The notes under the pieces were generated by a model, which was given only the letters and a program-made list of their open reading frames with translations, was not told the origin of the DNA and ran no database searches. Both the position numbers and the translations under genes were made by a program. A stretch of 64,000 nucleotides of DNA from an uncultured Mailhella sp. (lineage in GTDB: Bacteria > Desulfobacterota > Desulfovibrionia > Desulfovibrionales > Desulfovibrionaceae): positions 1-64,000 of the forward strand of contig NZ_CALUYL010000011.1 in the NCBI RefSeq assembly GCF_944324995.1. Direction: 5' to 3'. Positions 1 through 64,000 of this stretch are shown piece by piece (the first letter of the stretch is position 1; each line of letters begins with the position of its first letter).

Positions 1-1
1 C

Positions 2-1315
2 GCCTTCCGGCGCGCAGACGAAGCCCCCGCGACGCTTCGCGAGGCCGTGAATCTTCTTGCCGAACGCCGCCGCCGCTACGCCGATCTGCTCGCCCGCGAA
101 GTGGAAGCGCGCAACGCGCTTGCCGAACAGACGCGCCTCATCGACGTGAGAGCCCAGGCCCTGAACTCGGCGATCGCCGAACACGACAGCGCGCAGGAAA
201 ACCGCAACCGCCTCGCGTCCGCCCTCGCCTCCCTCGAATCCGCACGCCGCGCCCTCTTCGGCCTGCGCAGCGTGGACAACGAAGAGCAGGCAGCCCGCAA
301 CCGTCTGCAAGAACTGGAAAAACAGGAAGAAGCTCTGCGCGGAAGCCTCGACGACGCCTCCCGCGCGCTGGCCCGCAGCCGCAGCGACGCCGCCGCCCTT
401 GCCGAGCGCCTGACTCAGCGCGCCTCGGCCCTGCGCGACATGGAAGCCGCCCTCGAAAAACACCTCGCCGCCGAACGCTTTGCCGACGAGCAGGCCTGCC
501 GCGCGGCCCTGCTTTCCAAAGAGGCGATGGACGAGCTTGCGAGCGAACGCGACCATCTCGCCAAACGCGCCGCCGCTCTCGACGCCCGCCAAAAGGACCT
601 TGCCCGCAAGCGCGCCGAACAGCGCCTGCCCCTGCCGCCCCGCGACGCCACCGAACAGGCCCTCGCCGAAACCCGCGCCGAACGCGAAAACGCCCTGCGC
701 ACCCTCGGCAGCCTTCAGGAACGGCTCAGCGCCAACGCGGAACGCAAATCGCAGGCCGCCGAACTGACCGGCCAGCTCAAAAAACAGGCCGACACCTGCC
801 GCCGCTGGAACGCCCTCAATGCGCTCATCGGCTCCGCCGACGGAAAAAAATTCCGCAACTACGCCCAGGAACTCACCTTCCGCCGACTCATCATCATGGC
901 CAACCGGCAGCTCGCCTTCATGACCGACCGCTACCTGCTCGTCCACAGCAAAACCGAAGCCCTCACCCTCAACGTCATCGACCGCTACCAGGCCGACGCC
1001 GTGCGCTCCTCCCGCAACCTCTCCGGCGGCGAAAGCTTCATCGTCAGCCTCGCCCTCGCCCTCGGACTCGCACAAATGGCCAGCCGCAACGTCCGCGTGG
1101 ACTCCGTCTTCCTCGATGAAGGCTTCGGCACCCTCGACGAAGAAGCCCTCGGCACCGCCCTCGATATGCTCGCTTCCCTGAGACAAAAAGGAAAAATGAT
1201 AGGCATCATCTCACACGTCCAGGCCGTCCGCGACCGCGTCTCCCTCCAAATCCAGGTCTCCCCCCTCGGCAACGGCAAAAGCGCCCTCTCCGGCCCCGGC
1301 GTCTCCCGGGTGTGA
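2..1315 (+). CDS. sbcC: Nuclease SbcCD subunit C, C-terminal part (5' partial)
   Basis: The frame is open from the left edge, so the start lies outside the window; 437 C-terminal residues are visible. Most of the visible protein is an Ala/Glu/Arg-rich coiled coil, followed by the C-terminal half of an SMC/Rad50-type ATPase. The ABC signature LSGGE is near visible residue 340 and the Walker B/D-loop VFLDEGFGTLD near 370, followed by an H-loop region (ISHV). In the family, SbcC pairs with the SbcD nuclease to cleave hairpins and protein-blocked DNA ends during repair; sbcD is expected upstream but cannot be seen. The stop codon runs directly into a dispersed hairpin repeat. Identity is confident; only the extent is unknown. 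Confidence 0.93.
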   Translation, partial: AFRRADEAPATLREAVNLLAERRRRYADLLAREVEARNALAEQTRLIDVRAQALNSAIAEHDSAQENRNRLASALASLESARRALFGLRSVDNEEQAARNRLQELEKQEEALRGSLDDASRALARSRSDAAALAERLTQRASALRDMEAALEKHLAAERFADEQACRAALLSKEAMDELASERDHLAKRAAALDARQKDLARKRAEQRLPLPPRDATEQALAETRAERENALRTLGSLQERLSANAERKSQAAELTGQLKKQADTCRRWNALNALIGSADGKKFRNYAQELTFRRLIIMANRQLAFMTDRYLLVHSKTEALTLNVIDRYQADAVRSSRNLSGGESFIVSLALALGLAQMASRNVRVDSVFLDEGFGTLDEEALGTALDMLASLRQKGKMIGIISHVQAVRDRVSLQIQVSPLGNGKSALSGPGVSRV

Positions 1316-1316
1316 A

Positions 1317-1409
1317 AGGCAGGAAAGACAGGAAAGGCATGCGGGGGAAATAATTCCCCCCGCGCCCCCCTGTTTCCGCCTCAGGCTTCGCCCTCGGCGG
1401 GGCGGGAGT
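1317..1409 (+). repeat. 3'-end hairpin repeat, copy 1
   Basis: The repeat starts at the sbcC stop codon. It has a purine-rich lead (AGGCAGGAAAG-type), a palindrome with arms GGGGGAA/TTCCCCC around 1343-1360, and a C-rich tail with GTTTCCGCCTCAGGC. It is nearly identical to the copy at 62819-62950 and is oriented with sbcC transcription. It may act as a 3'-UTR stabilising or terminating hairpin, although there is no T-run. Confidence 0.7.
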
Positions 1410-1420
1410 GCGGGCGCTCG

Positions 1421-2620
1421 TCAAACGTGTGCATTGCGGCGACGCAGCTGGGGAAGAACGAATTTCAGGAAGATGGCGAGGGAGGCGAGCTGTCCCAGCG
1501 CGCCCACGCGATAGGCGGCGTCCATGCCCAGGGCGTCGGCAATGACGCCGCCGCTCAACAGGGCGAGGAAGAGGCCGCCGTCCATGCCGATGAAGTACAT
1601 GGAACTTGCCACGCCGCGACGGGACTTGTCGGCAAGGGACATGAGAATGGTCTGAAAGCTCGGCATGAGCGCGCCCAGCGAGATGCCGAGCCACGTGCCG
1701 CAGAGCACGAACACTATGGGCGACGCGGTGCAGGAAAGCAGCATGGCTCCGCCCAGGGTGGCGAGCTCAGAGAAGCAGATAAGCTGCGCAATGAAGCCGT
1801 GATCGACGATGTAGCCGGAAAAGAGTCGGCTGCCCATGAGCCCCAGGCCCATGAACAGGAAATAGAGGCTGGCGTAGTCGGCAAGGCCGTTTTCTCTGGC
1901 AAGCACGGAAAGGTAGTTGGTAATCATGCCCTGCATGAAGGAGGCGATGAGCAGCGCGAGAAGGGCGAATGTGCCTTCCTTCATGAAGAACATGTCGGGC
2001 GAGAGCTTCTTTTGCCGTATGACGATTTGCTTTCGCGGACGCAGAAGCATTTGAAACACGGCTCCCGCGAACGCGAATCCCGCCGGAACCCAGAAGGCGG
2101 CGGCATAGGAAAAGGCGGCCGCGGAGAGGCCGAGCATGGGGCCGAAGATCATGCCGAGCGACACGGTGCTGCTGAAAATGCCGATGCCTGTGCCCATTTT
2201 GCCTTCGGGCATGAAGTCCACGGCAAGCGTGGCCTGCGAGGTGGTCATGGAGGAAAAGACCAGGCCGTGCGTGAAGCGGACAAGCATGAAGACCAGCACG
2301 CCCGAAGCCACAAGGCAGAGCGGAAAGCATACCACACAGGAAAGCGTGGAGAAAATAAGAACGTGCCGTCTGTCGAACCTGTCGGCAATGACGCCGGAAA
2401 ACGGCCGGAACAACAATGCCACCAGAGGAAATACGGCCATGGCCACGCCCATGACGGATTTCTGACAGTGCAGTACGTCCATGAGATAGAGCGGCAGCAC
2501 GGGCATAATGGAATAGCCCGCCATGCAGGTGCAGAGATTGGCCAGACAGATCAGAACGAAATTTCTGGTGAAGAGCTTTTGCCCGAGGATCGGTTTCGGA
2601 TTTCCGTCGTTTTGCTTCAT
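1421..2620 (-). CDS. Major facilitator superfamily transporter
   Basis: This is a 399-residue integral membrane protein with about 12 predicted hydrophobic segments. The classical MFS loop 2-3 signature appears as GVIADRFDRR near residue 80. The first ATG (2620) is chosen because GGAG lies 8 nt upstream; an in-frame GTG three codons earlier is a poorer start. Its general resemblance is to drug or metabolite:H+ antiporters of the 12-TM type, but the substrate cannot be read from the sequence. It is a single minus-strand gene convergent with sbcC. Upstream (2621-2765) are no other genes, a C9 tract near 2751 and then the repeats listed below. Confidence 0.88.
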   Translation of the reverse strand: MKQNDGNPKPILGQKLFTRNFVLICLANLCTCMAGYSIMPVLPLYLMDVLHCQKSVMGVAMAVFPLVALLFRPFSGVIADRFDRRHVLIFSTLSCVVCFPLCLVASGVLVFMLVRFTHGLVFSSMTTSQATLAVDFMPEGKMGTGIGIFSSTVSLGMIFGPMLGLSAAAFSYAAAFWVPAGFAFAGAVFQMLLRPRKQIVIRQKKLSPDMFFMKEGTFALLALLIASFMQGMITNYLSVLARENGLADYASLYFLFMGLGLMGSRLFSGYIVDHGFIAQLICFSELATLGGAMLLSCTASPIVFVLCGTWLGISLGALMPSFQTILMSLADKSRRGVASSMYFIGMDGGLFLALLSGGVIADALGMDAAYRVGALGQLASLAIFLKFVLPQLRRRNAHV

Positions 2621-2765
2621 GGTACGCACTCCGGAAAAATGACCGCGCAGAGCGGAAAAGGTTCCTTTGTGTCTGATACCATGTTTTCTCCGTCTGCGTA
2701 AAGTCGGAGCGAAGGCCCCTGCTCCGTCGTATGCAGCCTGTTAATGTTCTCCCCCCCCCAACTAT

Positions 2766-2885
2766 CTGGAAATCCCTTCCTTTGACACGACTGTCCGACA
2801 TTTGTCGGACAGGAGTCGGCCACCGCAGGTGGGCGCAGCAGCGCACACCTGCACTGAGTCCGCAGACCGAACAGCGCCTGCCAAG
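2766..2885 (+). repeat. Structured dispersed element B, copy 1
   Basis: This ~120-bp element begins CTGGAAATCC. It contains two hairpins: GTCCGAC/GTCGGAC (2793-2810) and GCAGGTG/CACCTGC (2825-2852) with an inner GCGC/GCGC helix. Related copies lie at 12449-12568 and, inverted, at 63022-63143. Base changes between copies preserve pairing. Function unknown; it sits between the MFS gene and the phosphatase gene. Confidence 0.8.
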
Positions 2886-2908
2886 TACCCCGGCATCCGC
2901 AGTCACCC

Positions 2909-3013
2909 GCCGAGGGCGCAGCCGTCGGCGGAATCATGGGGGCCCGGGGGAGATTATCTCCCCCGGCAGGGTTCGGGGCAGCGCCCCGAGTGCTCTTGTC
3001 TGGTCCCCTTCCT
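2909..3013 (-). repeat. 3'-end hairpin repeat, copy 2
   Basis: Seen on the plus strand it carries the palindrome GGGGGAGATTATCTCCCCC (about 2946-2964) and a second hairpin TCGGGGC/GCCCCGA (about 2973-2990), then CCTTCCTCT directly against the stop codon of the phosphatase gene. Its orientation relative to the upstream gene is the same as at the other gene-linked copies. Confidence 0.7.
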
Positions 3014-3658
3014 CTAAATCAAATCAAGGAGTTCGAGGGGGGAGTGGATGACGGTGGAGGCGCCGGAGGAGCGGAGGAAGTCTTCGGTGCGGAAGCCCCA
3101 GGTGACGGAGACGCAGGGGACGCCGGCGTTGGCGGCGGTACGGATATCGACGTCGGAGTCGCCGACGTAGAGGGTGCGGCTTTTATCGACGCAAAGTTCC
3201 TTCATGGCTTCGAGGAGGCTGTCGGGTTCGGGCTTGCGGCGCACGCCGGGGCGCTCGCCGAGGGCGGCGGGAAAGAGGCCGCCGAAGAAGGCGCGATTCA
3301 GTTCCTTGACCTCTCTGTCGGACTTGTTGGACACGATGCCGAGTTTCAGGCCGCGCGCGGAAAGTTCGTTCAGCAGTTCCGGAATCTGCGGATAGGCGCG
3401 GGTATGATCGCGGCAATGGGCGGCGTAGTATTCGCGGAAGGACGCAAAGGCCTGTTCAAAGTACGGGCTCTCCTCGCCGCCGGGCAGGGAGCGGATCATG
3501 AGAGTGCGCACGCCGTTGCCCACGAAGGAGCGCACTTCGTCCATGCTGCGGCGGACAGTCGTGCAGCCGGACAGGGCGTGGTTTACGGCGTCGGCAAGGT
3601 CTTCGAGCGTGTCGAGCAGCGTGCCGTCCAGATCAAAAATAATGGCATCGTATTTCAT
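3014..3658 (-). CDS. gph: HAD-family phosphatase, phosphoglycolate phosphatase-like
   Basis: A 214-residue HAD-superfamily hydrolase. Motif I is FDLDGTLLDT near residue 10 (two catalytic Asp), motif II the SNK segment near 115, and motif III/IV KPEPD with GDSDVDIRTA near 175. The helical cap between motifs I and II places it in subfamily I with Gph/PGMB-type enzymes. Gph removes phosphate from 2-phosphoglycolate produced during DNA repair; substrate preference is inferred from similarity only. The start MKYDAIIF is chosen because it opens the conserved fold; the frame continues upstream without coding character. No strong Shine-Dalgarno sequence is visible. The gene stands alone between repeats and a 0.7-kb spacer. 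Confidence 0.85.
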   Translation of the reverse strand: MKYDAIIFDLDGTLLDTLEDLADAVNHALSGCTTVRRSMDEVRSFVGNGVRTLMIRSLPGGEESPYFEQAFASFREYYAAHCRDHTRAYPQIPELLNELSARGLKLGIVSNKSDREVKELNRAFFGGLFPAALGERPGVRRKPEPDSLLEAMKELCVDKSRTLYVGDSDVDIRTAANAGVPCVSVTWGFRTEDFLRSSGASTVIHSPLELLDLI

Positions 3659-4376
3659 GGAAACTCTGTGCGCGGGGCGCGGGTTGGAGTGAAAAACGTT
3701 TTTTTGGGGGGCCGAAGCCCGGAAAATGTGAACGCGCCGCGGGAAGGGGCGACATTCGGGGAAAACGGCGGCGCTCCGCGGGACGGAACGACATCCAAAA
3801 CCGGGGGCGACGCCCGGACTCAGAGTGCGGAAGCTCCGCGCGTCCAGATTCGGGACACGTCCGGCGCGCGTTGCGTCCGTTTCGGGGCGCGGGCGTCCTG
3901 CACCGGAAGGACGGAACGACATCCAAAGCCCGTGGTGCAAGCTCACGGGGTGGCAGGTAAGGGCGCGCGGCGGTCGAACGGAACGGGCATTCCCCACCGG
4001 GCAGGCCCGGCGTCGGGCGAGCGCCGGGAAAACACCGGTCGGCACGGGATGCGCGCACAACGACGAAGCGCTCAAAGCCCGGGGTGCGAAATCACGGGAC
4101 ACCGGTTCCGGGTTCCGCCGGGGGGCTGACGGGCACGGGAGCTTTCCCCCGCCGCCCTGCTCTTCCCGGACGCCCCGCTCTTTTCCGGGAGGAAAAGCAA
4201 AGCAGAGCGCTGCACCTTCCGCCGTTTGGGGTGCTCGCTGCCTCACCGGTTCTGCGGCGTCGCCATCCCCGTTCCGCCGCTCTACGCAAAAGGGGGAAGG
4301 TTGCCCCTCCCCCCTTGATAGTCATGCGGCAATCGCGGCGCAAAAAGCGTCCGCCGCTCGCCCCGAAGGATACGGC
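3659..4376. other. Intergenic spacer with a 19-bp direct repeat
   Basis: No gene is supported here; open frames lack starts with ribosome sites and look like noise in GC-rich DNA. A perfect 19-bp direct repeat (GGACGGAACGACATCCAAA) occurs at 3781-3799 and 3909-3927, both followed by CCG-rich sequence. The part nearest the phosphatase gene is purine-rich on the plus strand. Confidence 0.6.
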
Positions 4377-7067
4377 CTAGAAGGCCTGACCCATCGAGAA
4401 CTCAAACCGGCCGCTGTGGCGTCTGGTGCCGTCCGCGTTCTCGGAAAGCGGATAGCCGTAGGCAAAGCGCAGATCGCCCATCGGCGAGCGCCAGCGCACT
4501 TCCAGACCCGCAGACGAATACACCTTGTCGAACACGCTCGACGTCTGCGCGCTGTCCGTGTTGAAGCCGATGTCGTAGAACGGCACGAAGGCCAGGCCCA
4601 GATCAGGCTTCACCACCCAGATGTATTCAAAGTTCGCGTAGCCCATGCGGTCGGAACCGATGGTTTCACCCGTTCTCGGATCCCGCGGCGAGATGTCGTC
4701 GTAGGAGTAGCCGCGGATGCTGCGGATGCCGCCTATCCAGAAGCGCTCGAACACGGGGATGGTCTTGTCGTCGTCGGCCTTGTACACCGCGCCCACGCGA
4801 CCGCGCACGTGCAGAATGTTGGTGTCGTTCAGGCCGTAGTAGAAGCCCGCTTCGAGAATCGGCTTGAAGAAGCTGTCGTCGCTGCCGGTCCAGGGGCCGC
4901 CGTACTGCATGTTCAGAGACACGCGCGTGCCTTCCGTGGGGAACGTCGCGCGGTTGGTGGTGTCGCGAGAAATGCCCATGGACACCGTGCTCGCCCAGTG
5001 TTTGCCGCGGTACGCCTGAATGATCTGCGAAGCGTTGTCCGACATGTGATACAGGTTGTAACGCTCGAACTTGTAGCCGAAATGCACGTTCGTGTATTCA
5101 CCGATGGGATGGAACAGGCCGAGACGCACACCCGTGGAACGCTTGTAGAAGTACGACCATTCCTCGTCGATGGTGTACGGGCTGATGGAGAAGCCCCAGT
5201 AGGTGTCGAACACGCGCGGGTTCACGAAGGACGCTTCAAGGTAGCGCTCGCTCGCCGACGTGTACGCCGACAGACCCAGCGTGTAGCCGCGTCCGAACAG
5301 GTTGTTCTCCGTGATGGACGCCATCACGCCGAACTTGTCGTAGGTGGAGTAGCCGAAGCCCACGCTCACCACGCCGGTTTCGGTTTCCTTCACGCCCATT
5401 TTCAAATCCACTTCGCCGGGCGTGCCCGTGGGCACCACCGTGGGATTCACTTCACTGAAATATCTGGTCTTTTCCAGGCGCTGCGCAGAACGACGCATCT
5501 TTGCGCCGCTGAACTGCTGTCCGTCGGCCAGACGCATTTCACGCAGGATGACGTTGTCGCGGGTGCGGTCGTTGCCTTCCACCTCCACGCGGCGGATGTA
5601 CTGACGTTCCCCGGGCTTCACCGTGTACACCACGTCCACCACGCCCGCTTCCGGACGCGGACGCGGATCCACATCGATGTTCGCAAAGGCGTAGCCGTAG
5701 TCGCTGTAAAAGTCCGTGAGCGCCTTCACGTCGTTCTGAAGCACTTCCACGTCGAAATAGTCGCCTGCGGCCTGATGTTCGTCCATGGTGATCTGCTCGC
5801 GGATACGGTCTTCCGTGTCGATGAGATCGCCCTGAAGAATCACGTCGCCCACCTTGTAATGCACGCCCTCGCGCACCCGGAAGATCACCCGGATGCCGTC
5901 GTCGTCATACTGCACTTCGGGGGCCGCCACCTGACCGTCCACGTAGCCGTGCTTCATGAAGTACGCGCGGATGGCCTGCGAGTCGCGTTCCAGCAGATCG
6001 TCCTTGAGCACGCCCGTGCCCGTGAACCACGAAAGCAGGCCGCGCTCCTTCAGAGAAAGGAAGTCCTTCACGTCGTCGGGAGAAATTTCCTTGAGGCCCT
6101 CGATGGCCACTTCCTTAATATAGAGCTTGCTGCCTTCGTTCACGTGCAGCACCAGCACCGCGGCTGCGCCGTCGGCGCGCGGCTGCACTTCGTAGGTCAC
6201 CTGCGCCAGGTAAAAGCCCTGCTTGTGATAAAGATCGGTCACCTTCTGCAGGTCGTCCGCAAGCACCTTCTCATTGAGCACGGAGTCGGTGTGCGTGGAC
6301 ATCGCTTCGGTAATGTCGCCTATCTTCACCGCTTCCGAGCCTTCCACGCGCACCTCTTCAATGCGCGGCTTCTCCACCACCGTGAACACCAGCACAGGGC
6401 CGGCGCCCGTGTTTTCCACGTCGGCGCTCACGTCGTTGAAGTAGCCCAGATCCCAGATGTTGCGCACGTCTTCGTCCACGCGATCCTCGTCCACGGGATC
6501 GCCCGTGCGGGAGCCTACGCGCACAAGCACTCTGTCCTTGTCGATGAACTTGAGGCCGCGCACCTGAATGTCCGCAATGCCGCCGCGCGACGCCTTCGCC
6601 GCCGTGCGCACAGGAGAGGCGGAATCCAGATCAATCACCATCTGGCCCACAAGGCTGTTCACCGCAGGCTGAAGCTCAAGAAGACTGGCCCCTTCCATGT
6701 GATACGCCCGCGAACCCGACGCCGAGGCAGGCACAAGCTGCATGTCGAGACTGAAATGTTCGCCGACCTGACTCAGGCTGCCGTACACGGCATAGCCCGC
6801 CCGCGCCGAACGCGCGCGCTGCTTGGCGCTCGCCACCGTGGACGACGCGCTCTTGTCCGACGCCGACGTGGGTATGACCGCTATGCCGCGCGCCTCGAAT
6901 CCCTGACGCACCAGCGAGGGCAGATCTCGGGCAAGCTGCGCCTGCGCCGACGGAGCATTGACGGCGAAAGGCAACACCAGCACACGGGTTTGGGCCGCGT
7001 CCGCAAGGCCCGCCCACACAACAAGGCAGGCCACGGCACAGGCCAGACTAGAAAGAATCTTGCGCAT
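4377..7067 (-). CDS. bamA: Outer membrane protein assembly factor BamA
   Basis: An 896-residue Omp85 protein. Residues 1-25 form a signal peptide (cleavage after ADA). A ~140-residue extension (about 26-165) precedes five POTRA repeats (about 170-510), and a 16-strand barrel follows (about 560-896) ending in the outer-membrane signature phenylalanine (MGQAF). The L6 motif appears as IRGY. BamA folds and inserts beta-barrel proteins such as the porins and autotransporter encoded nearby. The N-terminal extension (RVLVLPFAVNAPSAQ) resembles the TolB-N-like domain known from delta-proteobacterial BamA proteins; its role is not established. The start overlaps the end of lolD by 20 bp, so translation is coupled. 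Confidence 0.95.
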   Translation of the reverse strand: MRKILSSLACAVACLVVWAGLADAAQTRVLVLPFAVNAPSAQAQLARDLPSLVRQGFEARGIAVIPTSASDKSASSTVASAKQRARSARAGYAVYGSLSQVGEHFSLDMQLVPASASGSRAYHMEGASLLELQPAVNSLVGQMVIDLDSASPVRTAAKASRGGIADIQVRGLKFIDKDRVLVRVGSRTGDPVDEDRVDEDVRNIWDLGYFNDVSADVENTGAGPVLVFTVVEKPRIEEVRVEGSEAVKIGDITEAMSTHTDSVLNEKVLADDLQKVTDLYHKQGFYLAQVTYEVQPRADGAAAVLVLHVNEGSKLYIKEVAIEGLKEISPDDVKDFLSLKERGLLSWFTGTGVLKDDLLERDSQAIRAYFMKHGYVDGQVAAPEVQYDDDGIRVIFRVREGVHYKVGDVILQGDLIDTEDRIREQITMDEHQAAGDYFDVEVLQNDVKALTDFYSDYGYAFANIDVDPRPRPEAGVVDVVYTVKPGERQYIRRVEVEGNDRTRDNVILREMRLADGQQFSGAKMRRSAQRLEKTRYFSEVNPTVVPTGTPGEVDLKMGVKETETGVVSVGFGYSTYDKFGVMASITENNLFGRGYTLGLSAYTSASERYLEASFVNPRVFDTYWGFSISPYTIDEEWSYFYKRSTGVRLGLFHPIGEYTNVHFGYKFERYNLYHMSDNASQIIQAYRGKHWASTVSMGISRDTTNRATFPTEGTRVSLNMQYGGPWTGSDDSFFKPILEAGFYYGLNDTNILHVRGRVGAVYKADDDKTIPVFERFWIGGIRSIRGYSYDDISPRDPRTGETIGSDRMGYANFEYIWVVKPDLGLAFVPFYDIGFNTDSAQTSSVFDKVYSSAGLEVRWRSPMGDLRFAYGYPLSENADGTRRHSGRFEFSMGQAF

Positions 7068-7770
7068 AGAGCTCTCCCGATCTCAGTTCAAGGCTGCGGT
7101 CCATATTGTCCGCAAGTTCCCGGTTATGCGTCACGATGACAAGGGTCATGCCCATGTCGCGATTGAGTTGTTTCAGCACGTCCGCCACGCGGGCGCCCGT
7201 TTTTTCATCCAGATTGCCGGTGGGCTCGTCGGCCAGCAGCACCTTGGGGCACAAAAGCGTGGCCCGCGCTATGGCCGCGCGCTGTCGCTCGCCCCCCGAA
7301 AGCGTGGTCACGTGATGGTTCAGCCGTTCGGCAAGCCCCACCCGTTCCAGCGCTTCGGCGGCGCGTTCCAGCGCCTCGCGCCGCGGCATGCCCGCAATGA
7401 TGGCCTGCATGGCCACGTTTTCCACCGTGGTGAACTCCGGCAGCAGATGATGAAACTGAAACACGAAGCCCAGTTCCCGATTGCGGAACTGCGCCGCTTC
7501 CTGCGGGGTGAGCGCCGAAAGATCGCGCCCCTCGAAAAGCACGCTGCCGCCGGTGGCGCGGTCGAGCGTGCCCAGAATGTGCAGCAGCGTGGACTTGCCC
7601 GATCCCGACGAGCCCACGATGGCCAGCGCCTCGCCCGCCTTCACGTCGAAACTCACGTCGCGCAGAATGGTCAGTTCGCCGGCCGGGCTCTCCACGGTTT
7701 TCTGCGCGTGGCGCACCTGGTAGAGCGGATGATCCGAAAAGTCGATGGGAGCGAGAACGTCGTTATTCAT
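7048..7770 (-). CDS. lolD: Lipoprotein-releasing ABC transporter ATP-binding protein
   Basis: A 240-residue ABC ATPase of the MacB/LolD group. Walker A is GSSGSGKST near residue 46, the Q-loop FQFHH near 92, the signature LSGGERQR near 150, Walker B VLLADEPTGNLD near 170, and the H-loop VTHN. With LolC it powers extraction of lipoproteins from the inner membrane. The chosen ATG (7770) overlaps the lolC stop by 8 bp, and its own end overlaps bamA by 20 bp. Sequence upstream of this ATG in the same frame is only the out-of-frame end of lolC. Confidence 0.95.
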   Translation of the reverse strand: MNNDVLAPIDFSDHPLYQVRHAQKTVESPAGELTILRDVSFDVKAGEALAIVGSSGSGKSTLLHILGTLDRATGGSVLFEGRDLSALTPQEAAQFRNRELGFVFQFHHLLPEFTTVENVAMQAIIAGMPRREALERAAEALERVGLAERLNHHVTTLSGGERQRAAIARATLLCPKVLLADEPTGNLDEKTGARVADVLKQLNRDMGMTLVIVTHNRELADNMDRSLELRSGELYAQDSF

Positions 7771-9007
7771 AGCGAAGGGCCTCGGCAGGCACGAGACGGG
7801 CCGCCTGCCTGGCGGGATAGATGGTGGCCACGAAACACAGCAGCATGGACACCGCTCCGATGACAAGAAGATCCACCGGGTCGATGATGACCGGCAGGGT
7901 GTCCATCATGTACACGCCGGGAGGCAGCTCGATGAACTGATACTTCTTGAGGAGCAGCGCCAGCACGATTCCTAGCACATAACCTATGGATGTGCCAACA
8001 GCCCCGATGATGGCTCCCTGAAACATGAAGATGCGCCGCACGCCCGCCGCCGTGGCTCCCATGGACATCAATATGGCGATATCCTTGGTCTTTTCCATGA
8101 CCAGCATGACCAGCGACGTGATGATGGAAAACGAGCCCACCAAAATGACCATGAGCAGCACGATGAACATGCCGAAGCGCTCAAGCTGAAGCGCCGCAAA
8201 AAGATTGGCGTTCATGTCGATCCAGTTGCGGGAATAGAAGGGAGGGCCGAGGCGTTCGGCCACGTCCCTGGCGATGTCGCGGGCGTCGTAGGGATTCTTC
8301 ACGAAGGCTTCCACGCCGGAGACGTGCCCGTCGGGATAGCCCATGAGCTCCTGCGCCGCGCCCAGGGAAACATAGGCGAGGCGGCTGTCGAAATCCGACA
8401 TGCCGGACTTGAACACGCCCACCACCCGGAACGAGCGCAGCTTGGGCACAAAGCCCGCCGTGGTGCGCTGCCCTGCCGGAGACATGAGGTTCACCCTGCT
8501 GCCCACGCGCAGATTGAAGCGCCGCGCCAGATCGTGACCCACGATCATGCCTGCGGGGCCGGACTCGCGCACGAGATCCTCGACGCTGCCGCTCTCCAGA
8601 TGATGCAGAAGCGGCATGGACTCGCCCGCCGACACGGGATCAATGCCGCGCACCACCAGACCGGTGGCACCCTGCGGCGTGGAAAGCAGCACTTCGGCGT
8701 ACAGAAACGGCGTGGCCGACACCACGCCCGGAGTCTCGCGTATGCGCTCGATCACCTCGCCTTCGCCCCTGGCCGCCTCGGGCCCGAAGGCTCCGGCCTG
8801 CGTGGCCATGACCATGACGTGCGGATTCGCGCCGAGAATCTTCTCGCGCATTTCCTCGGTAACGCCGTTGTACACGCTCATGACAATGACGAGCGCCGCC
8901 ACGCCGATGGCCACGCCGAGCACCGACATGAACGAAATGATGGAAATGAACGTGCGCTTGCTGCGCGAAGTGAGATACCGCGAAGCAATGAACAGCGAAT
9001 ACGACAT
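7763..9007 (-). CDS. lolC: Lipoprotein-releasing ABC transporter permease LolC/LolE
   Basis: A 414-residue FtsX-like permease. It has an N-terminal membrane segment (about 20-45), a large periplasmic domain (about 46-265), and three C-terminal membrane segments (about 268-400). The N-terminal motif FIASRYLTSR is typical of LolC/E. Only one permease gene is present, so the complex is probably a homodimer, as in other bacteria with a single LolC/LolF type. The ATG at 9007 is preferred because AAAGGGGA lies just upstream; an ATG five codons earlier encodes that ribosome site. It is the second gene of the lysS-lolC-lolD-bamA operon. Confidence 0.93.
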   Translation of the reverse strand: MSYSLFIASRYLTSRSKRTFISIISFMSVLGVAIGVAALVIVMSVYNGVTEEMREKILGANPHVMVMATQAGAFGPEAARGEGEVIERIRETPGVVSATPFLYAEVLLSTPQGATGLVVRGIDPVSAGESMPLLHHLESGSVEDLVRESGPAGMIVGHDLARRFNLRVGSRVNLMSPAGQRTTAGFVPKLRSFRVVGVFKSGMSDFDSRLAYVSLGAAQELMGYPDGHVSGVEAFVKNPYDARDIARDVAERLGPPFYSRNWIDMNANLFAALQLERFGMFIVLLMVILVGSFSIITSLVMLVMEKTKDIAILMSMGATAAGVRRIFMFQGAIIGAVGTSIGYVLGIVLALLLKKYQFIELPPGVYMMDTLPVIIDPVDLLVIGAVSMLLCFVATIYPARQAARLVPAEALRYE

Positions 9008-9026
9008 AGATTCCCCTTTCATGGAA

Positions 9027-9047
9027 GCCCCGGCGAAGCGCCGGGGC
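9027..9047 (-). other. Intercistronic hairpin between lysS and lolC
   Basis: A perfect 9-bp stem, GCCCCGGCG/CGCCGGGGC with a 3-nt loop, lies in the 55-nt gap between the lysS stop and the lolC start. No T-run follows, so it is more likely an RNA processing or stability element than a terminator. Confidence 0.5.
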
Positions 9048-9062
9048 GTTGTTCCCGAAAGA

Positions 9063-10643
9063 CTACACCTCGGGGCGCAGCAGCGGGAAGAGCAGCACCT
9101 CGCGGATGGTGGATTCGTCGGTAAGCAGCATGGTCAGACGGTCGATGCCCACGCCTTCGCCCGCGGTGGGCGGCATGCCGTATTCAAGGGCGCGCAGATA
9201 GTCGTTGTCGAGCGGGCAGGCTTCGTCGTCGCCGGCGGCCTTGGCTTCCACCTGCGCCTCGAAGCGCAGACGCTGATCCACGGGGTCGTTGAGCTCGGAG
9301 AAGGCGTTGCCGTATTCGCAGCCGCAGATGAAGATCTCAAAGCGGTCGGTGATGTCGGGATTCTTGTCGTTGCGGCGGGCCAGCGGAGAAATTTCCGCAG
9401 GATAGGCATAAATGAAGGTGGGCTGAACGAGCTTTTCTTCCACGTCAAGGTCGAAAAGACGGGACTGAAGCTTGCCTATTCCCTCGCTTTCCATGAACTT
9501 TTCCCCGCGCGAGGTGAGATAGGCGCGCACGGCCTCCATGTCGTTGTAGAACTCGGGCCTGTGACCGCCCACCTTTTCGAGCGCCTCGTGATAGGTCATG
9601 CGCGCCCAGCGGCCGGGGGTGAGATCCACTTCCTTTCCCTGATAGGTGATCACCGGGCTGCCGCACACCTTCGTGGCGATGTGCGCGAAAAGTTCCTCGG
9701 TGAGGTCCATGAGATCCTCGAACGTGGCGTAGGACCAGTAGAACTCGCAGGTGGTGAACTCGGGATTGTGACGGGTGTCGATGCCCTCGTTGCGGAAGCA
9801 GCGGTTGATCTCGAACACGCGTTCCAGGCCGCCCACGATGAGGCGCTTGAGATAGAGCTCGGGCGCGATGCGCATATAAAGATCGATGTCGAGCGCGTTG
9901 TGATGCGTCACGAAGGGCTTGGCCGCCGCGCCGCCCGCCAGAGCGTGCAGCATGGGGGTTTCCACTTCCATGAAGCCGCGCTCTTCCATGAAGCGGCGGA
10001 ACTCGCGCACGATGAGCGAACGCTTGCGGAATATCTCGCGCGTGCGGGGATTCATCACCAGATCGACGTAGCGCTGACGATAGCGGGATTCCACGTCGGT
10101 GAGACCGCTGTGCTTGTCGGGCAGCGCGCGGAACGACTTGCTGAGCAGACGCACGCTCGTGCAGCGCAGGGTGAGTTCGCCGGTCTTGGTGCGGAAGAGA
10201 TGACCTGTCACGCCCACGATGTCGCCCACGTCGAGCTTCTTGAAGGCCGAAAACGCTTCGTCGCCGAGCACGCTCTTTTCGGCGTAGCACTGAATGCGGC
10301 CGCTGCGATCCATGACGTGGAAGAAAATCACCTTGCCGAAGGAACGCGACGACATCATGCGTCCGGCAATGGCAAATTCCTCGTTCAGCGCCTCAAGCTC
10401 CTCGCCGCTCATGTCGGCGTAGGCCGCGCACACGTCTCCGGCGTTCTGCTTTCGCTTGAAATCGTTGGGATACAGCGGAATGCCCGCATCCAGAAGATCG
10501 CAGGCCTTGCCCACGCAGTTCTTTACAACTTCGTTCAGTTCGCCGTGATCGGCGAAATTCTCCAGCATGGGCATGAAATAGGCCGCATGTTCCGACTTCG
10601 TGGCAAGCTTGATGGGCTTGCGGGCTTTCTTCTGTGCTTCCAA
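9063..10643 (-). CDS. lysS: Lysyl-tRNA synthetase (class II)
   Basis: A class IIb lysyl-tRNA synthetase. The OB-fold anticodon-binding domain covers about residues 75-170 (AGRMMSSRSFGKVIF region). The catalytic core follows with motif 1 (FMEVETPML), motif 2 (FRNEGIDTRHNPEFT) and motif 3 (GEGVGIDRLTMLL). It charges tRNA-Lys, and a tRNA-Lys gene lies at 48.2 kb. The start is uncertain: TTG at 10643 has GGAG six bases upstream and gives 526 residues with coding-like codon use, while ATG at 10574 gives 503 residues, the usual family length, but has no visible ribosome site. It is the first gene of the operon that continues into lolC, lolD and bamA. Confidence 0.94.
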   Translation of the reverse strand: MEAQKKARKPIKLATKSEHAAYFMPMLENFADHGELNEVVKNCVGKACDLLDAGIPLYPNDFKRKQNAGDVCAAYADMSGEELEALNEEFAIAGRMMSSRSFGKVIFFHVMDRSGRIQCYAEKSVLGDEAFSAFKKLDVGDIVGVTGHLFRTKTGELTLRCTSVRLLSKSFRALPDKHSGLTDVESRYRQRYVDLVMNPRTREIFRKRSLIVREFRRFMEERGFMEVETPMLHALAGGAAAKPFVTHHNALDIDLYMRIAPELYLKRLIVGGLERVFEINRCFRNEGIDTRHNPEFTTCEFYWSYATFEDLMDLTEELFAHIATKVCGSPVITYQGKEVDLTPGRWARMTYHEALEKVGGHRPEFYNDMEAVRAYLTSRGEKFMESEGIGKLQSRLFDLDVEEKLVQPTFIYAYPAEISPLARRNDKNPDITDRFEIFICGCEYGNAFSELNDPVDQRLRFEAQVEAKAAGDDEACPLDNDYLRALEYGMPPTAGEGVGIDRLTMLLTDESTIREVLLFPLLRPEV

Positions 10644-10754
10644 AAGACACTCCGTTATCTGGCAGGGGCTCTGCCCTCTTGCATGTATTCGGCAGCGCTC
10701 AGCCTCCTGAAAAGGCCGCAACGAAAGACTCGCTTTCCGGCGCCGTAAAAATAT

Positions 10755-10784
10755 GGGCGTAGGACAAATACGCCCGGTCGTCAA
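10755..10784 (-). promoter_or_regulatory. Possible promoter and operator of the lysS operon
   Basis: On the minus strand a TTGACG hexamer (10779-10784) is followed by a perfect inverted repeat, GGGCGTA/TACGCCC with a 7-bp spacer (10755-10775), covering the spacer and -10 region. The -10 hexamer itself is poor. An operator overlapping a promoter is inferred. Confidence 0.3.
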
Positions 10785-11322
10785 GTGCCGCGCTCCGCAC
10801 CGGGCCGTGCGCCGCATCCCCCGCGGCAAGGGGGAAAAACGGAGAGAGGTTCCCCTGCCGCCGCGGGACTGCGCTGCCGCCTCTCCGATTCCCTGCGGCG
10901 GGAAAATGCGCGCAGAACTCCGCGCCACCACCCGGAAGACGCTGCGGCACAGGAAATTGCCCTGCGCCGCGCGAAGTTCTGCCCCTGTTGAAGAAAGCTG
11001 ACGTGCAGGCGTCCACCCTGCGGGGGGGGGGGGACTCGACAGAACTCAGAGAAGACGTTCACGCCGTTCGGAAACGCCTTCCCGAGTCACATGCCGCCAG
11101 AAAACGCGCGGCCCCCACGGCTGCGCGTGGGGAAAAACGCGCGCCCGGCCTCAGCGCCGGGGAGAAGCACGGGGCCGATTGTTTTTCTCCGGGGCATGCG
11201 GGCGATGAGCGAAGCCAAAAGTCGCGCCGCAACACGCCGGAATGACGGAATAATTCCCCGGTTGCGGGCAGACGTGCAGGGTTTTTCTTGCCCATCGGGA
11301 GCGAGTGGCTTACAACAGGGGC
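10785..11322. other. Intergenic spacer with a G12 tract
   Basis: No gene is supported. The spacer lies between divergent lysS and the glycosidase gene. It holds GC-rich inverted repeats (for example CCCCACG...CGTGGGG near 11120) and a run of 12 G residues at 11022-11033, about 290 bp upstream of the glycosidase start. Confidence 0.5.
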
Positions 11323-12192
11323 ATGGACACCCTGCGAACCATAGCCTTCGCTCTGCTTCTGCTCGTGTTTCCGGCCATGCTCGGCGCGGAAGAACCCGAG
11401 CCTGCCCTTACGCTCCCGGGCGACGCGATTGTCTGGCTCAGTCCGGAAAAGGGGCTGGACATGGCAAGGCTGGCCTATGTGGAAGACAAGGGCGACGAAT
11501 TTTCCCGTCGCATCGTGATTCGGGTGCTCCGCTTCGATACCGACGAATACGATTTCCGCCTGTTCAGCTCCCGCTGGGAGGGGCAAAGCATTCCCACCAT
11601 GCGCGAGTGGGCCGCCAGCAAGGCGCTCACGGCGGCCATCAACGCCAGCATGTACCTCAAGGACGGACAGACCTCCACCGGCTACATGCGCAGCGGCGAG
11701 CGCACCAACAACAGCCGCATCGTGAGCCGCTACGGCGCTTTCTTCGTGGCCGGCCCCAGAGAAAACGGACTGCCCCGCGCCGCCGTGCTCGACCGCAGCG
11801 TGGACGACTGGCAGAACCTGCTGCCCCGCTACGACATCGTGGTGCAGAACTTCCGCCTCATGGGCCCCGACTCGCAGCAGATATGGCCCGCCAAAGGCCC
11901 GGAACACGCCATTGCCGCCATTGCCGAAGACATGAACGGCCGCATTCTGTTCCTCCACTGCTCCGATCCCGCCTCCGTCCACGACTTTGTGGAAGCCCTC
12001 AAGGCTCACACCGATCTCAATCTCAACAGTGCCATGTACGTGGAAGGCGGCAGCGAAGCCTCCCTGCTCCTCAGCCTGCCCGAATCCTTCCAGCTCTGGA
12101 ACGGCATGTCGCCCGCATCCTACATGTTTTCCTCCCGCGGTGACGCCATTCCCCTGCCCAACATCCTCGGCGTCATACGCCGCCAACATTAA
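11323..12192 (+). CDS. Exported phosphodiester glycosidase (NAGPA)-domain protein
   Basis: A 289-residue protein with a signal peptide (about 1-22, LLLLVFPAMLGAEE). The rest matches the NAGPA/phosphodiester glycosidase fold: an early INASMY motif near residue 110, IVSRYGAFFV, and late glycine-rich YVEGGSEASL near 245. Family members hydrolyse phosphodiester-linked sugars, in bacteria often on exopolysaccharide or cell-wall polymers; the substrate here is unknown and it probably acts in the periplasm. ATG 11323 is chosen because it opens the signal peptide; an upstream GTG adds six unlikely residues. It is a single plus-strand gene. Confidence 0.78.
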   Translation: MDTLRTIAFALLLLVFPAMLGAEEPEPALTLPGDAIVWLSPEKGLDMARLAYVEDKGDEFSRRIVIRVLRFDTDEYDFRLFSSRWEGQSIPTMREWAASKALTAAINASMYLKDGQTSTGYMRSGERTNNSRIVSRYGAFFVAGPRENGLPRAAVLDRSVDDWQNLLPRYDIVVQNFRLMGPDSQQIWPAKGPEHAIAAIAEDMNGRILFLHCSDPASVHDFVEALKAHTDLNLNSAMYVEGGSEASLLLSLPESFQLWNGMSPASYMFSSRGDAIPLPNILGVIRRQH

Positions 12193-12256
12193 TAAAAGAA
12201 CACATCTCTCAAGCGCGCCGCAGCTTCTGTTGCCTCCGCGGCGCTCCGCTCTCCCA

Positions 12257-12404
12257 CGCCCGTTTGCGCAAGACACACTATACGGTCTGCATTGCTTGCA
12301 CGACGGCGGCTGCGTTTAACGCCGGAAGTGAATTCCGGCTACTTGCCTGCCGTCGGCCGGGCTTCTGACGTCGCCCGGGGCCCCAGAGCGTTGAAAGAAC
12401 ACCT
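12257..12404 (+). repeat. Dispersed element A, copy 1
   Basis: About 148 bp running from GCCCGTTTGCGCAAGAC to GCGTTGAAAGAACACC, with a hairpin GCCGGAA/TTCCGGC near 12321-12338. A related inverted copy lies at 63380-63530. In both places element A precedes element B in the same relative order, so A+B is probably one composite element. Confidence 0.75.
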
Positions 12405-12448
12405 TCCGGGTTACCTTTGCCCCCCTCACGTTTCCTCTCCCCCAACAT

Positions 12449-12568
12449 CTGGAAATCCTTTCCTTTGACACGACTGTCCGGCGCAGGCCGGACAGGAGTC
12501 GGCCACCGCAGGCGGGTCCGACAGGACACGCCTGCACTGCGTCCGCAGACCGAACAGAGTTTGCCAAG
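12449..12568 (+). repeat. Structured dispersed element B, copy 2
   Basis: Aligned with copy 1 (2766-2885). Hairpin 1 is GTCCGGC/GCCGGAC (12476-12493) instead of GTCCGAC/GTCGGAC. Hairpin 2 is GCAGGCG/CGCCTGC (12508-12535) with inner helix GTCC/GGAC instead of GCGC/GCGC. Paired positions change together, so pairing is kept. Confidence 0.8.
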
Positions 12569-12663
12569 CACTTCCAAGCCTCGCCGCATCGCCTTTCCGG
12601 CCTTCACTCCCCCCTTCGCCCTTGCTCCGCGCATAATCTTCCCGTTCACCCTGTCCTGCCGAT

Positions 12664-12742
12664 CCGGCGAAGCCGGGAGGCAGAATCAGGGGGGCGCGGG
12701 GGGAATTATTTCCCCCGCATGCCTTTCCTGCCTTTCCTGCCT
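12664..12742 (-). repeat. 3'-end hairpin repeat, copy 3
   Basis: Contains GGGGGAATTATTTCCCCC (about 12699-12716), then repeated CCTTTCCTG units ending at the stop codon of the LysR gene. On the transcript of that gene it begins at the stop codon, as at the other gene-linked copies. Confidence 0.7.
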
Positions 12743-13660
12743 TTACGCGTCGGGGCGGGGATCGGGGAGGGAGGCGTCTTCGGTGAGCATGTCGCGGAGG
12801 CGGCGGGCAGCGAGGCTGAGGGTATGGCCTTCGTATTCGAGGAGGCTGATGCTGCGCGGGGGGATGTCTTCCGCGATGTTCAGCGCGAACACGTCGCCGC
12901 GGCGCAGCGCCTCTTCCGCGGCCTGTTCCGGCACGAAGCCGATGCCGAAGCCGTGGCGGACGAGGTCGATCACGAGATCCGACGTTTCGGGTTCCATGGC
13001 CGGTTCAAAGTCCAAGCCGTGTTCCTTGCAGATTCCCGACAGAAACTCGAACGTCAGCGTGCCGCGCCTGTGGCAGATGAATGGATGACGCATCACTTCT
13101 TCCAGCGGCACGGGGCGATCCTTCAAATCACTGAACGCCTCCGACGCCACAAACACGTCCCGAAACTCGCACAGCCGCGTTTCCTTCAGCGAGCGGAACA
13201 CCCCGCCCGAAATCGCCGCCACCGCAAAGTCGATGGCTCCGGACTTGAGTTCCTCCATCGCCTCAAACGACGTGCCTCCGTACATCCGCAGCTTCACTCC
13301 CGGGTAGAGTGCGTGAAAACGTTCCAGTCGCGACAGCACCCAGCCCCGCAGCGCCGTTTCGCTCGCCCCTATGGCTATGCTCCCCGACTGCAAGCCCACC
13401 GCCTGCGCCAGTTCCTCGCGCCCCCGCCGGAACTGCTCGCAGCCCGCTTCCACATGCGCGTAAAAAATCCGCCCCTCGGGCGTGAGCTCCACCCCGCGCC
13501 GGTTGCGTATGAACAAACGACACCCGAGCTCCCGCTCCAGCGCCGCCATCGATCGCGACACCGCAGGCTGACTCGTGAACAGCATCGCCGCCGCACGACT
13601 GAAATTCCGACAGCGCGCCACCTGATAAAATATGCGGCAAAGTTCCCAGTTCAGTTCCAC
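12743..13660 (-). CDS. LysR-family transcriptional regulator
   Basis: A 305-residue LTTR. The winged helix-turn-helix covers about residues 3-62 (FSRAAAMLFTSQPAVSRSM, then RLFIRNRRGVELTPEG). The substrate-binding domain covers about 90-290. The start is GTG at 13660, with a GGGGGGAAAT run upstream and the conserved LTTR N-terminus immediately following. It is divergent from the EamA exporter gene, and two related dyads lie in the shared promoter region, so it most likely controls that exporter and itself in response to a small effector. The ligand cannot be predicted. Confidence 0.92.
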   Translation of the reverse strand: MELNWELCRIFYQVARCRNFSRAAAMLFTSQPAVSRSMAALERELGCRLFIRNRRGVELTPEGRIFYAHVEAGCEQFRRGREELAQAVGLQSGSIAIGASETALRGWVLSRLERFHALYPGVKLRMYGGTSFEAMEELKSGAIDFAVAAISGGVFRSLKETRLCEFRDVFVASEAFSDLKDRPVPLEEVMRHPFICHRRGTLTFEFLSGICKEHGLDFEPAMEPETSDLVIDLVRHGFGIGFVPEQAAEEALRRGDVFALNIAEDIPPRSISLLEYEGHTLSLAARRLRDMLTEDASLPDPRPDA

Positions 13661-13683
13661 ATTTCCCCCCTGGCATGCGCTTC

Positions 13684-13723
13684 TGATATACCTACCATAT
13701 CAAATGAGTATTTTACCGTATCA
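13684..13723. promoter_or_regulatory. Tandem dyad operator between lysR-type gene and exporter
   Basis: Two related 19-mers start 21 bp apart. The first, TGATATACCTACCATATCA (13684-13702), has perfect 6-bp arms. The second, TGAGTATTTTACCGTATCA (13705-13723), is a weaker dyad sharing 12 of 19 bases with it. Two sites on one helix face in a divergent promoter fit LysR-type activation and autoregulation sites. Confidence 0.55.
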
Positions 13724-13812
13724 TTGCCCCCTGCTATAGGCAAGAAATGTCAGGAGCGCGGTACTGTTCACGCGCGCCCCGGGAACGGCCCTCCGGGCAG
13801 GAACCTCTTACC

Positions 13813-14787
13813 ATGAATCGCGGATACATCTTCATCTTTCTCGCCACCGTGTTCTTCAGCTCCATGGAAGTCGCGCTGAAAACCGTGGCCAACGACTTCA
13901 ATCCCATGCAGCTCACCTGCACCCGTTTCCTCATCGGCGGTCTGCTGCTCATTCCCTTCGCGCTGCGCGGCCTGCGTCAGCACGGCGCCACCGTTACCCT
14001 CGCCGCCTGGAAAGGCTTCGCCGGACTCGGCTTCGTCGGCCTCGTGGTCAGCATGATGCTCTATCAGGTGTCCATCCTCTACGCCCCGGCGTCGGTGGTC
14101 AGTGTGCTGTTCAGCTGCAATCCCGTGCTCGTGCTCGGCTTCGCCTACCTCATCCTGCGCGCCGACATCCGCCCCCAGCACATCACCGCCCTCGTGCTCG
14201 AAGTGGTGGCCGCCATCATCATCATTGATCCGCTGCACACCAGCGCCGATCCGGTGGGCATCGTGCTCGTGCTGCTCTCCGCCGCCACCTTCGCCCTCTA
14301 CGCCGTGCTCGGCAAAAAACAGTGCGCCCAGTATTCCGGCGTGGCCGTCACCTGCTTCAGCTGCCTCGCCGCCAGCGCCGAAATGATCGTGCTCATGCTC
14401 ATCAGCCACATCGGGCCCGTGGCCGACGCCCTCCAGGCCGCCGGCGCGCCCATGTTCGCCAACATGCCCTTCTTCTCGGGCTACACTTCCCACAACATCC
14501 TGAACTTCCTCTACATCTGCGTGTTCGTCACCGCCGGCGGCTACGCCTGCTACTTCATGGGCATGGAAGCCACTTCCGCCATGCAGGGCTCGCTCGTCTT
14601 CTTCTTCAAGCCCGTGCTGGCCCCCATTCTCGCCATGATCGTGCTCGGCGAAAAAATTCCGGTGAACATGTGGTGCGGCATTGCGCTCATGCTTGTGGCC
14701 TCGGTTATTTCCATGATTCCCACATGGGAAGCCCTCATCGCCGCGCGTCCTTTTGTCGTCAGCCACCTCCTGCACAGACGGCACTAG
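13813..14787 (+). CDS. EamA/DMT-family permease
   Basis: A 324-residue protein with ten hydrophobic segments arranged as two EamA repeats (about 5-140 and 150-305), typical of drug/metabolite exporters such as RhtA or YdcZ relatives. The second repeat ends with the usual PVLAPILAMIVLGEK segment. The substrate may be an amino acid or other metabolite; the sequence does not tell. ATG 13813 begins the first membrane helix; earlier in-frame codons from 13747 add a charged, unlikely leader. It is transcribed divergently from the LysR gene, which probably regulates it, and is followed by a strong terminator. Confidence 0.88.
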   Translation: MNRGYIFIFLATVFFSSMEVALKTVANDFNPMQLTCTRFLIGGLLLIPFALRGLRQHGATVTLAAWKGFAGLGFVGLVVSMMLYQVSILYAPASVVSVLFSCNPVLVLGFAYLILRADIRPQHITALVLEVVAAIIIIDPLHTSADPVGIVLVLLSAATFALYAVLGKKQCAQYSGVAVTCFSCLAASAEMIVLMLISHIGPVADALQAAGAPMFANMPFFSGYTSHNILNFLYICVFVTAGGYACYFMGMEATSAMQGSLVFFFKPVLAPILAMIVLGEKIPVNMWCGIALMLVASVISMIPTWEALIAARPFVVSHLLHRRH

Positions 14788-14820
14788 GTCGATTGCGACG
14801 TTTTCCGGCTCCGCCGGAAA

Positions 14821-14868
14821 AGGGCCCGTTTCTCCTCCCCCCTGCTGAGAAACGGGCCTCATTTTTTA
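14821..14868 (+). terminator. Rho-independent terminator of the EamA gene
   Basis: The stem GGCCCGTTTCTC/GAGAAACGGGCC has a C-rich loop and is followed by CATTTTTTAA. It starts about 35 bp after the stop codon. Confidence 0.88.
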
Positions 14869-14905
14869 ACGCAGAAACCAAAGAACCATCTCCCCCCCCT
14901 TTTCC

Positions 14906-14961
14906 GCAAAAAAAACGCGGAACGCCCGCCCGGAGCATGTCGCCGGGTTCAGCGTTCCGCG
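14906..14961 (-). terminator. Terminator of the 93-aa membrane protein gene
   Basis: On the minus strand, CGCGGAACGC/GCGTTCCGCG (14916-14925 and 14952-14961), with a GC-rich loop, is followed by eight T residues. It lies 35 bp past the stop at 14996. Confidence 0.85.
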
Positions 14962-14995
14962 CCTTGTCCTGCACCTGATGCCGGACGAAATCGCG

Positions 14996-15277
14996 CTACA
15001 CGGTGATCAACGTGAGCAGGCCAGGAAGTTCCTTGCTCAGCACGACAAAGTGAAACACGTTCAGAAAAAAGAAATAATTCAGCTCCGTGTAAAAATTGCG
15101 CACCGCAAAGTAAAGAACGCTCAGTCCCAGAAACACCGGAAAATAGTAGGTGAAGGGAAAGACGACATTCTGCACGTTCAGCGCAAGTCCGCTCAGCGTC
15201 AGCGAGGCGTACATCACCGCCAGGTCAAGCACGAACAGCACCGGAACAAGTTTAATGGAATTCAATACCTTGGTCAT
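14996..15277 (-). CDS. Small membrane protein, unknown function
   Basis: I do not recognise this 93-residue protein. It is strongly hydrophobic with about three membrane segments (LVPVLFVLDLAVMYASL; NVVFPFTYYFPVFLGLSVLYF; YFFFLNVFHFVVLSK) and many aromatic residues. An AGGA ribosome site precedes the ATG and a clear terminator follows the stop, so it is a real monocistronic gene. No enzymatic motif is visible. It could be a small chaperone or accessory protein of a membrane complex; this is only a possibility. Confidence 0.72.
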   Translation of the reverse strand: MTKVLNSIKLVPVLFVLDLAVMYASLTLSGLALNVQNVVFPFTYYFPVFLGLSVLYFAVRNFYTELNYFFFLNVFHFVVLSKELPGLLTLITV

Positions 15278-15430
15278 AATTCAGCATCCTCTTTTTCCGC
15301 AGATGATCTCTCTTGTGGGCCGCGCCTTCCGCACTGCGCGCAGGCTGCGCGAACGCGCGCGCCGTGTGGTGGTATAAAGTTTTCCTTTCAAGGACGCAAC
15401 GCCCCCTTCCGCGGAAATCCCCCGGAGACG

Positions 15431-15462
15431 ACAAAACGCGCGACCGCATCACGGCCGCGCGT
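15431..15462 (-). terminator. Likely terminator of porin gene 1
   Basis: On the minus strand a GC-rich stem (ACGCGCGG.../...CGCGCGT) is followed by TTTTGT, about 50 bp past the porin stop codon. The stem has one mismatch and the T-run is short. Confidence 0.6.
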
Positions 15463-15513
15463 CCCTTACCCCGAACGCTCCATGCGTCCGCCCGCCTTCA
15501 GCAGGCAGGGCAT

Positions 15514-16821
15514 CTAAAACGCGTACTGGAACTGAAGCGCCGCGCGCCAGTCGTCCTTGTAGGAACCGCTGCGTCCGTGCGCGGCCGAGGTGTCGAAGTC
15601 CTCGACAATGTACGCCAGTTCAAGGGCGGCCGTCAGGTTCTTATAGATTTCATAGGTCGAAAGCATGTTGAATTCCACGGCGGAATCCTCGGTGGTGAGG
15701 TAGTCGTAGCCGTCGCCGTAGGCGCCGTTATGCTTGTTGTTCGTGCCTGCAAAGTAGGTCACGCTGAAATCGTGGTTCAGTCCGTCGATGAACGATACGC
15801 CGTTCAGCTGCGCACTCACGCCCCACGTGCCGCCGAAACTGCTTCTGTGCCCGCCGAGTATGCCCCACGCCGCATTGAAATACGTGCTCGTGCCGTTGAA
15901 GTCGCCGTAAATGATGGGTATCTGGCCGGAATTCATGGCGCGGCCCTTCTTGTCGCCCGAGGAGTACCAGCCGAGCAGCGTCGGCTCGCCGAAGCTCATG
16001 GCGTAGGCCGCCTTGCCCACCGCGTACCAGCCTTCCTGATCCGGCGAGGCGGAATATTCCACGCGGCCGTAGGCGGCATCGAGCGCCAGCGTGACGGGAT
16101 CGAAGGGTTTCCACTCCAGGCCCGCGCCGAATATCGCCATGTCGGCCCGGCCCGAACCGCTGAGGTTGCCCTGCTCGGTCATGATGTCGGGATTGTAGCG
16201 CGCGCCCTCTTCGTTCACGAAATCGCCGCGCGTGCCGTAGATCGCCCAGGGCGACGCCGTGAAGCTGTCGAACTTCGCCGTGCCCACGAGTCCGAAAAGA
16301 TCGTACTTCGGCGCGTTGACTTCCGATTTTTCGCCGCGTCCATTGGCTTCGCGCGCAAGTCTGGTCCAGAAGCCGGTCACGTTGTAGCGTTCGCCGAGCG
16401 GCACGGACGCCACAATGCCGTCGCCCACGAGATCGGCGATCATGGTCGAGGTGCTCGCGTAGGCGGGCAGATCGAAGGCGTGACGGCCCATGCGGATGGT
16501 CACCTCGGTGCCGGGCACGACCCAGTCGATGTAGGCCTGACGCATGAACACGCCTTCGTTGTTTCCGGTGGTGTCGGAACCCCAGTCGTGCTCGCCGACC
16601 TGAAGCTGAAAATACCCGGAAAGCTGTTCCGAGGCGGTCAGGGTCATGCCGAGGCGCAGGCGCTGCACGGCATAGTCGGTGTTGCGGCCGCGGAACCCTT
16701 CGGAACCGCTCTGGAATTGAAAGAGATATTCGCCGTCCATTTTGAGGTCGACGGCGGACGCGGGACTGGTGGCGGCCGTGACGAGTCCGGCGGCCAGGAC
16801 AAGAGTGATGAGTTTTTTCAT
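15514..16821 (-). CDS. Outer membrane porin 1 (Desulfovibrio-type)
   Basis: A 435-residue outer-membrane protein with a signal peptide (MKKLITLVLAAGLVTAATSP, cleavage after ASA). The mature part has alternating hydrophobic strands and ends in phenylalanine (FQYAF), the recognition mark for BamA. Strand motifs such as RMGRHAFDLPAYAS and WKPFDPVTLALDAAYG match homotrimeric porins of sulfate-reducing Desulfovibrionaceae. It allows diffusion of small solutes; selectivity is unknown. The start is the ATG at the signal peptide; the upstream frame is non-coding. It is a tandem paralogue of the gene at 17962. Confidence 0.88.
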   Translation of the reverse strand: MKKLITLVLAAGLVTAATSPASAVDLKMDGEYLFQFQSGSEGFRGRNTDYAVQRLRLGMTLTASEQLSGYFQLQVGEHDWGSDTTGNNEGVFMRQAYIDWVVPGTEVTIRMGRHAFDLPAYASTSTMIADLVGDGIVASVPLGERYNVTGFWTRLAREANGRGEKSEVNAPKYDLFGLVGTAKFDSFTASPWAIYGTRGDFVNEEGARYNPDIMTEQGNLSGSGRADMAIFGAGLEWKPFDPVTLALDAAYGRVEYSASPDQEGWYAVGKAAYAMSFGEPTLLGWYSSGDKKGRAMNSGQIPIIYGDFNGTSTYFNAAWGILGGHRSSFGGTWGVSAQLNGVSFIDGLNHDFSVTYFAGTNNKHNGAYGDGYDYLTTEDSAVEFNMLSTYEIYKNLTAALELAYIVEDFDTSAAHGRSGSYKDDWRAALQFQYAF

Positions 16822-16945
16822 TCGCGCATTCCCGAATGTTTGACCGCGGCATGCGGTCTTGCCTGCGCCGCTTCGCAGGAACGGTCTCCGGTCCCCAACC
16901 TTTGCTCTCGCCCGACCCTGATGCGAAGCGTCCAAACGCAGGGCA

Positions 16946-16974
16946 AAAATTGCGCAAAATAGTACGCCTGTCAA
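16946..16974 (-). promoter_or_regulatory. Possible promoter of porin gene 1
   Basis: On the minus strand TTGACA (16969-16974) is followed after 17 bp by AATTTT. The same CTTGACAG word occurs upstream of porin 2 at a similar distance, which supports the -35 assignment; the -10 is weak. Confidence 0.4.
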
Positions 16975-17891
16975 GTTAATTGAAAAAGAAATTCATTTTT
17001 ATTAAATACCTTGAACGCGCATGGCTTCTGACTGCGCGCACGGCGACTGCCGACGATTTTCGTCAAACGGGGCTCGGGGCCCGGCGCGAAAGACGAAGGA
17101 CGAGGGAAAGGCAGCGGGCAAGGATGGGCGGGGCATGCGGGGATGAGCACGCGGCGCGACGGGGCGCAGGGGCGGGAAAACCGCGTGAGAGGCAAAGCCG
17201 GTCGCAGAAAGAGAGACCGCGGCAAGGACCATCGGGCAAAGCGGAGGCCTGCGGGAAAAACGGGGAGCGAGGGGGGAAAGGCAGGCAGGACAACCTGGGG
17301 CCGAGGCGGAACGGCGCGGGGCGGGAAAAACAGGGCACAGAGCGAGGCACAAGGCGACGCAGGCGCGGGGGGATGAAAAAGCGAGACAAAGCCCGGGAAG
17401 TTGCGGAGGGCCTTCGGCGCAGAGAATCCTGCGGGGAGACTCGGGAAAGATTCGGAGGCTTCCCGGAACGCCCGGCGCGGAGGAAAAGGCGAGGCGCGGG
17501 GAAAGAGGTGGCGGGCGCAAGAGGGGGAGGCGTGGACGGAAATCCGCTTTTGCCCCGGCCTGTCCACGGCTTCTGCGATGCTCCGGCGACGAGGTTCCGC
17601 AGGTCATCGCCCGCAAGGCGCTCCCCATTTTCCCGTCGGCTTCCGCTCCGGCCCGCTTCCCCGGATGTTCCGCAACGCGACGGCCGTTCGCCGAACGTTG
17701 CCCGCAAGGGACTCACGTTCATGCCCCCGCTTTCCGCAGGGGCGCAAGCCCCCGCCTCCTCCCCCGCCCCGCGCTCGCTCCTCCGCTTTTTCCTCTTCCT
17801 TCACATTTCCCCACACTTCGCCCCGGACTCTTCCGCTCCCCCCTTCCCCCGCTCGCCTGCCCGCCGTTTTCTCTCCCCCCGCCTGCCCACG
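16975..17891. other. Purine-biased spacer upstream of porin 1
   Basis: No gene is supported. From about 17080 to 17530 the plus strand is mostly G and A, so the leader side of the porin transcript would be pyrimidine-rich. Words such as GCCGGTCGCAGAA (17197) and CAGGGCACAGAGCGAGGCAC (17331) recur in the spacer upstream of porin 2 (19561; about 19847). The two spacers are therefore homologous, part of the same tandem duplication as the porin genes. Confidence 0.6.
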
Positions 17892-17920
17892 AAAAAACGC
17901 GCGGAGTTTCCCCCGCGCGT
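17892..17920 (-). terminator. Terminator of porin gene 2
   Basis: On the minus strand ACGCGCGG/CCGCGCGT with an 8-nt loop is followed by TTTTTTC. It lies 42 bp past the stop codon of the gene at 17962. Confidence 0.85.
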
Positions 17921-17961
17921 TTGCTCATGCGGCCCGGACGCCGCAACCGTTCATCGGCGAA

Positions 17962-19272
17962 TTAGAACTTGTATTCAAAATGAAGCGCGGCGCGCCAGTC
18001 GTCCTTGAAATCCTCATTGCCGCGTCCGTGCGCGGGATTGGTATCGAAATCCTCAATGATGTACGCAAGTTCCAGCGCCGCGTGCAGATTCTTGTAGATC
18101 TCGTACGTCGAGAGCAGATCGAATTCCACGGCGGAATCCTCGGTGGTGAGGTAGTCGTAGCCGCTGCCGTAGCCGCCGTTGTACTTGTTGTTCGTGCCCG
18201 CAAAGTAGGTCACGCTGAAATCGTGGGTCAGCCCGTCGATGAAGGACATGCCGTTCATCTGCGCGCTCACGCCCCAGGTGCCGCCGAAGCTGTAACGATG
18301 GCCGCCCACGGGACCGAAGGTGTTGTCGAAGTAGGTGCTCGTGCCGTTGAAGTCGCCGTAGATGATGGGAATCTGACCGGAATTCTCGTCGCGGCCCCGG
18401 TTGTCGCCGGAAGCGTACCAGGCCAGAAGAGTGGGTTCGCCGAAGCTCGTGGCGTAGGCGGCCTTGCCCACGGCGTACCAGCCTTCCTGATCGTCGGATT
18501 CGTCGTACTTCACGAAACCGTAGGCGGCATCGAGCGCCAGAGTGACGGGATCAAAGGGTTTCCACTCGAAGCCCGCGCCGAAAATCGCGATGTCGGCCCG
18601 GCCCTGTCCGCTGATGTTGCCCTGATCGGTCAGATTGGACGGGCTGAAATGCGTGCCGTCCGCGTAGGTGGCGTCGCCCTTGGCTCCGTAGATCGCCCAC
18701 GGGGACACGGTAAGGCCGTCGAAGGACGCGTTGCCCACCAGACCGAACAGATCATACTTCGGCGCGTTGACGTCGGTCACGTCGCCCTCGCCGTTGACGT
18801 CTCTCGCCATGCGGGTCCAGAAGCCGGTCACGTTGTAGCGGTCGGCAAAGGGCACGGAAACCACCACGCCGTCGGCCACGAGGTCGGCAATCATGGACGA
18901 AACGCTCGCGTAGGCGGGCAGATCAAAGGCGTGACGGCCCATGCGCACCTTGATGTCGGTGCTCGGCACGGTCCAGTCGATGTAGGCCTGACGCATGGTT
19001 ACGTCCACGCTGTTGCCGGTGGTGTCGGAGCCCCAGTCGTAGGTTCCGGCCTGAAGCTGGAAATAGCCGGAAAGGTTCTCGCTGGCAATGAAGGTCAGAC
19101 CAAGACGCACGCGCTGGAGCGCATAGTCGGTATTCTGTCCGTGGAAGCCTTCGGAACCGGTCTGAAACTGGAACTGATAGCGGCCGTCCACTTTGACGTC
19201 GACGGCGGAAGCGGGAGAGGCGGCGGTGGCCGTCAGGCCCGCCGCGAGAAGGAGAGTAGTCAGTTTTTTCAT
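17962..19272 (-). CDS. Outer membrane porin 2 (Desulfovibrio-type)
   Basis: A 436-residue paralogue of porin 1, with a signal peptide (MKKLTTLLLAAGLTATAASP) and a C-terminal phenylalanine (FEYKF). The strands and long stretches in the middle (SGQIPIIYGDFNGTSTYF; YDYLTTEDSAVEF) are identical or nearly so in both, while surface-loop segments differ, as expected for porins under diversifying selection. GGAAAG precedes the ATG. A terminator and a purine-biased spacer separate the two genes, so each is transcribed from its own promoter. Confidence 0.88.
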   Translation of the reverse strand: MKKLTTLLLAAGLTATAASPASAVDVKVDGRYQFQFQTGSEGFHGQNTDYALQRVRLGLTFIASENLSGYFQLQAGTYDWGSDTTGNSVDVTMRQAYIDWTVPSTDIKVRMGRHAFDLPAYASVSSMIADLVADGVVVSVPFADRYNVTGFWTRMARDVNGEGDVTDVNAPKYDLFGLVGNASFDGLTVSPWAIYGAKGDATYADGTHFSPSNLTDQGNISGQGRADIAIFGAGFEWKPFDPVTLALDAAYGFVKYDESDDQEGWYAVGKAAYATSFGEPTLLAWYASGDNRGRDENSGQIPIIYGDFNGTSTYFDNTFGPVGGHRYSFGGTWGVSAQMNGMSFIDGLTHDFSVTYFAGTNNKYNGGYGSGYDYLTTEDSAVEFDLLSTYEIYKNLHAALELAYIIEDFDTNPAHGRGNEDFKDDWRAALHFEYKF

Positions 19273-19373
19273 GCTCTTCTTTCCAAAAGTTTGACCGCGC
19301 ATGCGGCTGGTTCGACGCCGCTCCGCCTTTCGGCCCGAAAGCCGTCCCCATGGCGAAGCGTACACAATGCGCC

Positions 19374-19403
19374 AGCATGAACGATACATTCGTGTTCTGT
19401 CAA
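19374..19403 (-). promoter_or_regulatory. Possible promoter of porin gene 2
   Basis: On the minus strand TTGACA lies at 19398-19403, about 126 bp before the start codon; a weak -10 (CATGCT, 3 of 6) follows after 18 bp. Support comes mainly from the conserved CTTGACAG shared with porin 1. Confidence 0.35.
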
Positions 19404-20077
19404 GCAGGACGTCAAAAAAGGCGCTGCTCCGACATAAAAATCACAACGTCGGCGCGGGGGCGAGGGGGCGCAGGACGACGGGAGGGAAATGGTGCAAGGG
19501 GGGCAAGGCACTGGAAAGACGGAGCGCGAGGCGGGGCGGGAAGAGAATGGGAGAGGCAGCGCCGGTCGCAGAAGGAGACGCCGCGGCAGGGACAATCGGG
19601 CAAAGAGGATGCCTGCGGGGGATAACGGAGAGCTCGGGAAAACGCGAGGCAGCCCCCCCATGCGGAGAACGGGAAAACAGGGTGAGGTGTGGCAGCGCCG
19701 ACAGGAAAAAAGAAGGAAGAAGGCAACGAAAGCAAGAATCCGGGCAGGCGGTACGGCTCAGGCGATGGGAAAGGAAACGGAGCAAGGCGCGACGCGGCGA
19801 GGGCGCGCGAGGCAGGCGGAACGGCGCGCCGGGGATGGAAGAAAAACAGGGCGCAGAGCGAGGCACAAGGGCGAGGCTCAGGCGGCGCGGGGGGAAAGTC
19901 GGCGGAGAGGCAAGGCACAAGGGCCCGAACGAAGGAGAAAATGAAGCAGGACGCAGGAAGAGGCAGGAAAGGGCCGCAGGCAGGGAAGCCCGCCGCCCGT
20001 CTCTCCCCGCCCCGCCCTGCCGCAATCAACGTCATGCCCCGGCTGCGCCGCGGGCGACGGGCGTTTCCGCCAGCGGC
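19404..20077. other. Purine-biased spacer upstream of porin 2
   Basis: No gene is supported. About 19450-19980 is extremely G/A-rich on the plus strand and homologous in patches to the spacer at 16975-17891. It ends where the phage block begins, marked by the terminator at 20078. Confidence 0.6.
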
Positions 20078-20129
20078 AAAAAAAACACCGGCGCGGAAGC
20101 CCGCTTTTGCCTGCGGGAACCGCGCCGGT
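20078..20129 (-). terminator. Terminator at the end of the phage late operon
   Basis: On the minus strand ACCGGCGCGG/CCGCGCCGGT (20087-20096 and 20120-20129), with a loop that can pair further, is followed by eight T residues. It ends the operon about 90 bp after the last phage gene and marks the left edge of the block. Confidence 0.9.
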
Positions 20130-20220
20130 CGCATCGGCACTTCACCACTTGCCGTTTTCCAAAGTCATCGGGAAGGCACAGTCAGCGAGTCCGCAGCAGG
20201 ACGCCTTCCCGCACGCCGCA

Positions 20221-20844
20221 TTACCCCTGCGGCCCCTCTTCCCTCTGCTTGCGCTGCTTCGGAGAAAGAACGACCTCGCCCTTCTGATTCATCAGCGGCG
20301 TGACGAGCCCCGTGCGCTTGTCCACCATGCCCAGGCCGTTCACGTATCGAAGATGCGGCGCGTTTCCGGCGTCAAGTTTCGCCCTGTACCCTGCAAGCGT
20401 CATGGCGTTGCGCAAAGACTGCTCCGCCTGCTGCTTTTTCTGCTCGTTCTTCCACCAGGCCAGCGGATCCAGCGCCTTGAGCGCCGTTTCGTCTCCAGCG
20501 GCGAAGCGCTGCTGAAGGTCGCGGCGTCTGTTCTGCTCGTCCAGCCCGGCCTGCATTTCCTGTATCTGCATGTCGCGGTACTGAGACCTCTCGGCGTCCC
20601 GCGCTTCCTGCCGTTCCTGCGCCTGCCGCTGCGCCTCCATGCTTCCCAGCCCTGCCAGGGTATCGAAGCCCGCGCGCCCCGCAAGCTGCCCGAAACTCCG
20701 GCTCCCGTCGTTGTTCGTGAGCAGGGAAAGCCCGGCAATCAGCGCGGCGGAACCGGGATCGTTCCGTATCGCGTTCCACGCCGCATTTCTGTCCTCGGTC
20801 TGCCGGTTCGCCTGCGCGAACGGAGACGTCCACCCTTCAAACAT
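20221..20844 (-). CDS. Phage virion-associated protein, last gene of the late operon
   Basis: A 207-residue protein not recognised beyond its phage setting. After an N-terminal globular part (about 1-70) comes a charged helical region rich in Gln, Arg and Glu (about 70-150, MEAQRQAQERQEARDAERSQ), then a short C-terminal tail. GGAGGGAGT precedes the ATG. It closes the tail/ejection module, where podoviruses usually encode internal or tail-tip proteins, so a structural or DNA-ejection role is likely but inferred from position. Confidence 0.65.
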   Translation of the reverse strand: MFEGWTSPFAQANRQTEDRNAAWNAIRNDPGSAALIAGLSLLTNNDGSRSFGQLAGRAGFDTLAGLGSMEAQRQAQERQEARDAERSQYRDMQIQEMQAGLDEQNRRRDLQQRFAAGDETALKALDPLAWWKNEQKKQQAEQSLRNAMTLAGYRAKLDAGNAPHLRYVNGLGMVDKRTGLVTPLMNQKGEVVLSPKQRKQREEGPQG

Positions 20845-20852
20845 ACTCCCTC

Positions 20853-21761
20853 CTAGAACAGACCGAGAAGGCCGCCGGCGATGGCACCGATGCCGGCCCC
20901 CACGGGCCCGCCGATCATGCTGCCTATGCCCGCGCCGGACAGGCCGCCGCCGAGCACGTTCCCCACCGTGCTCCCGCCGCTCTGCTGCCCCGTCGTGGTG
21001 CTGGTGCCGCCGTAATTGCCCTGAATCAGATTGTTGTAGTTCTGGAGCGCAAGCAGCGCCTGCTGCTGTTCATAGTTGTAACGGTCGATGTCGGCATTGA
21101 TGAGCTGCTGATTGTAGTCGTCCATCATGCCCCCGGCCTCGGAAAGCGCCGCCGCGTCGGTGTACGCCTGATTGGCAAGCTGCTGCCCCGTCTGAGACGC
21201 CACCACCTGCTGACCCACGCCCGTGTTGTAGAGCTGACCGGCCTGCGCGGCCGCGTCCGCCCGCTTGTCCCACAAGCTGGAATACATCTGCGCGGCGAGA
21301 TTGTTGGCCGCATCGGCGGCCGCCGCCTCATGCGCCCCGGAACCGTAACGCCCCGCACGGTTGAAATTGCCGTCGAGATCGGCCTGCACCTGACTGTTCG
21401 CCCGGTTGTACAGCTCATCGACATAGGGGTTGTCCTCCTGCGAGAGCTGGTTCAGCGTATTCAGCCCCTGATTGTCCGCAAGCGCCTGCCCCGTCGTGAT
21501 GTTGTTCATCGCGTTCGAGGCGTTGTCTATGAGCGGGCTGCCGTTCTGCGCCCTGTCGGCCTGCATCTTGAGCGCATCCTGCGTCCACTGCGACTGCCCG
21601 GCCACGGTCTGCCCCGGATAGTAGTCGGGAGCCAGACCGCCGTTGTTGTAAAGCTTTTGCGCCTCCTGAAAAATATCCGTGAGATAGGGCTGCTGCCCTT
21701 CCCAGGGATCGGCCTTCTGCACCGTCGTGGTGGAACTGCCACCGCCTTTTCCGCCGCCCAT
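20853..21761 (-). CDS. Phage structural/ejection-type protein with glycine-zipper end
   Basis: A 302-residue protein. A Gly/Ser/Thr-rich start (MGGGKGGGSSTTTVQ) precedes a motif common in phage proteins of this kind (PWEGQQPYLTDIFQEAQ; PDYYPGQTVAGQSQ). A long Ala/Gln/Asn-rich helical body follows, and it ends in a glycine-zipper segment (GGPVGAGIGAIAGGLLGLF) able to insert in a membrane. A strong GGAGGCGGT ribosome site precedes it. A role in forming a channel for DNA ejection is plausible from the C-terminus and the neighbourhood; it is not proven. Confidence 0.68.
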   Translation of the reverse strand: MGGGKGGGSSTTTVQKADPWEGQQPYLTDIFQEAQKLYNNGGLAPDYYPGQTVAGQSQWTQDALKMQADRAQNGSPLIDNASNAMNNITTGQALADNQGLNTLNQLSQEDNPYVDELYNRANSQVQADLDGNFNRAGRYGSGAHEAAAADAANNLAAQMYSSLWDKRADAAAQAGQLYNTGVGQQVVASQTGQQLANQAYTDAAALSEAGGMMDDYNQQLINADIDRYNYEQQQALLALQNYNNLIQGNYGGTSTTTGQQSGGSTVGNVLGGGLSGAGIGSMIGGPVGAGIGAIAGGLLGLF

Positions 21762-21769
21762 ACCGCCTC

Positions 21770-22324
21770 CTACAGCGTTGCGTTTTCCGCGGGCACGGTG
21801 TCCCGCGTGTACATGGTGAGCAGGGCGTCGGCGTTGTGCCCCGTGGCCTGATTGAACACCGCGCCCGGAAGCACGGCTATGTCCATGGCCCCCACCCTGT
21901 GAATGAATCTCACGGCCGCCCGGTTGTACAGCGGCGTGATGCCGTAACAGCGATCCAGCAGGTACCGGCCTTCCTCATCCTTCGCGTGCAGCGCCATGCC
22001 GAGAGCGTACAGCCCGAAGCCCTGCGCCACGGGAAGCCTTCCCGCCGTTCTTTTCGTGCCCTGCGGCAGCGTGGCGAAATGACACTTCGCCGTTCTGCCT
22101 TCCTGATCCGTCAGCCAGAACAGGCCGCACGGCTCCCCGCGGAACAGGATGATCCACGGATGCACGTTCGAAGAACGCGCCCAGGCGGCAAAATCCCGCT
22201 CCTCCATGCGCGGAACGTTGTAGAACGTGGCCGTGTCGCGCCCGCTGGCGCGCATGCGGGACCAGAAGCGCATGAGCTGCCCGTCGGAAAGCTCCGTCCT
22301 GTAGATGCCGGAAAATTCGCCCAT
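21770..22324 (-). CDS. GNAT-fold protein in the virion gene cluster
   Basis: A 184-residue protein resembling GCN5-type N-acetyltransferases: substrate-side strands PWIILFRGEPCGLFWLTD near residue 57 and a late ITPLYNRAAVRFIHRVGAM motif near 130 that matches the end of the GNAT fold. The pyrophosphate-binding signature Q/RxxGxG/A is not clear (QGFGLYALGMAL may stand in), so acetyl-CoA binding is uncertain. Such genes are often found between structural genes of related phages. It is in an operon with neighbours 2-8 bp away. Confidence 0.62.
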   Translation of the reverse strand: MGEFSGIYRTELSDGQLMRFWSRMRASGRDTATFYNVPRMEERDFAAWARSSNVHPWIILFRGEPCGLFWLTDQEGRTAKCHFATLPQGTKRTAGRLPVAQGFGLYALGMALHAKDEEGRYLLDRCYGITPLYNRAAVRFIHRVGAMDIAVLPGAVFNQATGHNADALLTMYTRDTVPAENATL

Positions 22325-22326
22325 GC

Positions 22327-22812
22327 TTAGCCTCCGAAATTGAACGATCCGAGAAGTCCGCCGAGTTTGGACGGGTCAAAGTTGAGATTCATGCCGGAAG
22401 CGGCGCTGCCGATGTTCCCGCCCGTTGCAGGAGTGCCGGGGCCGAAGTTCCCCGCCAGGGTCGGCTGAGGAAGGTTTGCCGCCGCGCCTGCCGCCATGTT
22501 GGACGCCACGTCCACATTGCTTCCCTGCATCATGGCCGCCGTGTTCTTCGCCTGCGAAGTCACCGGAGAGGCCATCGACTGACCGACGCCGGGCATGACG
22601 CCCTCATTGAACACGCCTTCCCCCTGACCGCTCTGCCCCTTGCCCAGCATGCCGAGAAGGCCGCCGAGCTTTGCGGCGTCCATGCCCTGACTCTGACGCT
22701 GCAAAAGCCCCGCGCCCCGGGGAACGGCTCCGCCCGAGCCCCGGGAAGCGTCCACACGCATGCCGGGACTGGAAAGATTCGGCGTCACGCCGCGCTGATA
22801 AAGTCCTGCCAT
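22327..22812 (-). CDS. Small Gly/Ala/Met-rich phage protein with LGGLLG motifs
   Basis: A 161-residue low-complexity protein rich in Gly, Ala, Ser and Met. The motif KLGGLLG occurs twice, near residue 50 and near the C-terminus (PSKLGGLLGSF). The same motif marks the ends of the effector proteins at 26243 and 41812. I know no family for it. It could be a membrane-active internal virion protein or linker. Tight spacing on both sides shows it is part of the operon. Confidence 0.6.
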   Translation of the reverse strand: MAGLYQRGVTPNLSSPGMRVDASRGSGGAVPRGAGLLQRQSQGMDAAKLGGLLGMLGKGQSGQGEGVFNEGVMPGVGQSMASPVTSQAKNTAAMMQGSNVDVASNMAAGAAANLPQPTLAGNFGPGTPATGGNIGSAASGMNLNFDPSKLGGLLGSFNFGG

Positions 22813-22821
22813 ATTTTTCTC

Positions 22822-23142
22822 CTACTGTCCGCCGTCGCCGATGAGCGCCCAGCCGAAGGAACACTCGCCCGGAGCCGCGGCAAAACGGAACGTCATGCTG
22901 TCGCGGGTCATCTCCGAAAGCCACCACACCGCCGAAGCGGCCGCCGCATCCAGCGGAATGAGCATGGCAAGACGCCCCGCACGACAACGTTTGTCCTTCA
23001 CCGTAACGCTTGTCTCTCCCGCGGCACACGTCACGCGCCCGATGTTTGCCGTGTCGCCGCGGAGGGCGGCGTTCACGCCCACGGCAAGCGCTATCATCTG
23101 CGCAGGCGTCGAGGCCGACACCTGCGGAACAAAGTTCGCCAT
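22822..23142 (-). CDS. Small phage tail-region protein
   Basis: A 106-residue protein, not recognised. It starts MANFVPQVSAS and has a beta-rich middle (GRVTCAAGETSVTVKDKRC) and C-terminus (CSFGWALIGDGG). Its ATG overlaps the stop codon of the upstream stabilisation-type gene by one base, so the two are translationally coupled and probably work in the same tail substructure. Confidence 0.6.
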   Translation of the reverse strand: MANFVPQVSASTPAQMIALAVGVNAALRGDTANIGRVTCAAGETSVTVKDKRCRAGRLAMLIPLDAAAASAVWWLSEMTRDSMTFRFAAAPGECSFGWALIGDGGQ

Positions 23143-24614
23143 TACATGCCTCCTTCCGCTTCAATCAGCGCTTCCACGCCCACGGCATGACGCCAGTTCT
23201 CCCCCGCCGGTACCATGACCCGCGCCGCAAGATACACAGTGGAAAGATGCTGATAACACACGCCGTCGCGCTGCTGCTTCGTGTATCTGCCGAATCTTCG
23301 CACGTCCATTTCCCGGCTGCGGAACACCGGCAGCGCCTGCGCCCCGCCGCAGTCCACCAGAGGGCGGAAGCCGTGCACCATCATTCTGTCCCCGCCCTGC
23401 TCCGCCGTGTCCATGACCGCTTCCAGCGTCGATCCGTTGAAGTTGGCCAGCCCGTGCGACGTGTCGAAACTCGATATCACGCTCATGTCGCCGTTCTTGA
23501 AGATGCCGAGGTCAAGGCTCGTGAAGGGCAGGCTGTCCAGCGGGCCGTATTCGTCCAGTTCTTCCAGCGTCATGCCGCCGCGCGTGTAGTCCTGAAACAG
23601 CGTTTCCGTGTCGATCACGCCGTAGGACCAGCGATCGAGAATGTAGTTGTAGATGAGCAGCCGGTCATGAATTCCCGCCGGGGCGTCCGGCGTGGGAAAG
23701 CTCCACATGGCCACGCGGTTGCGGTTGTCGTGCACGCCGCGCACCTCGCTCAGTCTTTCGATGGACACCTGATCGAAAAACCATTCGTCCACGCGCTCCA
23801 CGCCTATGGATTTCACGCTTGCGCCGTCGGTCATGCGCCAGCCGTCTTCCGCAAGATACACGCAGGCGTTGCCGCATATCACGGGAGAATACGGCGACGC
23901 GCAGCCGTGTTCCCTGTCCACCGGGTCGAACTGGAATATGTACGGCGTGCCCACATACGTCGCCCGCTGTATGCCCCGTTCCAGAAAAATCAGCCCGTCC
24001 ACGCCGCCCACGCCCCCGACTATGGCCTGCACCTGACCGCCCACGGGAAACACCTGCGTGTCCGACTGTATGTACTGCGCGTCGTTGCTGCCCGGTTCCG
24101 GCCATTCGTCCGGCCTGTCCAGCCCCGACCAGCGTATGGCGTTCCTGCCGTCAACCAGCTTGCCCATGACAAGAAAGTCGCGTATCACGCCGAACACTTC
24201 CCCGGCAGGCGCGCCTTCCACGGCCTCGAAGTTCTGCGCCACCCCGGCCACGGAACTTTTCAGCAGCGTGGAGCCGAACAGCGCATACACCGCGTTGCCG
24301 TATTCCGTGAACGCCCGCACGTTTGAGGCCGTGGTTCCGGCATACTTTGGCGCCCACGTCTTGCCTTCAAGGGTGTAGATTCCTTCCGCCGTGGCCGCGA
24401 ACGTGGTGTTCGTGCCGTACAGATCCCGCTGGGAATAGGCCGCCTTCGCCTGCGAGGGCAGCGCGTCGTACGCAAGCGCAACGCTGCCGCAAAGCGGCCG
24501 GTAGCCGCGCCTTGCCGGTATCACGTTGCGCGCTTCGGGAGTCTGCTCCCCGTTCAACAGCGCCGCGTCCGGCTCCCACGCGCCGAAGTCGAGCCGCGTT
24601 TTCTTCATTGCCAT
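23142..24614 (-). CDS. Phage tail hub / DNA-stabilisation-like protein
   Basis: A 490-residue beta-rich protein opening with the pattern seen in podovirus stabilisation and tail-tube proteins (LDFGAWEPDAALLNGEQTPE followed by ARNVIPARRGYRPL). Repeated short blocks such as AYALFGSTLLKSS, GLIFLERGIQRAT and IFQFDPVDREHGCASP suggest a beta-propeller, as in P22 gp10-type proteins that seal the packaged head. ATG 24614 has AGGAG seven bases upstream. It overlaps the upstream gene by 10 bp. The function comes from resemblance and position; a receptor-binding role is an alternative. Confidence 0.72.
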   Translation of the reverse strand: MAMKKTRLDFGAWEPDAALLNGEQTPEARNVIPARRGYRPLCGSVALAYDALPSQAKAAYSQRDLYGTNTTFAATAEGIYTLEGKTWAPKYAGTTASNVRAFTEYGNAVYALFGSTLLKSSVAGVAQNFEAVEGAPAGEVFGVIRDFLVMGKLVDGRNAIRWSGLDRPDEWPEPGSNDAQYIQSDTQVFPVGGQVQAIVGGVGGVDGLIFLERGIQRATYVGTPYIFQFDPVDREHGCASPYSPVICGNACVYLAEDGWRMTDGASVKSIGVERVDEWFFDQVSIERLSEVRGVHDNRNRVAMWSFPTPDAPAGIHDRLLIYNYILDRWSYGVIDTETLFQDYTRGGMTLEELDEYGPLDSLPFTSLDLGIFKNGDMSVISSFDTSHGLANFNGSTLEAVMDTAEQGGDRMMVHGFRPLVDCGGAQALPVFRSREMDVRRFGRYTKQQRDGVCYQHLSTVYLAARVMVPAGENWRHAVGVEALIEAEGGM

Positions 24615-25225
24615 TGCACCACTCCTCTCCACAGGCCCTCACGCCGCGCAAGCTCCGTCCAGCCCCAGCCCTTGTATTCCGGAACAATCGTCTCTTCGCC
24701 TGCCGCCGCGGAAGGGGCGCACGTCACGCCTCGGACGCGGTTCGGCTCCTCGTGCTCCGACGTTTGCGCCGCAAGCCCGGAAAGCTCCGTCATGCGGACG
24801 CGATACGGCAGAAAACCGCTTTCGACCAAAGCCTCCGCGCCCCCGCCGCCATGCTGCAGGCGGAGCATGAAGCAGGCTTCGCCGCTCGCGGCGGAGGCCG
24901 GAGAGGCGGGAATCCCCACGGTGACGCCGCCTATCTGTTCCCCCTCCAGCAGGGCCGCGCCGCTCCCCGTGAGAGACAGCACGGCATGCCCCTGCATGGT
25001 TCCGCCGCCCCCGGCGCTCCCCCGCAGCTCCGCGCTCCGGATGCGCACGGCCGAAACTTCCTCTCCGGATTCGCCCGGGCCGACCGCCTGTTCCAGGGCG
25101 TACAACCCGGCGCTGTTCCAGATGTCGGAATCCAGAGACCAGAGCAGCTCATCCAGGCTCCCCCAGTCGTCCAGACTGTCCAGATTCTGAGGCGGCGCCT
25201 TTATTGTGGAAAACAGCGCGCCCAT
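24605..25225 (-). CDS. Phage tail-region protein, unknown
   Basis: A 206-residue protein. A short acidic start (SLDDWGSLDELLWSLDSD) is followed by a beta-rich, glycine-rich body with alternating polar strands. No family is recognised. It lies between the gp80-like protein and the stabilisation-type protein in a tightly packed operon and is probably part of the tail or its fibres. Confidence 0.6.
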   Translation of the reverse strand: MGALFSTIKAPPQNLDSLDDWGSLDELLWSLDSDIWNSAGLYALEQAVGPGESGEEVSAVRIRSAELRGSAGGGGTMQGHAVLSLTGSGAALLEGEQIGGVTVGIPASPASAASGEACFMLRLQHGGGGAEALVESGFLPYRVRMTELSGLAAQTSEHEEPNRVRGVTCAPSAAAGEETIVPEYKGWGWTELARREGLWRGVVQWQ

Positions 25226-25229
25226 GCCG

Positions 25230-25595
25230 TCAGTCCATGGTCAGGGTGAGGTTGCCGGTATTGATCCGGTAAATGTCGCCGGCCAGAAGCTCCTTGGGCG
25301 TGGTTATCTCACCGTACCAGACAAGATTTCCGCCGCTCGCCGCGTCGAACAGCCCCCACGAAACCGCCGTTCCCCAGTCCGCCGTGGCCGTGGGAAACTC
25401 TATGGCCGCGCTGTTCTTCATGGTTCCGTCGGCAGGTTCCCCGAACGCGACAAGCTGCCTCGCATAGGCCCCGCCGGTCACTTCCGTGCCGCCCCCCGTT
25501 TCGCCCGGGGCCGCCGTGAACAGCGCGAGATAGTACGAGCCGTCGTTCTTGAACAGCGTGAGCAGCTTGTCTTCTCCATGATTGGTCAAACTCAT
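25230..25595 (-). CDS. Phage tail-fibre-type protein (gp80-like)
   Basis: A 121-residue protein with the family pattern MSLTNHGEDKLL at the start, YLALFTAAPGE near residue 23, EVTGGAYARQLVAF near 38, a conserved DWGTAVSWGLFDA block near 74 and a final strand GNLTLTMD. These match a small tail protein found in many phages and often named for gp80. It is a structural virion protein, probably at a fibre or baseplate. A very strong ribosome site (AAGGAGG) precedes the ATG. Confidence 0.75.
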   Translation of the reverse strand: MSLTNHGEDKLLTLFKNDGSYYLALFTAAPGETGGGTEVTGGAYARQLVAFGEPADGTMKNSAAIEFPTATADWGTAVSWGLFDAASGGNLVWYGEITTPKELLAGDIYRINTGNLTLTMD

Positions 25596-25596
25596 G

Positions 25597-26241
25597 TCAT
25601 ATCCTCCTTACCGGGCGCATGGTGATGTTCGCCGTGAACCGCGCCCGCTGTTCACCCGCTTCCGCCTTCTGCCTCGCCGCGGCGTAATACTGCGTCCATG
25701 TCTCCAGCGGCACGCTCCCCCGCGTGAACGGCCCGCTTTCCACCAGCGCCCCGTACAGGTACAGATCCGGAAACGTGAGCAGCACGGGATTGTCCGGCTG
25801 ATTCTCCCCGAGCGGCTCAATCTCCGCGTAATAGGTGAGGTACAGCGTTCCCGCGCCGTCCGGCACGGGCATCAGAAACAGGTCGCGCCCGATGATCGTG
25901 TACTCCCGCGGCCTGCCCGGCGCCCTCTTCTGCCCGTACGTGTCCGGCGGCGAATAGGTAAGGTTCACCGTCCGGCCGTCCGCATCCGCCCAGGTGAGGT
26001 CGCGCATCTCCATGAACACGTCCCAGTTCCCCGGCTGCCTGCGCCACGGCAGCGGCACCGCGCTCTGCCCGGCAAGAACGGACGTTTCCGACCGCCTCTC
26101 CATCACCCGAAGCCGCAGTTCACGGTTCATGCGCCGCTCCGCAAGCGCAATGAACGTGGGTATGCGCTCCGTCATGTCGTCACGGCCCAGATAGTCCGCC
26201 ACGGCTTCGCAAAGCCCCGTGTAGCTGGTAAGATCGGCCAT
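25597..26241 (-). CDS. Phage head-tail adaptor (gp4-like)
   Basis: A 214-residue protein with the start typical of podovirus adaptors: YTGLCEAVADYLGRDD, then IPTFIALAERRMNRELRLR, and a later aromatic stretch (YLTYYAEIEPLGE). In this family the protein binds under the portal and connects head to tail. The ATG at 26241 follows the effector stop codon by one base (TGA-T-ATG), so structural and effector genes share a transcript. Confidence 0.78.
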   Translation of the reverse strand: MADLTSYTGLCEAVADYLGRDDMTERIPTFIALAERRMNRELRLRVMERRSETSVLAGQSAVPLPWRRQPGNWDVFMEMRDLTWADADGRTVNLTYSPPDTYGQKRAPGRPREYTIIGRDLFLMPVPDGAGTLYLTYYAEIEPLGENQPDNPVLLTFPDLYLYGALVESGPFTRGSVPLETWTQYYAAARQKAEAGEQRARFTANITMRPVRRI

Positions 26242-26242
26242 A

Positions 26243-27328
26243 TCAGTCCCCTCCGAGGAAACTTCCGAGCAATCCGCCCAGGGCAATATCCCGCCCGGGC
26301 GTGGCAAAAAGCTCCCTTCCGACGCCGCGAGTCACAGGCGAGGCGGCCATCTTTGCCATGGCCCCGCCGCCAATGATCATCGGAACGGCCTCGGCGGCTC
26401 CGCCTTCAAAAAGCGCCATCCTTTTTTCCAGAGCCGTTTCAGGAACAGGAAGGCCGAAAAAGTCCGATATCGTCTTTCCCGGATCGGAAAGGCCCAGCGT
26501 CGCCCCGCGGCCCAGGCCTTCAAGCACGTTGCGCGTGCCGAGGCCGAGGCCGCGCGTCATCTCATCCATGACGTTCCGCCATGAAGAACCACCGTCCCGA
26601 GCGTCGTTTGTCTGAGCAGCCTGTGCTTCGCCCGGAGCGAGCGCGGCGGCCGTTCCACCGGCAAAAAGCGGCAGCATCCCCTTGCGGAGCGCGTCAATTT
26701 CTGGTATGTTGGATTCAGTGGAAACGCCGTCAGCAGAGAGCGCTTGCTGCGTGGCCCCTCCCTCCGGGGAGTGTGAGGTATGAGGATGGAAGGCGGAACC
26801 ATCCGGCGTTTCCCAGGAACGGCTCTTCATCTTGAGGAGCCGTTTGTTGTCTACGGGATTCACCTGATGCAGATAGGTAAATTCTTCAGAAGGACGCAAA
26901 GAACCTCTCACTCCTGTTCTGCTCCCTAAAGCTCCAATGCTTTCAGCATAGGGTTTATTTGCCCGCACATAGAATCTGCCCTTACCGGTAGTTAGAGACT
27001 CAACAAGATCTTCTATCTCTTCATTGGACATGTGCCCGTGTCTGGCATCCCAATAGTGTTGAATATTATTCCTGCTAGCGGCCAAATTTCGAGTATGGAA
27101 GGCACCATTCTCTTCCCTTGCTGCCTTGAAGACGTCTTTCGGCAATCGTTCCTGAAACTCGAACACCGGCTCATTAATGGGCAACGCGCCTTTTGACGCC
27201 TTTTCAAAAAGGTTCAGCAAGCGCCGCCCATCCTTGGAATAGACCGCCGCTTCCGCGTCATCCGGGGCGAGGGCCGCCCATCCTGCCATCAGCCCCAGAA
27301 GACCGCCGAGCTTTTTCCCATCCACCAT
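26243..27328 (-). CDS. Phage polyvalent-type effector protein, intact copy
   Basis: A 361-residue modular protein. It opens with MVDGKKLGGLLGLMAGWAA, a membrane-prone segment. A putative nuclease-like toxin module (about 35-175; ESLTTGKGRFYVRANK, then PSEEFTYLHQV) resembles phage Barnase/EndoU/RelE-like domains. The shuffled repeat R follows (about 150-225), then a linker with NVMDEMTRGLGLGTRN, and the protein ends in LGGLLG. The start overlaps the stop of the 106-aa gene (TGATG) with GGAGAG just upstream. I infer a protein delivered with the DNA at infection. The domain assignment is tentative; catalytic residues cannot be fixed by eye. Confidence 0.6.
   Translation of the reverse strand: MVDGKKLGGLLGLMAGWAALAPDDAEAAVYSKDGRRLLNLFEKASKGALPINEPVFEFQERLPKDVFKAAREENGAFHTRNLAASRNNIQHYWDARHGHMSNEEIEDLVESLTTGKGRFYVRANKPYAESIGALGSRTGVRGSLRPSEEFTYLHQVNPVDNKRLLKMKSRSWETPDGSAFHPHTSHSPEGGATQQALSADGVSTESNIPEIDALRKGMLPLFAGGTAAALAPGEAQAAQTNDARDGGSSWRNVMDEMTRGLGLGTRNVLEGLGRGATLGLSDPGKTISDFFGLPVPETALEKRMALFEGGAAEAVPMIIGGGAMAKMAASPVTRGVGRELFATPGRDIALGGLLGSFLGGD
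26674..26876 (-). repeat. Effector module repeat R, copy 1 (in the intact gene)
   Basis: The ~195-bp repeat encodes, in the intact gene, a segment starting near NKRLLKMKSR, through WETPDGSAFHPHTSHSPEGG, to ESNIPEIDALRKG. It contains a dyad in the codons for RLLKM (CGGCTC...GAGCCG). Five more copies follow at 27.8-33.0 kb. Confidence 0.85.
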
Positions 27329-27648
27329 CACACTCTCTCCAACGTCGTGCGGAAGGCACGGTTGTCAGGATCATTCAAAAATTTCCGCATAGCCTCGGGG
27401 TCGTTCAGAATATCCAGGCCCTGAGCGGCGGCGATGTCCACCACAGTCACGGGAATGGACGCCACCTTGCGGAACGTGGGAGCCTTCTGGAAACCGCATC
27501 TCTGAATGTTCTGCTCCGCCCTGTTCTGCCGGATGATCTCCGTCACGTCCTGAGCGCGGGAAATGATTCCCTCTTCCGTCACGAAGTCGGAAACGCCGTC
27601 CGCGTAAGCAAAGCGCACGCCGCGCACTCCCTGCGAAAGTTCAAGCAT
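27328..27648 (-). CDS. 106-aa phage protein preceding an effector, copy 1
   Basis: A 106-residue protein beginning MLELSQGVRGVRFAYADG and ending in a conserved block (VVDIAAAQGLDILNDPEAM, then FLNDPDNRAFRTTLERV). The C-terminal block is a pattern I associate with a small family found in phage effector regions. A strong AAGGAGG site precedes the ATG. Its stop codon overlaps the effector start (TGATG). A near-identical copy (31377-31697) has the same relation to another effector, and its last 36 codons also precede a third. A chaperone, adaptor or immunity role is possible but unproven. Confidence 0.72.
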   Translation of the reverse strand: MLELSQGVRGVRFAYADGVSDFVTEEGIISRAQDVTEIIRQNRAEQNIQRCGFQKAPTFRKVASIPVTVVDIAAAQGLDILNDPEAMRKFLNDPDNRAFRTTLERV

Positions 27649-27724
27649 GAAAACCTCCTTTTTTCCGAAGCGTAGCAGAGCCCGGCCGCGCGGCACACGG
27701 GACATATTCTTAAAGGCACGACGC

Positions 27725-27760
27725 AAAAAAAATGGGCGCGGAAACCATGTTCTGCGCCCG
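27725..27760 (-). terminator. Terminator upstream of the first 106-aa gene
   Basis: On the minus strand GGGCGC/GCGCCC with a 14-nt loop is followed by A and eight T residues. It separates the effector unit at 26.2-27.6 kb from the cassette region. The same structure is repeated at 31774. Confidence 0.8.
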
Positions 27761-27829
27761 CTCTCAACGCACCTTCGTCCAGCTCTCTCCTCCCGCCTCT
27801 TTGTCCCGCCCGCAGGGCCCGCAAAAAAA

Positions 27830-28150
27830 AATGGCGGCAGCCCCTTGCGGAGCGCGTCAATTTCTGGTATGTTGGACTCAATGGAAACGCCGTCAGCAGA
27901 GAGCGCTTGCTGCGTGGCCCCTCCCTCCGGGGAGTGTGAGGTATTAGGGTGGAAGGCGGAACCATCCGGCGTTTCCCAGAAACGGCTCTTCATCTTGAGG
28001 AGCCGTTTATTGTTTACGGGATGCACCTGGTGGAGACACGTTATTTCCTCTGATGGGAAGCCCCAATCCCCCGAAATACTTCCCCATGTGCCCACGCTTT
28101 CAGCACATGTTTCATTCGCACGCCCATAAACATTCCGCCCGCCTTGATGC
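27830..28150 (-). repeat. Effector repeat R copy 2 with extension E
   Basis: R copy plus an extra ~120 bp (E) that encodes a relative of the toxin module end (RANETCAESVGTWGS; PSEEITCLHQV). It is open in frame with copy 3 but has no start, ribosome site or intact N-terminus, so it is an orphan cassette. E occurs three times: after copies 2, 5 and 6. Confidence 0.8.
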
Positions 28151-28174
28151 GTCGCCCGCAGCCCCCGCCAAAAA

Positions 28175-28372
28175 AACGGCGGCAGCCCCTTGCGGAGCGC
28201 GTCAATCTCTGGTATGTTGGACTCAGTGGAAACGCCGTCAGCAGAGAGCGCTCGCTGCGTGGCCCCTCCCTCCGGGGAGTGTGAGGTATGAGGATGGAAG
28301 GCGGAACCATCCGGCGTTTCCCAGAAACGGCTCTTCATCTTGAGGAGCCGTTTATTGTTTATGAGGTTCACC
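28175..28372 (-). repeat. Effector repeat R copy 3
   Basis: A further orphan copy, joined in frame to copy 2 through a short linker (LRKGLPPFFW). The beginning of the unit (28.37-28.44 kb) merges with a fragment related to the C-terminal cassette at 32137 (EPGLETPL-like). Confidence 0.78.
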
Positions 28373-28431
28373 AGACTCGGCGGCTAAGTCCGCCACGTCC
28401 ACCAGCGGCGTTTCCAGCCCTGGTTCGCGAT

Positions 28432-29590
28432 TCACATGGCCGGCTCATTGACGGGAAAACGATACTGGTCGGCAGGCACGGAAGCGGAAGCTTCACCCGG
28501 AGCGAGCGCTGCGGTCGTTCCTGCCCCGCCCGCAGCCCACGGCAATGTTCTGTAAATATTCGGATCGTCTGGGTTGAATGTGCCGCGATTCTGGACTGAC
28601 TTGATCTGGTTCGGCTCTTTGACCATCCAATAGCCTTTATCAGGCACATGGACATAATCCAGTTCCTGAACCGGCTGCCCGGCACGACGCGCCGCACGTT
28701 TTTCCGGCAGTCCATACGTTCCTTTCAGATAGACATCCATCTGATGCGGGCTGTAAGGCGCGGGCTTTTCGGCAAAATAAAAGCCTTCGCCATAAACGCC
28801 CAGACTGTTTATCTTGTCTTTGGAAAAAAACATCAAAAACGGCGTCTGTATTGTGGTGAACGACAAGAGGTCTGCCTTCATCATCAACCACTTTGGAAGA
28901 GCGCTTGACATCATCAAGCTTTTGCCCCCAAAGTAATCGTGAGGCTTGGGGTGCGCTGCCGTTGGCAGTCTTGAACGCATCTTCGAGCCTCTTTTTATTT
29001 TCCACCTCATGCAGATAAACTCCCTGCCTGTCTTTACCGCTTTTTACAACAACTTCCCCGGCGTAATCCGTATCGCCGATACGCATGGGCGCGGATATCA
29101 CCGACGTGTCGTACTCTCTCCCTTTCCAGTTGCTTTGCCGGTCAAACACCGTTCCTTTTCTGATGATATCCGGCACGGCAGCGAACGCGGCCGACTTTTC
29201 CCTGCCTATACCGTGCCCCATCGAATCTTTGACGCCTTCAAGGTCAAGGCTCACGTCTCCAGGCTCCGGACTTCGCACCGCCCCTCGGAACATCTCGTCA
29301 TACCATGCTGGAACTTTTTCCGTCAGCGGCACTCCATCCTTCTGAAATTCTTTTCCGGTCAACGTCACTACCGGTCTCCCGGATACGGCTTCATTACAGG
29401 CTCTTGCCGCAGGCCAGTTCCCAAACCAGGCCTTGAAAAACGGGCTTTCCGTGCCCATATCGCGGTACAGTTCCCCGGCCGCTTCCACTATCTCGGGATT
29501 ATCCGCCCACCCTTTGGGCAAATCGTTGTAGTCGAGGCTGTCGGCAAACTTTCCGAGCAGCCCCATGAAGTTCTGCGGTATCTTCGCCAT
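28432..29590 (-). pseudogene. Polyvalent effector with LPD-like and ADP-ribosyltransferase-like modules, frame-shifted (copy 1)
   Basis: The first part (29590 to about 28830) starts MAKIPQNFMGLLGKFAD and has a nuclease-associated polyvalent domain (VKDSMGHGIGREKSAAFAAV; YAGEVVVKSGKDRQGVYLHE). The second part, in the +1 frame after a T7 run (28824-28830), gives an ART-PolyVal-like end: RPLVVHHNT before the shift, then SLGVYGEGFYFAEKPAPYS and PNQIKSVQNRGTFNPDDPNI. Removing one T restores a continuous protein. Either the gene is broken or slippage produces the full form; a near-identical copy has the same T7. The start overlaps the preceding stop (TGATG) with GGAGAGG upstream. Confidence 0.72.
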
Positions 29591-31377
29591 CACACCCTCT
29601 CCAGCGTCGTGCGGAAGGCACGGTTGTCAGGATCATTCAGGAACCTGCGCATGGCCTCGGGGTCGTTCAGAATGTCCAGTCCCTGCGCGGCGGCAATGTC
29701 CCTCCGAGGAGTCGAAGCAAGTTCCCTGTCCACGCCCCGCGTCCCAGCCCTTCCAGCATGTTGCGCGTCCGAGGCCGCGCTTGAACTCGTCCCAGGACGA
29801 CGGTTCTTCAGGGCAGAATCCATGCCTTCTGCTCTGCCAGAGTCGAACAAAGGCAACATGCCCCCGCCACCTGTGACCAGCATTTTATTCTTGCGCCATG
29901 CGTCAAGGCCGCGTATAGTATTCTCAAAAGACGGGTTATTGACAGCAGAAAGGGTCCCGCTGCCAATGCTCTTCGAGCGCTCCCCCAATGAGGGAGTAAA
30001 GATGGAGGAAGTCGACCCGCCCTCCCAATAGCCCTTGTCTTTCAAAAGTCTTTCGACTTTAGAGGCTTCAGGATTATACAGCGTTATACTCTTGAAGCCT
30101 TTTTTGTCAGGAAGGCCGAAAAAGTCCGATATCGTCTTTCCCGGATCGGAAAGGCCCAGCGTCGCCCCGCGTCCCAGCCCTTCCAGCATGTTGCGCGTGC
30201 CGGGGCCGCGCGTCATCTCATCCATGACGTTCCGCCACGGTGCACCATCACCGAATTCACCCTTCTGCGCCGCCTGCGCCTCACCCGGGGCAAACGCCGC
30301 AGCGGTTCCTGCTCCTCCCATAGCCCTTGGGAGCGCCTTATAAATATTCGGATCGTCAGGGTTGAATGTGCCGCGATTCTGGACGGACTTGATCTGGTTC
30401 GGCTCTTTTACCATCCAATAGCCTTCGTCAGGCACATGGACATAATCCAGTTCCTGAGCCGGCTGCCCGGCACGACGCGCCGCACGTTTTTCCGGCAGTC
30501 CATACGTTCCTTTCAGATAGACATCCATCTGATGCGGGCTGTAAGGCGCGGGCTTTTCGGCAAAATAAAAGCCTTCGCCATAAACGCCCAGACTGTTTAT
30601 CTTGTCTTTGGAAAAAAACATCAAAAACGGCGTCTGTATTGTGGTGAACGACAAGAGGTCTGCCTTCATCATCAACCACTTTGGAAGAGCGCTTGACATC
30701 ATCAAGCTTTTGCCCCCAAAGTAATCGTGAGGCTTGGGGTGCGCTGCCGTTGGCAGTCTTGAACGCATCTTCGAGCCTCTTTTTATTTTCCACCTCATGC
30801 AGATAAACTCCCTGCCTGTCTTTACCGCTTTTTACAACAACTTCCCCGGCGTAATCCGTATCGCCGATACGCATGGGCGCGGATATCACCGACGTGTCGT
30901 ACCCTCTCCCTTTCCAGTTGCTTTGCCGGTCAAACACCGTTCCTCTTCTGATGATATCCGGCACGGCAGCGAACGCGGCCGACTTTTCCCTGCCTATACC
31001 GTGCCCCATCGAGTCTTTGACGCCTTCAAAGTCAAGGCTCACGTCTCCAGGCTCCGGGCTTCGCACCGCCCCCCGGAACATCTCGTCATACCATGCCGGA
31101 ACTTTTTCCGTCAGCGGCATTCCATCCTTCTGAAATTCTTTTCCGGTCAACGTCACTACCGGCTCCCCGAATACTGCTTCATTACAGGCTTTTGCCGCAG
31201 GCCAGTTCCCAAAACAGGCCTTGAAAAACGGACTTCCCGTGCCCATATCGCGGTACAGTTCCCCGGCCGCTTCCACTATCTCGGGATTATCCGCCCATCC
31301 TTTGGGCAAATCGTTGCAGTCGAGGCTGTCGGCAAACTTTCCGAGCAGCCCATAAGTTTCTGCGGTATCTTCGCCAT
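29590..31377 (-). pseudogene. Mosaic second copy of the effector, frame-shifted and fused
   Basis: A near-identical duplicate of the previous gene with three differences. A net one-base loss near 31350 breaks the frame soon after the ATG at 31377. The same T7 shift is present at 30612-30618. The end is mosaic: the ART-like part runs into a linker also found in the gene at 26243 (NVMDEMTRGPGTRNMLEGLG), a fragment shared with the gene at 41812 (YWEGGSTSSIFTPSLGE), and finally the last 36 codons of the 106-aa gene joined at a shared RDIA. The 402-codon open frame from 30798 is the result of this fusion. It probably encodes no working effector. Confidence 0.72.
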
Positions 31378-31697
31378 CACACCCTCTCCAGCGTCGTGCG
31401 GAAGGCACGGTTGTCAGGATCGTTCAGGAACCTGCGCATGGCGTCCGGGTCATTGAGAATGTCCAGTCCCTGCGCGGCGGCAATGTCCACCACGGCCACG
31501 GGTATGGACGCAACCTTGCGGAACGTAGGCGCTTTTTGAAAGCCGCACTTCTGTGCGTTCTGCTCCGCCCTGTTCTGCCGAATGATCTCCGTCACGTCCT
31601 GAGCGCGGGAAATGATTCCCTCTTCCGTCACGAAGTCGGAAACACCGTCCGCGCAGGCAAAGCGCACACCGCGCACGCCCTGCGAAAGTTCAAGCAT
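31377..31697 (-). CDS. 106-aa phage protein preceding an effector, copy 2
   Basis: A 106-residue duplicate of the protein at 27328, differing at a handful of positions (for example FACADG for FAYADG). It has the same GGAGG ribosome site, the same TGATG overlap with the following effector gene, and the same upstream terminator. The protein itself is intact although its partner is broken, which suggests either recent decay of the partner or independent selection. Confidence 0.72.
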   Translation of the reverse strand: MLELSQGVRGVRFACADGVSDFVTEEGIISRAQDVTEIIRQNRAEQNAQKCGFQKAPTFRKVASIPVAVVDIAAAQGLDILNDPDAMRRFLNDPDNRAFRTTLERV

Positions 31698-31773
31698 GAA
31701 AGCCTCCTTTTTCCCGAAGCGTAGCAGAGCCCGGCCGCGCGGCACACGGGACACATTCCCAAAGGCACGGCGC

Positions 31774-31809
31774 AAAAAAAACGGGCGCGGAAACCATGTT
31801 CTGCGCCCG
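31774..31809 (-). terminator. Terminator upstream of the second 106-aa gene
   Basis: On the minus strand CGGGCGC/GCGCCCG is followed by eight T residues. It is a duplicate of the terminator at 27725, showing that the copied unit includes the terminator and the 5' region of the 106-aa gene. Confidence 0.8.
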
Positions 31810-31878
31810 CTCTCAACGCCCCCTTCGTCCAGATCTCTCCTCCCGCCTCTTTGTACCGCCCGCAGGGCCCGCCAAAAA

Positions 31879-32072
31879 CAGCGGCAGCCCCTTGCGGAGC
31901 GCGTCAATCTCTGGTATGTTGGACTCAATGGAAACGCCGTCAGCAGAGACACGCTCGCTGCGTATTCCGTGCACATTTTGTGTATCGGTCAAAGGATGGA
32001 AGGCGGAACCATCCGGCGTTTCCCAGGAACGGCTCTTCATCTTGAGGAGCCGTTTATTGTTTATGGGGTTCA
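31879..32072 (-). repeat. Effector repeat R copy 4
   Basis: An R copy in which the central ~33 bp (the SPEGG codons in other copies) is replaced by unrelated sequence (GTGCACATTTTGTGTATCGG), while both flanks are conserved. This local replacement suggests gene-conversion-like exchange within the repeat. Confidence 0.78.
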
Positions 32073-32136
32073 CCAGACTCGGCGGCCATGTCCGCCACGA
32101 CTTTCTGCCGATCTTTTCAGCTTGTCGCGTCAGTCA

Positions 32137-32337
32137 TCATTCCTCCCATCCGAAGTATCCGAAAAGGCCGCCAAGCCTGTCACCCAACCAGTTGCCCGCT
32201 TTGTCCATGCCATAGGAGATGAACGGCTCAGCGATCACAGAAGCCGCGCGGCCCGCCGCCGTGGCCGCGCCTACGGGAGCCGTCAGCATGTCGACGGGAT
32301 CAAAAACGGGCGTTACCAGCCCCGGTTCGCGGTTCAC
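32137..32337 (-). pseudogene. Orphan C-terminal effector cassette
   Basis: A 66-codon frame (EPGLVTPVFDPVDMLTAPVG, ending WLGDRLGGLFGYFGWEE) matching the C-terminus of the effector at 41812 (EPGLETPLFDPVDMLTAPIG). It has no toxin module. It looks like a silent donor or debris from recombination. Confidence 0.65.
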
Positions 32338-32460
32338 ATAGCCCGGAGCATTCGCAGACTAGGGATATTCATCCGCAGGGATGGCGCGGACGCGGTAGTC
32401 CTGCACGGGCACAAACGCCCGTGCTTCGCCCGGAGAAAGCGCGGCGGCCGTTCCACCGGC

Positions 32461-32795
32461 AAAAGCGGTAACATCCCCTTGTATATCGTATCAATCGCGG
32501 GTATATTGGAGTCATCAGAAACGCCGTCAGCAGAGATGTGCTCGCTGCGTAAACCGGTCTTTTCGACCGAGTTAGACGATGGTATAGACGGTTCTTCCGT
32601 ATTGCTGCGCCATCCGGCGTTTCCCATAAACGGCTCTTCATCCTGAGGAGCCGTTTATTGTTTACGGGATGCACCTGGTGGAGACTCGTTATTTCCTCTG
32701 ATGGGAAGCCCCAATCCCCCGAAGTACTTCCCCATGTGCCCACGCTTTCAGCACATGTTTCATTCGCACGCTCATAAACATTCCGCCCGCCTTGA
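32461..32795 (-). repeat. Effector repeat R copy 5 with extension E
   Basis: The most divergent R copy (SADGVSDDSNIPAIDTI in place of SADGVSTESNIPEIDAL), with a strongly altered middle, followed by a well-conserved E segment. It indicates an older duplication than the other copies. Confidence 0.75.
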
Positions 32796-32817
32796 AGGTC
32801 GCCCGCAGAACCAGCCG

Positions 32818-33150
32818 AAAAACGGCGGCAGCCCCTTGCGGAGCGCGTCAATTTCTGGTATGTTGGACTCAATGGAAACGCCGTCAGCAGAGAGCGCTCG
32901 CTGCGTGGCCCCTCCCTCCGGGGAGTGTGAGGTATTAGGATGGAAGGCGGAACCATCCGGCGTTTCCCAGAAACGGCTCTTCATCCTGAGGAGCCGTTTA
33001 TTATTTACGGGATGCACTGGTGGAGACACGTTATTTCCTCTGATGGGAAGCCCCAATCCCCCGAAGTACTTCCCCATGTGCCCACGCTTTCAGCACATGT
33101 TTCATTCGCACGCTCATAAACATTCCGCCCGCCTTGAAGGTCGCCCGCAG
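32818..33150 (-). repeat. Effector repeat R copy 6 with extension E
   Basis: A well-conserved R plus E pair at the start of the cassette region, immediately downstream of the cargo operon terminator. It is nearly identical to copy 2 over its length. Confidence 0.8.
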
Positions 33151-33207
33151 AAACCGCCGAAAACGGCGGCAGTCATGGCGGCTTTGGTCATCCGCCACAT
33201 GGATAGA

Positions 33208-33246
33208 CAACAAAGCCCCCAGGGGAACTGCCATTCTCCTGGGGGC
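33208..33246 (-). terminator. Terminator of the cargo operon
   Basis: On the minus strand GCCCCCAGG/CCTGGGGGC (33238-33246 and 33215-33223) with a 14-nt loop is followed by TTTGTTG. It lies about 75 bp past the last cargo gene and isolates the operon from the effector region. Confidence 0.87.
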
Positions 33247-33321
33247 GAAACCTGGATCACTCAATCCGGGAACGAGCCCGCATCCGGGGAGGATTGTGTC
33301 GGCAACACTTTCCTTCCCTTC

Positions 33322-34263
33322 CTAATGCGCACTTTTCAGGGAAGCGTCGAGAATCGGCCGCCATGCCTTCCACGCCATGCCGAGAATCAGCAGCGCGAAC
33401 GCCACGCGGAACACGCCCGCCCTGCTCCACAGCTCGATGATGCCGATATGGGCGAACACGCCCCAAAAGGAGCAGATCAGAAGCGCGACCACGGTTCCGA
33501 CCTTCCTGTTGCTGATTTCGTGCAGGGCCACGGCAATGGAATCTATGGTGGAGCTCGTCACGCAGAGCACCGCGACAAGCAGAACAAGATTCATGCCCGT
33601 GGTGAACTGCAGCTGCGCCATGACGAGCACGAGCAGCATGTACAGCCCGAAAAAGAAGCTCCCCCAGAAGAACGCCGTGCCGCGTCCCGTCACTTCCGCC
33701 CGCTGCCAGTGCTGCACGTCGCCTATCGGCCCCGAAAGCAGTATGCACGCGCTCCACAGGCCCCAGAGCATGTCGTCGGAGGAACTTTCGGGAAACGCGA
33801 TGCGCGGAACATCCTGCCACAGCCCCATGCCGATGATGACCACAATGGCCAGCATGGTCATGCCCCACTGCCAGCAGTCCGTCCAGATGGACGCGGAGAG
33901 GCCGTGCCGGTACATGGCAAGGGTGAACGCCCAGCCCACGGCCGCGGCGGCAAGAGAGGCTCCGCCTTCCGGAACGCCCATGTCCCTGAGCACCATGAAC
34001 AGGATGTTCATCTGAATGACGAGGCAGAAGCACTGGATGACCAGCGCCATGACTTTTATCCCGGGGCGGTCGAAGACATGCCGCCCGAGAAGGCCGCAGC
34101 GGGCAAGCAGGCCGAAAAACGCCAGCGTGAGCGTGTTGGCCGCGGCCCAGACGGCCCAGGCTCCAAGACCTTTCTGCTGCGCTATCTGCATGCCCACGAT
34201 GAGCGAGGTTCCCCACGCCCACGAGGCGGCAATGGAGGCTCCTGTTTTTACATCTCTCTGCAT
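33322..34263 (-). CDS. Polytopic membrane protein, possibly symporter-like
   Basis: A 313-residue protein with about nine or ten membrane segments. The early SWAWGTSLIVGMQIAQQKG and later GLSASIWTDCWQWGMTMLAI segments recall sodium:solute symporters, but the protein is much shorter than a normal 13-TM member. The ATG has a strong GAGGAGG site; the gene follows the VUT-family gene by 10 bp. As the last gene of the cargo operon it may move a substrate or product, or act in the host membrane. The substrate is unknown and the family call is weak. Confidence 0.6.
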   Translation of the reverse strand: MQRDVKTGASIAASWAWGTSLIVGMQIAQQKGLGAWAVWAAANTLTLAFFGLLARCGLLGRHVFDRPGIKVMALVIQCFCLVIQMNILFMVLRDMGVPEGGASLAAAAVGWAFTLAMYRHGLSASIWTDCWQWGMTMLAIVVIIGMGLWQDVPRIAFPESSSDDMLWGLWSACILLSGPIGDVQHWQRAEVTGRGTAFFWGSFFFGLYMLLVLVMAQLQFTTGMNLVLLVAVLCVTSSTIDSIAVALHEISNRKVGTVVALLICSFWGVFAHIGIIELWSRAGVFRVAFALLILGMAWKAWRPILDASLKSAH

Positions 34264-34273
34264 GGCTGCCTCC

Positions 34274-34969
34274 TCAAACCTTGAGTGAAAACGGATTGTA
34301 GGACACGTCGGTGTCATAGGCATCCGCGCCTTCTTTCTGCTTCACCCAGCGCACCAGTCTGGAAGAAACGGGAAGCGTCATGGTTTCCACCGCCGTTTGA
34401 ATGAGATAGGTGGTGCAGGCAAAGCCGACGGCTTCCTTCAGGCTGAGAATGCCGTAGAAGGCGATGACATGAAACACCAGCGCATCCAGCGCCCGCCCGA
34501 ACACGGAAGAAATGAACGCCCGGCTTTTGAAGTACCTGCCCCGGCTCAGCAGCTTGAGCCGGGACATGATCCAGGAATTGACCGTGGAACAGGCGACATA
34601 GCCGCACAAAATGGCGACGAGTATGCGCGGCCCCATGCTGAACGCCCTGTCGTACGCCTCCGCCATGCTGCCCATGCAGGAGGCCGCCGGAAGCGCCACG
34701 CTCAGCTGAAAAATCCCCACCACGAGAATCGCCAGAAAAAACGTTATCCACATGACGAAGCGGGCTCTGGCATAGCCGTAAAGCTCGGTGAGGCAGTCGT
34801 CGATCACATAGGTGACGATGAACGTGAAAATGCCCGTGGTCACATTCAGGCCGAAAGCGTTGACGACTTTTATTTCCAGAAACAGATCAATGATGAAGAA
34901 GGTCACGAAGACCGCACAGAAAACCGTATAGCAGACGGATGTTTTCTGTTCGCAACTGCGCATTTCCAT
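34274..34969 (-). CDS. VUT/YhhQ-family membrane transporter
   Basis: A 231-residue protein with six membrane segments and the family core VTTGIFTFIVTYVIDDCLTE followed by LYGYARARFVMW, matching the VUT (DUF165, queuosine precursor transporter) family. YhhQ imports 7-deazaguanine precursors in Escherichia coli; whether this phage-block member carries the same substrate is unknown. AGGAG lies upstream of ATG 34969; a second ATG two codons later is possible. It follows the second radical SAM gene by 8 bp. Confidence 0.78.
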   Translation of the reverse strand: MEMRSCEQKTSVCYTVFCAVFVTFFIIDLFLEIKVVNAFGLNVTTGIFTFIVTYVIDDCLTELYGYARARFVMWITFFLAILVVGIFQLSVALPAASCMGSMAEAYDRAFSMGPRILVAILCGYVACSTVNSWIMSRLKLLSRGRYFKSRAFISSVFGRALDALVFHVIAFYGILSLKEAVGFACTTYLIQTAVETMTLPVSSRLVRWVKQKEGADAYDTDVSYNPFSLKV

Positions 34970-34977
34970 GAGAACGG

Positions 34978-36033
34978 CTACTCCTGAACCAGATATTCCG
35001 TGAGAAGAGCGTGAATCCTGCAATGGGCGGGATCCTTGGGCATGCCGTTCCATTCGGAAAGGTCGGAGGTCATGGTGCGCCACGGAATGACGCGGCAGAG
35101 ATTGTTGCACGTCATGCATCCCTCGGGAATGCCCTTGGGAAGCTTTGCCAGCAGCGCCGCCCTGTTCTGCTGGATGCTTTCAAAGTCGTCGTCGATGCTG
35201 CCGAACTTCAGCAGGTCGGCAACGGCCTTGTCTTCGAGCGCGGTTTCATAGCCGGGGTACAGGGAGCCGTCATAGTACATGGCCAGATAGACCACGGAAT
35301 AAAACGTGTCGCTCACACCTTCGCGGCGCATTCTTCCCGGCCCGTCGTTGAAGAAGAACGCGTTTTTCAGTTCGGGATGCTCCTGCATGTGCGCCTGTAT
35401 TCTGGCAAGGGACGCCCGCACCGCGTCTTCGTCGATGTCGGTGAAGAACGCGCCGAAGCGGTCGATGTTGAACACGGCCATGAGGTCGGGAAGATCCTTG
35501 CGGAGTTCGAGGAAGTCAAAAAAGACTTCATCCATGCGATGAATGTTCTTCGCGCTGAACACCGATATGGTTTTGTTGGTGAATCCGTTCTTGTACAAAA
35601 AGCGGATGTTGTTTCTCACGGTTTCATAGGAGTCGGCCTTGCGCGTTTCATTCTGAAAGGCGTAGTCGTACGAGACCACGATATAAATCTGACACTGGTT
35701 GTCGCTTCTCATTCTGCTGAGAATGTCGATATTCTCCTGAGCGAGCGAGCCGTTGGTGATGATATGCACCCGCAGGAGGCAGGGATCGGCCGCGTGCACG
35801 AATTCGGCGATGTCGTTCAGGCGCATGAAGGGTTCGCCGCCGAATATCACCACGACGATGTCCTCTTCGGGCATGACGCTGGTCTTGAGCCATCTGATAT
35901 ACTCCGCAAGGCGGGAAAGATGTTCCACGGACACCCTGGTGACTTCCCTGTTCACGGAGGGTTCGCCGTTTTCAAAGCAGTACGAACACTGATAGTTGCA
36001 GTAGCTTCCGACATTCACTTCTATCTTTATCAT
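34978..36033 (-). CDS. Radical SAM enzyme 2 of the cargo operon
   Basis: A 351-residue radical SAM protein. The 4Fe-4S motif is CNYQCSYC near residue 12 (CxxxCxxC), followed by the GGEP motif (VIFGGEPFMRL) near 68 and the barrel strand HIITNGSL near 95. The C-terminus has a reduced SPASM-like set: CMTCNNLC near 312 and a later HCRIH, while the expected earlier Cys of the auxiliary domain is replaced (SLYPGYE). It may therefore hold one auxiliary cluster or act as a twitch-type partner. Its ATG overlaps the PP-loop stop codon (ATGA). Confidence 0.85.
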   Translation of the reverse strand: MIKIEVNVGSYCNYQCSYCFENGEPSVNREVTRVSVEHLSRLAEYIRWLKTSVMPEEDIVVVIFGGEPFMRLNDIAEFVHAADPCLLRVHIITNGSLAQENIDILSRMRSDNQCQIYIVVSYDYAFQNETRKADSYETVRNNIRFLYKNGFTNKTISVFSAKNIHRMDEVFFDFLELRKDLPDLMAVFNIDRFGAFFTDIDEDAVRASLARIQAHMQEHPELKNAFFFNDGPGRMRREGVSDTFYSVVYLAMYYDGSLYPGYETALEDKAVADLLKFGSIDDDFESIQQNRAALLAKLPKGIPEGCMTCNNLCRVIPWRTMTSDLSEWNGMPKDPAHCRIHALLTEYLVQE

Positions 36034-37151
36034 GCTTGCCTCCGGGCATCGGTTCTCTGATAATCCGAGAGCAGACGTTTCATCATGGCTTCGCGAAGAC
36101 GCGCGGCCTTCTCGTCATCCTCCGGAAGTTCCACGCCGGCGGATTCCACGCGCACGCGTTCCGGGCTCTCCATGGCAATGACGCTCACGGGATAGGTCCA
36201 AAGCTCCCGGGCGTCTCCCTCGCGCTTCATGGGCCACGACGCCTGCTTGCCCTTGTGCAGGCGATAGGCCCTGTCGCCGTTGTACGCAAAAATGTAGTCT
36301 TTGAGCTGCGCCTTGTAGTGTTCCGTATCCTGCTGAGGATACTGATGAAGCACGTCAAAATTGGAAACGCTCCAGGCGTTGAATTCGGGAGTGTCGTAAA
36401 AGGAAAGCATCCGGCCCGTGAGACGCCCGGTAAGCATGACGTCGGTGTACTTCACGAAGTCGTACTTGCAGGAGAAATTCATGAACCACAGAAACTCTCC
36501 GAGCGTCCGCACCGGAAGTCCATAGTGCCGGAAGGCCTCCTCGAACTGCCCCACGGCGTCGTCGAAGCCTATCCAGTCGCGCCAGTCGCGGAAATACCAG
36601 TCGGGATAATTGTGGTTGATCAGGCTGCCGAAGAGCTGATCGGCACACCAGCCGGTCAGGGCGTATCCTTTTTCCATCGCCTGCTGCTGCGCCTTGTCCA
36701 GAGCCCGCCCCGGAAGCACGAAATGCATGGCGACGCCCGAGGCGCGCAGATGCTCGAAGAACGCCGGATACTCTTCCACGGAATACTTGGTATAGACGAC
36801 GTGCAGGCCGCGAAGGCTGCCGCCCGCGTTTTTCAGCATGGCTATGGTCATGGCCGTGCTGTCCACGCCGCCGGAGCAGAAAAGGTACAGGTCCCGGCCT
36901 TCACGGCGGGATTTGTTCCAAAGTTCCGCGGCCCGCTCGTCCATGACATCCCTGAGGGGCTTCGAGAAGGTCGCCTCGTACATGTTCAGGTGCGGCTCGT
37001 ACAGGTTGTACGGAGAAAAGCGGTTCAGAAAGCCGAAACGGTCCCGCAGCGCGTAATATCCCGTTTTGCCCGCAAACACGGAAAGCGCGTCCGTGTGACC
37101 GTCGGGCCACGCGAGCATGTGATGAGAAGAAAGAAGAAAGAGCGTCCGCAT
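36030..37151 (-). CDS. PP-loop ATPase (asparagine-synthase/QueC-like) of the cargo operon
   Basis: A 373-residue protein with an ATP-pyrophosphatase loop LFCSGGVDSTAMTIAML near residue 92 (SGGxDS). The N-terminal ~85 residues are not an amidotransferase domain (no Cys2), so it is not a full asparagine synthetase. Such enzymes adenylate a carboxylate or carbonyl for amide, nitrile or thio chemistry. Its start is two bases after the stop of radical SAM 1, and its end overlaps radical SAM 2. I infer that it activates a group on the same substrate the radical enzymes act on. The substrate is unknown. Confidence 0.82.
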   Translation of the reverse strand: MRTLFLLSSHHMLAWPDGHTDALSVFAGKTGYYALRDRFGFLNRFSPYNLYEPHLNMYEATFSKPLRDVMDERAAELWNKSRREGRDLYLFCSGGVDSTAMTIAMLKNAGGSLRGLHVVYTKYSVEEYPAFFEHLRASGVAMHFVLPGRALDKAQQQAMEKGYALTGWCADQLFGSLINHNYPDWYFRDWRDWIGFDDAVGQFEEAFRHYGLPVRTLGEFLWFMNFSCKYDFVKYTDVMLTGRLTGRMLSFYDTPEFNAWSVSNFDVLHQYPQQDTEHYKAQLKDYIFAYNGDRAYRLHKGKQASWPMKREGDARELWTYPVSVIAMESPERVRVESAGVELPEDDEKAARLREAMMKRLLSDYQRTDARRQA

Positions 37152-37153
37152 GG

Positions 37154-38368
37154 TCACGCCTCCAGCCTTTTCACGCCAAGAAGCTGGCCGCCCGTGAGCA
37201 TGTTCACGGCCATGGAAAGCGCAGGGAACCACTTGTGCCACTGAATGCGGCAGTTCACCTCGTCGTACTTCTCCGGCGTGCCGAGGCATCCGCCGCCGCA
37301 GAACATGCGCATCACGCAGTCCATGCAGGCGCGCTCGCGCCGACTCTCCAGCACCGCGAGCTTCACGGGCACGCGCGGCCCCTCAAGCGTTCCCATATGC
37401 AGATTGCCGCCCCTCTCATCCTCATGTTTTCCGGCAAAGGAATGACAGGCCCAGACGTTGCCGGTGATGTCCACATTCAAAGAAAGTGCGCCGGGCTGAG
37501 CGTTCTGACAGCCGCCGAATCCGCCGGTCCGCCCCAGGCTTCGGAGAAAACTCTTTGCGGCCTGAACATAGGCATGGGCGAAGCGCCGTCCTCTTCCGAT
37601 GAAGAGCTCGCGGCAGCAGTCCAGCGAAAAGGCGTACAGCTCCTTTTCCGAAAGCGCCCACGCGGCGCTCGCCTCATCGCCGACCATGAGCATCTGCACG
37701 TCGCCGATGGCCCACTCTTCCGAGCCGAGGCGCTCATCCATGAAGTCGATGAAGCGGGAGACAAGCGGATTTTTCCTGTGGAACACCGGATTCACCGACC
37801 AGTGATGACGGGCCACGCCGTCCTTCAGCGCCTCAAGCGCAAAGGAACCGGGAGCGAGCACATCGCTTTCGTCTCTCGCACTCTGCCCCGACCCGTCGTA
37901 GGAAAAGCCCACGCCGACATGATTGTCGTGCAGCCAGGCGAGATTTTCCTCGTTGAGCAGCGCGCCGTTCGAGCAGATGCCCAGGAGTGTGCGGGGCTTC
38001 ACGTCTCTGAGACCGGCGGCGAGTTCCTTCATCATGTCGAAATACAAAAGAGGCTCCCCGCCCCAGAACAGGACGCGCGCCGCGTCCACATGGCAAAAAT
38101 GCCTGTCGCAGTAGTCGCGCACGCCTCTGACGAAGGCATCCAGACGGAGCGGAGAGAAGATTTCCTTTTTCATGTCGGCCTGACAGCAGTAGCCGCATCT
38201 GTAGTTGCACGCCGTGCCCATGACGATGTTGATTCTGAGCTCCTCGCCGTCCCGCTGACCCATGATGAAGTTCGGCGGAACCCCGGCTCCGTCAAGGGTG
38301 TTGAGTCTGCTGTCGTAGGCGAGTCTGAGCGTTCCGGACGCATGTCCGACTTCAAAGACATATTTCAT
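37154..38368 (-). CDS. SPASM-domain radical SAM peptide maturase
   Basis: A 404-residue radical SAM enzyme. The cluster motif CNYRCGYC lies near residue 54, followed by FWGGEPLLYFD near 101. The C-terminal SPASM domain is complete: one Cys, then GNVWAC, then CMDCVMRMFCGGGC (CX2CX5CX3C) and a last Cys in VNCRIQW. Enzymes of this build modify ribosomal peptides (thioethers, C-C and C-O bonds) or act as sulfatase maturases. It starts 10 bp after a tail-fibre-like gene with a CxxC ladder, the natural candidate substrate. The ribosome site is weak (GAGAAG). Confidence 0.9.
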   Translation of the reverse strand: MKYVFEVGHASGTLRLAYDSRLNTLDGAGVPPNFIMGQRDGEELRINIVMGTACNYRCGYCCQADMKKEIFSPLRLDAFVRGVRDYCDRHFCHVDAARVLFWGGEPLLYFDMMKELAAGLRDVKPRTLLGICSNGALLNEENLAWLHDNHVGVGFSYDGSGQSARDESDVLAPGSFALEALKDGVARHHWSVNPVFHRKNPLVSRFIDFMDERLGSEEWAIGDVQMLMVGDEASAAWALSEKELYAFSLDCCRELFIGRGRRFAHAYVQAAKSFLRSLGRTGGFGGCQNAQPGALSLNVDITGNVWACHSFAGKHEDERGGNLHMGTLEGPRVPVKLAVLESRRERACMDCVMRMFCGGGCLGTPEKYDEVNCRIQWHKWFPALSMAVNMLTGGQLLGVKRLEA

Positions 38369-38378
38369 GTTTCACTTC

Positions 38379-38873
38379 TCAACAGTTGCAGTTGCAGTTG
38401 GAGGAGGTGCAGCGGCAGTTGCAATACGTGCAGTAGGAGCAGTAGGTGCACCAGCCGCTGCAATGGGTGCAGTAGGTGCAGTGCGTGTTGGCATCCCCGG
38501 GAAGTGTAATATTTCGCGTTGCGGCGGACGTCACTCTTCCTTTGGCGTCCACGGTAAAGTACGGCACGGTGAAGGTTCCGCCGTGCGCCGGGCTCGCGTT
38601 GCCGGTCGGGCCATAGTTTCCGGCGGTCACGCCGCTTGCGGAGACGCCCGTATTCGCCGTGCTCTGGGCCGCCTGGGCCGCACTTGCGGCTTCATCCGCC
38701 GCGCTCTGGGCCGAGCTCACGTCTTTCTGCAGGGCGTCGCTTTCCGCCTTCACGTCCGCCATGAGCTGACGAAGGGCGTTGTTGAGGCCGGAAGGCGGGC
38801 AGCCCTCGGCAATGTTGATGCCCGAAATCGTGGTGTTCAGATCCGGGTTGGTATTGTAGCTGGATACGGCCAT
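38379..38873 (-). CDS. Tail-fibre-like protein with C-terminal cysteine ladder (1), candidate maturase substrate
   Basis: A 164-residue protein. The N-terminal ~50 residues match phage tail-fibre attachment domains (GINIAEGCPPSGLNNALRQL). An Ala/Ser-rich helix (about 50-95), then a fibre-type strand region (VPYFTVDAKGRVTSAATR). The last ~37 residues hold 13 cysteines in a CxxC rhythm: THCTYCTHCSGWC, then CTYCSYCTYC and an Asn/Ser/Arg-Cys tail. The ladder is preceded by LPGDAN, possibly a leader/core border. GGAG lies 8 nt upstream of the ATG. The cysteine tail and adjacent radical SAM gene suggest a RiPP-like substrate; metal binding or disulfide cross-linking are alternatives. Confidence 0.8.
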   Translation of the reverse strand: MAVSSYNTNPDLNTTISGINIAEGCPPSGLNNALRQLMADVKAESDALQKDVSSAQSAADEAASAAQAAQSTANTGVSASGVTAGNYGPTGNASPAHGGTFTVPYFTVDAKGRVTSAATRNITLPGDANTHCTYCTHCSGWCTYCSYCTYCNCRCTSSNCNCNC

Positions 38874-38886
38874 GCCTTAATCTCCT

Positions 38887-39357
38887 TCACAGGCAATACG
38901 AAGTGCAGTGCGTGCAGTAGGTGCAGTGCGCACACCAGCCGCTGCAATGGGTGCAATAGGTGCAGTGCGTGTTGGCGTCGGCAGGAAGCGTTACGGTTCT
39001 TGTTGCGGCAGCCGTTATCCTGCCTTTCGCATTCACGGTAAAAAAAGGAACCTGAAAGGACTGCTGATGCCCCGGAGAGACGTTGCCGGGCGGGCCATAG
39101 CTTCCGGCGGCCACGCCGCTTGCGGCAACTGACGCATCGGCCGTGCTCTGGGCCGCCCGGGCCGCGCTTGCGGCTTCCTCCGCCGAGGTCTTTGCCAGAC
39201 TCAGCTTTTCCCGCAGAGCGTCGCTTTCGGCCTTCACGTCCGCCATGAGCTGACGGACGGCGTTGTTCACGCCCGCCGGCGGACAGCCCTCGGCGATGTT
39301 GATGCCCGAAATCGTGGTGTTCAGATCCGGGTTGGCATTGTAGTTTGATACGGCCAT
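38887..39357 (-). CDS. Tail-fibre-like protein with C-terminal cysteine ladder (2)
   Basis: A 156-residue paralogue of the protein at 38379 and first gene of the cargo operon. It has the same fibre-type N-terminus (GINIAEGCPPAGVNNAVRQL), the same strand region (VPFFTVNAKGRITAAATR) and a shorter ladder with eight cysteines: THCTYCTHCSGWC is identical, then AHCTYCTHCTSYCL. AGGAGGG precedes ATG 39357; codons upstream in frame are non-coding spacer. Two substrates with a constant first half and variable second half of the ladder are encoded side by side. Confidence 0.8.
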   Translation of the reverse strand: MAVSNYNANPDLNTTISGINIAEGCPPAGVNNAVRQLMADVKAESDALREKLSLAKTSAEEAASAARAAQSTADASVAASGVAAGSYGPPGNVSPGHQQSFQVPFFTVNAKGRITAAATRTVTLPADANTHCTYCTHCSGWCAHCTYCTHCTSYCL

Positions 39358-39561
39358 GAACCCTCCTTTTTCACGAACATGACACAGGCGCAGAGCGCGG
39401 CACAGAAAAAGCGGGGAATGGCGCGGCCCGGGACGGACGCGACAGGAAAGCACGCAGGAAGGAAGCGGCGCGGAACCGGCGCGGCAAGGAAACGGCCCGG
39501 CGGGAAGCCGGAGCCGCAGGAAAAGCCGACGCCCGGCCCCGCCGCCCCGGAAGCACAGCGC
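39358..39561. other. Purine-biased spacer before the cargo operon
   Basis: No gene is supported. Plus-strand purine-rich sequence contains the word GCGCAGAGCGCGGCACA, close to words in the porin spacers. It must contain the cargo promoter if the terminator at 39562 is efficient, but no convincing -35/-10 pair is visible. Confidence 0.5.
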
Positions 39562-39590
39562 AAAAAAAGAGCGGCGGGTTTCCCCGCCGC
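39562..39590 (-). terminator. Terminator after the major capsid gene
   Basis: On the minus strand GCGGCGGG/CCCGCCGC with a GAAA tetraloop is followed by TCTTTTTTT. It lies 21 bp past the capsid stop codon and separates the head genes from the cargo operon. Confidence 0.92.
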
Positions 39591-39610
39591 CCACATGGAA
39601 AAGGACGCCG

Positions 39611-40567
39611 TTACGCCGACTTGAGATCGGCCAGCACGCCGGAAGAGGCGTCGTTTCTGGCTTCGAGCGTGCATTCCACAAGCACATGGCCCTTCAGGCT
39701 GTCGCCGGTGACGGCGAGACGCTCCTCGCGGAAGCCGCGCAGATACGCCACCTTCCAGTACTGAGGATCGAGCACGAAGGCGCAGGTCTTGGAGAAGGAC
39801 TCGAAGGCCTGCACGCGGTTCGGCACGAGCTTGAGGGAACCGAAGTCGGAAACGTACACGTCGATGACCGCGGTCGCCTTCTTTCTTTCGGCCTTTTCAA
39901 TCTTGGTCGCGCCGCCGGAAAGCACCTCGCTCATCTTCACGCGGATGTCGGGCGCCATCATGATGCGGTCGGGGTTGCCGCCCGCGTTGTACACGGCCGT
40001 GAGCAGATTCTTGAGCATGGCTTCCGTGGGAACGCGCGCCGTGCCAGCCGTACACGCTTCCGAAGTCGTGGCCTTTGCGCCGCTGTCGCCCCCTGCGTAG
40101 TTGGTCTGCATCCAGCAGGGAAGGCCGGTCATGAGGCGGCCTTCACTGGAGCCGTTGTCCGCGCGGGCAAGCTTGTTCTGCAAAAGCGCGTATTCCACGT
40201 CCTTCTTGAGTTCCTTGGTGCGAAGGGCCATCTGATAGGCGTACTGCCTGTTCACGCCCGCCTGCTTCACGGCCTGCGCCGTGCCGGAAACGTTGATGGC
40301 CTTCTTGAGAATCTGCGTCTTGTTGGAAAGTTCCGTGGTGCTGCTTTCGGAAAACGTCGTGGTATCCGCGCCTTCGAGCACGGAATTCTCGGCCGGACTC
40401 GCCAGCGTGTCGGTCTGCCACTCGTGCAGCGTCTGGCTCGCCTCGCTTTTCCCGCACATGGAGAGAAAAGGCGTGTCCGTAGGGGCAACGTTGAAAATGG
40501 TGTTCATCAGATCGCGGGGCTTGCCCTTGATGCCCGCGTCCTTGAGCTGACCGGAAACGGTAGCCAT
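39611..40567 (-). CDS. Phage major capsid protein (SU10/DUF5309 type)
   Basis: A 318-residue protein with the pattern of SU10-like capsid proteins: an early DLMNTIFNVAPTDTPFLSM segment, HEWQTDTLASP near residue 47, a helix-rich middle (ELKKDVEYALLQNKLA), and a C-terminal block (FVLDPQYWKVAYLRGFREE). These proteins take the HK97 fold and form the head shell. ATG 40567 has AAGGAGG upstream. It follows the scaffold gene by 10 bp. Confidence 0.88.
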   Translation of the reverse strand: MATVSGQLKDAGIKGKPRDLMNTIFNVAPTDTPFLSMCGKSEASQTLHEWQTDTLASPAENSVLEGADTTTFSESSTTELSNKTQILKKAINVSGTAQAVKQAGVNRQYAYQMALRTKELKKDVEYALLQNKLARADNGSSEGRLMTGLPCWMQTNYAGGDSGAKATTSEACTAGTARVPTEAMLKNLLTAVYNAGGNPDRIMMAPDIRVKMSEVLSGGATKIEKAERKKATAVIDVYVSDFGSLKLVPNRVQAFESFSKTCAFVLDPQYWKVAYLRGFREERLAVTGDSLKGHVLVECTLEARNDASSGVLADLKSA

Positions 40568-40577
40568 AACAACCTCC

Positions 40578-41543
40578 TTACATTTCTGCTTCGAACAGGG
40601 CCGCGAGCGCGTCCGTGCTGTTCGGGTTCCTGGAAAGCAGGGCGCGCGCCCTTTTCGCCCTGTCGCCGGCGTCGGCCTGCGCCGCGCCCCGCGGGCTCTG
40701 CACCCGGGGCGCTTCCGCCACCTTTTTCGCGGCGCTGGCGCGCCTGGCCTGCATTCTGTCGTAGAGCATGGCCTTGGCGACAAACTTCACCTCATAGCCC
40801 CGGGACAGCCCGTTGACCACCTCGGGCGGGCATCCCTGCTCCTGCATGTATTTCGCCACGTCGGAAGCAAAGGTTCTGCTGTCGAATCCGGCGCCCATGA
40901 GCGCCCTGATTTCCGGCTGCACCTGCGCAAACTCGGAAGCCATCCTGTGCTGCGCTTCCTGCGCCCTCTGCGCTTCATAGAGATTCGCGGCCTGCGCAAC
41001 ACCCTGCTGCACCCGCTGAATGGCTCCCATGCGCGCGTTGTACGCCTGCTGGAGCTTGATGCAGGTTGCAGGATCGCTCTGCGCAAGGCCGTTCCAGTCC
41101 ACGCCGCCGTACTCGCCTTCCACGATCTGCTTCATGGTTGCGAGCGCCTGCTGAATCTGCGCGTTCGCGGCCACGGCAAAACGCTCCTGCTGCTGCCGGG
41201 CGGCCTGCCGTTCCTGCTCCGCCTGCGCCGCGGCCTGCGCATGCGCTTCTTCCCGCGCGTGCACGGCGCTGCGAACTTCCGGCGTCATGCCCTGCCACAG
41301 GGCCTCTTCAAAGCCTTCCGGCCTGGGAATGTCGGACGCGGTGTCCTGTTCTCCTTCGTCCGGCGCCTCAGACTGCGGCCCCGCAGGCTCCTCACCTTCC
41401 TCGCCTTCATCCCAAGGCTGATTCCCGCCGTCTTCGGCAGCTTCCTCCTCCGCGAACATTTCGGCGACGGAATCCACATCGTACACGCCTTCTTCGGCGC
41501 TCCCGCCGACGTCTCCGCCGAGTTCTCTGGGTTCTTCGTTCAT
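40578..41543 (-). CDS. Phage head scaffolding protein
   Basis: A 321-residue, highly acidic N-terminal half (about 1-75, rich in Glu/Asp/Gly), a long Gln/Ala coiled-coil middle (EQERQAARQQQERFAVAANA) and a basic C-terminus (GDRAKRARALLSRNPN). This layout and the position directly before the capsid gene are typical of scaffolds that guide procapsid assembly. The ATG overlaps the previous stop (ATGA). Confidence 0.8.
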   Translation of the reverse strand: MNEEPRELGGDVGGSAEEGVYDVDSVAEMFAEEEAAEDGGNQPWDEGEEGEEPAGPQSEAPDEGEQDTASDIPRPEGFEEALWQGMTPEVRSAVHAREEAHAQAAAQAEQERQAARQQQERFAVAANAQIQQALATMKQIVEGEYGGVDWNGLAQSDPATCIKLQQAYNARMGAIQRVQQGVAQAANLYEAQRAQEAQHRMASEFAQVQPEIRALMGAGFDSRTFASDVAKYMQEQGCPPEVVNGLSRGYEVKFVAKAMLYDRMQARRASAAKKVAEAPRVQSPRGAAQADAGDRAKRARALLSRNPNSTDALAALFEAEM

Positions 41544-41815
41544 TTCTTCCCCTTTGCGGCTTCCAGCGCCGCGTTCAATACCTCATCCTTACCCTGCTCA
41601 CGAAGCGCGGCACACTGCAATGCGTCGAAAAGTTCCTTCTTCACGGCGGCAAGCGCCCGCTGCATGTGCCACCACTCCTCACGCTTCACACTGTCCGCAC
41701 AGGCGCGCCACGCCTGCACATACCTTGCGTCCAGACGGGCAAAGGCCTGCCGGAACACCCGGCTTTGCAGAACGCGTCCGGCTTCCAGCGCGTCCATTCG
41801 TTCCTCATGCGTCAC
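41540..41815 (-). CDS. Small helical phage protein between effector and scaffold
   Basis: A 91-residue helical protein rich in Ala, Arg and Glu (RVLQSRVFRQAFARLDARY), not recognised by function. Similar small genes lie between portal and scaffold in SU10-like genomes. It overlaps both neighbours by four bases, so all three are translationally coupled. Confidence 0.65.
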   Translation of the reverse strand: MTHEERMDALEAGRVLQSRVFRQAFARLDARYVQAWRACADSVKREEWWHMQRALAAVKKELFDALQCAALREQGKDEVLNAALEAAKGKK

Positions 41816-42702
41816 TCTTTTTCTCCCATGAAGTAGTCAAGCAGGCCTCCCAGCTTGTCCACGCCGCAGGAAACCGCAGGCGCAAGCAGGGCCGCGGCCG
41901 CCTTCCCCGCTTTTGTCGGCACGCCGATTGGAGCCGTCAGCATATCGACGGGATCAAAAAGCGGCGTTTCCAGACCCGGCTCCGTGTTCACATATCCCGG
42001 AGCATCGGCAGGCCATAAGGCCAGCCCTGCACCTGTACCCGCGCCCGCTATGGCGGGTGCTTGCAGCTTGAGCTTTTTTAACTGTTCCTGTAAGGTATGT
42101 TCAAAAGGGGTGCTGACAGCAGAAATGGGACCGCTGCCAACCTGCACCGCAGGCATCTTCATCAGTGAAGGTGAGAATATGGAGGAGTTCGGCCCGCCCT
42201 CCCAGTACCCTCTTTTCTTCAACAAATTCTCCACCTTTGAGGTTTTCGGATCGTACATGGTAACGGTTTGAAAACCTTTTTTGTATGGCAAAATAGGCAT
42301 ATACCATGACCTATCCTGCTTGCCCGCAGGATTCCACAACGCCTCTTTTGCTATCGGATTTTTTCCAAGAACATTTGGAATAAGTACCGTATCCGGTGAA
42401 TCGTAAATCCCCCGATATCCTTCAGCTATCTGTTCCGACGTCCAATTATCTTTCTTAACACGCTGGATAAGCCCATGATTATTGAAATAGCCATAGTTTC
42501 CGCCATATTCGGCCGAATTTTTCAAAGCAGTTGCCGCATTCGGACTTTCCAGTGTTCCTGCTTTGCTTCCTCCATATTTTCGGCCTGCAATGGCCTTTTT
42601 TACTACGTCCAGAATATCCGGTCTTACTGCGCCTTCCGCATCATCCGGCTGTGAAGAAGCGGCAATAAGCCCCAGCAGGCCGCCGAGCGCCTTCCTATCC
42701 AT
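41812..42702 (-). CDS. Second polyvalent-type effector, between portal and scaffold
   Basis: A 296-residue protein. It starts MDRKALGGLLGLIAASSQPD and ends VDKLGGLLDYFMGEKE, with the same hydrophobic LGGLL motif at both ends as the effector at 26243. The centre (about 30-180) may be a toxin-type module of the RelE/Barnase-like fold (SWYMPILPYKKGFQTVTMYD; GYWEGGPNSSIFSPSL). Fragments of this gene occur in the mosaic at 29590 and the cassette at 32137. ATG 42702 overlaps the portal stop by one base (TGATG) and has AGGGGG six bases upstream. An internal virion protein injected at infection is the best guess. Confidence 0.6.
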   Translation of the reverse strand: MDRKALGGLLGLIAASSQPDDAEGAVRPDILDVVKKAIAGRKYGGSKAGTLESPNAATALKNSAEYGGNYGYFNNHGLIQRVKKDNWTSEQIAEGYRGIYDSPDTVLIPNVLGKNPIAKEALWNPAGKQDRSWYMPILPYKKGFQTVTMYDPKTSKVENLLKKRGYWEGGPNSSIFSPSLMKMPAVQVGSGPISAVSTPFEHTLQEQLKKLKLQAPAIAGAGTGAGLALWPADAPGYVNTEPGLETPLFDPVDMLTAPIGVPTKAGKAAAALLAPAVSCGVDKLGGLLDYFMGEKE

Positions 42703-44777
42703 CACCATCCCCCTACGCCCTTGATCTTCGTGAGCCCGCTGCCCTTCTCGCCCATCCTGAGGCGCGTCTCATCGAGATCCCTTTCCATGCTCATTCCCAT
42801 GGCTTTCAGCGCGAGCTCGCCTTCCGTCTTCTGCCTGGCAAGCGCTATCTTGCTCTGCGTCTCAAAGGCCTTGCGCTGCGCGTCCGTCTGCGCCTTCCAC
42901 GCGTCGGCCTGCTGTTTGGCCTTCGCCTTCTGCTCTTCAAGCCTGAGCTTCTGCTCTTCCGGCGACGGCTGCGCGGGCGCGTTCAGCATGGCCTCTTCCG
43001 CGCGTCTGGCATCCTCTTCCGTGCCGAAGAAGCGTTCCGGCGCTTCCAGTCCGGCGGCCTCGCACATTTTGTGACAGGTGTACACCACGTTCGAGAGGCG
43101 CACCGGAGAGTTCTTTCCCATCTGCGCGAGAAACTGCTGCTGTATCTGCAAAATCTGCCGATACGCCGCGAGCAGCTTGCTCCGGTTGCCGGTGCCGAGG
43201 CCCACGGCCACGGAAATATCCATGTCGGGATCCCACCTGCGCGGATCGAACGCCATGAATCTTCCCTTGAGTCGGAGCTGAATCTCCTTGTCCTGATACC
43301 TGTGCAGAAGATGCAGAACATAGCGGCCGAGCGGCTTGAAAAACGTTTCGGCATAGACGCGGGCAATCAGTTCCAGGCGCTGATTGATCGCCTCCTCCAT
43401 GATGGACGCCCCCGTGGCCGTGTTCTGGAGCGCGTCGGCCTGAAGGCTCTGCGTGCGGCTCGATATGCCTGTTCGGCGTTCGATGAGCTCGGAACTCATG
43501 CTGAGCCCCTGCAGCGCATCCCCGGCCGCCGTGGCCACCGGAAGAGGCGTGATGCTCGCATCCCCCTGTATTCTGTGAACGGCCCCGGCCTCGCGGGCGA
43601 GCAGACTGTCGTATTCCACATGGCCGCTCATGCCCTCGTTGACCACAAGCTCGCCCTGATTGGAAAGCATGAGATTGTCGAGATACTGACGCGTCATTTC
43701 CGTGCGCAGATCCTGCAGATCGGTGACGAGGTCGGCCAGACAGAGCCCCACCGCCTGATGCGGCATGGGCACCGAACAGGCCGCAAACAGCGGAGCGCGG
43801 TACAGCGGCCATTCCTCGAACCGCAGCACCCGGCACGACTCGGCGTCGCCGCAGAACGTGACCTTGACCTTCTCCGCCACGCCGTCGCCGTCCATGTCGA
43901 AGTCGAACCACGCCTCATACACCTTGTATTCCCGCGTGGCGCGGCTCTGACCGTCCCTGTCCGCGCCGTTCGCATCGTTGACGGCGCGCCCGACCTCCGT
44001 TTCCGGCATGACGTCGTCGTCTTCGAGCGGCGGCAGCTCGTCGATGAGAGACTGCGCATAGCCTTCCTTGCGCAGATCCGAAGCCGTCTTCACTTCCCAG
44101 TGCGCGATGAAGCGCGCCTTCTCCACGTCCGCGGCGTCCGAAGAAATCACCACGTTTTCCGAAGGCACGGGATCAATGCGGATATCCCGCGTCTTCACGG
44201 TGCGGTGCACGGTGAGGTCATACCGGGGCCCCAGCGGCGAATCATACCGTTCCACGCGCACCGCGCCCGGCGTTTCCATGTCGAGCGCCGGATCCATGAG
44301 CAGCGCCACGGCCTCCTGCTGCGAAAGCCCGGCGTACTGGAACACGCGCCGCTCCGTCTTTTCCGGGCAGTGAACAAGGCACCAGCCCACGCGCTGATAC
44401 AATCCGTCGGCGAGCACGTCGTGAACCAGCGAAAACATGCGCCTGCCGAACACCACCTGATTGACGTACAAGGTGGCGTCCTTGGCCGCCTGTTCCTGCG
44501 CGGGCGTGCGCGGATCAAAACGGATGATCTCGTCGCCGCAGAACACGCGCATGAGGCCGGGCTTGGCCCATTCCACGGTTTCCAGCACGGTGCGGTCCAC
44601 GTACACGGAAAAGCCGCGACGCGCCCGGTCGTCGTCCACGGCATAGCCGCAGCCGAGATATCGCCTCTTGAGCATCGAACGCTCATCCGAGAGCCTGGAG
44701 CCTTCCGTGCCCATGCACTGCTCCATTTCCCTCACGATGACGCGGCGAAGCCCGTCCTTTGTCTCTTTTCTGTCCAT
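42702..44777 (-). CDS. Phage portal protein
   Basis: A 691-residue portal of the podovirus/SU10 type: an N-terminal wing (FDPRTPAQEQAAKDATLYVN near residue 85), a central block with TRREYKVYEAW-like sequence, and a crown/stem region (GISSRTQSLQADALQNTATG near 440). A long C-terminal coiled coil (about 590-670, QKLRLEEQKAKAKQQADAWK) probably projects into the head. The portal is the dodecameric gate for DNA entry and exit. ATG 44777 overlaps the terminase stop by one base; an in-frame GTG two codons earlier is an alternative. Confidence 0.9.
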   Translation of the reverse strand: MDRKETKDGLRRVIVREMEQCMGTEGSRLSDERSMLKRRYLGCGYAVDDDRARRGFSVYVDRTVLETVEWAKPGLMRVFCGDEIIRFDPRTPAQEQAAKDATLYVNQVVFGRRMFSLVHDVLADGLYQRVGWCLVHCPEKTERRVFQYAGLSQQEAVALLMDPALDMETPGAVRVERYDSPLGPRYDLTVHRTVKTRDIRIDPVPSENVVISSDAADVEKARFIAHWEVKTASDLRKEGYAQSLIDELPPLEDDDVMPETEVGRAVNDANGADRDGQSRATREYKVYEAWFDFDMDGDGVAEKVKVTFCGDAESCRVLRFEEWPLYRAPLFAACSVPMPHQAVGLCLADLVTDLQDLRTEMTRQYLDNLMLSNQGELVVNEGMSGHVEYDSLLAREAGAVHRIQGDASITPLPVATAAGDALQGLSMSSELIERRTGISSRTQSLQADALQNTATGASIMEEAINQRLELIARVYAETFFKPLGRYVLHLLHRYQDKEIQLRLKGRFMAFDPRRWDPDMDISVAVGLGTGNRSKLLAAYRQILQIQQQFLAQMGKNSPVRLSNVVYTCHKMCEAAGLEAPERFFGTEEDARRAEEAMLNAPAQPSPEEQKLRLEEQKAKAKQQADAWKAQTDAQRKAFETQSKIALARQKTEGELALKAMGMSMERDLDETRLRMGEKGSGLTKIKGVGGW

Positions 44778-46033
44778 CAGCACACCCGCAGATGCTTGCG
44801 CGGCGGAAGCCTGGCAAAGCCCCGGCCCGCGACGTTGTCTATTCCCATGGCCAGATACCGGAAGGCGTCGGCTCCGTGACTTGTCCAGTCGTGCAGCGGC
44901 CGGGCGCGGAAGTCCTGCGCCTTTTCATCCCATTCCCGCTGATACAGCCGCAGGGCTTCCAGCCCCTGCGCGCAGCGCCGCTCGTCGAACCAGCAGCGCG
45001 GCAGCAGCAGGCGGACCGCGTTGATGCCGTCATCCACCCGCGTCATCGGCAGCACCCGGCCTCGTATGTTGAGGCGGCGCAGGGTTTCCAGGCGCGTCGT
45101 GCCCGTGCCGAGCTCCGAAACGCCCGCATCGTGGGGCAGAAGGTGCTCGCCGTACACGTACCCCTTGTCCTGCAGCACCTTGACGTAGTGATCCAGCCCG
45201 ACGCCGGAAGCCTGATAGTAATCAATGATGTGCGCTTCCCGGCCCACAAGCTGCGCGAACCAGATGGCCGTGGAATCGGAAAAGCCCAGGTCCCACGCCG
45301 TCACCACGGGCACGCCCGGCCGATACGGTACGTTCGTGATCCGCCCTTCCCGGTCGAGCTGCTCCATGAGCCTGCCGTAATACGCGCCCAGCACCGCGGC
45401 GGTGAAGGAACATTCGTATTCCTGCTCGTATTCCGCCTCGCTCGTCTCGCGCCGCGCCACGGCAAGATCCTCTTCGCTCAGAATGCCGGTTTCCGAGGCG
45501 CGATACATGAGCGCCGCCCATTCCTCACTGTGCAGACGCGCGTTCTCCCACACCTTCCAGAGCGCGTTCTTGCCCTTCGGCGTGCCCAGAAAAAGCGCCC
45601 GGCCGTGCGTGGCCAGAATCATGGGAAGCACGATTTCCGACCACATGGAATACGGCATCTGCGCCACTTCATCGAACACCACGTCGCAGAGGTTCAGGCC
45701 GCGCAGCGAGTCGGGATTCTCCGCGCCGTAGAGCCGGATGCGCGCCCCGTTCCGAAAGTCCGCGCGAAGCTCGCCTTCGTTCACCCTGGCCCCGGTCGCC
45801 GCGGCAATTTTTTTCAGATAATCCCAGGCCACATCCTTCGCCTGCCGGTAGGTGGGCGCAATGTACGCCCCGCGGTACGACTCCCCGCCCGCTGTCGCGT
45901 TCCGGCACAGGCGCGACACCGCGAGCACCGTTTTGCCGAATCGCCTATGACAGATGAGCACCCCGAACCTCCGGGAATCGAGCGTCTCCAGCGCCTTTTC
46001 CTGCAAAGGCCTGAGCCTGATGCGCACTTCCAT
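44777..46033 (-). CDS. terL: Phage terminase large subunit
   Basis: A 418-residue packaging motor. The Walker A-type loop is CHRRFGKT near residue 29, Walker B is LCDVVFDEVAQM near 116, and the coupling motif FLGTPKG lies near 150. The nuclease domain (about 230-400) has VVTAWDLGFSDSTAIW with metal-binding Asp residues and a late THGADAFRYLAMG (SHGADAF here). It cuts and pumps phage DNA into the head. The start overlaps the small-subunit stop (TGATG); the preceding GTG is less likely. Confidence 0.93.
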   Translation of the reverse strand: MEVRIRLRPLQEKALETLDSRRFGVLICHRRFGKTVLAVSRLCRNATAGGESYRGAYIAPTYRQAKDVAWDYLKKIAAATGARVNEGELRADFRNGARIRLYGAENPDSLRGLNLCDVVFDEVAQMPYSMWSEIVLPMILATHGRALFLGTPKGKNALWKVWENARLHSEEWAALMYRASETGILSEEDLAVARRETSEAEYEQEYECSFTAAVLGAYYGRLMEQLDREGRITNVPYRPGVPVVTAWDLGFSDSTAIWFAQLVGREAHIIDYYQASGVGLDHYVKVLQDKGYVYGEHLLPHDAGVSELGTGTTRLETLRRLNIRGRVLPMTRVDDGINAVRLLLPRCWFDERRCAQGLEALRLYQREWDEKAQDFRARPLHDWTSHGADAFRYLAMGIDNVAGRGFARLPPRKHLRVC

Positions 46034-46419
46034 CACTCGCCCCCGAAGAGCACGACCTTCACATCCTGCTTCACGTCGGCCTGCACCTTGTCGGTGTACA
46101 GGCCCGCAGCCTTGCCCCGGCTGATTTCGGCGCTGACGGCGGCGGAAAGCTTGCCCTGTTCCACGGCAAGGTCGCGCAGACGCCTGAGCGCTTCCAGATG
46201 CTCTTCAAGCGAGAGCAGCGCCTGCTGCGCTTCGGCAAGCTGAAGTTCCCGAATCCGCACCGCCACCTTGCCGGTGTTTATCAGCGCCGTCGCCTTTATC
46301 CGAATGGTTCCCGGATTGATCTTTTCAACGTCATAGGCGCGACGGTAGGCTTCCGCAGCGTTCCCGCACGTCACGTACTCGGTGCAGAACTTTTCCTGCT
46401 TTGCCGTCAGTTTCGCCAT
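46033..46419 (-). CDS. terS: Phage terminase small subunit
   Basis: A 128-residue protein of the Terminase_2 family: an N-terminal helix-turn-helix (LTAKQEKFCTEYVTCGNAAE, then YRRAYDVEKINPGTIRIKA) and a coiled coil (LLSLEEHLEALRRLRDLA). It recognises the packaging start on phage DNA. The ATG has an AAAAGGTGA site and lies two bases after the stop of the holin-like gene. Confidence 0.88.
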   Translation of the reverse strand: MAKLTAKQEKFCTEYVTCGNAAEAYRRAYDVEKINPGTIRIKATALINTGKVAVRIRELQLAEAQQALLSLEEHLEALRRLRDLAVEQGKLSAAVSAEISRGKAAGLYTDKVQADVKQDVKVVLFGGE

Positions 46420-46420
46420 G

Positions 46421-46885
46421 TCACCTTTTCTCCTCCGCACACTCGTCTTCCCGGAACGGGCACTGCGCCGCGTGCTTCTTCCGCGTTTCCGGGTCCATGG
46501 TTCTTCGTATGTCGTTGATGTCGTCCGGGTTCATGAGATCCACCACGGAAAGGCCGAGCTTGCGCAGAATCCACTGCTTCACCGTTTCCCCGCCTATCCC
46601 GGCCAGAATGACGGCCACGGCCACCTGCATTTCCGGCGTCGCGTCGGGAACGGCAAGCGGCAGAAGAAGAACGCAGCCGACGGCAAGGGACGTCGTCAGC
46701 ACGGCGTTGAGCAAAACCGTGGCGACCTGCTGCGCGCATGTTCTCTGCTTGTAGCCGCGCCTAAGCTGCCTGACGGCGGAAGCCATGGCCACACCGCCCG
46801 CAAGCAGCACCAGCGGCCAGGTGCCCTTCACCACGCCGATGTATTCCGCCGCATGTTCGGCGCCGTCTCTGCCCAGATCGTTCAC
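46421..46885 (-). CDS. Holin-like phage membrane protein (LydA type)
   Basis: A 154-residue protein with three hydrophobic stretches (WPLVLLAGGVAMASA; VLTTSLAVGCVLLLPLAV; EMQVAVAVILAGIGGE) followed by a charged tail containing CPFREDEC. The pattern fits small LydA/phage_holin_3-type proteins. It starts with GTG overlapping the previous stop (GTGA). A role in timing lysis is likely because a second holin-like gene and a lysozyme precede it. Confidence 0.75.
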   Translation of the reverse strand: MNDLGRDGAEHAAEYIGVVKGTWPLVLLAGGVAMASAVRQLRRGYKQRTCAQQVATVLLNAVLTTSLAVGCVLLLPLAVPDATPEMQVAVAVILAGIGGETVKQWILRKLGLSVVDLMNPDDINDIRRTMDPETRKKHAAQCPFREDECAEEKR

Positions 46886-47274
46886 CGAGTCTTCCTTGTC
46901 TTTTCAAAGGTTCTCAGGCCGGAGAGGCCCAGCATGCCCGCCATGAGCTCCCACAGGTTGTCGGATATGAGGGAAGGAAACACCGGCACGCCCGGATACC
47001 AGCCGGAAAGCCAGACCATGACGGGACGCAGCACGAAGTCGGAAAAAATGGCCAGCGCGCACACCCAGCCGATGGCCGGCCGCCACCCCGCCACAAAAAG
47101 CGATTCGTGGGCGGCCTCGGCCTTGTTCACGTCAAGCTGCGCCATGACCTGCGCCTGCGCGTTGTCCGCCTGCTTGAGCAGCAGTTCCGCCTCGCGCTTC
47201 CTGTCCCCGTCGAAAACGTCGAGCGCCGAGCCCAGCAGCTCGGCGGCTGCGCCTATCCATCCCACGGCGCTCAT
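46882..47274 (-). CDS. Holin of the 3TM type
   Basis: A 130-residue protein: an amphipathic N-terminal helix (ELLLKQADNAQAQVMAQLDV) and then ESLFVAGWRPAIGWVCALAI, the signature of three-TM holins first described in gene transfer agents, with two further membrane segments. The ATG at 47274 has AGGAGG upstream and overlaps the lysozyme stop (ATGA). It would form the pore that releases the lysozyme. Confidence 0.82.
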   Translation of the reverse strand: MSAVGWIGAAAELLGSALDVFDGDRKREAELLLKQADNAQAQVMAQLDVNKAEAAHESLFVAGWRPAIGWVCALAIFSDFVLRPVMVWLSGWYPGVPVFPSLISDNLWELMAGMLGLSGLRTFEKTRKTR

Positions 47275-47738
47275 GCCCCCTCCTGCCATGCTCCGGTCTT
47301 CATCTGGGCTGCAAGCTCAAGAGCCCGGCCCTTCACGTCGCTCTTCCACTTCGAGTCCAGCATTTCTTCCGACGCGCGGGCGTAGTTCTCCGACTCCAGG
47401 GCCGACCACATCTTCCTGAACTTCGCAAGCTTCGTCAGGCCCAGGTTGAAGCACATGTTGAGAAGCACGGCCTGCCGCGGCTCGGCAAGCCTTCGCCACC
47501 AGGGAAAGGCTCCGTCCAGTTCCTGACCGCAGCTGCGGACGTCGAGTTCCAGCAGCTTCAACGCTTCCATCCTGCTTATCCTGTCGCCCTCCTCGCCGAC
47601 GTTCGGCACGGGATGCTGATCGAGATTGTGCCCGTAACCGATGGTCAGGGCTCCGGCCGGACAGCGGTATGCTTCCAGGCGGAGCCCCTCGTGCCTCTTG
47701 AGCTGATCCAGAAATCTCGGATGATGTTCGATACGCAT
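47271..47738 (-). CDS. Phage lysozyme (GH24 endolysin)
   Basis: A 155-residue T4-type lysozyme. The catalytic Glu lies in LKRHEGLRLEAYRCPAG near residue 16, followed by LTIGYGHN near 31 (Asp/Thr region) and a late NMCFNLG helix. It has no signal peptide, so release depends on the holin. It is the first gene of the late block in transcription order. ATG 47738 lies next to an A/T run; the ribosome site is not strong (GGGGGCG). Confidence 0.9.
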   Translation of the reverse strand: MRIEHHPRFLDQLKRHEGLRLEAYRCPAGALTIGYGHNLDQHPVPNVGEEGDRISRMEALKLLELDVRSCGQELDGAFPWWRRLAEPRQAVLLNMCFNLGLTKLAKFRKMWSALESENYARASEEMLDSKWKSDVKGRALELAAQMKTGAWQEGA

Positions 47739-48122
47739 AAAAAAAACGCCCCCTTTTTCAGAGAGCGTAAAAAGAAAAATCCGCGCGGCACAGCGCTCTG
47801 CCATTGCAGCCGAGTCTTTTCCGGCACGGATTCCGGCCGGGCGGGCCTGCGTCATGACCTGCGCCCTCCGGCACACGGAAAGACGCGTCCGATGCCCGGC
47901 AACCGGGCGTTCCAAAGCCCCGAAGGATGTCACGACAAACTTCCCGCAGACTCGCGACAGTCTTCCGGCGGACGCGACGGACGTGACGCCGACCGCGCCT
48001 CCCCTCAAGGGGCGCGAAGTCGACGCGGCACGACGATGCCGACATGCCTGCAAGGCAAAAGGGGGAGAAAGGAGACGGGAGAAGCCTGCCGGACATCGCG
48101 CAGTATGCCCGGGAGAACATGC
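47739..48122. other. Upstream region of the late block
   Basis: No gene is supported. This ~380-bp region must hold the promoter of the lysis-packaging operon unless transcription enters from elsewhere, yet no convincing promoter is seen. It also contains the expected position of an attachment site; none was found. Confidence 0.4.
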
Positions 48123-48161
48123 AAAAAAAGAAGGGGCTACGCTTTATCAGCATAACCCCTT
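48123..48161 (-). terminator. Terminator of tRNA-Lys
   Basis: On the minus strand AAGGGGTTA.../...TAGCCCCTT is followed by C and seven T residues, beginning 8 bp past the tRNA 3' end. Its intact state argues that the phage block did not insert into the tRNA 3' end. Confidence 0.88.
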
Positions 48162-48169
48162 GAAATTCA

Positions 48170-48245
48170 TGGTGGGTCGTGCGCGATTCGAACGCGCGAC
48201 TCTCTGCTTAAAAGGCAGGTACTCTACCTACTGAGTTAACGACCC
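48170..48245 (-). tRNA. tRNA-Lys (UUU)
   Basis: A 76-nt cloverleaf on the minus strand. The acceptor stem is GGGTCGT/ACGACCC with discriminator A and encoded CCA. The D-arm is ACTCAGTAGGTAGAGT, the anticodon loop CTTTTAA with anticodon TTT, and the T-arm GCGCGTTCGAATCGCGC. It reads AAA and AAG. It lies just outside the phage block. Confidence 0.97.
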
Positions 48246-48344
48246 TTCCGGTCGAAAAGACATAGCGCTATCGAGAGCCGGAGTCAAGAGAAAAATATGA
48301 CGCCGTGCCCAAAAGCGCCCGAACGCGCTCTCCAGCGGCAAACG

Positions 48345-48734
48345 TCAGTCCACGCGGCGCAAGGTCAGCGGAATGACGTGCAGCGCGCGGGAAATTTCGT
48401 CGGTGCTGCCGAGATTCCATTCCCAGGAGCCGTCCGGCCAGCCCGCGCGACGGGCCAGTTCCGCGGTCACGCCCTTGATGTTGATGACGGGATGCCGCAG
48501 AAACACCGCAGGCAGTCCGTGCGTCAGATTGCAGGCCAGGCACGCGTCGCCGCGCTGATGCAGCTCGAACAGAAAATCGAGCTTCCTGTCCGACCCCGAA
48601 AGAAGCGACATGCGGATGTCGTACGCGCCTTCTTCCGGATCTCCGAACAGCGCCTCGAAAAACTGATCGGTGCGTTCGGGAGGAAAAACCTCGTTCAGGC
48701 ATTCAGGGGTGAAGATTTCTTCATAGCTCGGCAT
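48345..48734 (-). CDS. Conserved small protein of Desulfovibrionaceae, unknown function
   Basis: A 129-residue acidic protein starting MPSYEEIFTPECLNEVFPPE. It has a conserved block GAYDIRMSLLSG, a CLACN (CxxC) motif near residue 65 and HPVINIKG near 85. I recall orthologues in Desulfovibrio genomes carrying a meaningless homeobox-style name. The CxxC could bind metal but is a single pair. GGAG lies six bases before the ATG. It is monocistronic between tRNA-Lys and the pst operon. Confidence 0.75.
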   Translation of the reverse strand: MPSYEEIFTPECLNEVFPPERTDQFFEALFGDPEEGAYDIRMSLLSGSDRKLDFLFELHQRGDACLACNLTHGLPAVFLRHPVINIKGVTAELARRAGWPDGSWEWNLGSTDEISRALHVIPLTLRRVD

Positions 48735-49029
48735 GGGCCTCTCCTTCAATGTTCAACGTGACGCGCCACACGCGCGTTTCCAGGATACTATCCTCCCGCC
48801 GCGCAAACGGCAAGGAGGTTCCGCGGGCGGATGCACCGTCTCCGATGCGGATGCCGTGCTCCGCCCCTCCGCTTCCGCCGGGGAGCGGCAATCATCGCGC
48901 CGCAGACGCAAACGCCGACGGCTTCGCGCTCCTCCGCCGCGCCGGACAAGGGGCTCGGCAAACAAAACGCCGCGAGCCCGCACAGAAGCTCTCTTCGTTC
49001 CCGCGCCCGGCATCAAGAGCCGCGGCCCG

Positions 49030-49818
49030 CTAGCCTTCCGAGGCCTCGTCGAGCATGGCTTCCAGATCGGCTTCCGAAAGGCCCGCGGGGTTCTCCACCA
49101 CGCGCAGCACGCGCCCCCCTTCCATGACCGCCAGAAACGACGCAAGCCGCAGGCTCTGACGCAGGCCGTGCGACACCATGACCACCGGCAGATTTTCCGA
49201 AAGGCCGAGGAGCAGATCTTCCACATGCCGCGCCGAACGCACGTCCAGCGAGGCCGTCGGCTCGTCGAGCAGCAGCATTTCCGGTTCCAGCGCCAGAGCC
49301 CGCGCGAGGCACAGCCGCTGCTGCTGCCCCCCGGAAAGGCGTTCCGCGCTCATGTCGAGGCGGCCTTCCACCTCGCTCCAGAGATCGGCGCGCACAAGCG
49401 CGCTCCGAACGCGGTCGTCGAGCTCCGAACGCGGACAGTTCATGGTCACGCTGAGCGGCGCGGCAATGTTGCGGTACACGCTTGCCGGAAATACCTGCGG
49501 CGTCTGAAACACCATGCCCACGCGCCGCCGAAGCTGCTCCAGCGGCACGGCGTCCGGCCCGGCGCCGGGAAGCACGTCCACCTCACCCCCGGCAAGGCGA
49601 AGCGTCACCCGCCCCGAGGCGCGGCAGCCCGGCACCTCGTCGTTGAGACGGTTCACCGCCCGAAGAAGCGTGGTCTTGCCCGATCCGGAACGCCCCACCA
49701 ACACCGCTATGCCGCCCTGCGGCACCGACAAATTCACGTCGCAAAGCACGGTGCGATCAAAGAACGACACCGACAGTCCGCCAATTTCCAGCACGGGTTC
49801 ATGCCGCATCTTGTCCAT
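49030..49818 (-). CDS. pstB: Phosphate ABC transporter ATP-binding protein
   Basis: A 262-residue ATPase. Walker A is GRSGSGKTTLLRAVNRLND near residue 42 (the RxNRLND context is typical of PstB), signature LSGGQQQRLCLARALA near 158, Walker B MLLLDEPTASLD near 180, and H-loop VSHG. It powers high-affinity phosphate import with PstC, PstA and PstS. It is the last gene of the operon and no phoU follows, which is unusual for pst operons of enteric bacteria. ATG 49818 lies 6 bp past the pstA stop. Confidence 0.92.
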   Translation of the reverse strand: MDKMRHEPVLEIGGLSVSFFDRTVLCDVNLSVPQGGIAVLVGRSGSGKTTLLRAVNRLNDEVPGCRASGRVTLRLAGGEVDVLPGAGPDAVPLEQLRRRVGMVFQTPQVFPASVYRNIAAPLSVTMNCPRSELDDRVRSALVRADLWSEVEGRLDMSAERLSGGQQQRLCLARALALEPEMLLLDEPTASLDVRSARHVEDLLLGLSENLPVVMVSHGLRQSLRLASFLAVMEGGRVLRVVENPAGLSEADLEAMLDEASEG

Positions 49819-49824
49819 GAAACG

Positions 49825-50709
49825 CTACGCCCTCCCCTGCCACGTTCTGCGAAAGCTCCTCTCCAGCGCACGCGCCGCCGCCAGAAGCAGGCAGGACACG
49901 ATGAGCAGAAACGCCGCCGCGCCGAAACCGCGCAGAAGCTCCTGCTGATCCTGATACTGGGAGGAAATGTAATAAATATCGAAAGACAAGGCTTCAAACT
50001 TGCCGAAAAGCCCGGAAGGCAGGCCCGCATTGGCCACCACGCCGGTGAAGAGAATGACGGCGGTATCTTCCGCGGCGCGCCCCACCGCGAGCACCACGCC
50101 GCCCAGAACGCCGCGCGCCGAGGCCGGAAGAAAAAGATGAAACACCGCCTGCGCATGGGAAAATCCGCTGGCCGCGGCCGCAAGCTTCAGCGACGGCGGC
50201 ACGGCCGAAAGAGCCTCGCGCGCCGAAGCCGCCAGCACCGGCAGCACCAGCAGCGACAGGCAGCACGCCGCGAGCAGCAGCGAGGTATTGGCCTCGGGCA
50301 GCACCGTGCGCCGCAGAAGCAGAATGAGCATGAAGCCGAACAGCCCCATCACGATGGACGGCATGCCCGCAAGCACGTCCACGGCCGCGCCGAGCACGCG
50401 CTTTTGCCGGGGCGAGGCGAATTCGGCCAGATACACGCCGCAGCCCACCCCGGGAAACAGCGCCAGCGCCATGGTGAGCGCCACCAGCCAGAACGTACCC
50501 ACGCACGCCGGCCAGAGGCCGTCCCACACGGGCGCGCGGCCGAACACGGCGTCGAGCGGCGGCGTGCTGCCGAACAGAAGTTCCGGCCCGAGCACGGGCA
50601 GCGCGCGCCAGAAAAGATATCCCATGAGCGCGAACACCACGGCCGGAACCGCCACGGACGAGATCAGCGCCAGCGCGCGGAAACAGAGAAAAGAAACCGA
50701 ATGTCTCAT
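49825..50709 (-). CDS. pstA: Phosphate ABC transporter permease PstA
   Basis: A 294-residue permease with six membrane segments. The EAA-type cytoplasmic loop is AASGFSHAQAVFHLFLPASA near residue 190, and AGMPSIVMGLFGFML lies near 120, a PstA hallmark. It forms the channel with PstC. The ATG overlaps the pstC stop (ATGA). The codons upstream in this frame belong to pstC in another frame. Confidence 0.92.
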   Translation of the reverse strand: MRHSVSFLCFRALALISSVAVPAVVFALMGYLFWRALPVLGPELLFGSTPPLDAVFGRAPVWDGLWPACVGTFWLVALTMALALFPGVGCGVYLAEFASPRQKRVLGAAVDVLAGMPSIVMGLFGFMLILLLRRTVLPEANTSLLLAACCLSLLVLPVLAASAREALSAVPPSLKLAAAASGFSHAQAVFHLFLPASARGVLGGVVLAVGRAAEDTAVILFTGVVANAGLPSGLFGKFEALSFDIYYISSQYQDQQELLRGFGAAAFLLIVSCLLLAAARALERSFRRTWQGRA

Positions 50710-51584
50710 GACTTCGCCCCCAGACGCCGGATGCCGAGACTGACCAGCGCATTGACCGCCAGCAGCAGAAGTCCGGCCATGAACAGCGAATCGTAGGCCG
50801 CGCCGCCCACTTCGTTGGACGTGACGAGCGCCATGTGCGCCGTGAGCGTGCGCAGGCTCGAAAGCATGGATTCGGGAGCCACGGGCGCGTTGCCCGCCAG
50901 CATGAGCGGAAGCATGGTGTCGCCCACGGCCCGGCCGAAGGCCAGCACCGCCGCGGAAAGCAGGGTGGCGCGCGAGGCGGGCAGCACCAGATGCCACATG
51001 ATTTCCATGCGCGACATGCCGAGCGCCGCGCCGGGCAGGGCCGCTCTCTCCAGCCGTTCGCGAAGCCCGGCCTGGAGCACCAGCACCACCGTGGGCAGAA
51101 TGAGCACGCTCAGCATGAGCGACGCCGTAAGCCACGAGAAGCCGGAACCGCCGAAGCCCCGCCGGATGGCCGGAGCCAGCAGAAACACTGCGGCAAAGCC
51201 ATACACCACGGTGGGCACGGCCGTCATGACGCGCACAAGGCCGCCCACCACGACGCGCCAGCAGCCGGGGCGACCGCCGCACGGCGGACACAAAAGCCAG
51301 CAGCACAGGCACACTCCCATGAGCCATCCGGGAATTACAGCGGAAAAGCCCACGGCCAGCGATCCCACCGCCATGGGCAGAATGCCGAATTCTCCCTTTC
51401 CCGGAGCCCACGACCACGAAAACGGGCCGCCGCCTCCGCCCGAAACAAAGGCGGGCAGGGCGAAGGCGACGACCATGAGAAACAGCAGCGCCATGGCCGT
51501 TGCGGCCAGCGCCACGGAAATGCGCAGGAGCACCAGGCCCGCATCCCGGCTTCCCCGGCTGCGGCAAGACGCGGCGTTTCTCAT
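50706..51584 (-). CDS. pstC: Phosphate ABC transporter permease PstC
   Basis: A 292-residue permease with six membrane segments. It carries TAVPTVVYGFAAVFL near residue 125 and the EAA loop AALGMSRMEIMWHLVLPASR near 190, then FGRAVGDTMLPLMLAGN, all standard for PstC. The first cytoplasmic-periplasmic region contains an unusual Cys/Trp-rich helix (LMGVCLCCWLLCPPCGG) not common in the family. It lies 6 bp after pstS. Confidence 0.9.
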   Translation of the reverse strand: MRNAASCRSRGSRDAGLVLLRISVALAATAMALLFLMVVAFALPAFVSGGGGGPFSWSWAPGKGEFGILPMAVGSLAVGFSAVIPGWLMGVCLCCWLLCPPCGGRPGCWRVVVGGLVRVMTAVPTVVYGFAAVFLLAPAIRRGFGGSGFSWLTASLMLSVLILPTVVLVLQAGLRERLERAALPGAALGMSRMEIMWHLVLPASRATLLSAAVLAFGRAVGDTMLPLMLAGNAPVAPESMLSSLRTLTAHMALVTSNEVGGAAYDSLFMAGLLLLAVNALVSLGIRRLGAKS

Positions 51585-51590
51585 GACGGC

Positions 51591-52415
51591 CTACTTCCTG
51601 TCCAGCGGAATGTAGCCGGAAGAGCTGATGAAGCCCTTGCCGTCTTCGGAATAGATGTAGTCGATGAACAGCGCGGTGAGGCCCTGCGGCTTGCCCTTGG
51701 TGTTCATGTACAGAAGACGCGTGATCTTGTAGGTGCCGTTCGCGGCGTTTTCCTGCGAGGGAACCATACCGTCCACCGTGACGCCGCGGATGGAGGAATC
51801 CAGATGACCGATGCCCACATAGCCGATGGCGTTGGGATCCTGAGCAATGGCGGTCTTCATGGCGCCGTTGGAATTCACCACGTTCGCGCTCTGCACCGAG
51901 GTGCCCTTGTCGAGGGCGCGTTCTTCAAAGGTTTCGCGGGTGCCGCTGCCGTCTTCGCGCACGTAGAGCGAAATGGGAGCGTCCTTGCCGCCGAGTTCCT
52001 TCCAGTTGGTGATCTTGCCGGCAAACACGTCCTTGACCTGCGCCTTGGTCAGCGAGGTCACGGCATTGGCCGGATTCACGGCCACGGCCACGCCGTCGAT
52101 GGCGAAGGGGAAGGTTTCCAGACCATACTTGGTCACTTCGCTTTCCTTGAGGGCGCGACCGGTGTTGCCGATCTGCACGAGACCCTCGCCCACCTTCTGC
52201 ACGCCCACGCCGGAACCGCCGCCGGCCACCGTGATGCGGATGTCGCCGTTGGCGCTCATGATGGCCTGCGCGGCCTTCTTCATCACCGGAATGTGCGCCG
52301 TGCCGCCGGCGATATCAAGCGTGCCCTTCTGGCCCTTGAAGGAATCCAGAGGAGCGGCCACGGCCAGAGACGCGCTGAGCAGCACCAGCGCGAACGCGGA
52401 AAGAATACGATTCAT
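51591..52415 (-). CDS. pstS: Periplasmic phosphate-binding protein
   Basis: A 274-residue exported protein with a signal peptide (LSAFALVLLSASLAVAAPLD). The mature part has the PstS features ITVAGGGSGVGVQKV near residue 60 and YVREDGSGTRETFEERAL near 150 (the SGT/R loop that binds phosphate), plus GYVGIGHLD. It delivers phosphate to PstCAB. GAGGTGAGC precedes the ATG. The gene leads the pstSCAB operon. Confidence 0.94.
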   Translation of the reverse strand: MNRILSAFALVLLSASLAVAAPLDSFKGQKGTLDIAGGTAHIPVMKKAAQAIMSANGDIRITVAGGGSGVGVQKVGEGLVQIGNTGRALKESEVTKYGLETFPFAIDGVAVAVNPANAVTSLTKAQVKDVFAGKITNWKELGGKDAPISLYVREDGSGTRETFEERALDKGTSVQSANVVNSNGAMKTAIAQDPNAIGYVGIGHLDSSIRGVTVDGMVPSQENAANGTYKITRLLYMNTKGKPQGLTALFIDYIYSEDGKGFISSSGYIPLDRK

Positions 52416-52821
52416 GCTCACCTCACGCAGGAGGCGGCACCTTTCGGGAACAGTGAAGCATCGCAGAGATCGGCGCAGAACGCCACTACGAAAAACCGGC
52501 AAGACACACCTTGTCTCTGCGTATGAATGCGTCAGGTGTTCCTGAAAAACATGCCGGCCTCTCGTTGAAAAAAATGACAAACGGCGCGACCTTCGCGCCC
52601 TTACCTTGATTTTTTGCCTCACCGGAGGGGGAAAGTCAAGCCGCGCGCCAAGTTGCGTTTTCCGGGCGCGGGGCGAAAGACACGCCGAAGACGATTCCTG
52701 CGGGCGATGGCTGCCCGCTCCCCCAAAAAGCCCCGGACGCGGGTGGTCCCGCCCACAAAACTCCCCGGGCGTCGCGCAAACGGCGCGCGCCCCTCTTTGC
52801 CTGCGCGACGGCGCGGCAACG
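52416..52821. other. Upstream region of pstS
   Basis: No gene is supported. The region should hold the pst promoter. I looked for a Pho-box (tandem CTGTCAT-like 7-mers) and found only isolated half sites, for example TTTGTCAT near 52570 inside a terminator tail, so phosphate control cannot be shown from sequence. Confidence 0.4.
52567..52599 (-). terminator. Likely terminator of gmhB
   Basis: On the minus strand GGCGCG/CGCGCC with a 5-nt loop is followed by GTTTGTCATTTTTTT. It lies about 220 bp past the gmhB stop and insulates pstS from gmhB. Confidence 0.65.
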
Positions 52822-53448
52822 TCACGCTTCCGGCAGGGAGAGCGTGAGCAGACCATCCACCGCGGCGCGCACGTCCGGCGCGGCAAAAAGACGCGTTCCG
52901 GCGCGCCGGGCTCCGGGCAGTTCGGCCTCGACGGGCACAAATCCCCGCTGCACAATCCCGTCGACATCCAGCCCGAGCTTCCGCGCGCTCGCCTCGCCCT
53001 TGCCGGTGAGCACCAGCACGGCCGCGGCCAGTCCGGCGTTCGCGCCGAAAAGAAGATCCTCCACCTTGTCGCCCACCATGGCGCACCGCCCCTCGTCCAG
53101 ACCGCGCGCAGCCTTCAAACTCTCCCACATGCCGACATCCGGCTTGCGGCACGAACACGACTGCTCCGGCGCGTGCGGACAGAACCGTTCGTCGTCCAGA
53201 CCGGCCCCGAACGGCGCAAGCAGCTCCCCGAGACGCTTCTCGCACGCGTGCCAGCCCGATTCCGGGAAATATCCGCGCCCGATGCCGGACTGATTGCTTA
53301 TCACCACCGTTTTCACACCCCGCCGGCGCAGGCGTCCCAGCGCCTCGCCCGTGCCGGGTATGAGCTCCACGCCCGCGGGATCCCCAAGATAATGCTTGTC
53401 CACAATGAGCGTTCCGTCGCGATCAAAAAGCACTGCCGACCATTCCAT
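52822..53448 (-). CDS. gmhB: D-glycero-beta-D-manno-heptose 1,7-bisphosphate 7-phosphatase
   Basis: A 208-residue HAD phosphatase of the histidinol-phosphatase/GmhB group. Motif I is LFDRDGTLIVDKHY near residue 8, motif II VVISNQSGIGRGYF near 48, the zinc site CPHAPEQSCSCRKP near 90 (C-H-C-C), and motif IV MVGDKVEDLLFGANAG near 124. It removes the C7 phosphate in ADP-heptose synthesis for the lipopolysaccharide inner core. The C-terminus has a ~20-residue extension. Confidence 0.9.
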   Translation of the reverse strand: MEWSAVLFDRDGTLIVDKHYLGDPAGVELIPGTGEALGRLRRRGVKTVVISNQSGIGRGYFPESGWHACEKRLGELLAPFGAGLDDERFCPHAPEQSCSCRKPDVGMWESLKAARGLDEGRCAMVGDKVEDLLFGANAGLAAAVLVLTGKGEASARKLGLDVDGIVQRGFVPVEAELPGARRAGTRLFAAPDVRAAVDGLLTLSLPEA

Positions 53449-53599
53449 CCGGTCTTTCCCTCCAATATTCCAACATCCATGTTTCCCCTCTGCCTCAGAG
53501 CTCCCCCACCCATCGCCCTCCCCGTCATTTCTCCCCCCCCGCCGAACAACAACGCCCTCGGCGGAATCAGGGGCTGTGGGCCGTGAAAGCGGGAATCCC

Positions 53600-53706
53600 C
53601 GCCGAACGGCGAAGCCGGAGGCGAAATCAGGGGGGCCGGGGGGGAATTATTTCCCCCGGCGGGGTCCGGGGCGGCGCCCCGGTGCTCCGGTCTGTCCCCT
53701 TCCTCT
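53600..53706 (-). repeat. 3'-end hairpin repeat, copy 4
   Basis: It has the palindrome GGGGGAATTATTTCCCCC (about 53640-53657) and a second hairpin CCGGGGC/GCCCCGG (about 53666-53682), then CCTTCCTCT up to the stop codon of the gluQ gene. It is closely related to copy 2 and abuts the stop in the same way. Confidence 0.7.
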
Positions 53707-54720
53707 CTATTTCCAGCGCTGCGGGGCGCTCCCGGGGACGACGATGGGGCCGCGGGGCAGGCTGCGCCAGGGGAAGGGGCCTTCGTGCATGATTCTGTCG
53801 GCGAGGCGTTTCGGAGACGTGGGAGCGCTTGTTTCCTGGAGTCCGGCGATGCGGGCGAACTCGCCCACGATGGCCTGCGGGCTGCATCCCTGTTCGCGCA
53901 GGGCCGCGAGGCTCAGGCTGGCGTGGCGCTTGGCAAGGCGTTCTCCCTGCTCGTCGCAGAGCAGCGGAATATGCGCAAAGGCCGGAGGCGTGCCCCCGAG
54001 CAGGCGATAGAGCAGAAGCTGACGCGGCGTGGAAAGCAGAATGTCTTCCCCGCGCACCACCTGCGTGACGCCCATGCGCATGTCGTCCACCACCACGGCA
54101 AGCTGATAGGCCCACACCCCGTCGGAACGGCGCAGGGCAAAGTCGCCGCCGCAGCTTTTCAGCGAAATTTCCTGACGGCCGAGCACCAGGTCGTCAAACA
54201 CTTCCACGTCGTCGTCCGGGCAGAGCAGGCGCAGCGACGGACGCCTGCCTTCGGCTTCCTTTTCGGCGCGCTCCTCCGCCGTGAGGTGACGGCAGGTTCC
54301 GGGATAGGCCGCGCCCGCATCGCCGAGCCCGTCGGACGCTCCGTGCGGCGCGCCCGCCAGAACCCGCAGTTCCTTGCGCGTGCAGTAGCACGGATACACC
54401 AGCCCGTGCCTGCTCAGCCTGTCCACCGCTCTGTCGTACAAGCCGCGGCACAGGCTCTGATGATACGGCCCGTGCGGCCCGTGGTTGGGGCCTTCATCCC
54501 AGTCCAGGCCGAGCCACGTCAGATCCCGCTCGATGGCGTCCATCCACGACTGGCGGGAACGGTCGGGATCAATGTCCTCGTGGCGCAGAATCACGCGGCC
54601 TCCCGACGTGCGCGCCCCCATCCACGCCAGAAAAAACGACCACGCGTTGCCCAAATGCAAAAGACCCGTGGGACTCGGCGCAAAACGCCCCACCACGCCC
54701 CCAGAACCTGCGTCGTTCAT
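53707..54720 (-). CDS. gluQ: Glutamyl-Q tRNA(Asp) synthetase
   Basis: A 337-residue GluRS paralogue lacking the anticodon-binding domain. The class I HIGH-type motif is APSPTGLLHLGNA near residue 14, the cysteines of the zinc site are in YPCYCTRKEL near 108 and CRHL near 142, and the KMSKS-type motif is RLAKRHAS near 258. It attaches glutamate to queuosine in tRNA-Asp. It overlaps hemW by four bases (ATGA). Confidence 0.9.
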   Translation of the reverse strand: MNDAGSGGVVGRFAPSPTGLLHLGNAWSFFLAWMGARTSGGRVILRHEDIDPDRSRQSWMDAIERDLTWLGLDWDEGPNHGPHGPYHQSLCRGLYDRAVDRLSRHGLVYPCYCTRKELRVLAGAPHGASDGLGDAGAAYPGTCRHLTAEERAEKEAEGRRPSLRLLCPDDDVEVFDDLVLGRQEISLKSCGGDFALRRSDGVWAYQLAVVVDDMRMGVTQVVRGEDILLSTPRQLLLYRLLGGTPPAFAHIPLLCDEQGERLAKRHASLSLAALREQGCSPQAIVGEFARIAGLQETSAPTSPKRLADRIMHEGPFPWRSLPRGPIVVPGSAPQRWK

Positions 54721-55868
54721 GCCTTCCCCTCCGGTTTCGGCGGAATGTGCTCAAAGCACTGTTCAATCACGGCGTTGGATACCAGCATCCCGCGCCGGGT
54801 AAGAAAAAATCGTCCGTCCGCAAGCACGGCCATGTTCCACCGCTCCAGCTCCTCAATCAGCGCCCGGTTGTCCGAAACAAAATCCCGGCCCGTCAGACGC
54901 GCGTACTCCGAAAGCGCGAGCCCCGCCGACGTGCGCAGACGCAGCATCACCAGCTCTTCCGCGCGCTCGGCAAAGCTCAGGCGCTCCGTCTCTCCGGCGT
55001 TGCGCCCTTCCCGCACCGCCGCAAGCCACGTTTTGAAATCCGCAGGCTCGCTGATGCGGCATCCGTCAAGAAAGCTCACCGCCGCAGGCCCCAGACCGAG
55101 ATATTCCTCCCCGCGCCAGTAACCCATGTTGTGACGGCATTCCCGCCCCGGCCGCGCATAGTTGGATATCTCATACTGCCCGTAGCCCGCCGCTTCCAGA
55201 AGCGCGCCCCCTTCCTCGTACATGGCGGCCGCCTCGTCCTCGCCGGGCAGGCGCAGCGAGGCGCGCTCCCGAAACATGGGCGTGCCCTCCTCCAGCGTGA
55301 GCCCGTAGCAGGAAAGATGCTCCGGCGACAGTTCCGCCGCTTCGCAAAGCTGTGCCTTCCAGGCTTCCGGCGTTTCGCCCGGAAGCCCCCAGATGAAATC
55401 AAGGCCCACGTTGTCGAACTTTGCGCGGCGCAGCGCCTCAAACGCCCGGAGTGCTCCGGCCCGGTCGTGAACGCGGCCTATGGCCGCAAGCAGCGCGTCG
55501 TCAAGCGCCTGCACTCCCAGCGACACCCGATTCACCCCCGCCGCGCGAAAACCCGCCGCGCGGGACGCGTCCACGGAGTCGGGATTCGCCTCCATGCTGA
55601 TTTCCGCATCGCCGTCCAGAGAAAAGCAGTCCGCGGCCGCGTCCAGAATGCGGCCCAGCACCGGGGGCGGAATCAGGCTCGGCGTGCCGCCGCCGAAAAA
55701 CACCGTGCTCACCCGCGGGCGACCAAGAGTCGCCGCCCGGCGGCGCATGTCCGCCACCAGAGCGCGGGCCCACAGCGACAGCCCTTCGCCCGAGCCCACC
55801 GGCTCGGAATAAAACGCGCAGTAACGACATTTGCGGCGACAAAACGGAACATGAATATAGAGCAACAT
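54717..55868 (-). CDS. hemW: Radical SAM heme chaperone HemW
   Basis: A 383-residue protein. The radical SAM motif is VPFCRRKCRYCAFYS near residue 7 (CxxxCxxC plus the extra Cys context of HemN/HemW), followed by FFGGGTPSLIP near 56 and VGLDFIWGLPGET near 145. The C-terminal HemN-type domain is present (YEISNYARPGRECRHN). It lacks the N-terminal extension of HemN, so it fits the heme chaperone HemW rather than the oxidase. ATG 55868 begins the conserved LLYIHVPFC. The purine-biased spacer lies upstream. Confidence 0.92.
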   Translation of the reverse strand: MLLYIHVPFCRRKCRYCAFYSEPVGSGEGLSLWARALVADMRRRAATLGRPRVSTVFFGGGTPSLIPPPVLGRILDAAADCFSLDGDAEISMEANPDSVDASRAAGFRAAGVNRVSLGVQALDDALLAAIGRVHDRAGALRAFEALRRAKFDNVGLDFIWGLPGETPEAWKAQLCEAAELSPEHLSCYGLTLEEGTPMFRERASLRLPGEDEAAAMYEEGGALLEAAGYGQYEISNYARPGRECRHNMGYWRGEEYLGLGPAAVSFLDGCRISEPADFKTWLAAVREGRNAGETERLSFAERAEELVMLRLRTSAGLALSEYARLTGRDFVSDNRALIEELERWNMAVLADGRFFLTRRGMLVSNAVIEQCFEHIPPKPEGKA

Positions 55869-56499
55869 CTTTTCAGAATGAAAAAATCCCGTCACCCCGT
55901 CAAGCCCCGGGGCCGCCGCGAGGAACGGAGAGAAGCAAGAACGCGGGGCGAAGCTGGACAGGGCGGAAGCGATGCCGGGTCGAAGCATGGCAAAGCACGG
56001 AGGAGCGCAAGAAGAGAGCGGCTCCGGGAAGGCCCTCGGGCAAAGGGAAAAGACAAGGCACAGGGACTGCGGCGGGCAGGCCTCGACGTAACACACCGCA
56101 TGGGGGGGGGCAGGCCCCCTGCCGGACGTTCCGCAAGGCGCAGCAAAAAAGCGACACGGCGTCGCCCGGAGCAGACGGGAAAAAAAGACGAAAACGACGC
56201 CGGACAGAGGACAAAGAAAAAAAGACGGGCCCGGCGATGCCGGAGGGGCCTTGCCGATGACAGGCCGGGGCTCGGAAACAACGCAAGCGCCGCCTTCTCG
56301 CGCGCAGGTACGCGCGCTCCACAAAAATAAGCTGCGCCCCGTTTTCCCCTGCGGCAGCGCCTGTGAACGCAAAACGGGGAAAGGAGGGAGGGATGGGAAT
56401 ATGAGCAGAGGGCAAGAAAAAACGACGCAAAGGCACAGCGGACAAGGCTCCATGTTCCCCGACGAAGTTCCCCGATGTCTGCCGCTCGATGCAGAAAAA
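55869..56499. other. Purine-biased spacer upstream of hemW
   Basis: No gene is supported. About 55910-56440 is strongly G/A-rich on the plus strand, with a G9 run at 56102-56110. The bias and position (immediately upstream of a minus-strand gene) match the porin and cargo spacers. Confidence 0.55.
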
Positions 56500-56924
56500 A
56501 TCCGCTCCTTATGCATAACATTTTTCTATCTGTCAAACAAAATCTTTACCGTACCTGAAAAAATCTTTTACCGATCATTCAATACAAAAAAAATGTTGCT
56601 TCAAAAAAATTTTTTTTGCCATAAAAAAAGTTTATCACTGCATCATCAAGTTTACCTGTAAACCTTTCTCCCGCACCATTTCTTTCCATTTTTTAACGAT
56701 AAATAAAATTTTCTTGCAAAGTGCAACACCTCCATTTTTTCTGCTGGCGTTAACTATAACTCTATGCTATCCGCTATTTTCCCAAACCCGAACTTTTATC
56801 GTCACACCTGTGCCGAACCCGTTTGTTCTCGAAAAATACTCCGGAAGCATCACCCGTCCGGGTTCGGAAAAGCATCGGCGAGCGACGCCGCTTCCGAGGA
56901 AAACAACATGGAGGCCTCTTCATC
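56500..56924 (+). other. AT-rich leader of the autotransporter gene
   Basis: About 56510-56770 is much richer in A and T than the rest of the window, with A/T runs (AAAAAAATTTTTTTT around 56605-56620). An inverted repeat TTGCA/TGCAA lies inside. The stretch just before the gene returns to high GC. A silencer-bound or regulated promoter is inferred. Confidence 0.55.
56714..56726 (+). promoter_or_regulatory. Inverted repeat TTGCA-AAG-TGCAA upstream of the autotransporter
   Basis: A perfect 5-bp dyad about 200 bp upstream of the start codon. TATAAC/TATGCT-like hexamers follow at about 56755-56770. A regulator site is possible; the element is too short to be sure. Confidence 0.3.
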
Positions 56925-59900
56925 ATGACGACCAAAGGCGCTCTCGGCAATCTCATCAACCGCTACGCCGCGGTGCTGAAGAAATGCCGCATCATCAACA
57001 CGTTCGGCTCCCTCGCCGCGGCCGCCCTGCTCCTTGCCGGCATCGCCGCCCCGGCCATGGCCGTGGAAAGCATGTTCGACGACTTCATCCCCGCCGATCC
57101 CGACTTCGTGGTCAGCAGCGGCGCCGACGTCGGCCCGCCCAAAACCACCCACAACCTCGCCGAAGATCAGACCGGCATTTCCTGGGGCGTGGCTTCCGGC
57201 GGCGATACTCCCCCCGTCGTCTATGCCGACGCCAACAATCCCAACGCCGAAAACCACGGCTACGTCTGGGTGAAATCCTCCGAAAACGGCGGCTACGCCG
57301 AAGGCATGGGCGGCAAAACCGGCACCAGCTTCACCCTCACCAACTACGGCAGCATCTTCGTGGACGGCACTTCCGCCTCCGCCACCAAGGGCATGGGCGT
57401 CAATCCCGACGGCAAGGCCGTCAACGAGGGCCTCATCGCCGTGCGCAAGGGCAGCGCCATGACCGACAATTCCGGTTCCAGCAGCAAGACCCTTGTGAAC
57501 AAAAACGTTATCTCCGTGGAAGACGCCGGCGGCGTCGGCATCTTCTACCGCAAGGAAAACATCACCTCCGGCGAAGTCACCAATCAGGGCGACATCCACG
57601 CCCGCAACGGCGGCGTCGGCGTCGCCATCACCAGCGACAGGAACGAAGAAGCCTACCACAACAAGTTCTTTACCAACTCCGGCCGCATCATGGCCGACGA
57701 AAACAGCGTCGCCATCCTCGTTTACGGAACCGACAACGCCACCGTCAGCCTCGAAGGCAACAGCCGCGTGGACGGCCTCATCAGCCTCCAGGGCAAGAAC
57801 AACAACCTCATGATCGACGGCGTGGGCTCCAAAAGCGCGGAAAATCTCTACGTCAAGGGCACCTTCGGGGGCGAAATCAGCAATCACAGCAACATCATCT
57901 TCACCGACAATTCCCAAATTTTCCTGGACGACTCCCTCATCATCGACAACACTTCCGGCGTCACCCTCGCCAATACCAGCCTCGTCCGGGGCCAGCACGC
58001 GCCCGATTCCGCCCTCTTCCTCGTCAACAACGAAAAAACCGCCGTCAACGGCGGCATGAGCACCCGCGGCACCGCATCCGTCGAACGCATGGAAAGCAGA
58101 GACGGTCACGTTTCCCTCAAGGGCGCCGTCGTCGGCGACAACGCCTTCGTCGCCCAAAACGAAGGTCAGCCCGTCGGCGTCGTTTCCGCCTCCCTCGCGG
58201 ACGGCCGTTCCCTCGACATCAGCCGTTCCCTCTTCTCCGGCAACTCGATCACCGCTTCCGCCGGCGTCTCCTCCCTCGGCGGCGCGGCCGTTGCCGTGTC
58301 CGGTTCCGAAAAAAGCCGCGTGTCCATCGCCCATTCCGACTTCGTCGGCAACACCGTCAGCGCCTCCGAAGGCCGCGGCGGCGCCATCTTCAACAACGGA
58401 GCCGCGCTGTCCATCACCGACAGCTCCTTTAAGAACAACCACGCCTCCTCCAACGGCGGCGCCATCTTCAACGACAAGGGCGGCAGTCTCACGTTCAACG
58501 GCATGAACGTCTTCTCCGGAAACACCGCCTCCACTGCCTACAACGACATCCACAACGAAGGCTCCGTCACCGTGGCCGGCGGCGTCACCAAGCTCGCCGG
58601 TGGCTACACCCAGCAGGGCGCGCAGTCTTCGCTCCGCGTGGCAAGCGGCGCTTCCCTCATCATAGGCATGCCCGACTCAGGCGGCGTGGAACCCGCTTCC
58701 GGCGAAGCCCTGCTCGCCCTCGGTCGTCCTCTCGATCTCGGCGGCGGCAGCCTCCACGTCGGCGATTCCCCCGCGCGCAGCGCCTCCAACGTCACCTTCG
58801 GCAAAAACTCCCTGCTCGTAGTCGACGGTCTCGCCGCCAAGTCCGGCCCCGTGCTCTCCGGTTCCGGCTCCATCGCCGTGGACGAAGGCTCCAAGCTCTA
58901 CATCGCCAACGCCCGCTCCGGTGAATCCTACACCGTGACCTCCGGCCTCGCTTCCGATTCCGGCGACTACTGGAAAAGCGCCAATCTCCTCGCCGGTCGC
59001 CTCATCGAGGCCGAAATCTCCACCGACGGCGGCGTGGTCAAGGTTCACACCCAGGCCCAGGACGCAGGCCGCACCCTGCCCGGCGTGATTCCCGTCAACG
59101 CCCTCAACGCCATGATGAGCGGCGGCCTCAACAACACCGACGCCGAATCCATGGGCATCCGCTTCCTGAGCCGCGCCATGGACAACGCCCAGTTCATCGC
59201 CGACGATCACACCGCCACGGCGCTCGTCAACGAAACCTCCCGCGCCGCCGTCACCGCGGGCGTGCAGAACACCGCCCTGCGCGTGGCCGACGCCGGGGTC
59301 GATCAGCTCACGCATCACCTGTCGCTGAGCTTCTTCGGCCAGGAAAACAACATCCACAAGGACGGCGTGGACGTCTGGGCCACTCCCATGTACGGCAACA
59401 CCTACACCCACGGCATGAGCGCTTCCGGCGCTTCCGTGCGCGGCAACTATGGCGGCCTCATTCTGGGCGCAGACACCGAAGTCGGCGAAATTCTCGGCGG
59501 CAAGGTGCGCGCAGGCGCGGCCGTCAACGGCGGCGGCGGCAAGTCCCAAAGCGGCGGCACGGCAAGTTCTGTGAGCAATTCCTACAACTTCGGCGGCGTC
59601 AACCTCTACGCCGGATGGAGACTCGGCGACTTCAACCTCATCTCCAGCGTAGGCTACTCCATCGGCACCCACGACGTGAGCCTGAACATGCCCGCCGCCA
59701 TGGGCATGGGTCAGGCCCGGGCCGACGTGGACACCACCGCCTTCGTCGCCGACATGCGTGCCGAATACCGGATAACCACCCCCGTCGCCGACTTCGTGCC
59801 GCACGCCGGCGTGCGCTACACCTCCCTCAACACCGACAAGCACGATCTGAAGGTCAACGGCTCCACCCTGAACTCCGTGGCTTCCGACACGAAGAACATC

Positions 59901-60209
59901 GTGCAGTTCCCCGTGGGCGTCACCGTGTCCAAGGACATCGACGTCTCCGGCTGGAACATCAAGCCCCTCGCCGACGTCTCCGTGATTCCCGCCGCCGGCG
60001 ACAAGAAAAGCACCACCAAGGTGTCCTATGCAGGCATCGGCGCGCTCGACAGCGTGAACACCCGCATCATGGATTCCACGAGCTTTGCGGGCACCCTCGG
60101 CGTGCAGGCCGAAAAGGGCAATCTCGCCCTCGGCCTCAACTACGGCGTGCAGACCTCCCGCCACGAAACCGATCAGAACGTGAGCCTCGGCATCAGCTGG
60201 AAGTTCTAA
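56925..60209 (+). CDS. Classical autotransporter with polymorphic-repeat passenger
   Basis: A 1094-residue type Va secretion protein. An extended signal peptide (about 1-50: basic start NRYAAVLKKCR, then LAAAALLLAGIAAPAMA) precedes a beta-helical passenger (about 51-780). Its middle holds chlamydial-Pmp-like repeats (GGAIFNNGAALSITDSSFKN; SSNGGAIFND). The C-terminal barrel (about 820-1094) starts near VDVWATPMYGNTYTHGMSAS and ends in WKF. BamA inserts it, and the passenger is displayed or released outside; adhesion is a common role. GGAGG lies 10 nt upstream of the ATG. The AT-rich leader sets it apart. Confidence 0.9.
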   Translation: MTTKGALGNLINRYAAVLKKCRIINTFGSLAAAALLLAGIAAPAMAVESMFDDFIPADPDFVVSSGADVGPPKTTHNLAEDQTGISWGVASGGDTPPVVYADANNPNAENHGYVWVKSSENGGYAEGMGGKTGTSFTLTNYGSIFVDGTSASATKGMGVNPDGKAVNEGLIAVRKGSAMTDNSGSSSKTLVNKNVISVEDAGGVGIFYRKENITSGEVTNQGDIHARNGGVGVAITSDRNEEAYHNKFFTNSGRIMADENSVAILVYGTDNATVSLEGNSRVDGLISLQGKNNNLMIDGVGSKSAENLYVKGTFGGEISNHSNIIFTDNSQIFLDDSLIIDNTSGVTLANTSLVRGQHAPDSALFLVNNEKTAVNGGMSTRGTASVERMESRDGHVSLKGAVVGDNAFVAQNEGQPVGVVSASLADGRSLDISRSLFSGNSITASAGVSSLGGAAVAVSGSEKSRVSIAHSDFVGNTVSASEGRGGAIFNNGAALSITDSSFKNNHASSNGGAIFNDKGGSLTFNGMNVFSGNTASTAYNDIHNEGSVTVAGGVTKLAGGYTQQGAQSSLRVASGASLIIGMPDSGGVEPASGEALLALGRPLDLGGGSLHVGDSPARSASNVTFGKNSLLVVDGLAAKSGPVLSGSGSIAVDEGSKLYIANARSGESYTVTSGLASDSGDYWKSANLLAGRLIEAEISTDGGVVKVHTQAQDAGRTLPGVIPVNALNAMMSGGLNNTDAESMGIRFLSRAMDNAQFIADDHTATALVNETSRAAVTAGVQNTALRVADAGVDQLTHHLSLSFFGQENNIHKDGVDVWATPMYGNTYTHGMSASGASVRGNYGGLILGADTEVGEILGGKVRAGAAVNGGGGKSQSGGTASSVSNSYNFGGVNLYAGWRLGDFNLISSVGYSIGTHDVSLNMPAAMGMGQARADVDTTAFVADMRAEYRITTPVADFVPHAGVRYTSLNTDKHDLKVNGSTLNSVASDTKNIVQFPVGVTVSKDIDVSGWNIKPLADVSVIPAAGDKKSTTKVSYAGIGALDSVNTRIMDSTSFAGTLGVQAEKGNLALGLNYGVQTSRHETDQNVSLGISWKF

Positions 60210-60344
60210 AACCTCAACGTCGAACCGCGCCCGGCAAACGCTGACCCCTTATTCAGCAGGAACCGAGCGCCGTTCGGCAAAACGCGCCTATTCAGCAACA
60301 CTCTGAAACCATTCGGAAAAAGCTGAATATCCGTTCGGCAAAAA

Positions 60345-60379
60345 AGAAGACCGGGCCTCTCTCCCGGTCTTCTTCTTTT
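60345..60379 (+). terminator. Terminator of the autotransporter gene
   Basis: AAGAAGACCGGG/CCCGGTCTTCTT with a short loop is followed by CTTTTAATTTG. It could also act on the minus strand, where A-runs lie on the other side. Confidence 0.85.
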
Positions 60380-60705
60380 AATTTGACGCTCTCCGTCGAT
60401 ATTTTTTCATCCGGCGCTGCCTTTCGGCGCGACTCTCCGGCTCTTCCCACTGACGCTTCCCTCGGGCGCTTCCCTCGGGCGCTTTCCATCCGGCACGCCT
60501 GCACAAAAACGCCTGAGCCCTGTGCCCAACCGCCTGAGTTCCGAGACTTCCGTCCTGATCCCCGGCAGACCGTCCCACGCTCTCCAGACCTTTCCGCGCA
60601 AGATCTCCCCTGTTTTCCACAAACAAGAGCCATCAGCGCACCTGACCAGGCAACGCCATCGCCCTCCCCCATCCGCGGACGGGCGCGACAGCGCACGTCC
60701 GCAAA
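60380..60705. other. Spacer between convergent autotransporter and nadD
   Basis: No gene is supported. It contains short repeated words (GCTTCCCTCGGGCGCTTCCC) and no clear control site. Confidence 0.4.
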
Positions 60706-60777
60706 CATGGGGGCGCGGGGGAGATTATCTCCCCCGCTGCCTTTTCTGCCTTTCCTGCCTTTTCTGCCTTTCCTCTC
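60706..60777 (-). repeat. 3'-end hairpin repeat, copy 5
   Basis: It has the palindrome GGGGGAGATTATCTCCCCC (about 60717-60735) followed by repeated CCTTTTCTG/CCTTTCCTG units that end at the nadD stop codon. This is the same layout as copies 2-4. Confidence 0.7.
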
Positions 60778-61467
60778 TCACCGCACGCGGGCGGTGGCCC
60801 AGCAGGCGGAGACTTCGGCGGCGCGGGCGTTGAGGGCGCGAAGTTCGGCTTCGGGGAGGAGACCGGCGAGGCTGCGGCCGGCGCGCCAGCGGGCGCGGAT
60901 GAAGGTTGAGCTGATATCGAGTCTGGGCACGGGGAGAAAGGTGCAGCATCCGCCGCCCGTGAGGGGCACGGTTTCGCGGCCCAGGGGCACGTCGCTGTCG
61001 TCGGGGAGGCTGCCGGGCCAGAAGGTTCGGATGCTTTCATGGAACACGCTTCCGTCGTCGCCGTTGCGCGGCACCATGACAAGGTGCGCGAAGTGCGGGA
61101 GTTCCAGGCCGTGCTTCCAGGTGTCGAGCGCGGCGAAGGATTCCGCCCCCATCATGAAATAGGGCAGCTCTTCGCCTTCGTGGCGTCGGGCCCATTCGCG
61201 GAGCGTGCGCCAGGTGTACGAAGGGCCCTCGAGTTCGCCTTCCAGAGTTTCCACGCCGAGAAACGGAATGTCGCGGACCGCGGCGCGCAGAAGTTCCACC
61301 CGAATGTCAAAGGGCAGCAGTCCGGCGCTTTCCTTGTGCGGAGGCGTGGCGCAGGGCATGAGCAGCACGCGCTCAAGGCCCAGCGCTTCCGCCACTTCTA
61401 TGGCGTGGCGCACATGTCCGTTGTGAACAGGGTTGAACGTGCCGCCGAGTATGCCCGTAGCGCCCAT
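60778..61467 (-). CDS. nadD: Nicotinate-nucleotide adenylyltransferase
   Basis: A 229-residue nucleotidyltransferase with GILGGTFNPVHNGHVRHA near residue 5 (the GxFxPxHxGH motif) and the late ISSTFIRAR motif near 190 that binds ATP. It makes nicotinate adenine dinucleotide in NAD synthesis. A ~25-residue C-terminal tail extends past the usual end. It lies 4 bp after proA in one operon. Confidence 0.93.
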   Translation of the reverse strand: MGATGILGGTFNPVHNGHVRHAIEVAEALGLERVLLMPCATPPHKESAGLLPFDIRVELLRAAVRDIPFLGVETLEGELEGPSYTWRTLREWARRHEGEELPYFMMGAESFAALDTWKHGLELPHFAHLVMVPRNGDDGSVFHESIRTFWPGSLPDDSDVPLGRETVPLTGGGCCTFLPVPRLDISSTFIRARWRAGRSLAGLLPEAELRALNARAAEVSACWATARVR

Positions 61468-61471
61468 GAAG

Positions 61472-62740
61472 CTATTTCCTCACCTGCCCCTGACCGAACA
61501 CCACGAACTTGGTGGTGGTGAGTTCCTTCACGCCCATGGGGCCGTAGGCGTGGAGCTTCGACGTGCTGATGCCTATTTCCGCGCCGAGGCCGAGCTGTCC
61601 GCCGTCGTTGAAGCGGCTGGACGCGTTCACCGCCACCATGGAGGCGTCGGCTTCGCGCAGGAAACGCATGGCGTTCAGGTGATTCGTAGTGCAGATGATC
61701 TCCGTGTGATTGGAGCCGTAGGCCGCAATGTGGGCCAGCGCTTCATCCATGTTGCGCACCACGCGCACCGCAAGAATGAGATCGTGAAACTCGCATCCGA
61801 AGTCGTCGGGAGCGGCGGGAACGGCCGAAGGCCCGAGCAGCGGCAGCGAAGAGGCGTCGGCACGGAAGCTCACCCCCGCGCCGCCGAGCTTTTCCGCCAC
61901 CATGGGCAGGAACGCGTCGGCCACGGCCTCATGCACCAGCAGACATTCCAGCGCGTTGCACACGCCCGGACGCTGCACCTTGCCGTTGTACACGATGTCG
62001 AGCGCCTGCGGCAGATCGGCGCTCTCGTCGATGAAGGCATGGCACACGCCCTTGTAGTGCTTGAGCACGGGCATGGTGGCCTGACTCGTCACCGCGCGCA
62101 CCAGCGATTCGCCGCCGCGCGGAATGAGCACATCGACAAATTCGTCAAGACGGCACAGCTCGGAAACCGCGTCGTGCGACGTGATGTCGATGAACTGCAC
62201 CGCGTCGCCGGGAAGATCCGCCGAGCTCAGCGCCTCGTGCAGCACCGACGCCAGCGCCACGTTGGAATGAAGAGCCTCGGAACCGCCGCGCAATATCACC
62301 GCATTGCCCGCCTTGAGGCAGAGAATGGAAGCGTCCACCGTCACGTTGGGCCGGGCCTCGTACACCATGGCCACCACCCCGAGCGGCACGCGCATGCGCC
62401 CCACCAGCAGCCCGTTGGGCCGCTGCCACTGGGAATCCATGGCCCCCACGGGATCCGGCAGCGACGCCACATAGCGGCACGCCCCGGCCATGTCGGCCAG
62501 AATGGCGGGCGTCAGACGCAGCCTGTCCATGCGCGGCGCATCCAGCCCCGCAAGCCGGGCCGCTTCAAGATCCCTGCCGTTGGCCGCCAGAAGCTCCCCT
62601 TCCCGCTCCTCCAGCAGCGAGGCCAGCGTCTCCAGAAAACGCACCTTCGACGCAGAACTCGCCGCCGCCATCCGGCGGGAGGCTTCCTTCGCCTTTCTGC
62701 CGGCAAGACGCACGGCTTCACGGATGTCTCTTTCTTCCAT
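61472..62740 (-). CDS. proA: Gamma-glutamyl phosphate reductase
   Basis: A 422-residue aldehyde-dehydrogenase-fold enzyme. Markers are VVAMVYEARPNVTVDASILC near residue 115, NAVILRGGSEALHSN, a catalytic Cys in VQRPGVCNALECLLVHE near 255, and GLGAEIGISTSKLHAYGPMG near 390. It reduces gamma-glutamyl phosphate in proline synthesis. AAGGAG lies six bases before ATG 62740. proB is not adjacent. It leads the proA-nadD operon. Confidence 0.95.
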   Translation of the reverse strand: MEERDIREAVRLAGRKAKEASRRMAAASSASKVRFLETLASLLEEREGELLAANGRDLEAARLAGLDAPRMDRLRLTPAILADMAGACRYVASLPDPVGAMDSQWQRPNGLLVGRMRVPLGVVAMVYEARPNVTVDASILCLKAGNAVILRGGSEALHSNVALASVLHEALSSADLPGDAVQFIDITSHDAVSELCRLDEFVDVLIPRGGESLVRAVTSQATMPVLKHYKGVCHAFIDESADLPQALDIVYNGKVQRPGVCNALECLLVHEAVADAFLPMVAEKLGGAGVSFRADASSLPLLGPSAVPAAPDDFGCEFHDLILAVRVVRNMDEALAHIAAYGSNHTEIICTTNHLNAMRFLREADASMVAVNASSRFNDGGQLGLGAEIGISTSKLHAYGPMGVKELTTTKFVVFGQGQVRK

Positions 62741-62818
62741 TGCCAACTCCTTAGAAAAACATGCGCCAAGCATACGGTCCCCCGCCCCCCGAGTCAAAGA
62801 CAATTTCGGCAATTGAGA

Positions 62819-62950
62819 GGAAGGGAACCAGATCGGAGCACCGGGGCGCTGCCCCGGAAAGGCAGAAAAGGCAGGAAAGGCATGCGGGGGAAATAATTCC
62901 CCCCGCGCCCCCCTGTTTCCGCCTCAGGCTTCGCCCTCGGCGGGGCGGGA
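62819..62950 (+). repeat. 3'-end hairpin repeat, copy 6 (orphan)
   Basis: The full-length form. It has the CCGGGGC/GCCCCGG hairpin region near 62841, GGCAGAAAAGGCAGGAAAGG, and then the palindrome GGGGGAAATAATTCCCCC (about 62886-62903). It lies upstream of proA with no plus-strand gene ending here, the only copy not at a stop codon. It may mark a lost gene or a mobile copy. Confidence 0.65.
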
Positions 62951-63021
62951 GCGTGCAGGCAAAGCGCGTTGCCGAAAACAGGCGGGAGCTTGGAAAGACT
63001 GGGACTGCGAGGGGGTGGTGT

Positions 63022-63143
63022 GCCTGGCGGGCGCTGTTCGGTCTGCGGACTCAGTGCAGGTGTGCGCTGCTGCGCCCACCTGCGGTGGCCGACTCCTGTC
63101 CGACAAAAAGTCGGACAGTCGTGTCAAAGGAGAGGATTTCCAG
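63022..63143 (-). repeat. Structured dispersed element B, copy 3
   Basis: An inverted copy. On the minus strand, hairpin 1 is GTCCGAC/GTCGGAC with a T-rich loop and hairpin 2 is the same as copy 1 (GCAGGTG/CACCTGC). Confidence 0.8.
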
Positions 63144-63379
63144 ATGTTTTTTGGGAGAACATCGAGGACAGTTTCGTAAATGCAGACCAGAAAGTATTCT
63201 CTCCCCCCTCAGCCCCGGCGATATGGGGAGTCTGCCAGATATGTTGGAGGGAACACCAAAGTCAGGGCCACAGGTAAATCGGAAGTCGTTTTTTCAACGC
63301 TCGGGGGAACGCGGGCAACATGGAATTTCCAAATATTTTTGGGAGGAAGAAACATCTAAGGCTGACAATGCAGACCGAA
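63144..63379 (-). repeat. Internal duplication within composite element A+B
   Basis: Between B and A, two related blocks are present: AATGCAGACCAGAAAGTATTC (63179) against AATGCAGACCGAAAAGCGTTC (63367), and GATTTCCAG (63135) against GAATTTCCAA (63322). This composite is therefore ~235 bp longer than the one at 12.3 kb, by partial tandem duplication. Confidence 0.55.
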
Positions 63380-63530
63380 AAGCGTTCTCTCAACGCTCTG
63401 GGGCCCGCGACCTGCCTTCAGGCGGTCGCGCCGACGGCAGGCAAGTAGCCGGAATTCACTTCCGGCGTTAAACGCAGCCGCCGTCGTGCAAGTTCCGCAG
63501 ACCGTACAGTGTGTCCTGCGCAAACGGGCC
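63380..63530 (-). repeat. Dispersed element A, copy 2
   Basis: An inverted relative of 12257-12404, with the same GCCGGAA/TTCCGGC hairpin and the same conserved word GCACGACGGCGGCTGCGTTT. Overall identity is high apart from a local change around 63400-63435. Confidence 0.75.
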
Positions 63531-63960
63531 TGCGTACTCTCCGAACGCTGTTCTTTAATTAAAGGATGCATCGGAGGAGGAAGAGGTGCCGCTCAGAAGA
63601 TGAATGCCGCGAGAGAAAACGCGGCCCGGAAGAGGCATGTGAAGAAACGATGGAAGACGCTCCCGCCCCGACGCATCAAAAAAGCCCTTTCCGACTTCGT
63701 CGAACCCGTTCTGCGCGAGGCGACACAGGCAAGTTCCTCCCCCGGAAGCTGCGCGCAACCCGCCCGCACAGGAGCCTGACCGCAGCTCGGCCGCCGCCGC
63801 TCTGACGAAATCCGCAAATCCCTTATGGACATCAGAAAAACCGCGCCGTTTCTGCGTCTGTGTTTGACATTTATGTCAGTCTCTACTAGCGTGCTTCCAT
63901 GCGCCGGAAAGTCATCCGGCCTTTCCTTTTGTCCTCTTCTCCCCATTCAAGGAGTCATAC
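63531..63960. other. Upstream region of the last gene
   Basis: No gene is well supported; a 59-codon basic frame at 63600-63779 lacks a well-placed ribosome site. A hairpin GCCGGA/TCCGGC (63903-63920) followed by CTTTCCTTTT lies in the leader and could act as an attenuator. Confidence 0.4.
63864..63892 (+). promoter_or_regulatory. Promoter with overlapping palindrome upstream of the last gene
   Basis: TTGACA (63864-63869) is followed after 17 bp by TAGCGT (63887-63892). A perfect palindrome TGACATTTATGTCA (63865-63878) overlaps the -35, so a dimeric regulator could block or activate this promoter. Confidence 0.5.
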
Positions 63961-64000
63961 ATGGCACAGCGTCCCACCATTCAGAAACCTACGCCTCTGT
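63961..64000 (+). CDS. Start of an unidentified gene (3' partial)
   Basis: Only 13 codons are visible (MAQRPTIQKPTPL). AAGGAG lies six bases before the ATG, and a promoter and a leader hairpin are present upstream, so it is a real start. The product cannot be identified from so few residues. Confidence 0.7.
   Translation, partial: MAQRPTIQKPTPL

What the first reader, a model, noticed from the sequence alone, without database searches (positions are those of the whole stretch)
33208..39590. Phage-borne RiPP-like operon with tail-fibre proteins as candidate substrates
Seen: two tail-fibre-like proteins with CxxC ladders (8 and 13 Cys) are followed within 10-14 bp steps by a SPASM radical SAM enzyme, a PP-loop ATPase, a second radical SAM enzyme, a VUT-family transporter and a polytopic membrane protein. 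Known: SPASM radical SAM enzymes install thioether and other cross-links in ribosomal peptides, often on Cys-rich substrates next to their genes. Inference: the fibre domain acts as leader and virion anchor, and the ladder is the modified core, giving a phage particle that displays a modified peptide. I know of no described system with this arrangement.
Basis: partly seen in the sequence, partly recalled or inferred. Interest (0 to 1): 0.93.

Follow-up and report, generated by a model that had tools for sequence, protein, structure and literature searches.

The report
Radical-SAM-stapled phage tail-fibre tips
This prophage carries two tail-fibre-like proteins that end in a ladder of cysteines and, right beside them, a radical SAM enzyme predicted to cross-link those cysteines; because the same pairing recurs in many distantly related phages, phages likely build chemically stapled fibre tips, which would be a form of virion maturation we found in none of the papers we could search.

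Summary
In detail: a podovirus-like prophage has, in one tight operon, two tail-fibre-like proteins with terminal Cys ladders (8 and 12 Cys), a SPASM radical SAM enzyme, a PP-loop enzyme, a second radical SAM enzyme, a VUT transporter and a membrane protein. A scan of IMG/VR for a Cys-ladder motif, made without using the enzyme, finds the enzyme in 40 of 41 in-frame ladder loci with enough downstream DNA, against 0 of 80 loci whose fibre has the same anchor domain but no ladder. Enzyme relatives have a same-strand ladder within 5 kb in 58 of 130 loci (opposite strand 1 of 130). In some phages, such as Achromobacter phage 2-1, a Hint autoprocessing domain follows the Cys tail. Corrected: PP-loop, second radical SAM and membrane protein are an optional add-on, present in a minority of ladder loci and also beside a ladder-free fibre; the PP-loop protein has the asparagine-synthetase/beta-lactam-synthetase fold; a CxxC ladder alone is not diagnostic (23 of 31 in-frame IMG/VR hits are other repeat proteins, none with the enzyme). 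Chemistry, virion display and function remain inferred. Ten searches of an open-access library found no such system.

The parts
38887..39357 (-). Fibre A: tail-fibre-type N-terminal domain, Ala-rich middle, C-terminal ladder of 8 Cys (..THCTYCTHCSGWCAHCTYCTHCTSYCL)
38379..38873 (-). Fibre B: paralogue of fibre A, C-terminal ladder of 12 Cys (..THCTYCTHCSGWCTYCSYCTYCNCRCTSSNCNCNC)
37154..38368 (-). Radical SAM/SPASM enzyme, matches phage family phrog_1802; nearest named maturase PapB (ranthipeptide), below its cut-off
36030..37151 (-). PP-loop ATP-pyrophosphatase with asparagine-synthetase/beta-lactam-synthetase fold, no glutaminase domain; optional add-on
34978..36033 (-). Second radical SAM protein (also matches phrog_1802); optional add-on
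34274..34969 (-). VUT-family membrane transporter (queuosine-precursor transporter family)
33322..34263 (-). Polytopic membrane protein; homologues lie near a PP-loop gene in L165, L166, L167 and L178
39617..40567 (-). Major head protein directly upstream: the operon lies in the prophage's structural gene block

Best explanation
Two tail-fibre-like phage proteins whose C-terminal tails carry 8 and 12 cysteines are encoded directly upstream of a SPASM radical SAM enzyme that is predicted to install thioether-type cross-links in those tails, which would give the virion a stapled, compact fibre tip that likely serves contact with the host surface. Shown: gene order, ladder, enzyme family, its conserved CX3CX2C and SPASM cysteines, and specific co-occurrence of Cys-tailed fibre and enzyme across phages. 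Inferred from known SPASM enzymes of ranthipeptide, SCIFF and quinohemoprotein maturation (recalled chemistry): that the bonds are Cys thioethers. Inferred from the fibre N-terminal domain and from the ladder lying at the protein's end: that the modified ladder stays on the particle. In some relatives a Hint domain follows the ladder and would cut itself off, exposing the ladder as the new C-terminus. The window's PP-loop enzyme, second radical SAM enzyme and membrane proteins are an optional add-on that would make a further, amide-type modification on fibre proteins; its substrate is open.
For: (1) Relatives of the enzyme in public loci have a same-strand five-Cys ladder within 5 kb in 58 of 130 loci (20 of 45 clusters at 70% enzyme identity), opposite strand 1 of 130. 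The one exception, L289, has its motif at the N-terminus of a short repeated ORF, not at a fibre end. (3) Controls: 0 of 80 loci with the same fibre N-terminal domain but no ladder (0 of 36 with room); 0 of 88 stretches with only an out-of-frame CxxC motif and 1 of 17 with only an out-of-frame CxC motif. (4) The ladder lies within 12 residues of the ORF's end in 91 of 103. (5) Homologues of fibre B keep the ladder on different N-termini (P0005-P0008, P0017); P0005 and P0017 share contig lengths with enzyme relatives P0125 and P0129. (6) CxxC type: 8 fibre-type tails among 31 in-frame hits, 6 with the enzyme, the other two with 0.9 and 2.2 kb downstream. (7) Ladder spacing (CxC or CxxC) is clustered on the enzyme tree: 5 changes against 8.6 in shuffles, 0 of 500 as low. 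(8) Hint family PF05203 above cut-off directly behind the Cys tail in Achromobacter phage 2-1 (46.6 against 32.1 bits); Hint-like motif behind the tail in 7 distinct loci. (9) Closest solved structure by sequence is 5wgg, E 1e-20, labelled 'Radical SAM domain protein' (recalled: CteB, a SCIFF thioether maturase).
Against: No chemistry or virion data were found. Asp and Glu, by recall the acceptors of ranthipeptide and quinohemoprotein maturases, are absent from the window's ladders. The enzyme is far below the cut-off of every named maturase shown (PapB 73 against 340 bits). 72 of 130 enzyme loci show no strict ladder within 5 kb, and in the mixed set 13 of 158 loci with >=4 kb upstream had neither ladder nor partner genes, several of them Variovorax or Ramlibacter genome contigs. 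CxxC repeats exist in other proteins without the enzyme: of 14 in-frame CxxC hits with room only 3 have it. The window phage lacks the partner genes P270 and P205 that recur in 102 and 96 of those 158 loci. Long enzyme branches make fine placement in the tree unsure.
Confidence: 0.68

Rival explanations
1. The Cys ladder binds metal (zinc or iron-sulfur) at a membrane-piercing or adhesive fibre tip, and the SPASM enzyme helps only indirectly or acts on something else.
For: Dense CxC and CxxC spacing is what metal sites use; metal-binding fibre and spike tips are known in other phages (recalled).
Against: The tight co-occurrence of ladder and enzyme (40 of 41 against 0 of 80) is not needed for plain metal binding, and CxxC repeat proteins do without the enzyme.
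Confidence: 0.12
2. The ladder is the core of a released RiPP: the fibre domain is only a leader, and the lysogen frees a modified, Cys-rich peptide (a bacteriocin or signal).
For: By recall, SPASM maturases usually act on small released peptides; two membrane proteins sit in the operon.
Against: No peptidase or peptide exporter was recognised among the operon's seven proteins; the N-terminal part is a domain found in a protein annotated putative tail fibre; where a cleavage domain occurs it lies behind the ladder, so the ladder would stay on the fibre.
Confidence: 0.1
3. The SPASM enzyme modifies another partner (the ~270-aa Ig-like protein P270 or the fibre body), and the ladder is an electron or sulfur accessory.
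For: P270 recurs beside the enzyme (102 of 158 loci of the mixed set).
Against: No P270 homologue was detected in the window or in Achromobacter phage 2-1, where ladder and enzyme are kept.
Confidence: 0.07
4. Neighbouring genes only: unrelated accessory genes gathered in a variable fibre region.
For: Fibre regions collect accessory genes; PP-loop and membrane genes also occur without a ladder fibre.
Against: 40 of 41 against 0 of 80, holding at 13 of 14 clusters at 40% identity.
Confidence: 0.03

Closest known systems
Ranthipeptide and SCIFF maturation by SPASM radical SAM enzymes (PapB, CteB)
   Same: SPASM radical SAM enzyme encoded beside a protein with a Cys-rich C-terminal stretch; PapB is the best-scoring named maturase, 5wgg the best solved structure.
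   Different: Enzyme far below the family cut-offs; the candidate substrate is a fibre-type protein of 156-164 aa in a phage structural block, not a short leader-core peptide.
Quinohemoprotein amine dehydrogenase maturation (TIGR03906, QhpD)
   Same: Same enzyme superfamily, E 8e-17; by recall it cross-links Cys inside a structural subunit that is not released as a peptide.
   Different: Bacterial periplasmic enzyme subunit (recalled), no phage, no fibre domain; score 61 against cut-off 453.
phrog_1802 'radical SAM domain-containing protein' of phages
   Same: The window enzyme matches it (E 1.5e-33) and so does the enzyme of locus L005 (4.6e-61).
   Different: The PHROGs entry names only the domain (category 'other') and no link to Cys-tailed fibres.
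Asparagine-synthetase-type ATP-pyrophosphatases (AsnB, beta-lactam synthetase, TsnB9)
   Different: No N-terminal glutaminase domain; sequence below Pfam cut-off; in phages near fibres.
Hint (hedgehog/intein) autoprocessing domains
   Same: PF05203 directly behind the Cys tail in phage 2-1.
   Different: Not present in the window's own fibres; one search for Hint with tail fibre and cysteine found no paper.

Membership tests
SPASM-domain radical SAM enzymes | CX3CX2C cluster motif in the radical SAM core | tested here: met
   C54, C58, C61 invariant in 10 aligned sequences; PF04055 33.8 against 29.5 bits
SPASM-domain radical SAM enzymes | C-terminal SPASM cysteines (CX2CX5CX3C and partners) | tested here: met
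   C348, C351, C357, C361, C373 invariant; TIGR04085 31.0 against 27
PapB ranthipeptide maturase (NF047865) | score above the curated cut-off | tested here: not met
   73.1 against 340 bits
SCIFF maturase (TIGR03974) | score above the curated cut-off | tested here: not met
   49.5 against 425 bits
RiPP | short precursor of leader plus core | tested here: not met
   Candidate substrates are 156 and 164 aa with a fibre-type N-terminal domain
RiPP | post-translational modification of the core | not testable with these tools
   needs mass spectrometry
RiPP | release of the core by a peptidase | tested here: inconclusive
   No peptidase recognised in the operon; Hint domain in some relatives would cut behind the core
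Phage tail fibres | fibre-type N-terminal domain | tested here: met
   181 homologous proteins; Paracoccus phage KLEP18-1 gp22, annotated putative tail fibre protein, 52.4% identity over residues 1-42. PHROGs itself gave fibre B only a family of unknown function
Phage tail fibres | presence in the particle | not testable with these tools
   no virion proteomics found in the passages read
Asparagine-synthetase-type PP-loop enzymes | SGGxDS PP-loop and synthetase fold | tested here: met
Asparagine synthetase | N-terminal glutaminase domain; score above PF00733 cut-off | tested here: not met
   373 aa, aligned to the synthetase part only; 13.1 against 21 bits
QueC | score above PF06508 cut-off | tested here: not met
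   12.7 against 22 bits
VUT / queuosine precursor transporter | score above cut-off | tested here: met
   PF02592 124.4 against 27.2; TIGR00697 90 against 50.95

The most novel reading that the evidence does not exclude
Phages of many hosts run a general virion-maturation pathway: a dedicated radical SAM/SPASM enzyme staples the Cys-rich end of the tail fibre, with optional layers (2OG-type oxygenase, a second radical SAM enzyme, an asparagine-synthetase-type ligase, Hint cleavage). Virions would thus display a RiPP-like, chemically edited receptor-binding or membrane-contact tip.
Probability: 0.5. Interest if true: 0.95.

Novelty: new variant of a known kind. Interest (0 to 1): 0.86.

Why it matters
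Fibre tips decide which bacteria a phage infects, and they are usually treated as unmodified protein. If their ends are cross-linked by a phage enzyme, predictions and production of fibres from sequence alone miss the functional chemistry, and fibres made without the enzyme would be wrong or inactive. It would also extend SPASM peptide chemistry from released peptides to particle-bound protein ends, and gives phrog_1802, a phage family known only by its domain, a testable job.

Tried and rejected
PP-loop protein as QueC (which with VUT would suggest a deazaguanine pathway): rejected as family; the fold is asparagine-synthetase type, and no QueC row is among the 50 shown. VUT could still import a small-molecule precursor; not followed.

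PP-loop genes as wholly foreign to the ladder system: my first reading, softened. Matches to the PP-loop profile with an intact SGGxDS lie in 5 of 103 in-frame ladder loci and 6 of 156 enzyme-selected loci, some directly beside the SPASM gene (L037, L101, L197, L295); most are distant relatives (72-142 bits; L032 341 bits). A narrow-pattern scan of IMG/VR for the family itself had found only 5 loci.

CxxC ladder alone as a search handle: rejected. The CSYCSYCSYC DNA scan (119 stretches) gave 31 in-frame ORFs: 8 fibre-type tails, 6 of them with the enzyme (L309 and L330 look like one phage), and 23 other, mostly repeat, proteins, 0 with the enzyme (the split into two kinds is by my reading of the tails). 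A shorter ladder pattern in 288 family genomes hit 20 genomes; only the 5 hits in the own genome are known to lie in ladders, the frames of the others were not checked.

Literature: ten searches of the open-access library, eight on the subject and two on phage JWF. Seen: PMC11118758 (abstract, outline and 12 passages; RiPP families of marine prokaryotes co-expressed with phage proteins), PMC9959647 (6 passages), PMC3899368 (7 passages), PMC7159879 (6 passages); other papers as listings only. None of these describes Cys-tailed fibres with radical SAM enzymes. Preprints and most subscription papers are not held.

Changed on re-check: the first count of the ladder scan used 80 of the 120 held stretches and gave 27 of 27; all 120 give 40 of 41.
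Full report
WHAT IS THERE. The operon lies on the - strand of a podovirus-like prophage: terminase, portal, scaffold and major head protein (44777-46036, 42702-44783, 40578-41543, 39617-40567) are followed by fibre A and fibre B, then the SPASM radical SAM enzyme, PP-loop enzyme, second radical SAM enzyme, VUT transporter and a membrane protein. Gaps are 13, 10 and 2 bp, a 4-bp overlap, 8 and 10 bp. Fibres A and B share their N-terminal domain and end in ladders of 8 and 12 Cys with mostly Thr/Ser and Tyr/His between them.

THE FIBRES. 181 proteins are homologous to fibre B (120 listed). Eight of the 120 have at least 5 Cys within 40 residues, all in a ladder at the C-terminal end; P0001-P0003 have the window's N-terminal domain, P0005-P0008 and P0017 other N-termini. 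So the ladder with its preceding 'FTVPY.TVNAKG.ITAAATRTI' segment behaves as a module of its own. Two of these ladder proteins share contig lengths with relatives of the SPASM enzyme (P0005/P0125 at 4908, P0017/P0129 at 82779); equal length is the only link shown, and the other ladder proteins have no such partner in the list. The N-terminal domain occurs in Paracoccus phage KLEP18-1 gp22, annotated putative tail fibre protein.

THE ENZYME. It has the radical SAM and SPASM cysteines, invariant in the 10 aligned sequences, scores best against the PapB ranthipeptide maturase without reaching its cut-off, and matches phage family phrog_1802. By profile the nearest solved structure is 5wgg. In its own bacterial family it is rare: 3 of 288 genomes at E <= 1e-25, the own genome included; the single-contig genome of the same species, G223, has no match at that level but holds a more distant one.

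CO-OCCURRENCE, FROM THE ENZYME. Bacterial (76 loci) and viral (80 kept of 443) collections gave relatives mostly at 24-30% identity. Of 130 loci with a clear enzyme gene, 58 have a same-strand ORF with five Cys spaced by 1-2 residues within 5 kb; on the opposite strand 1 of 130. By ORFs: near same-strand 61 of 3557, near opposite 1 of 4669, far same-strand 3 of 2205, far opposite 1 of 2488. By enzyme clusters: 31 of 76 (90%), 20 of 45 (70%), 7 of 16 (50%), opposite strand 1 each. 72 of 130 have no strict ladder; some of these have looser Cys-rich proteins, others none.

CO-OCCURRENCE, FROM THE LADDER. 103 have the motif in frame, 17 do not. 80 of the 103 carry the enzyme in the held DNA; of 41 with at least 4.5 kb downstream 40 do; the other 22 without it have under 3.9 kb downstream. 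Clusters of the ladder protein with room: 29 of 30, 20 of 21, 13 of 14 at 90, 60 and 40% identity. The exception, L289, has the motif at the N-terminus of short repeated ORFs. Controls: out-of-frame stretches 1 of 17 (L205) and 0 of 88; 0 of 80 loci with the same fibre N-terminal domain but no ladder, 0 of 36 with room (80 kept of 567). The ladder, not the fibre domain, goes with the enzyme. 91 of 103 ladders end within 12 residues of the ORF's end. The pattern favours Asn between Cys, so the 75% Asn (80 stretches) is partly built in.

RESULTS AGAINST A SIMPLE RULE. A CxxC ladder by itself is not diagnostic: of 31 in-frame CSYCSYCSYC hits 6 have the enzyme; with room 3 of 14. By my reading of the tails 8 are fibre-type (6 with the enzyme; L391 and L401 without it have 0.9 and 2.2 kb downstream) and 23 are other, mostly repeat, proteins, none with it. 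In a mixed set of 158 loci with at least 4 kb upstream (ladder-selected loci included, looser ladder rule), 126 had a ladder and 13 had neither ladder nor partner genes.

PARTNERS. Two further genes recur in that mixed set: P270 (102 of 158), a protein of about 270 aa with an Ig-like end and an N-terminal part without a named match, and P205 (96 of 158), related to 2OG-Fe(II) oxygenases (PF13759 22.6 against cut-off 27; phrog_81 E 5e-10). Neither was detected in the window. In Achromobacter phage 2-1 (complete genome) the order is J/Tal-type tail protein, a small gene, the fibre, a 240-aa protein, the enzyme; the fibre runs ..NCNCDCNCS and then into a Hint domain (PF05203, 46.6 against 32.1 bits). 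Hint-like motifs follow the Cys tail in 7 distinct loci (L003/L163, L113, L160, L200, L212, L243, L249); of the five tested with Pfam only L160 is above the cut-off. If active, Hint would leave the ladder as the fibre's C-terminus (inference).

TREE. On a quick tree of 69 enzymes (60 CxC, 9 CxxC) the ladder spacing needs 5 changes against a shuffled mean of 8.6 (0 of 500 as low); window, P0125 and P0129 form one CxxC clade; several long branches make details unsure.

MECHANISM. Likely order (inferred): the fibre is made with its ladder; the SPASM enzyme cross-links the ladder in the cytoplasm; optional enzymes edit further; the fibre is built into the particle by its N-terminal domain; where present, Hint removes what follows the ladder. 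A stapled end would resist proteases and present a fixed surface to the host. Metal binding or release as a free peptide are the main rivals.

NOVELTY. Eight searches of the open-access library on the subject and two on phage JWF found no report (35, 87). The chemistry class is known (recalled); its use on a phage fibre end is not described in what was seen.

Noticed in passing
window 27328-33077: Directly behind the operon lie several near-identical and degenerate copies of phage gene pieces (for example the ORFs starting MDIIQFL at 28648 and 30436), as if a locus had been duplicated and is decaying.
   Followed up: no
L178 6755-11815 (same species, G223): A second, distant SPASM enzyme with its own 16-Cys CQTCQGC ladder protein, two PP-loop genes and a radical SAM gene in another prophage region of the same species.
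   Followed up: partly
L003 11457-12563: Same-genus genome: fibre with NCNCNCDCGDNC followed by a Hint-like stretch, then a P270-type protein and a SPASM enzyme.
   Followed up: partly
L304, L316, L320, L322, L374, L406 and others: Proteins with many CxxC triplet repeats (CSYCSDCSGC..) in viral contigs, without a SPASM enzyme in the held DNA: a different, unexplained Cys-rich family.
   Followed up: partly
L091, L111, L112, L117, L139, L141: Viral contigs (32-180 kb for L091, L111, L112, L139, L141) where the Cys clusters sit in the middle of a ~300-aa protein right behind the SPASM gene instead of at a fibre end.
   Followed up: no
window 34274-34969: A queuosine-precursor-type transporter encoded in a phage fibre region; no homologue was flagged in the same species' PP-loop region (L178).
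   Followed up: no
L289 1-228 and 5542-6159: Two short ORFs with an N-terminal GNGNCNCNCNC motif and no SPASM enzyme nearby, unlike the fibre ladders.
   Followed up: partly
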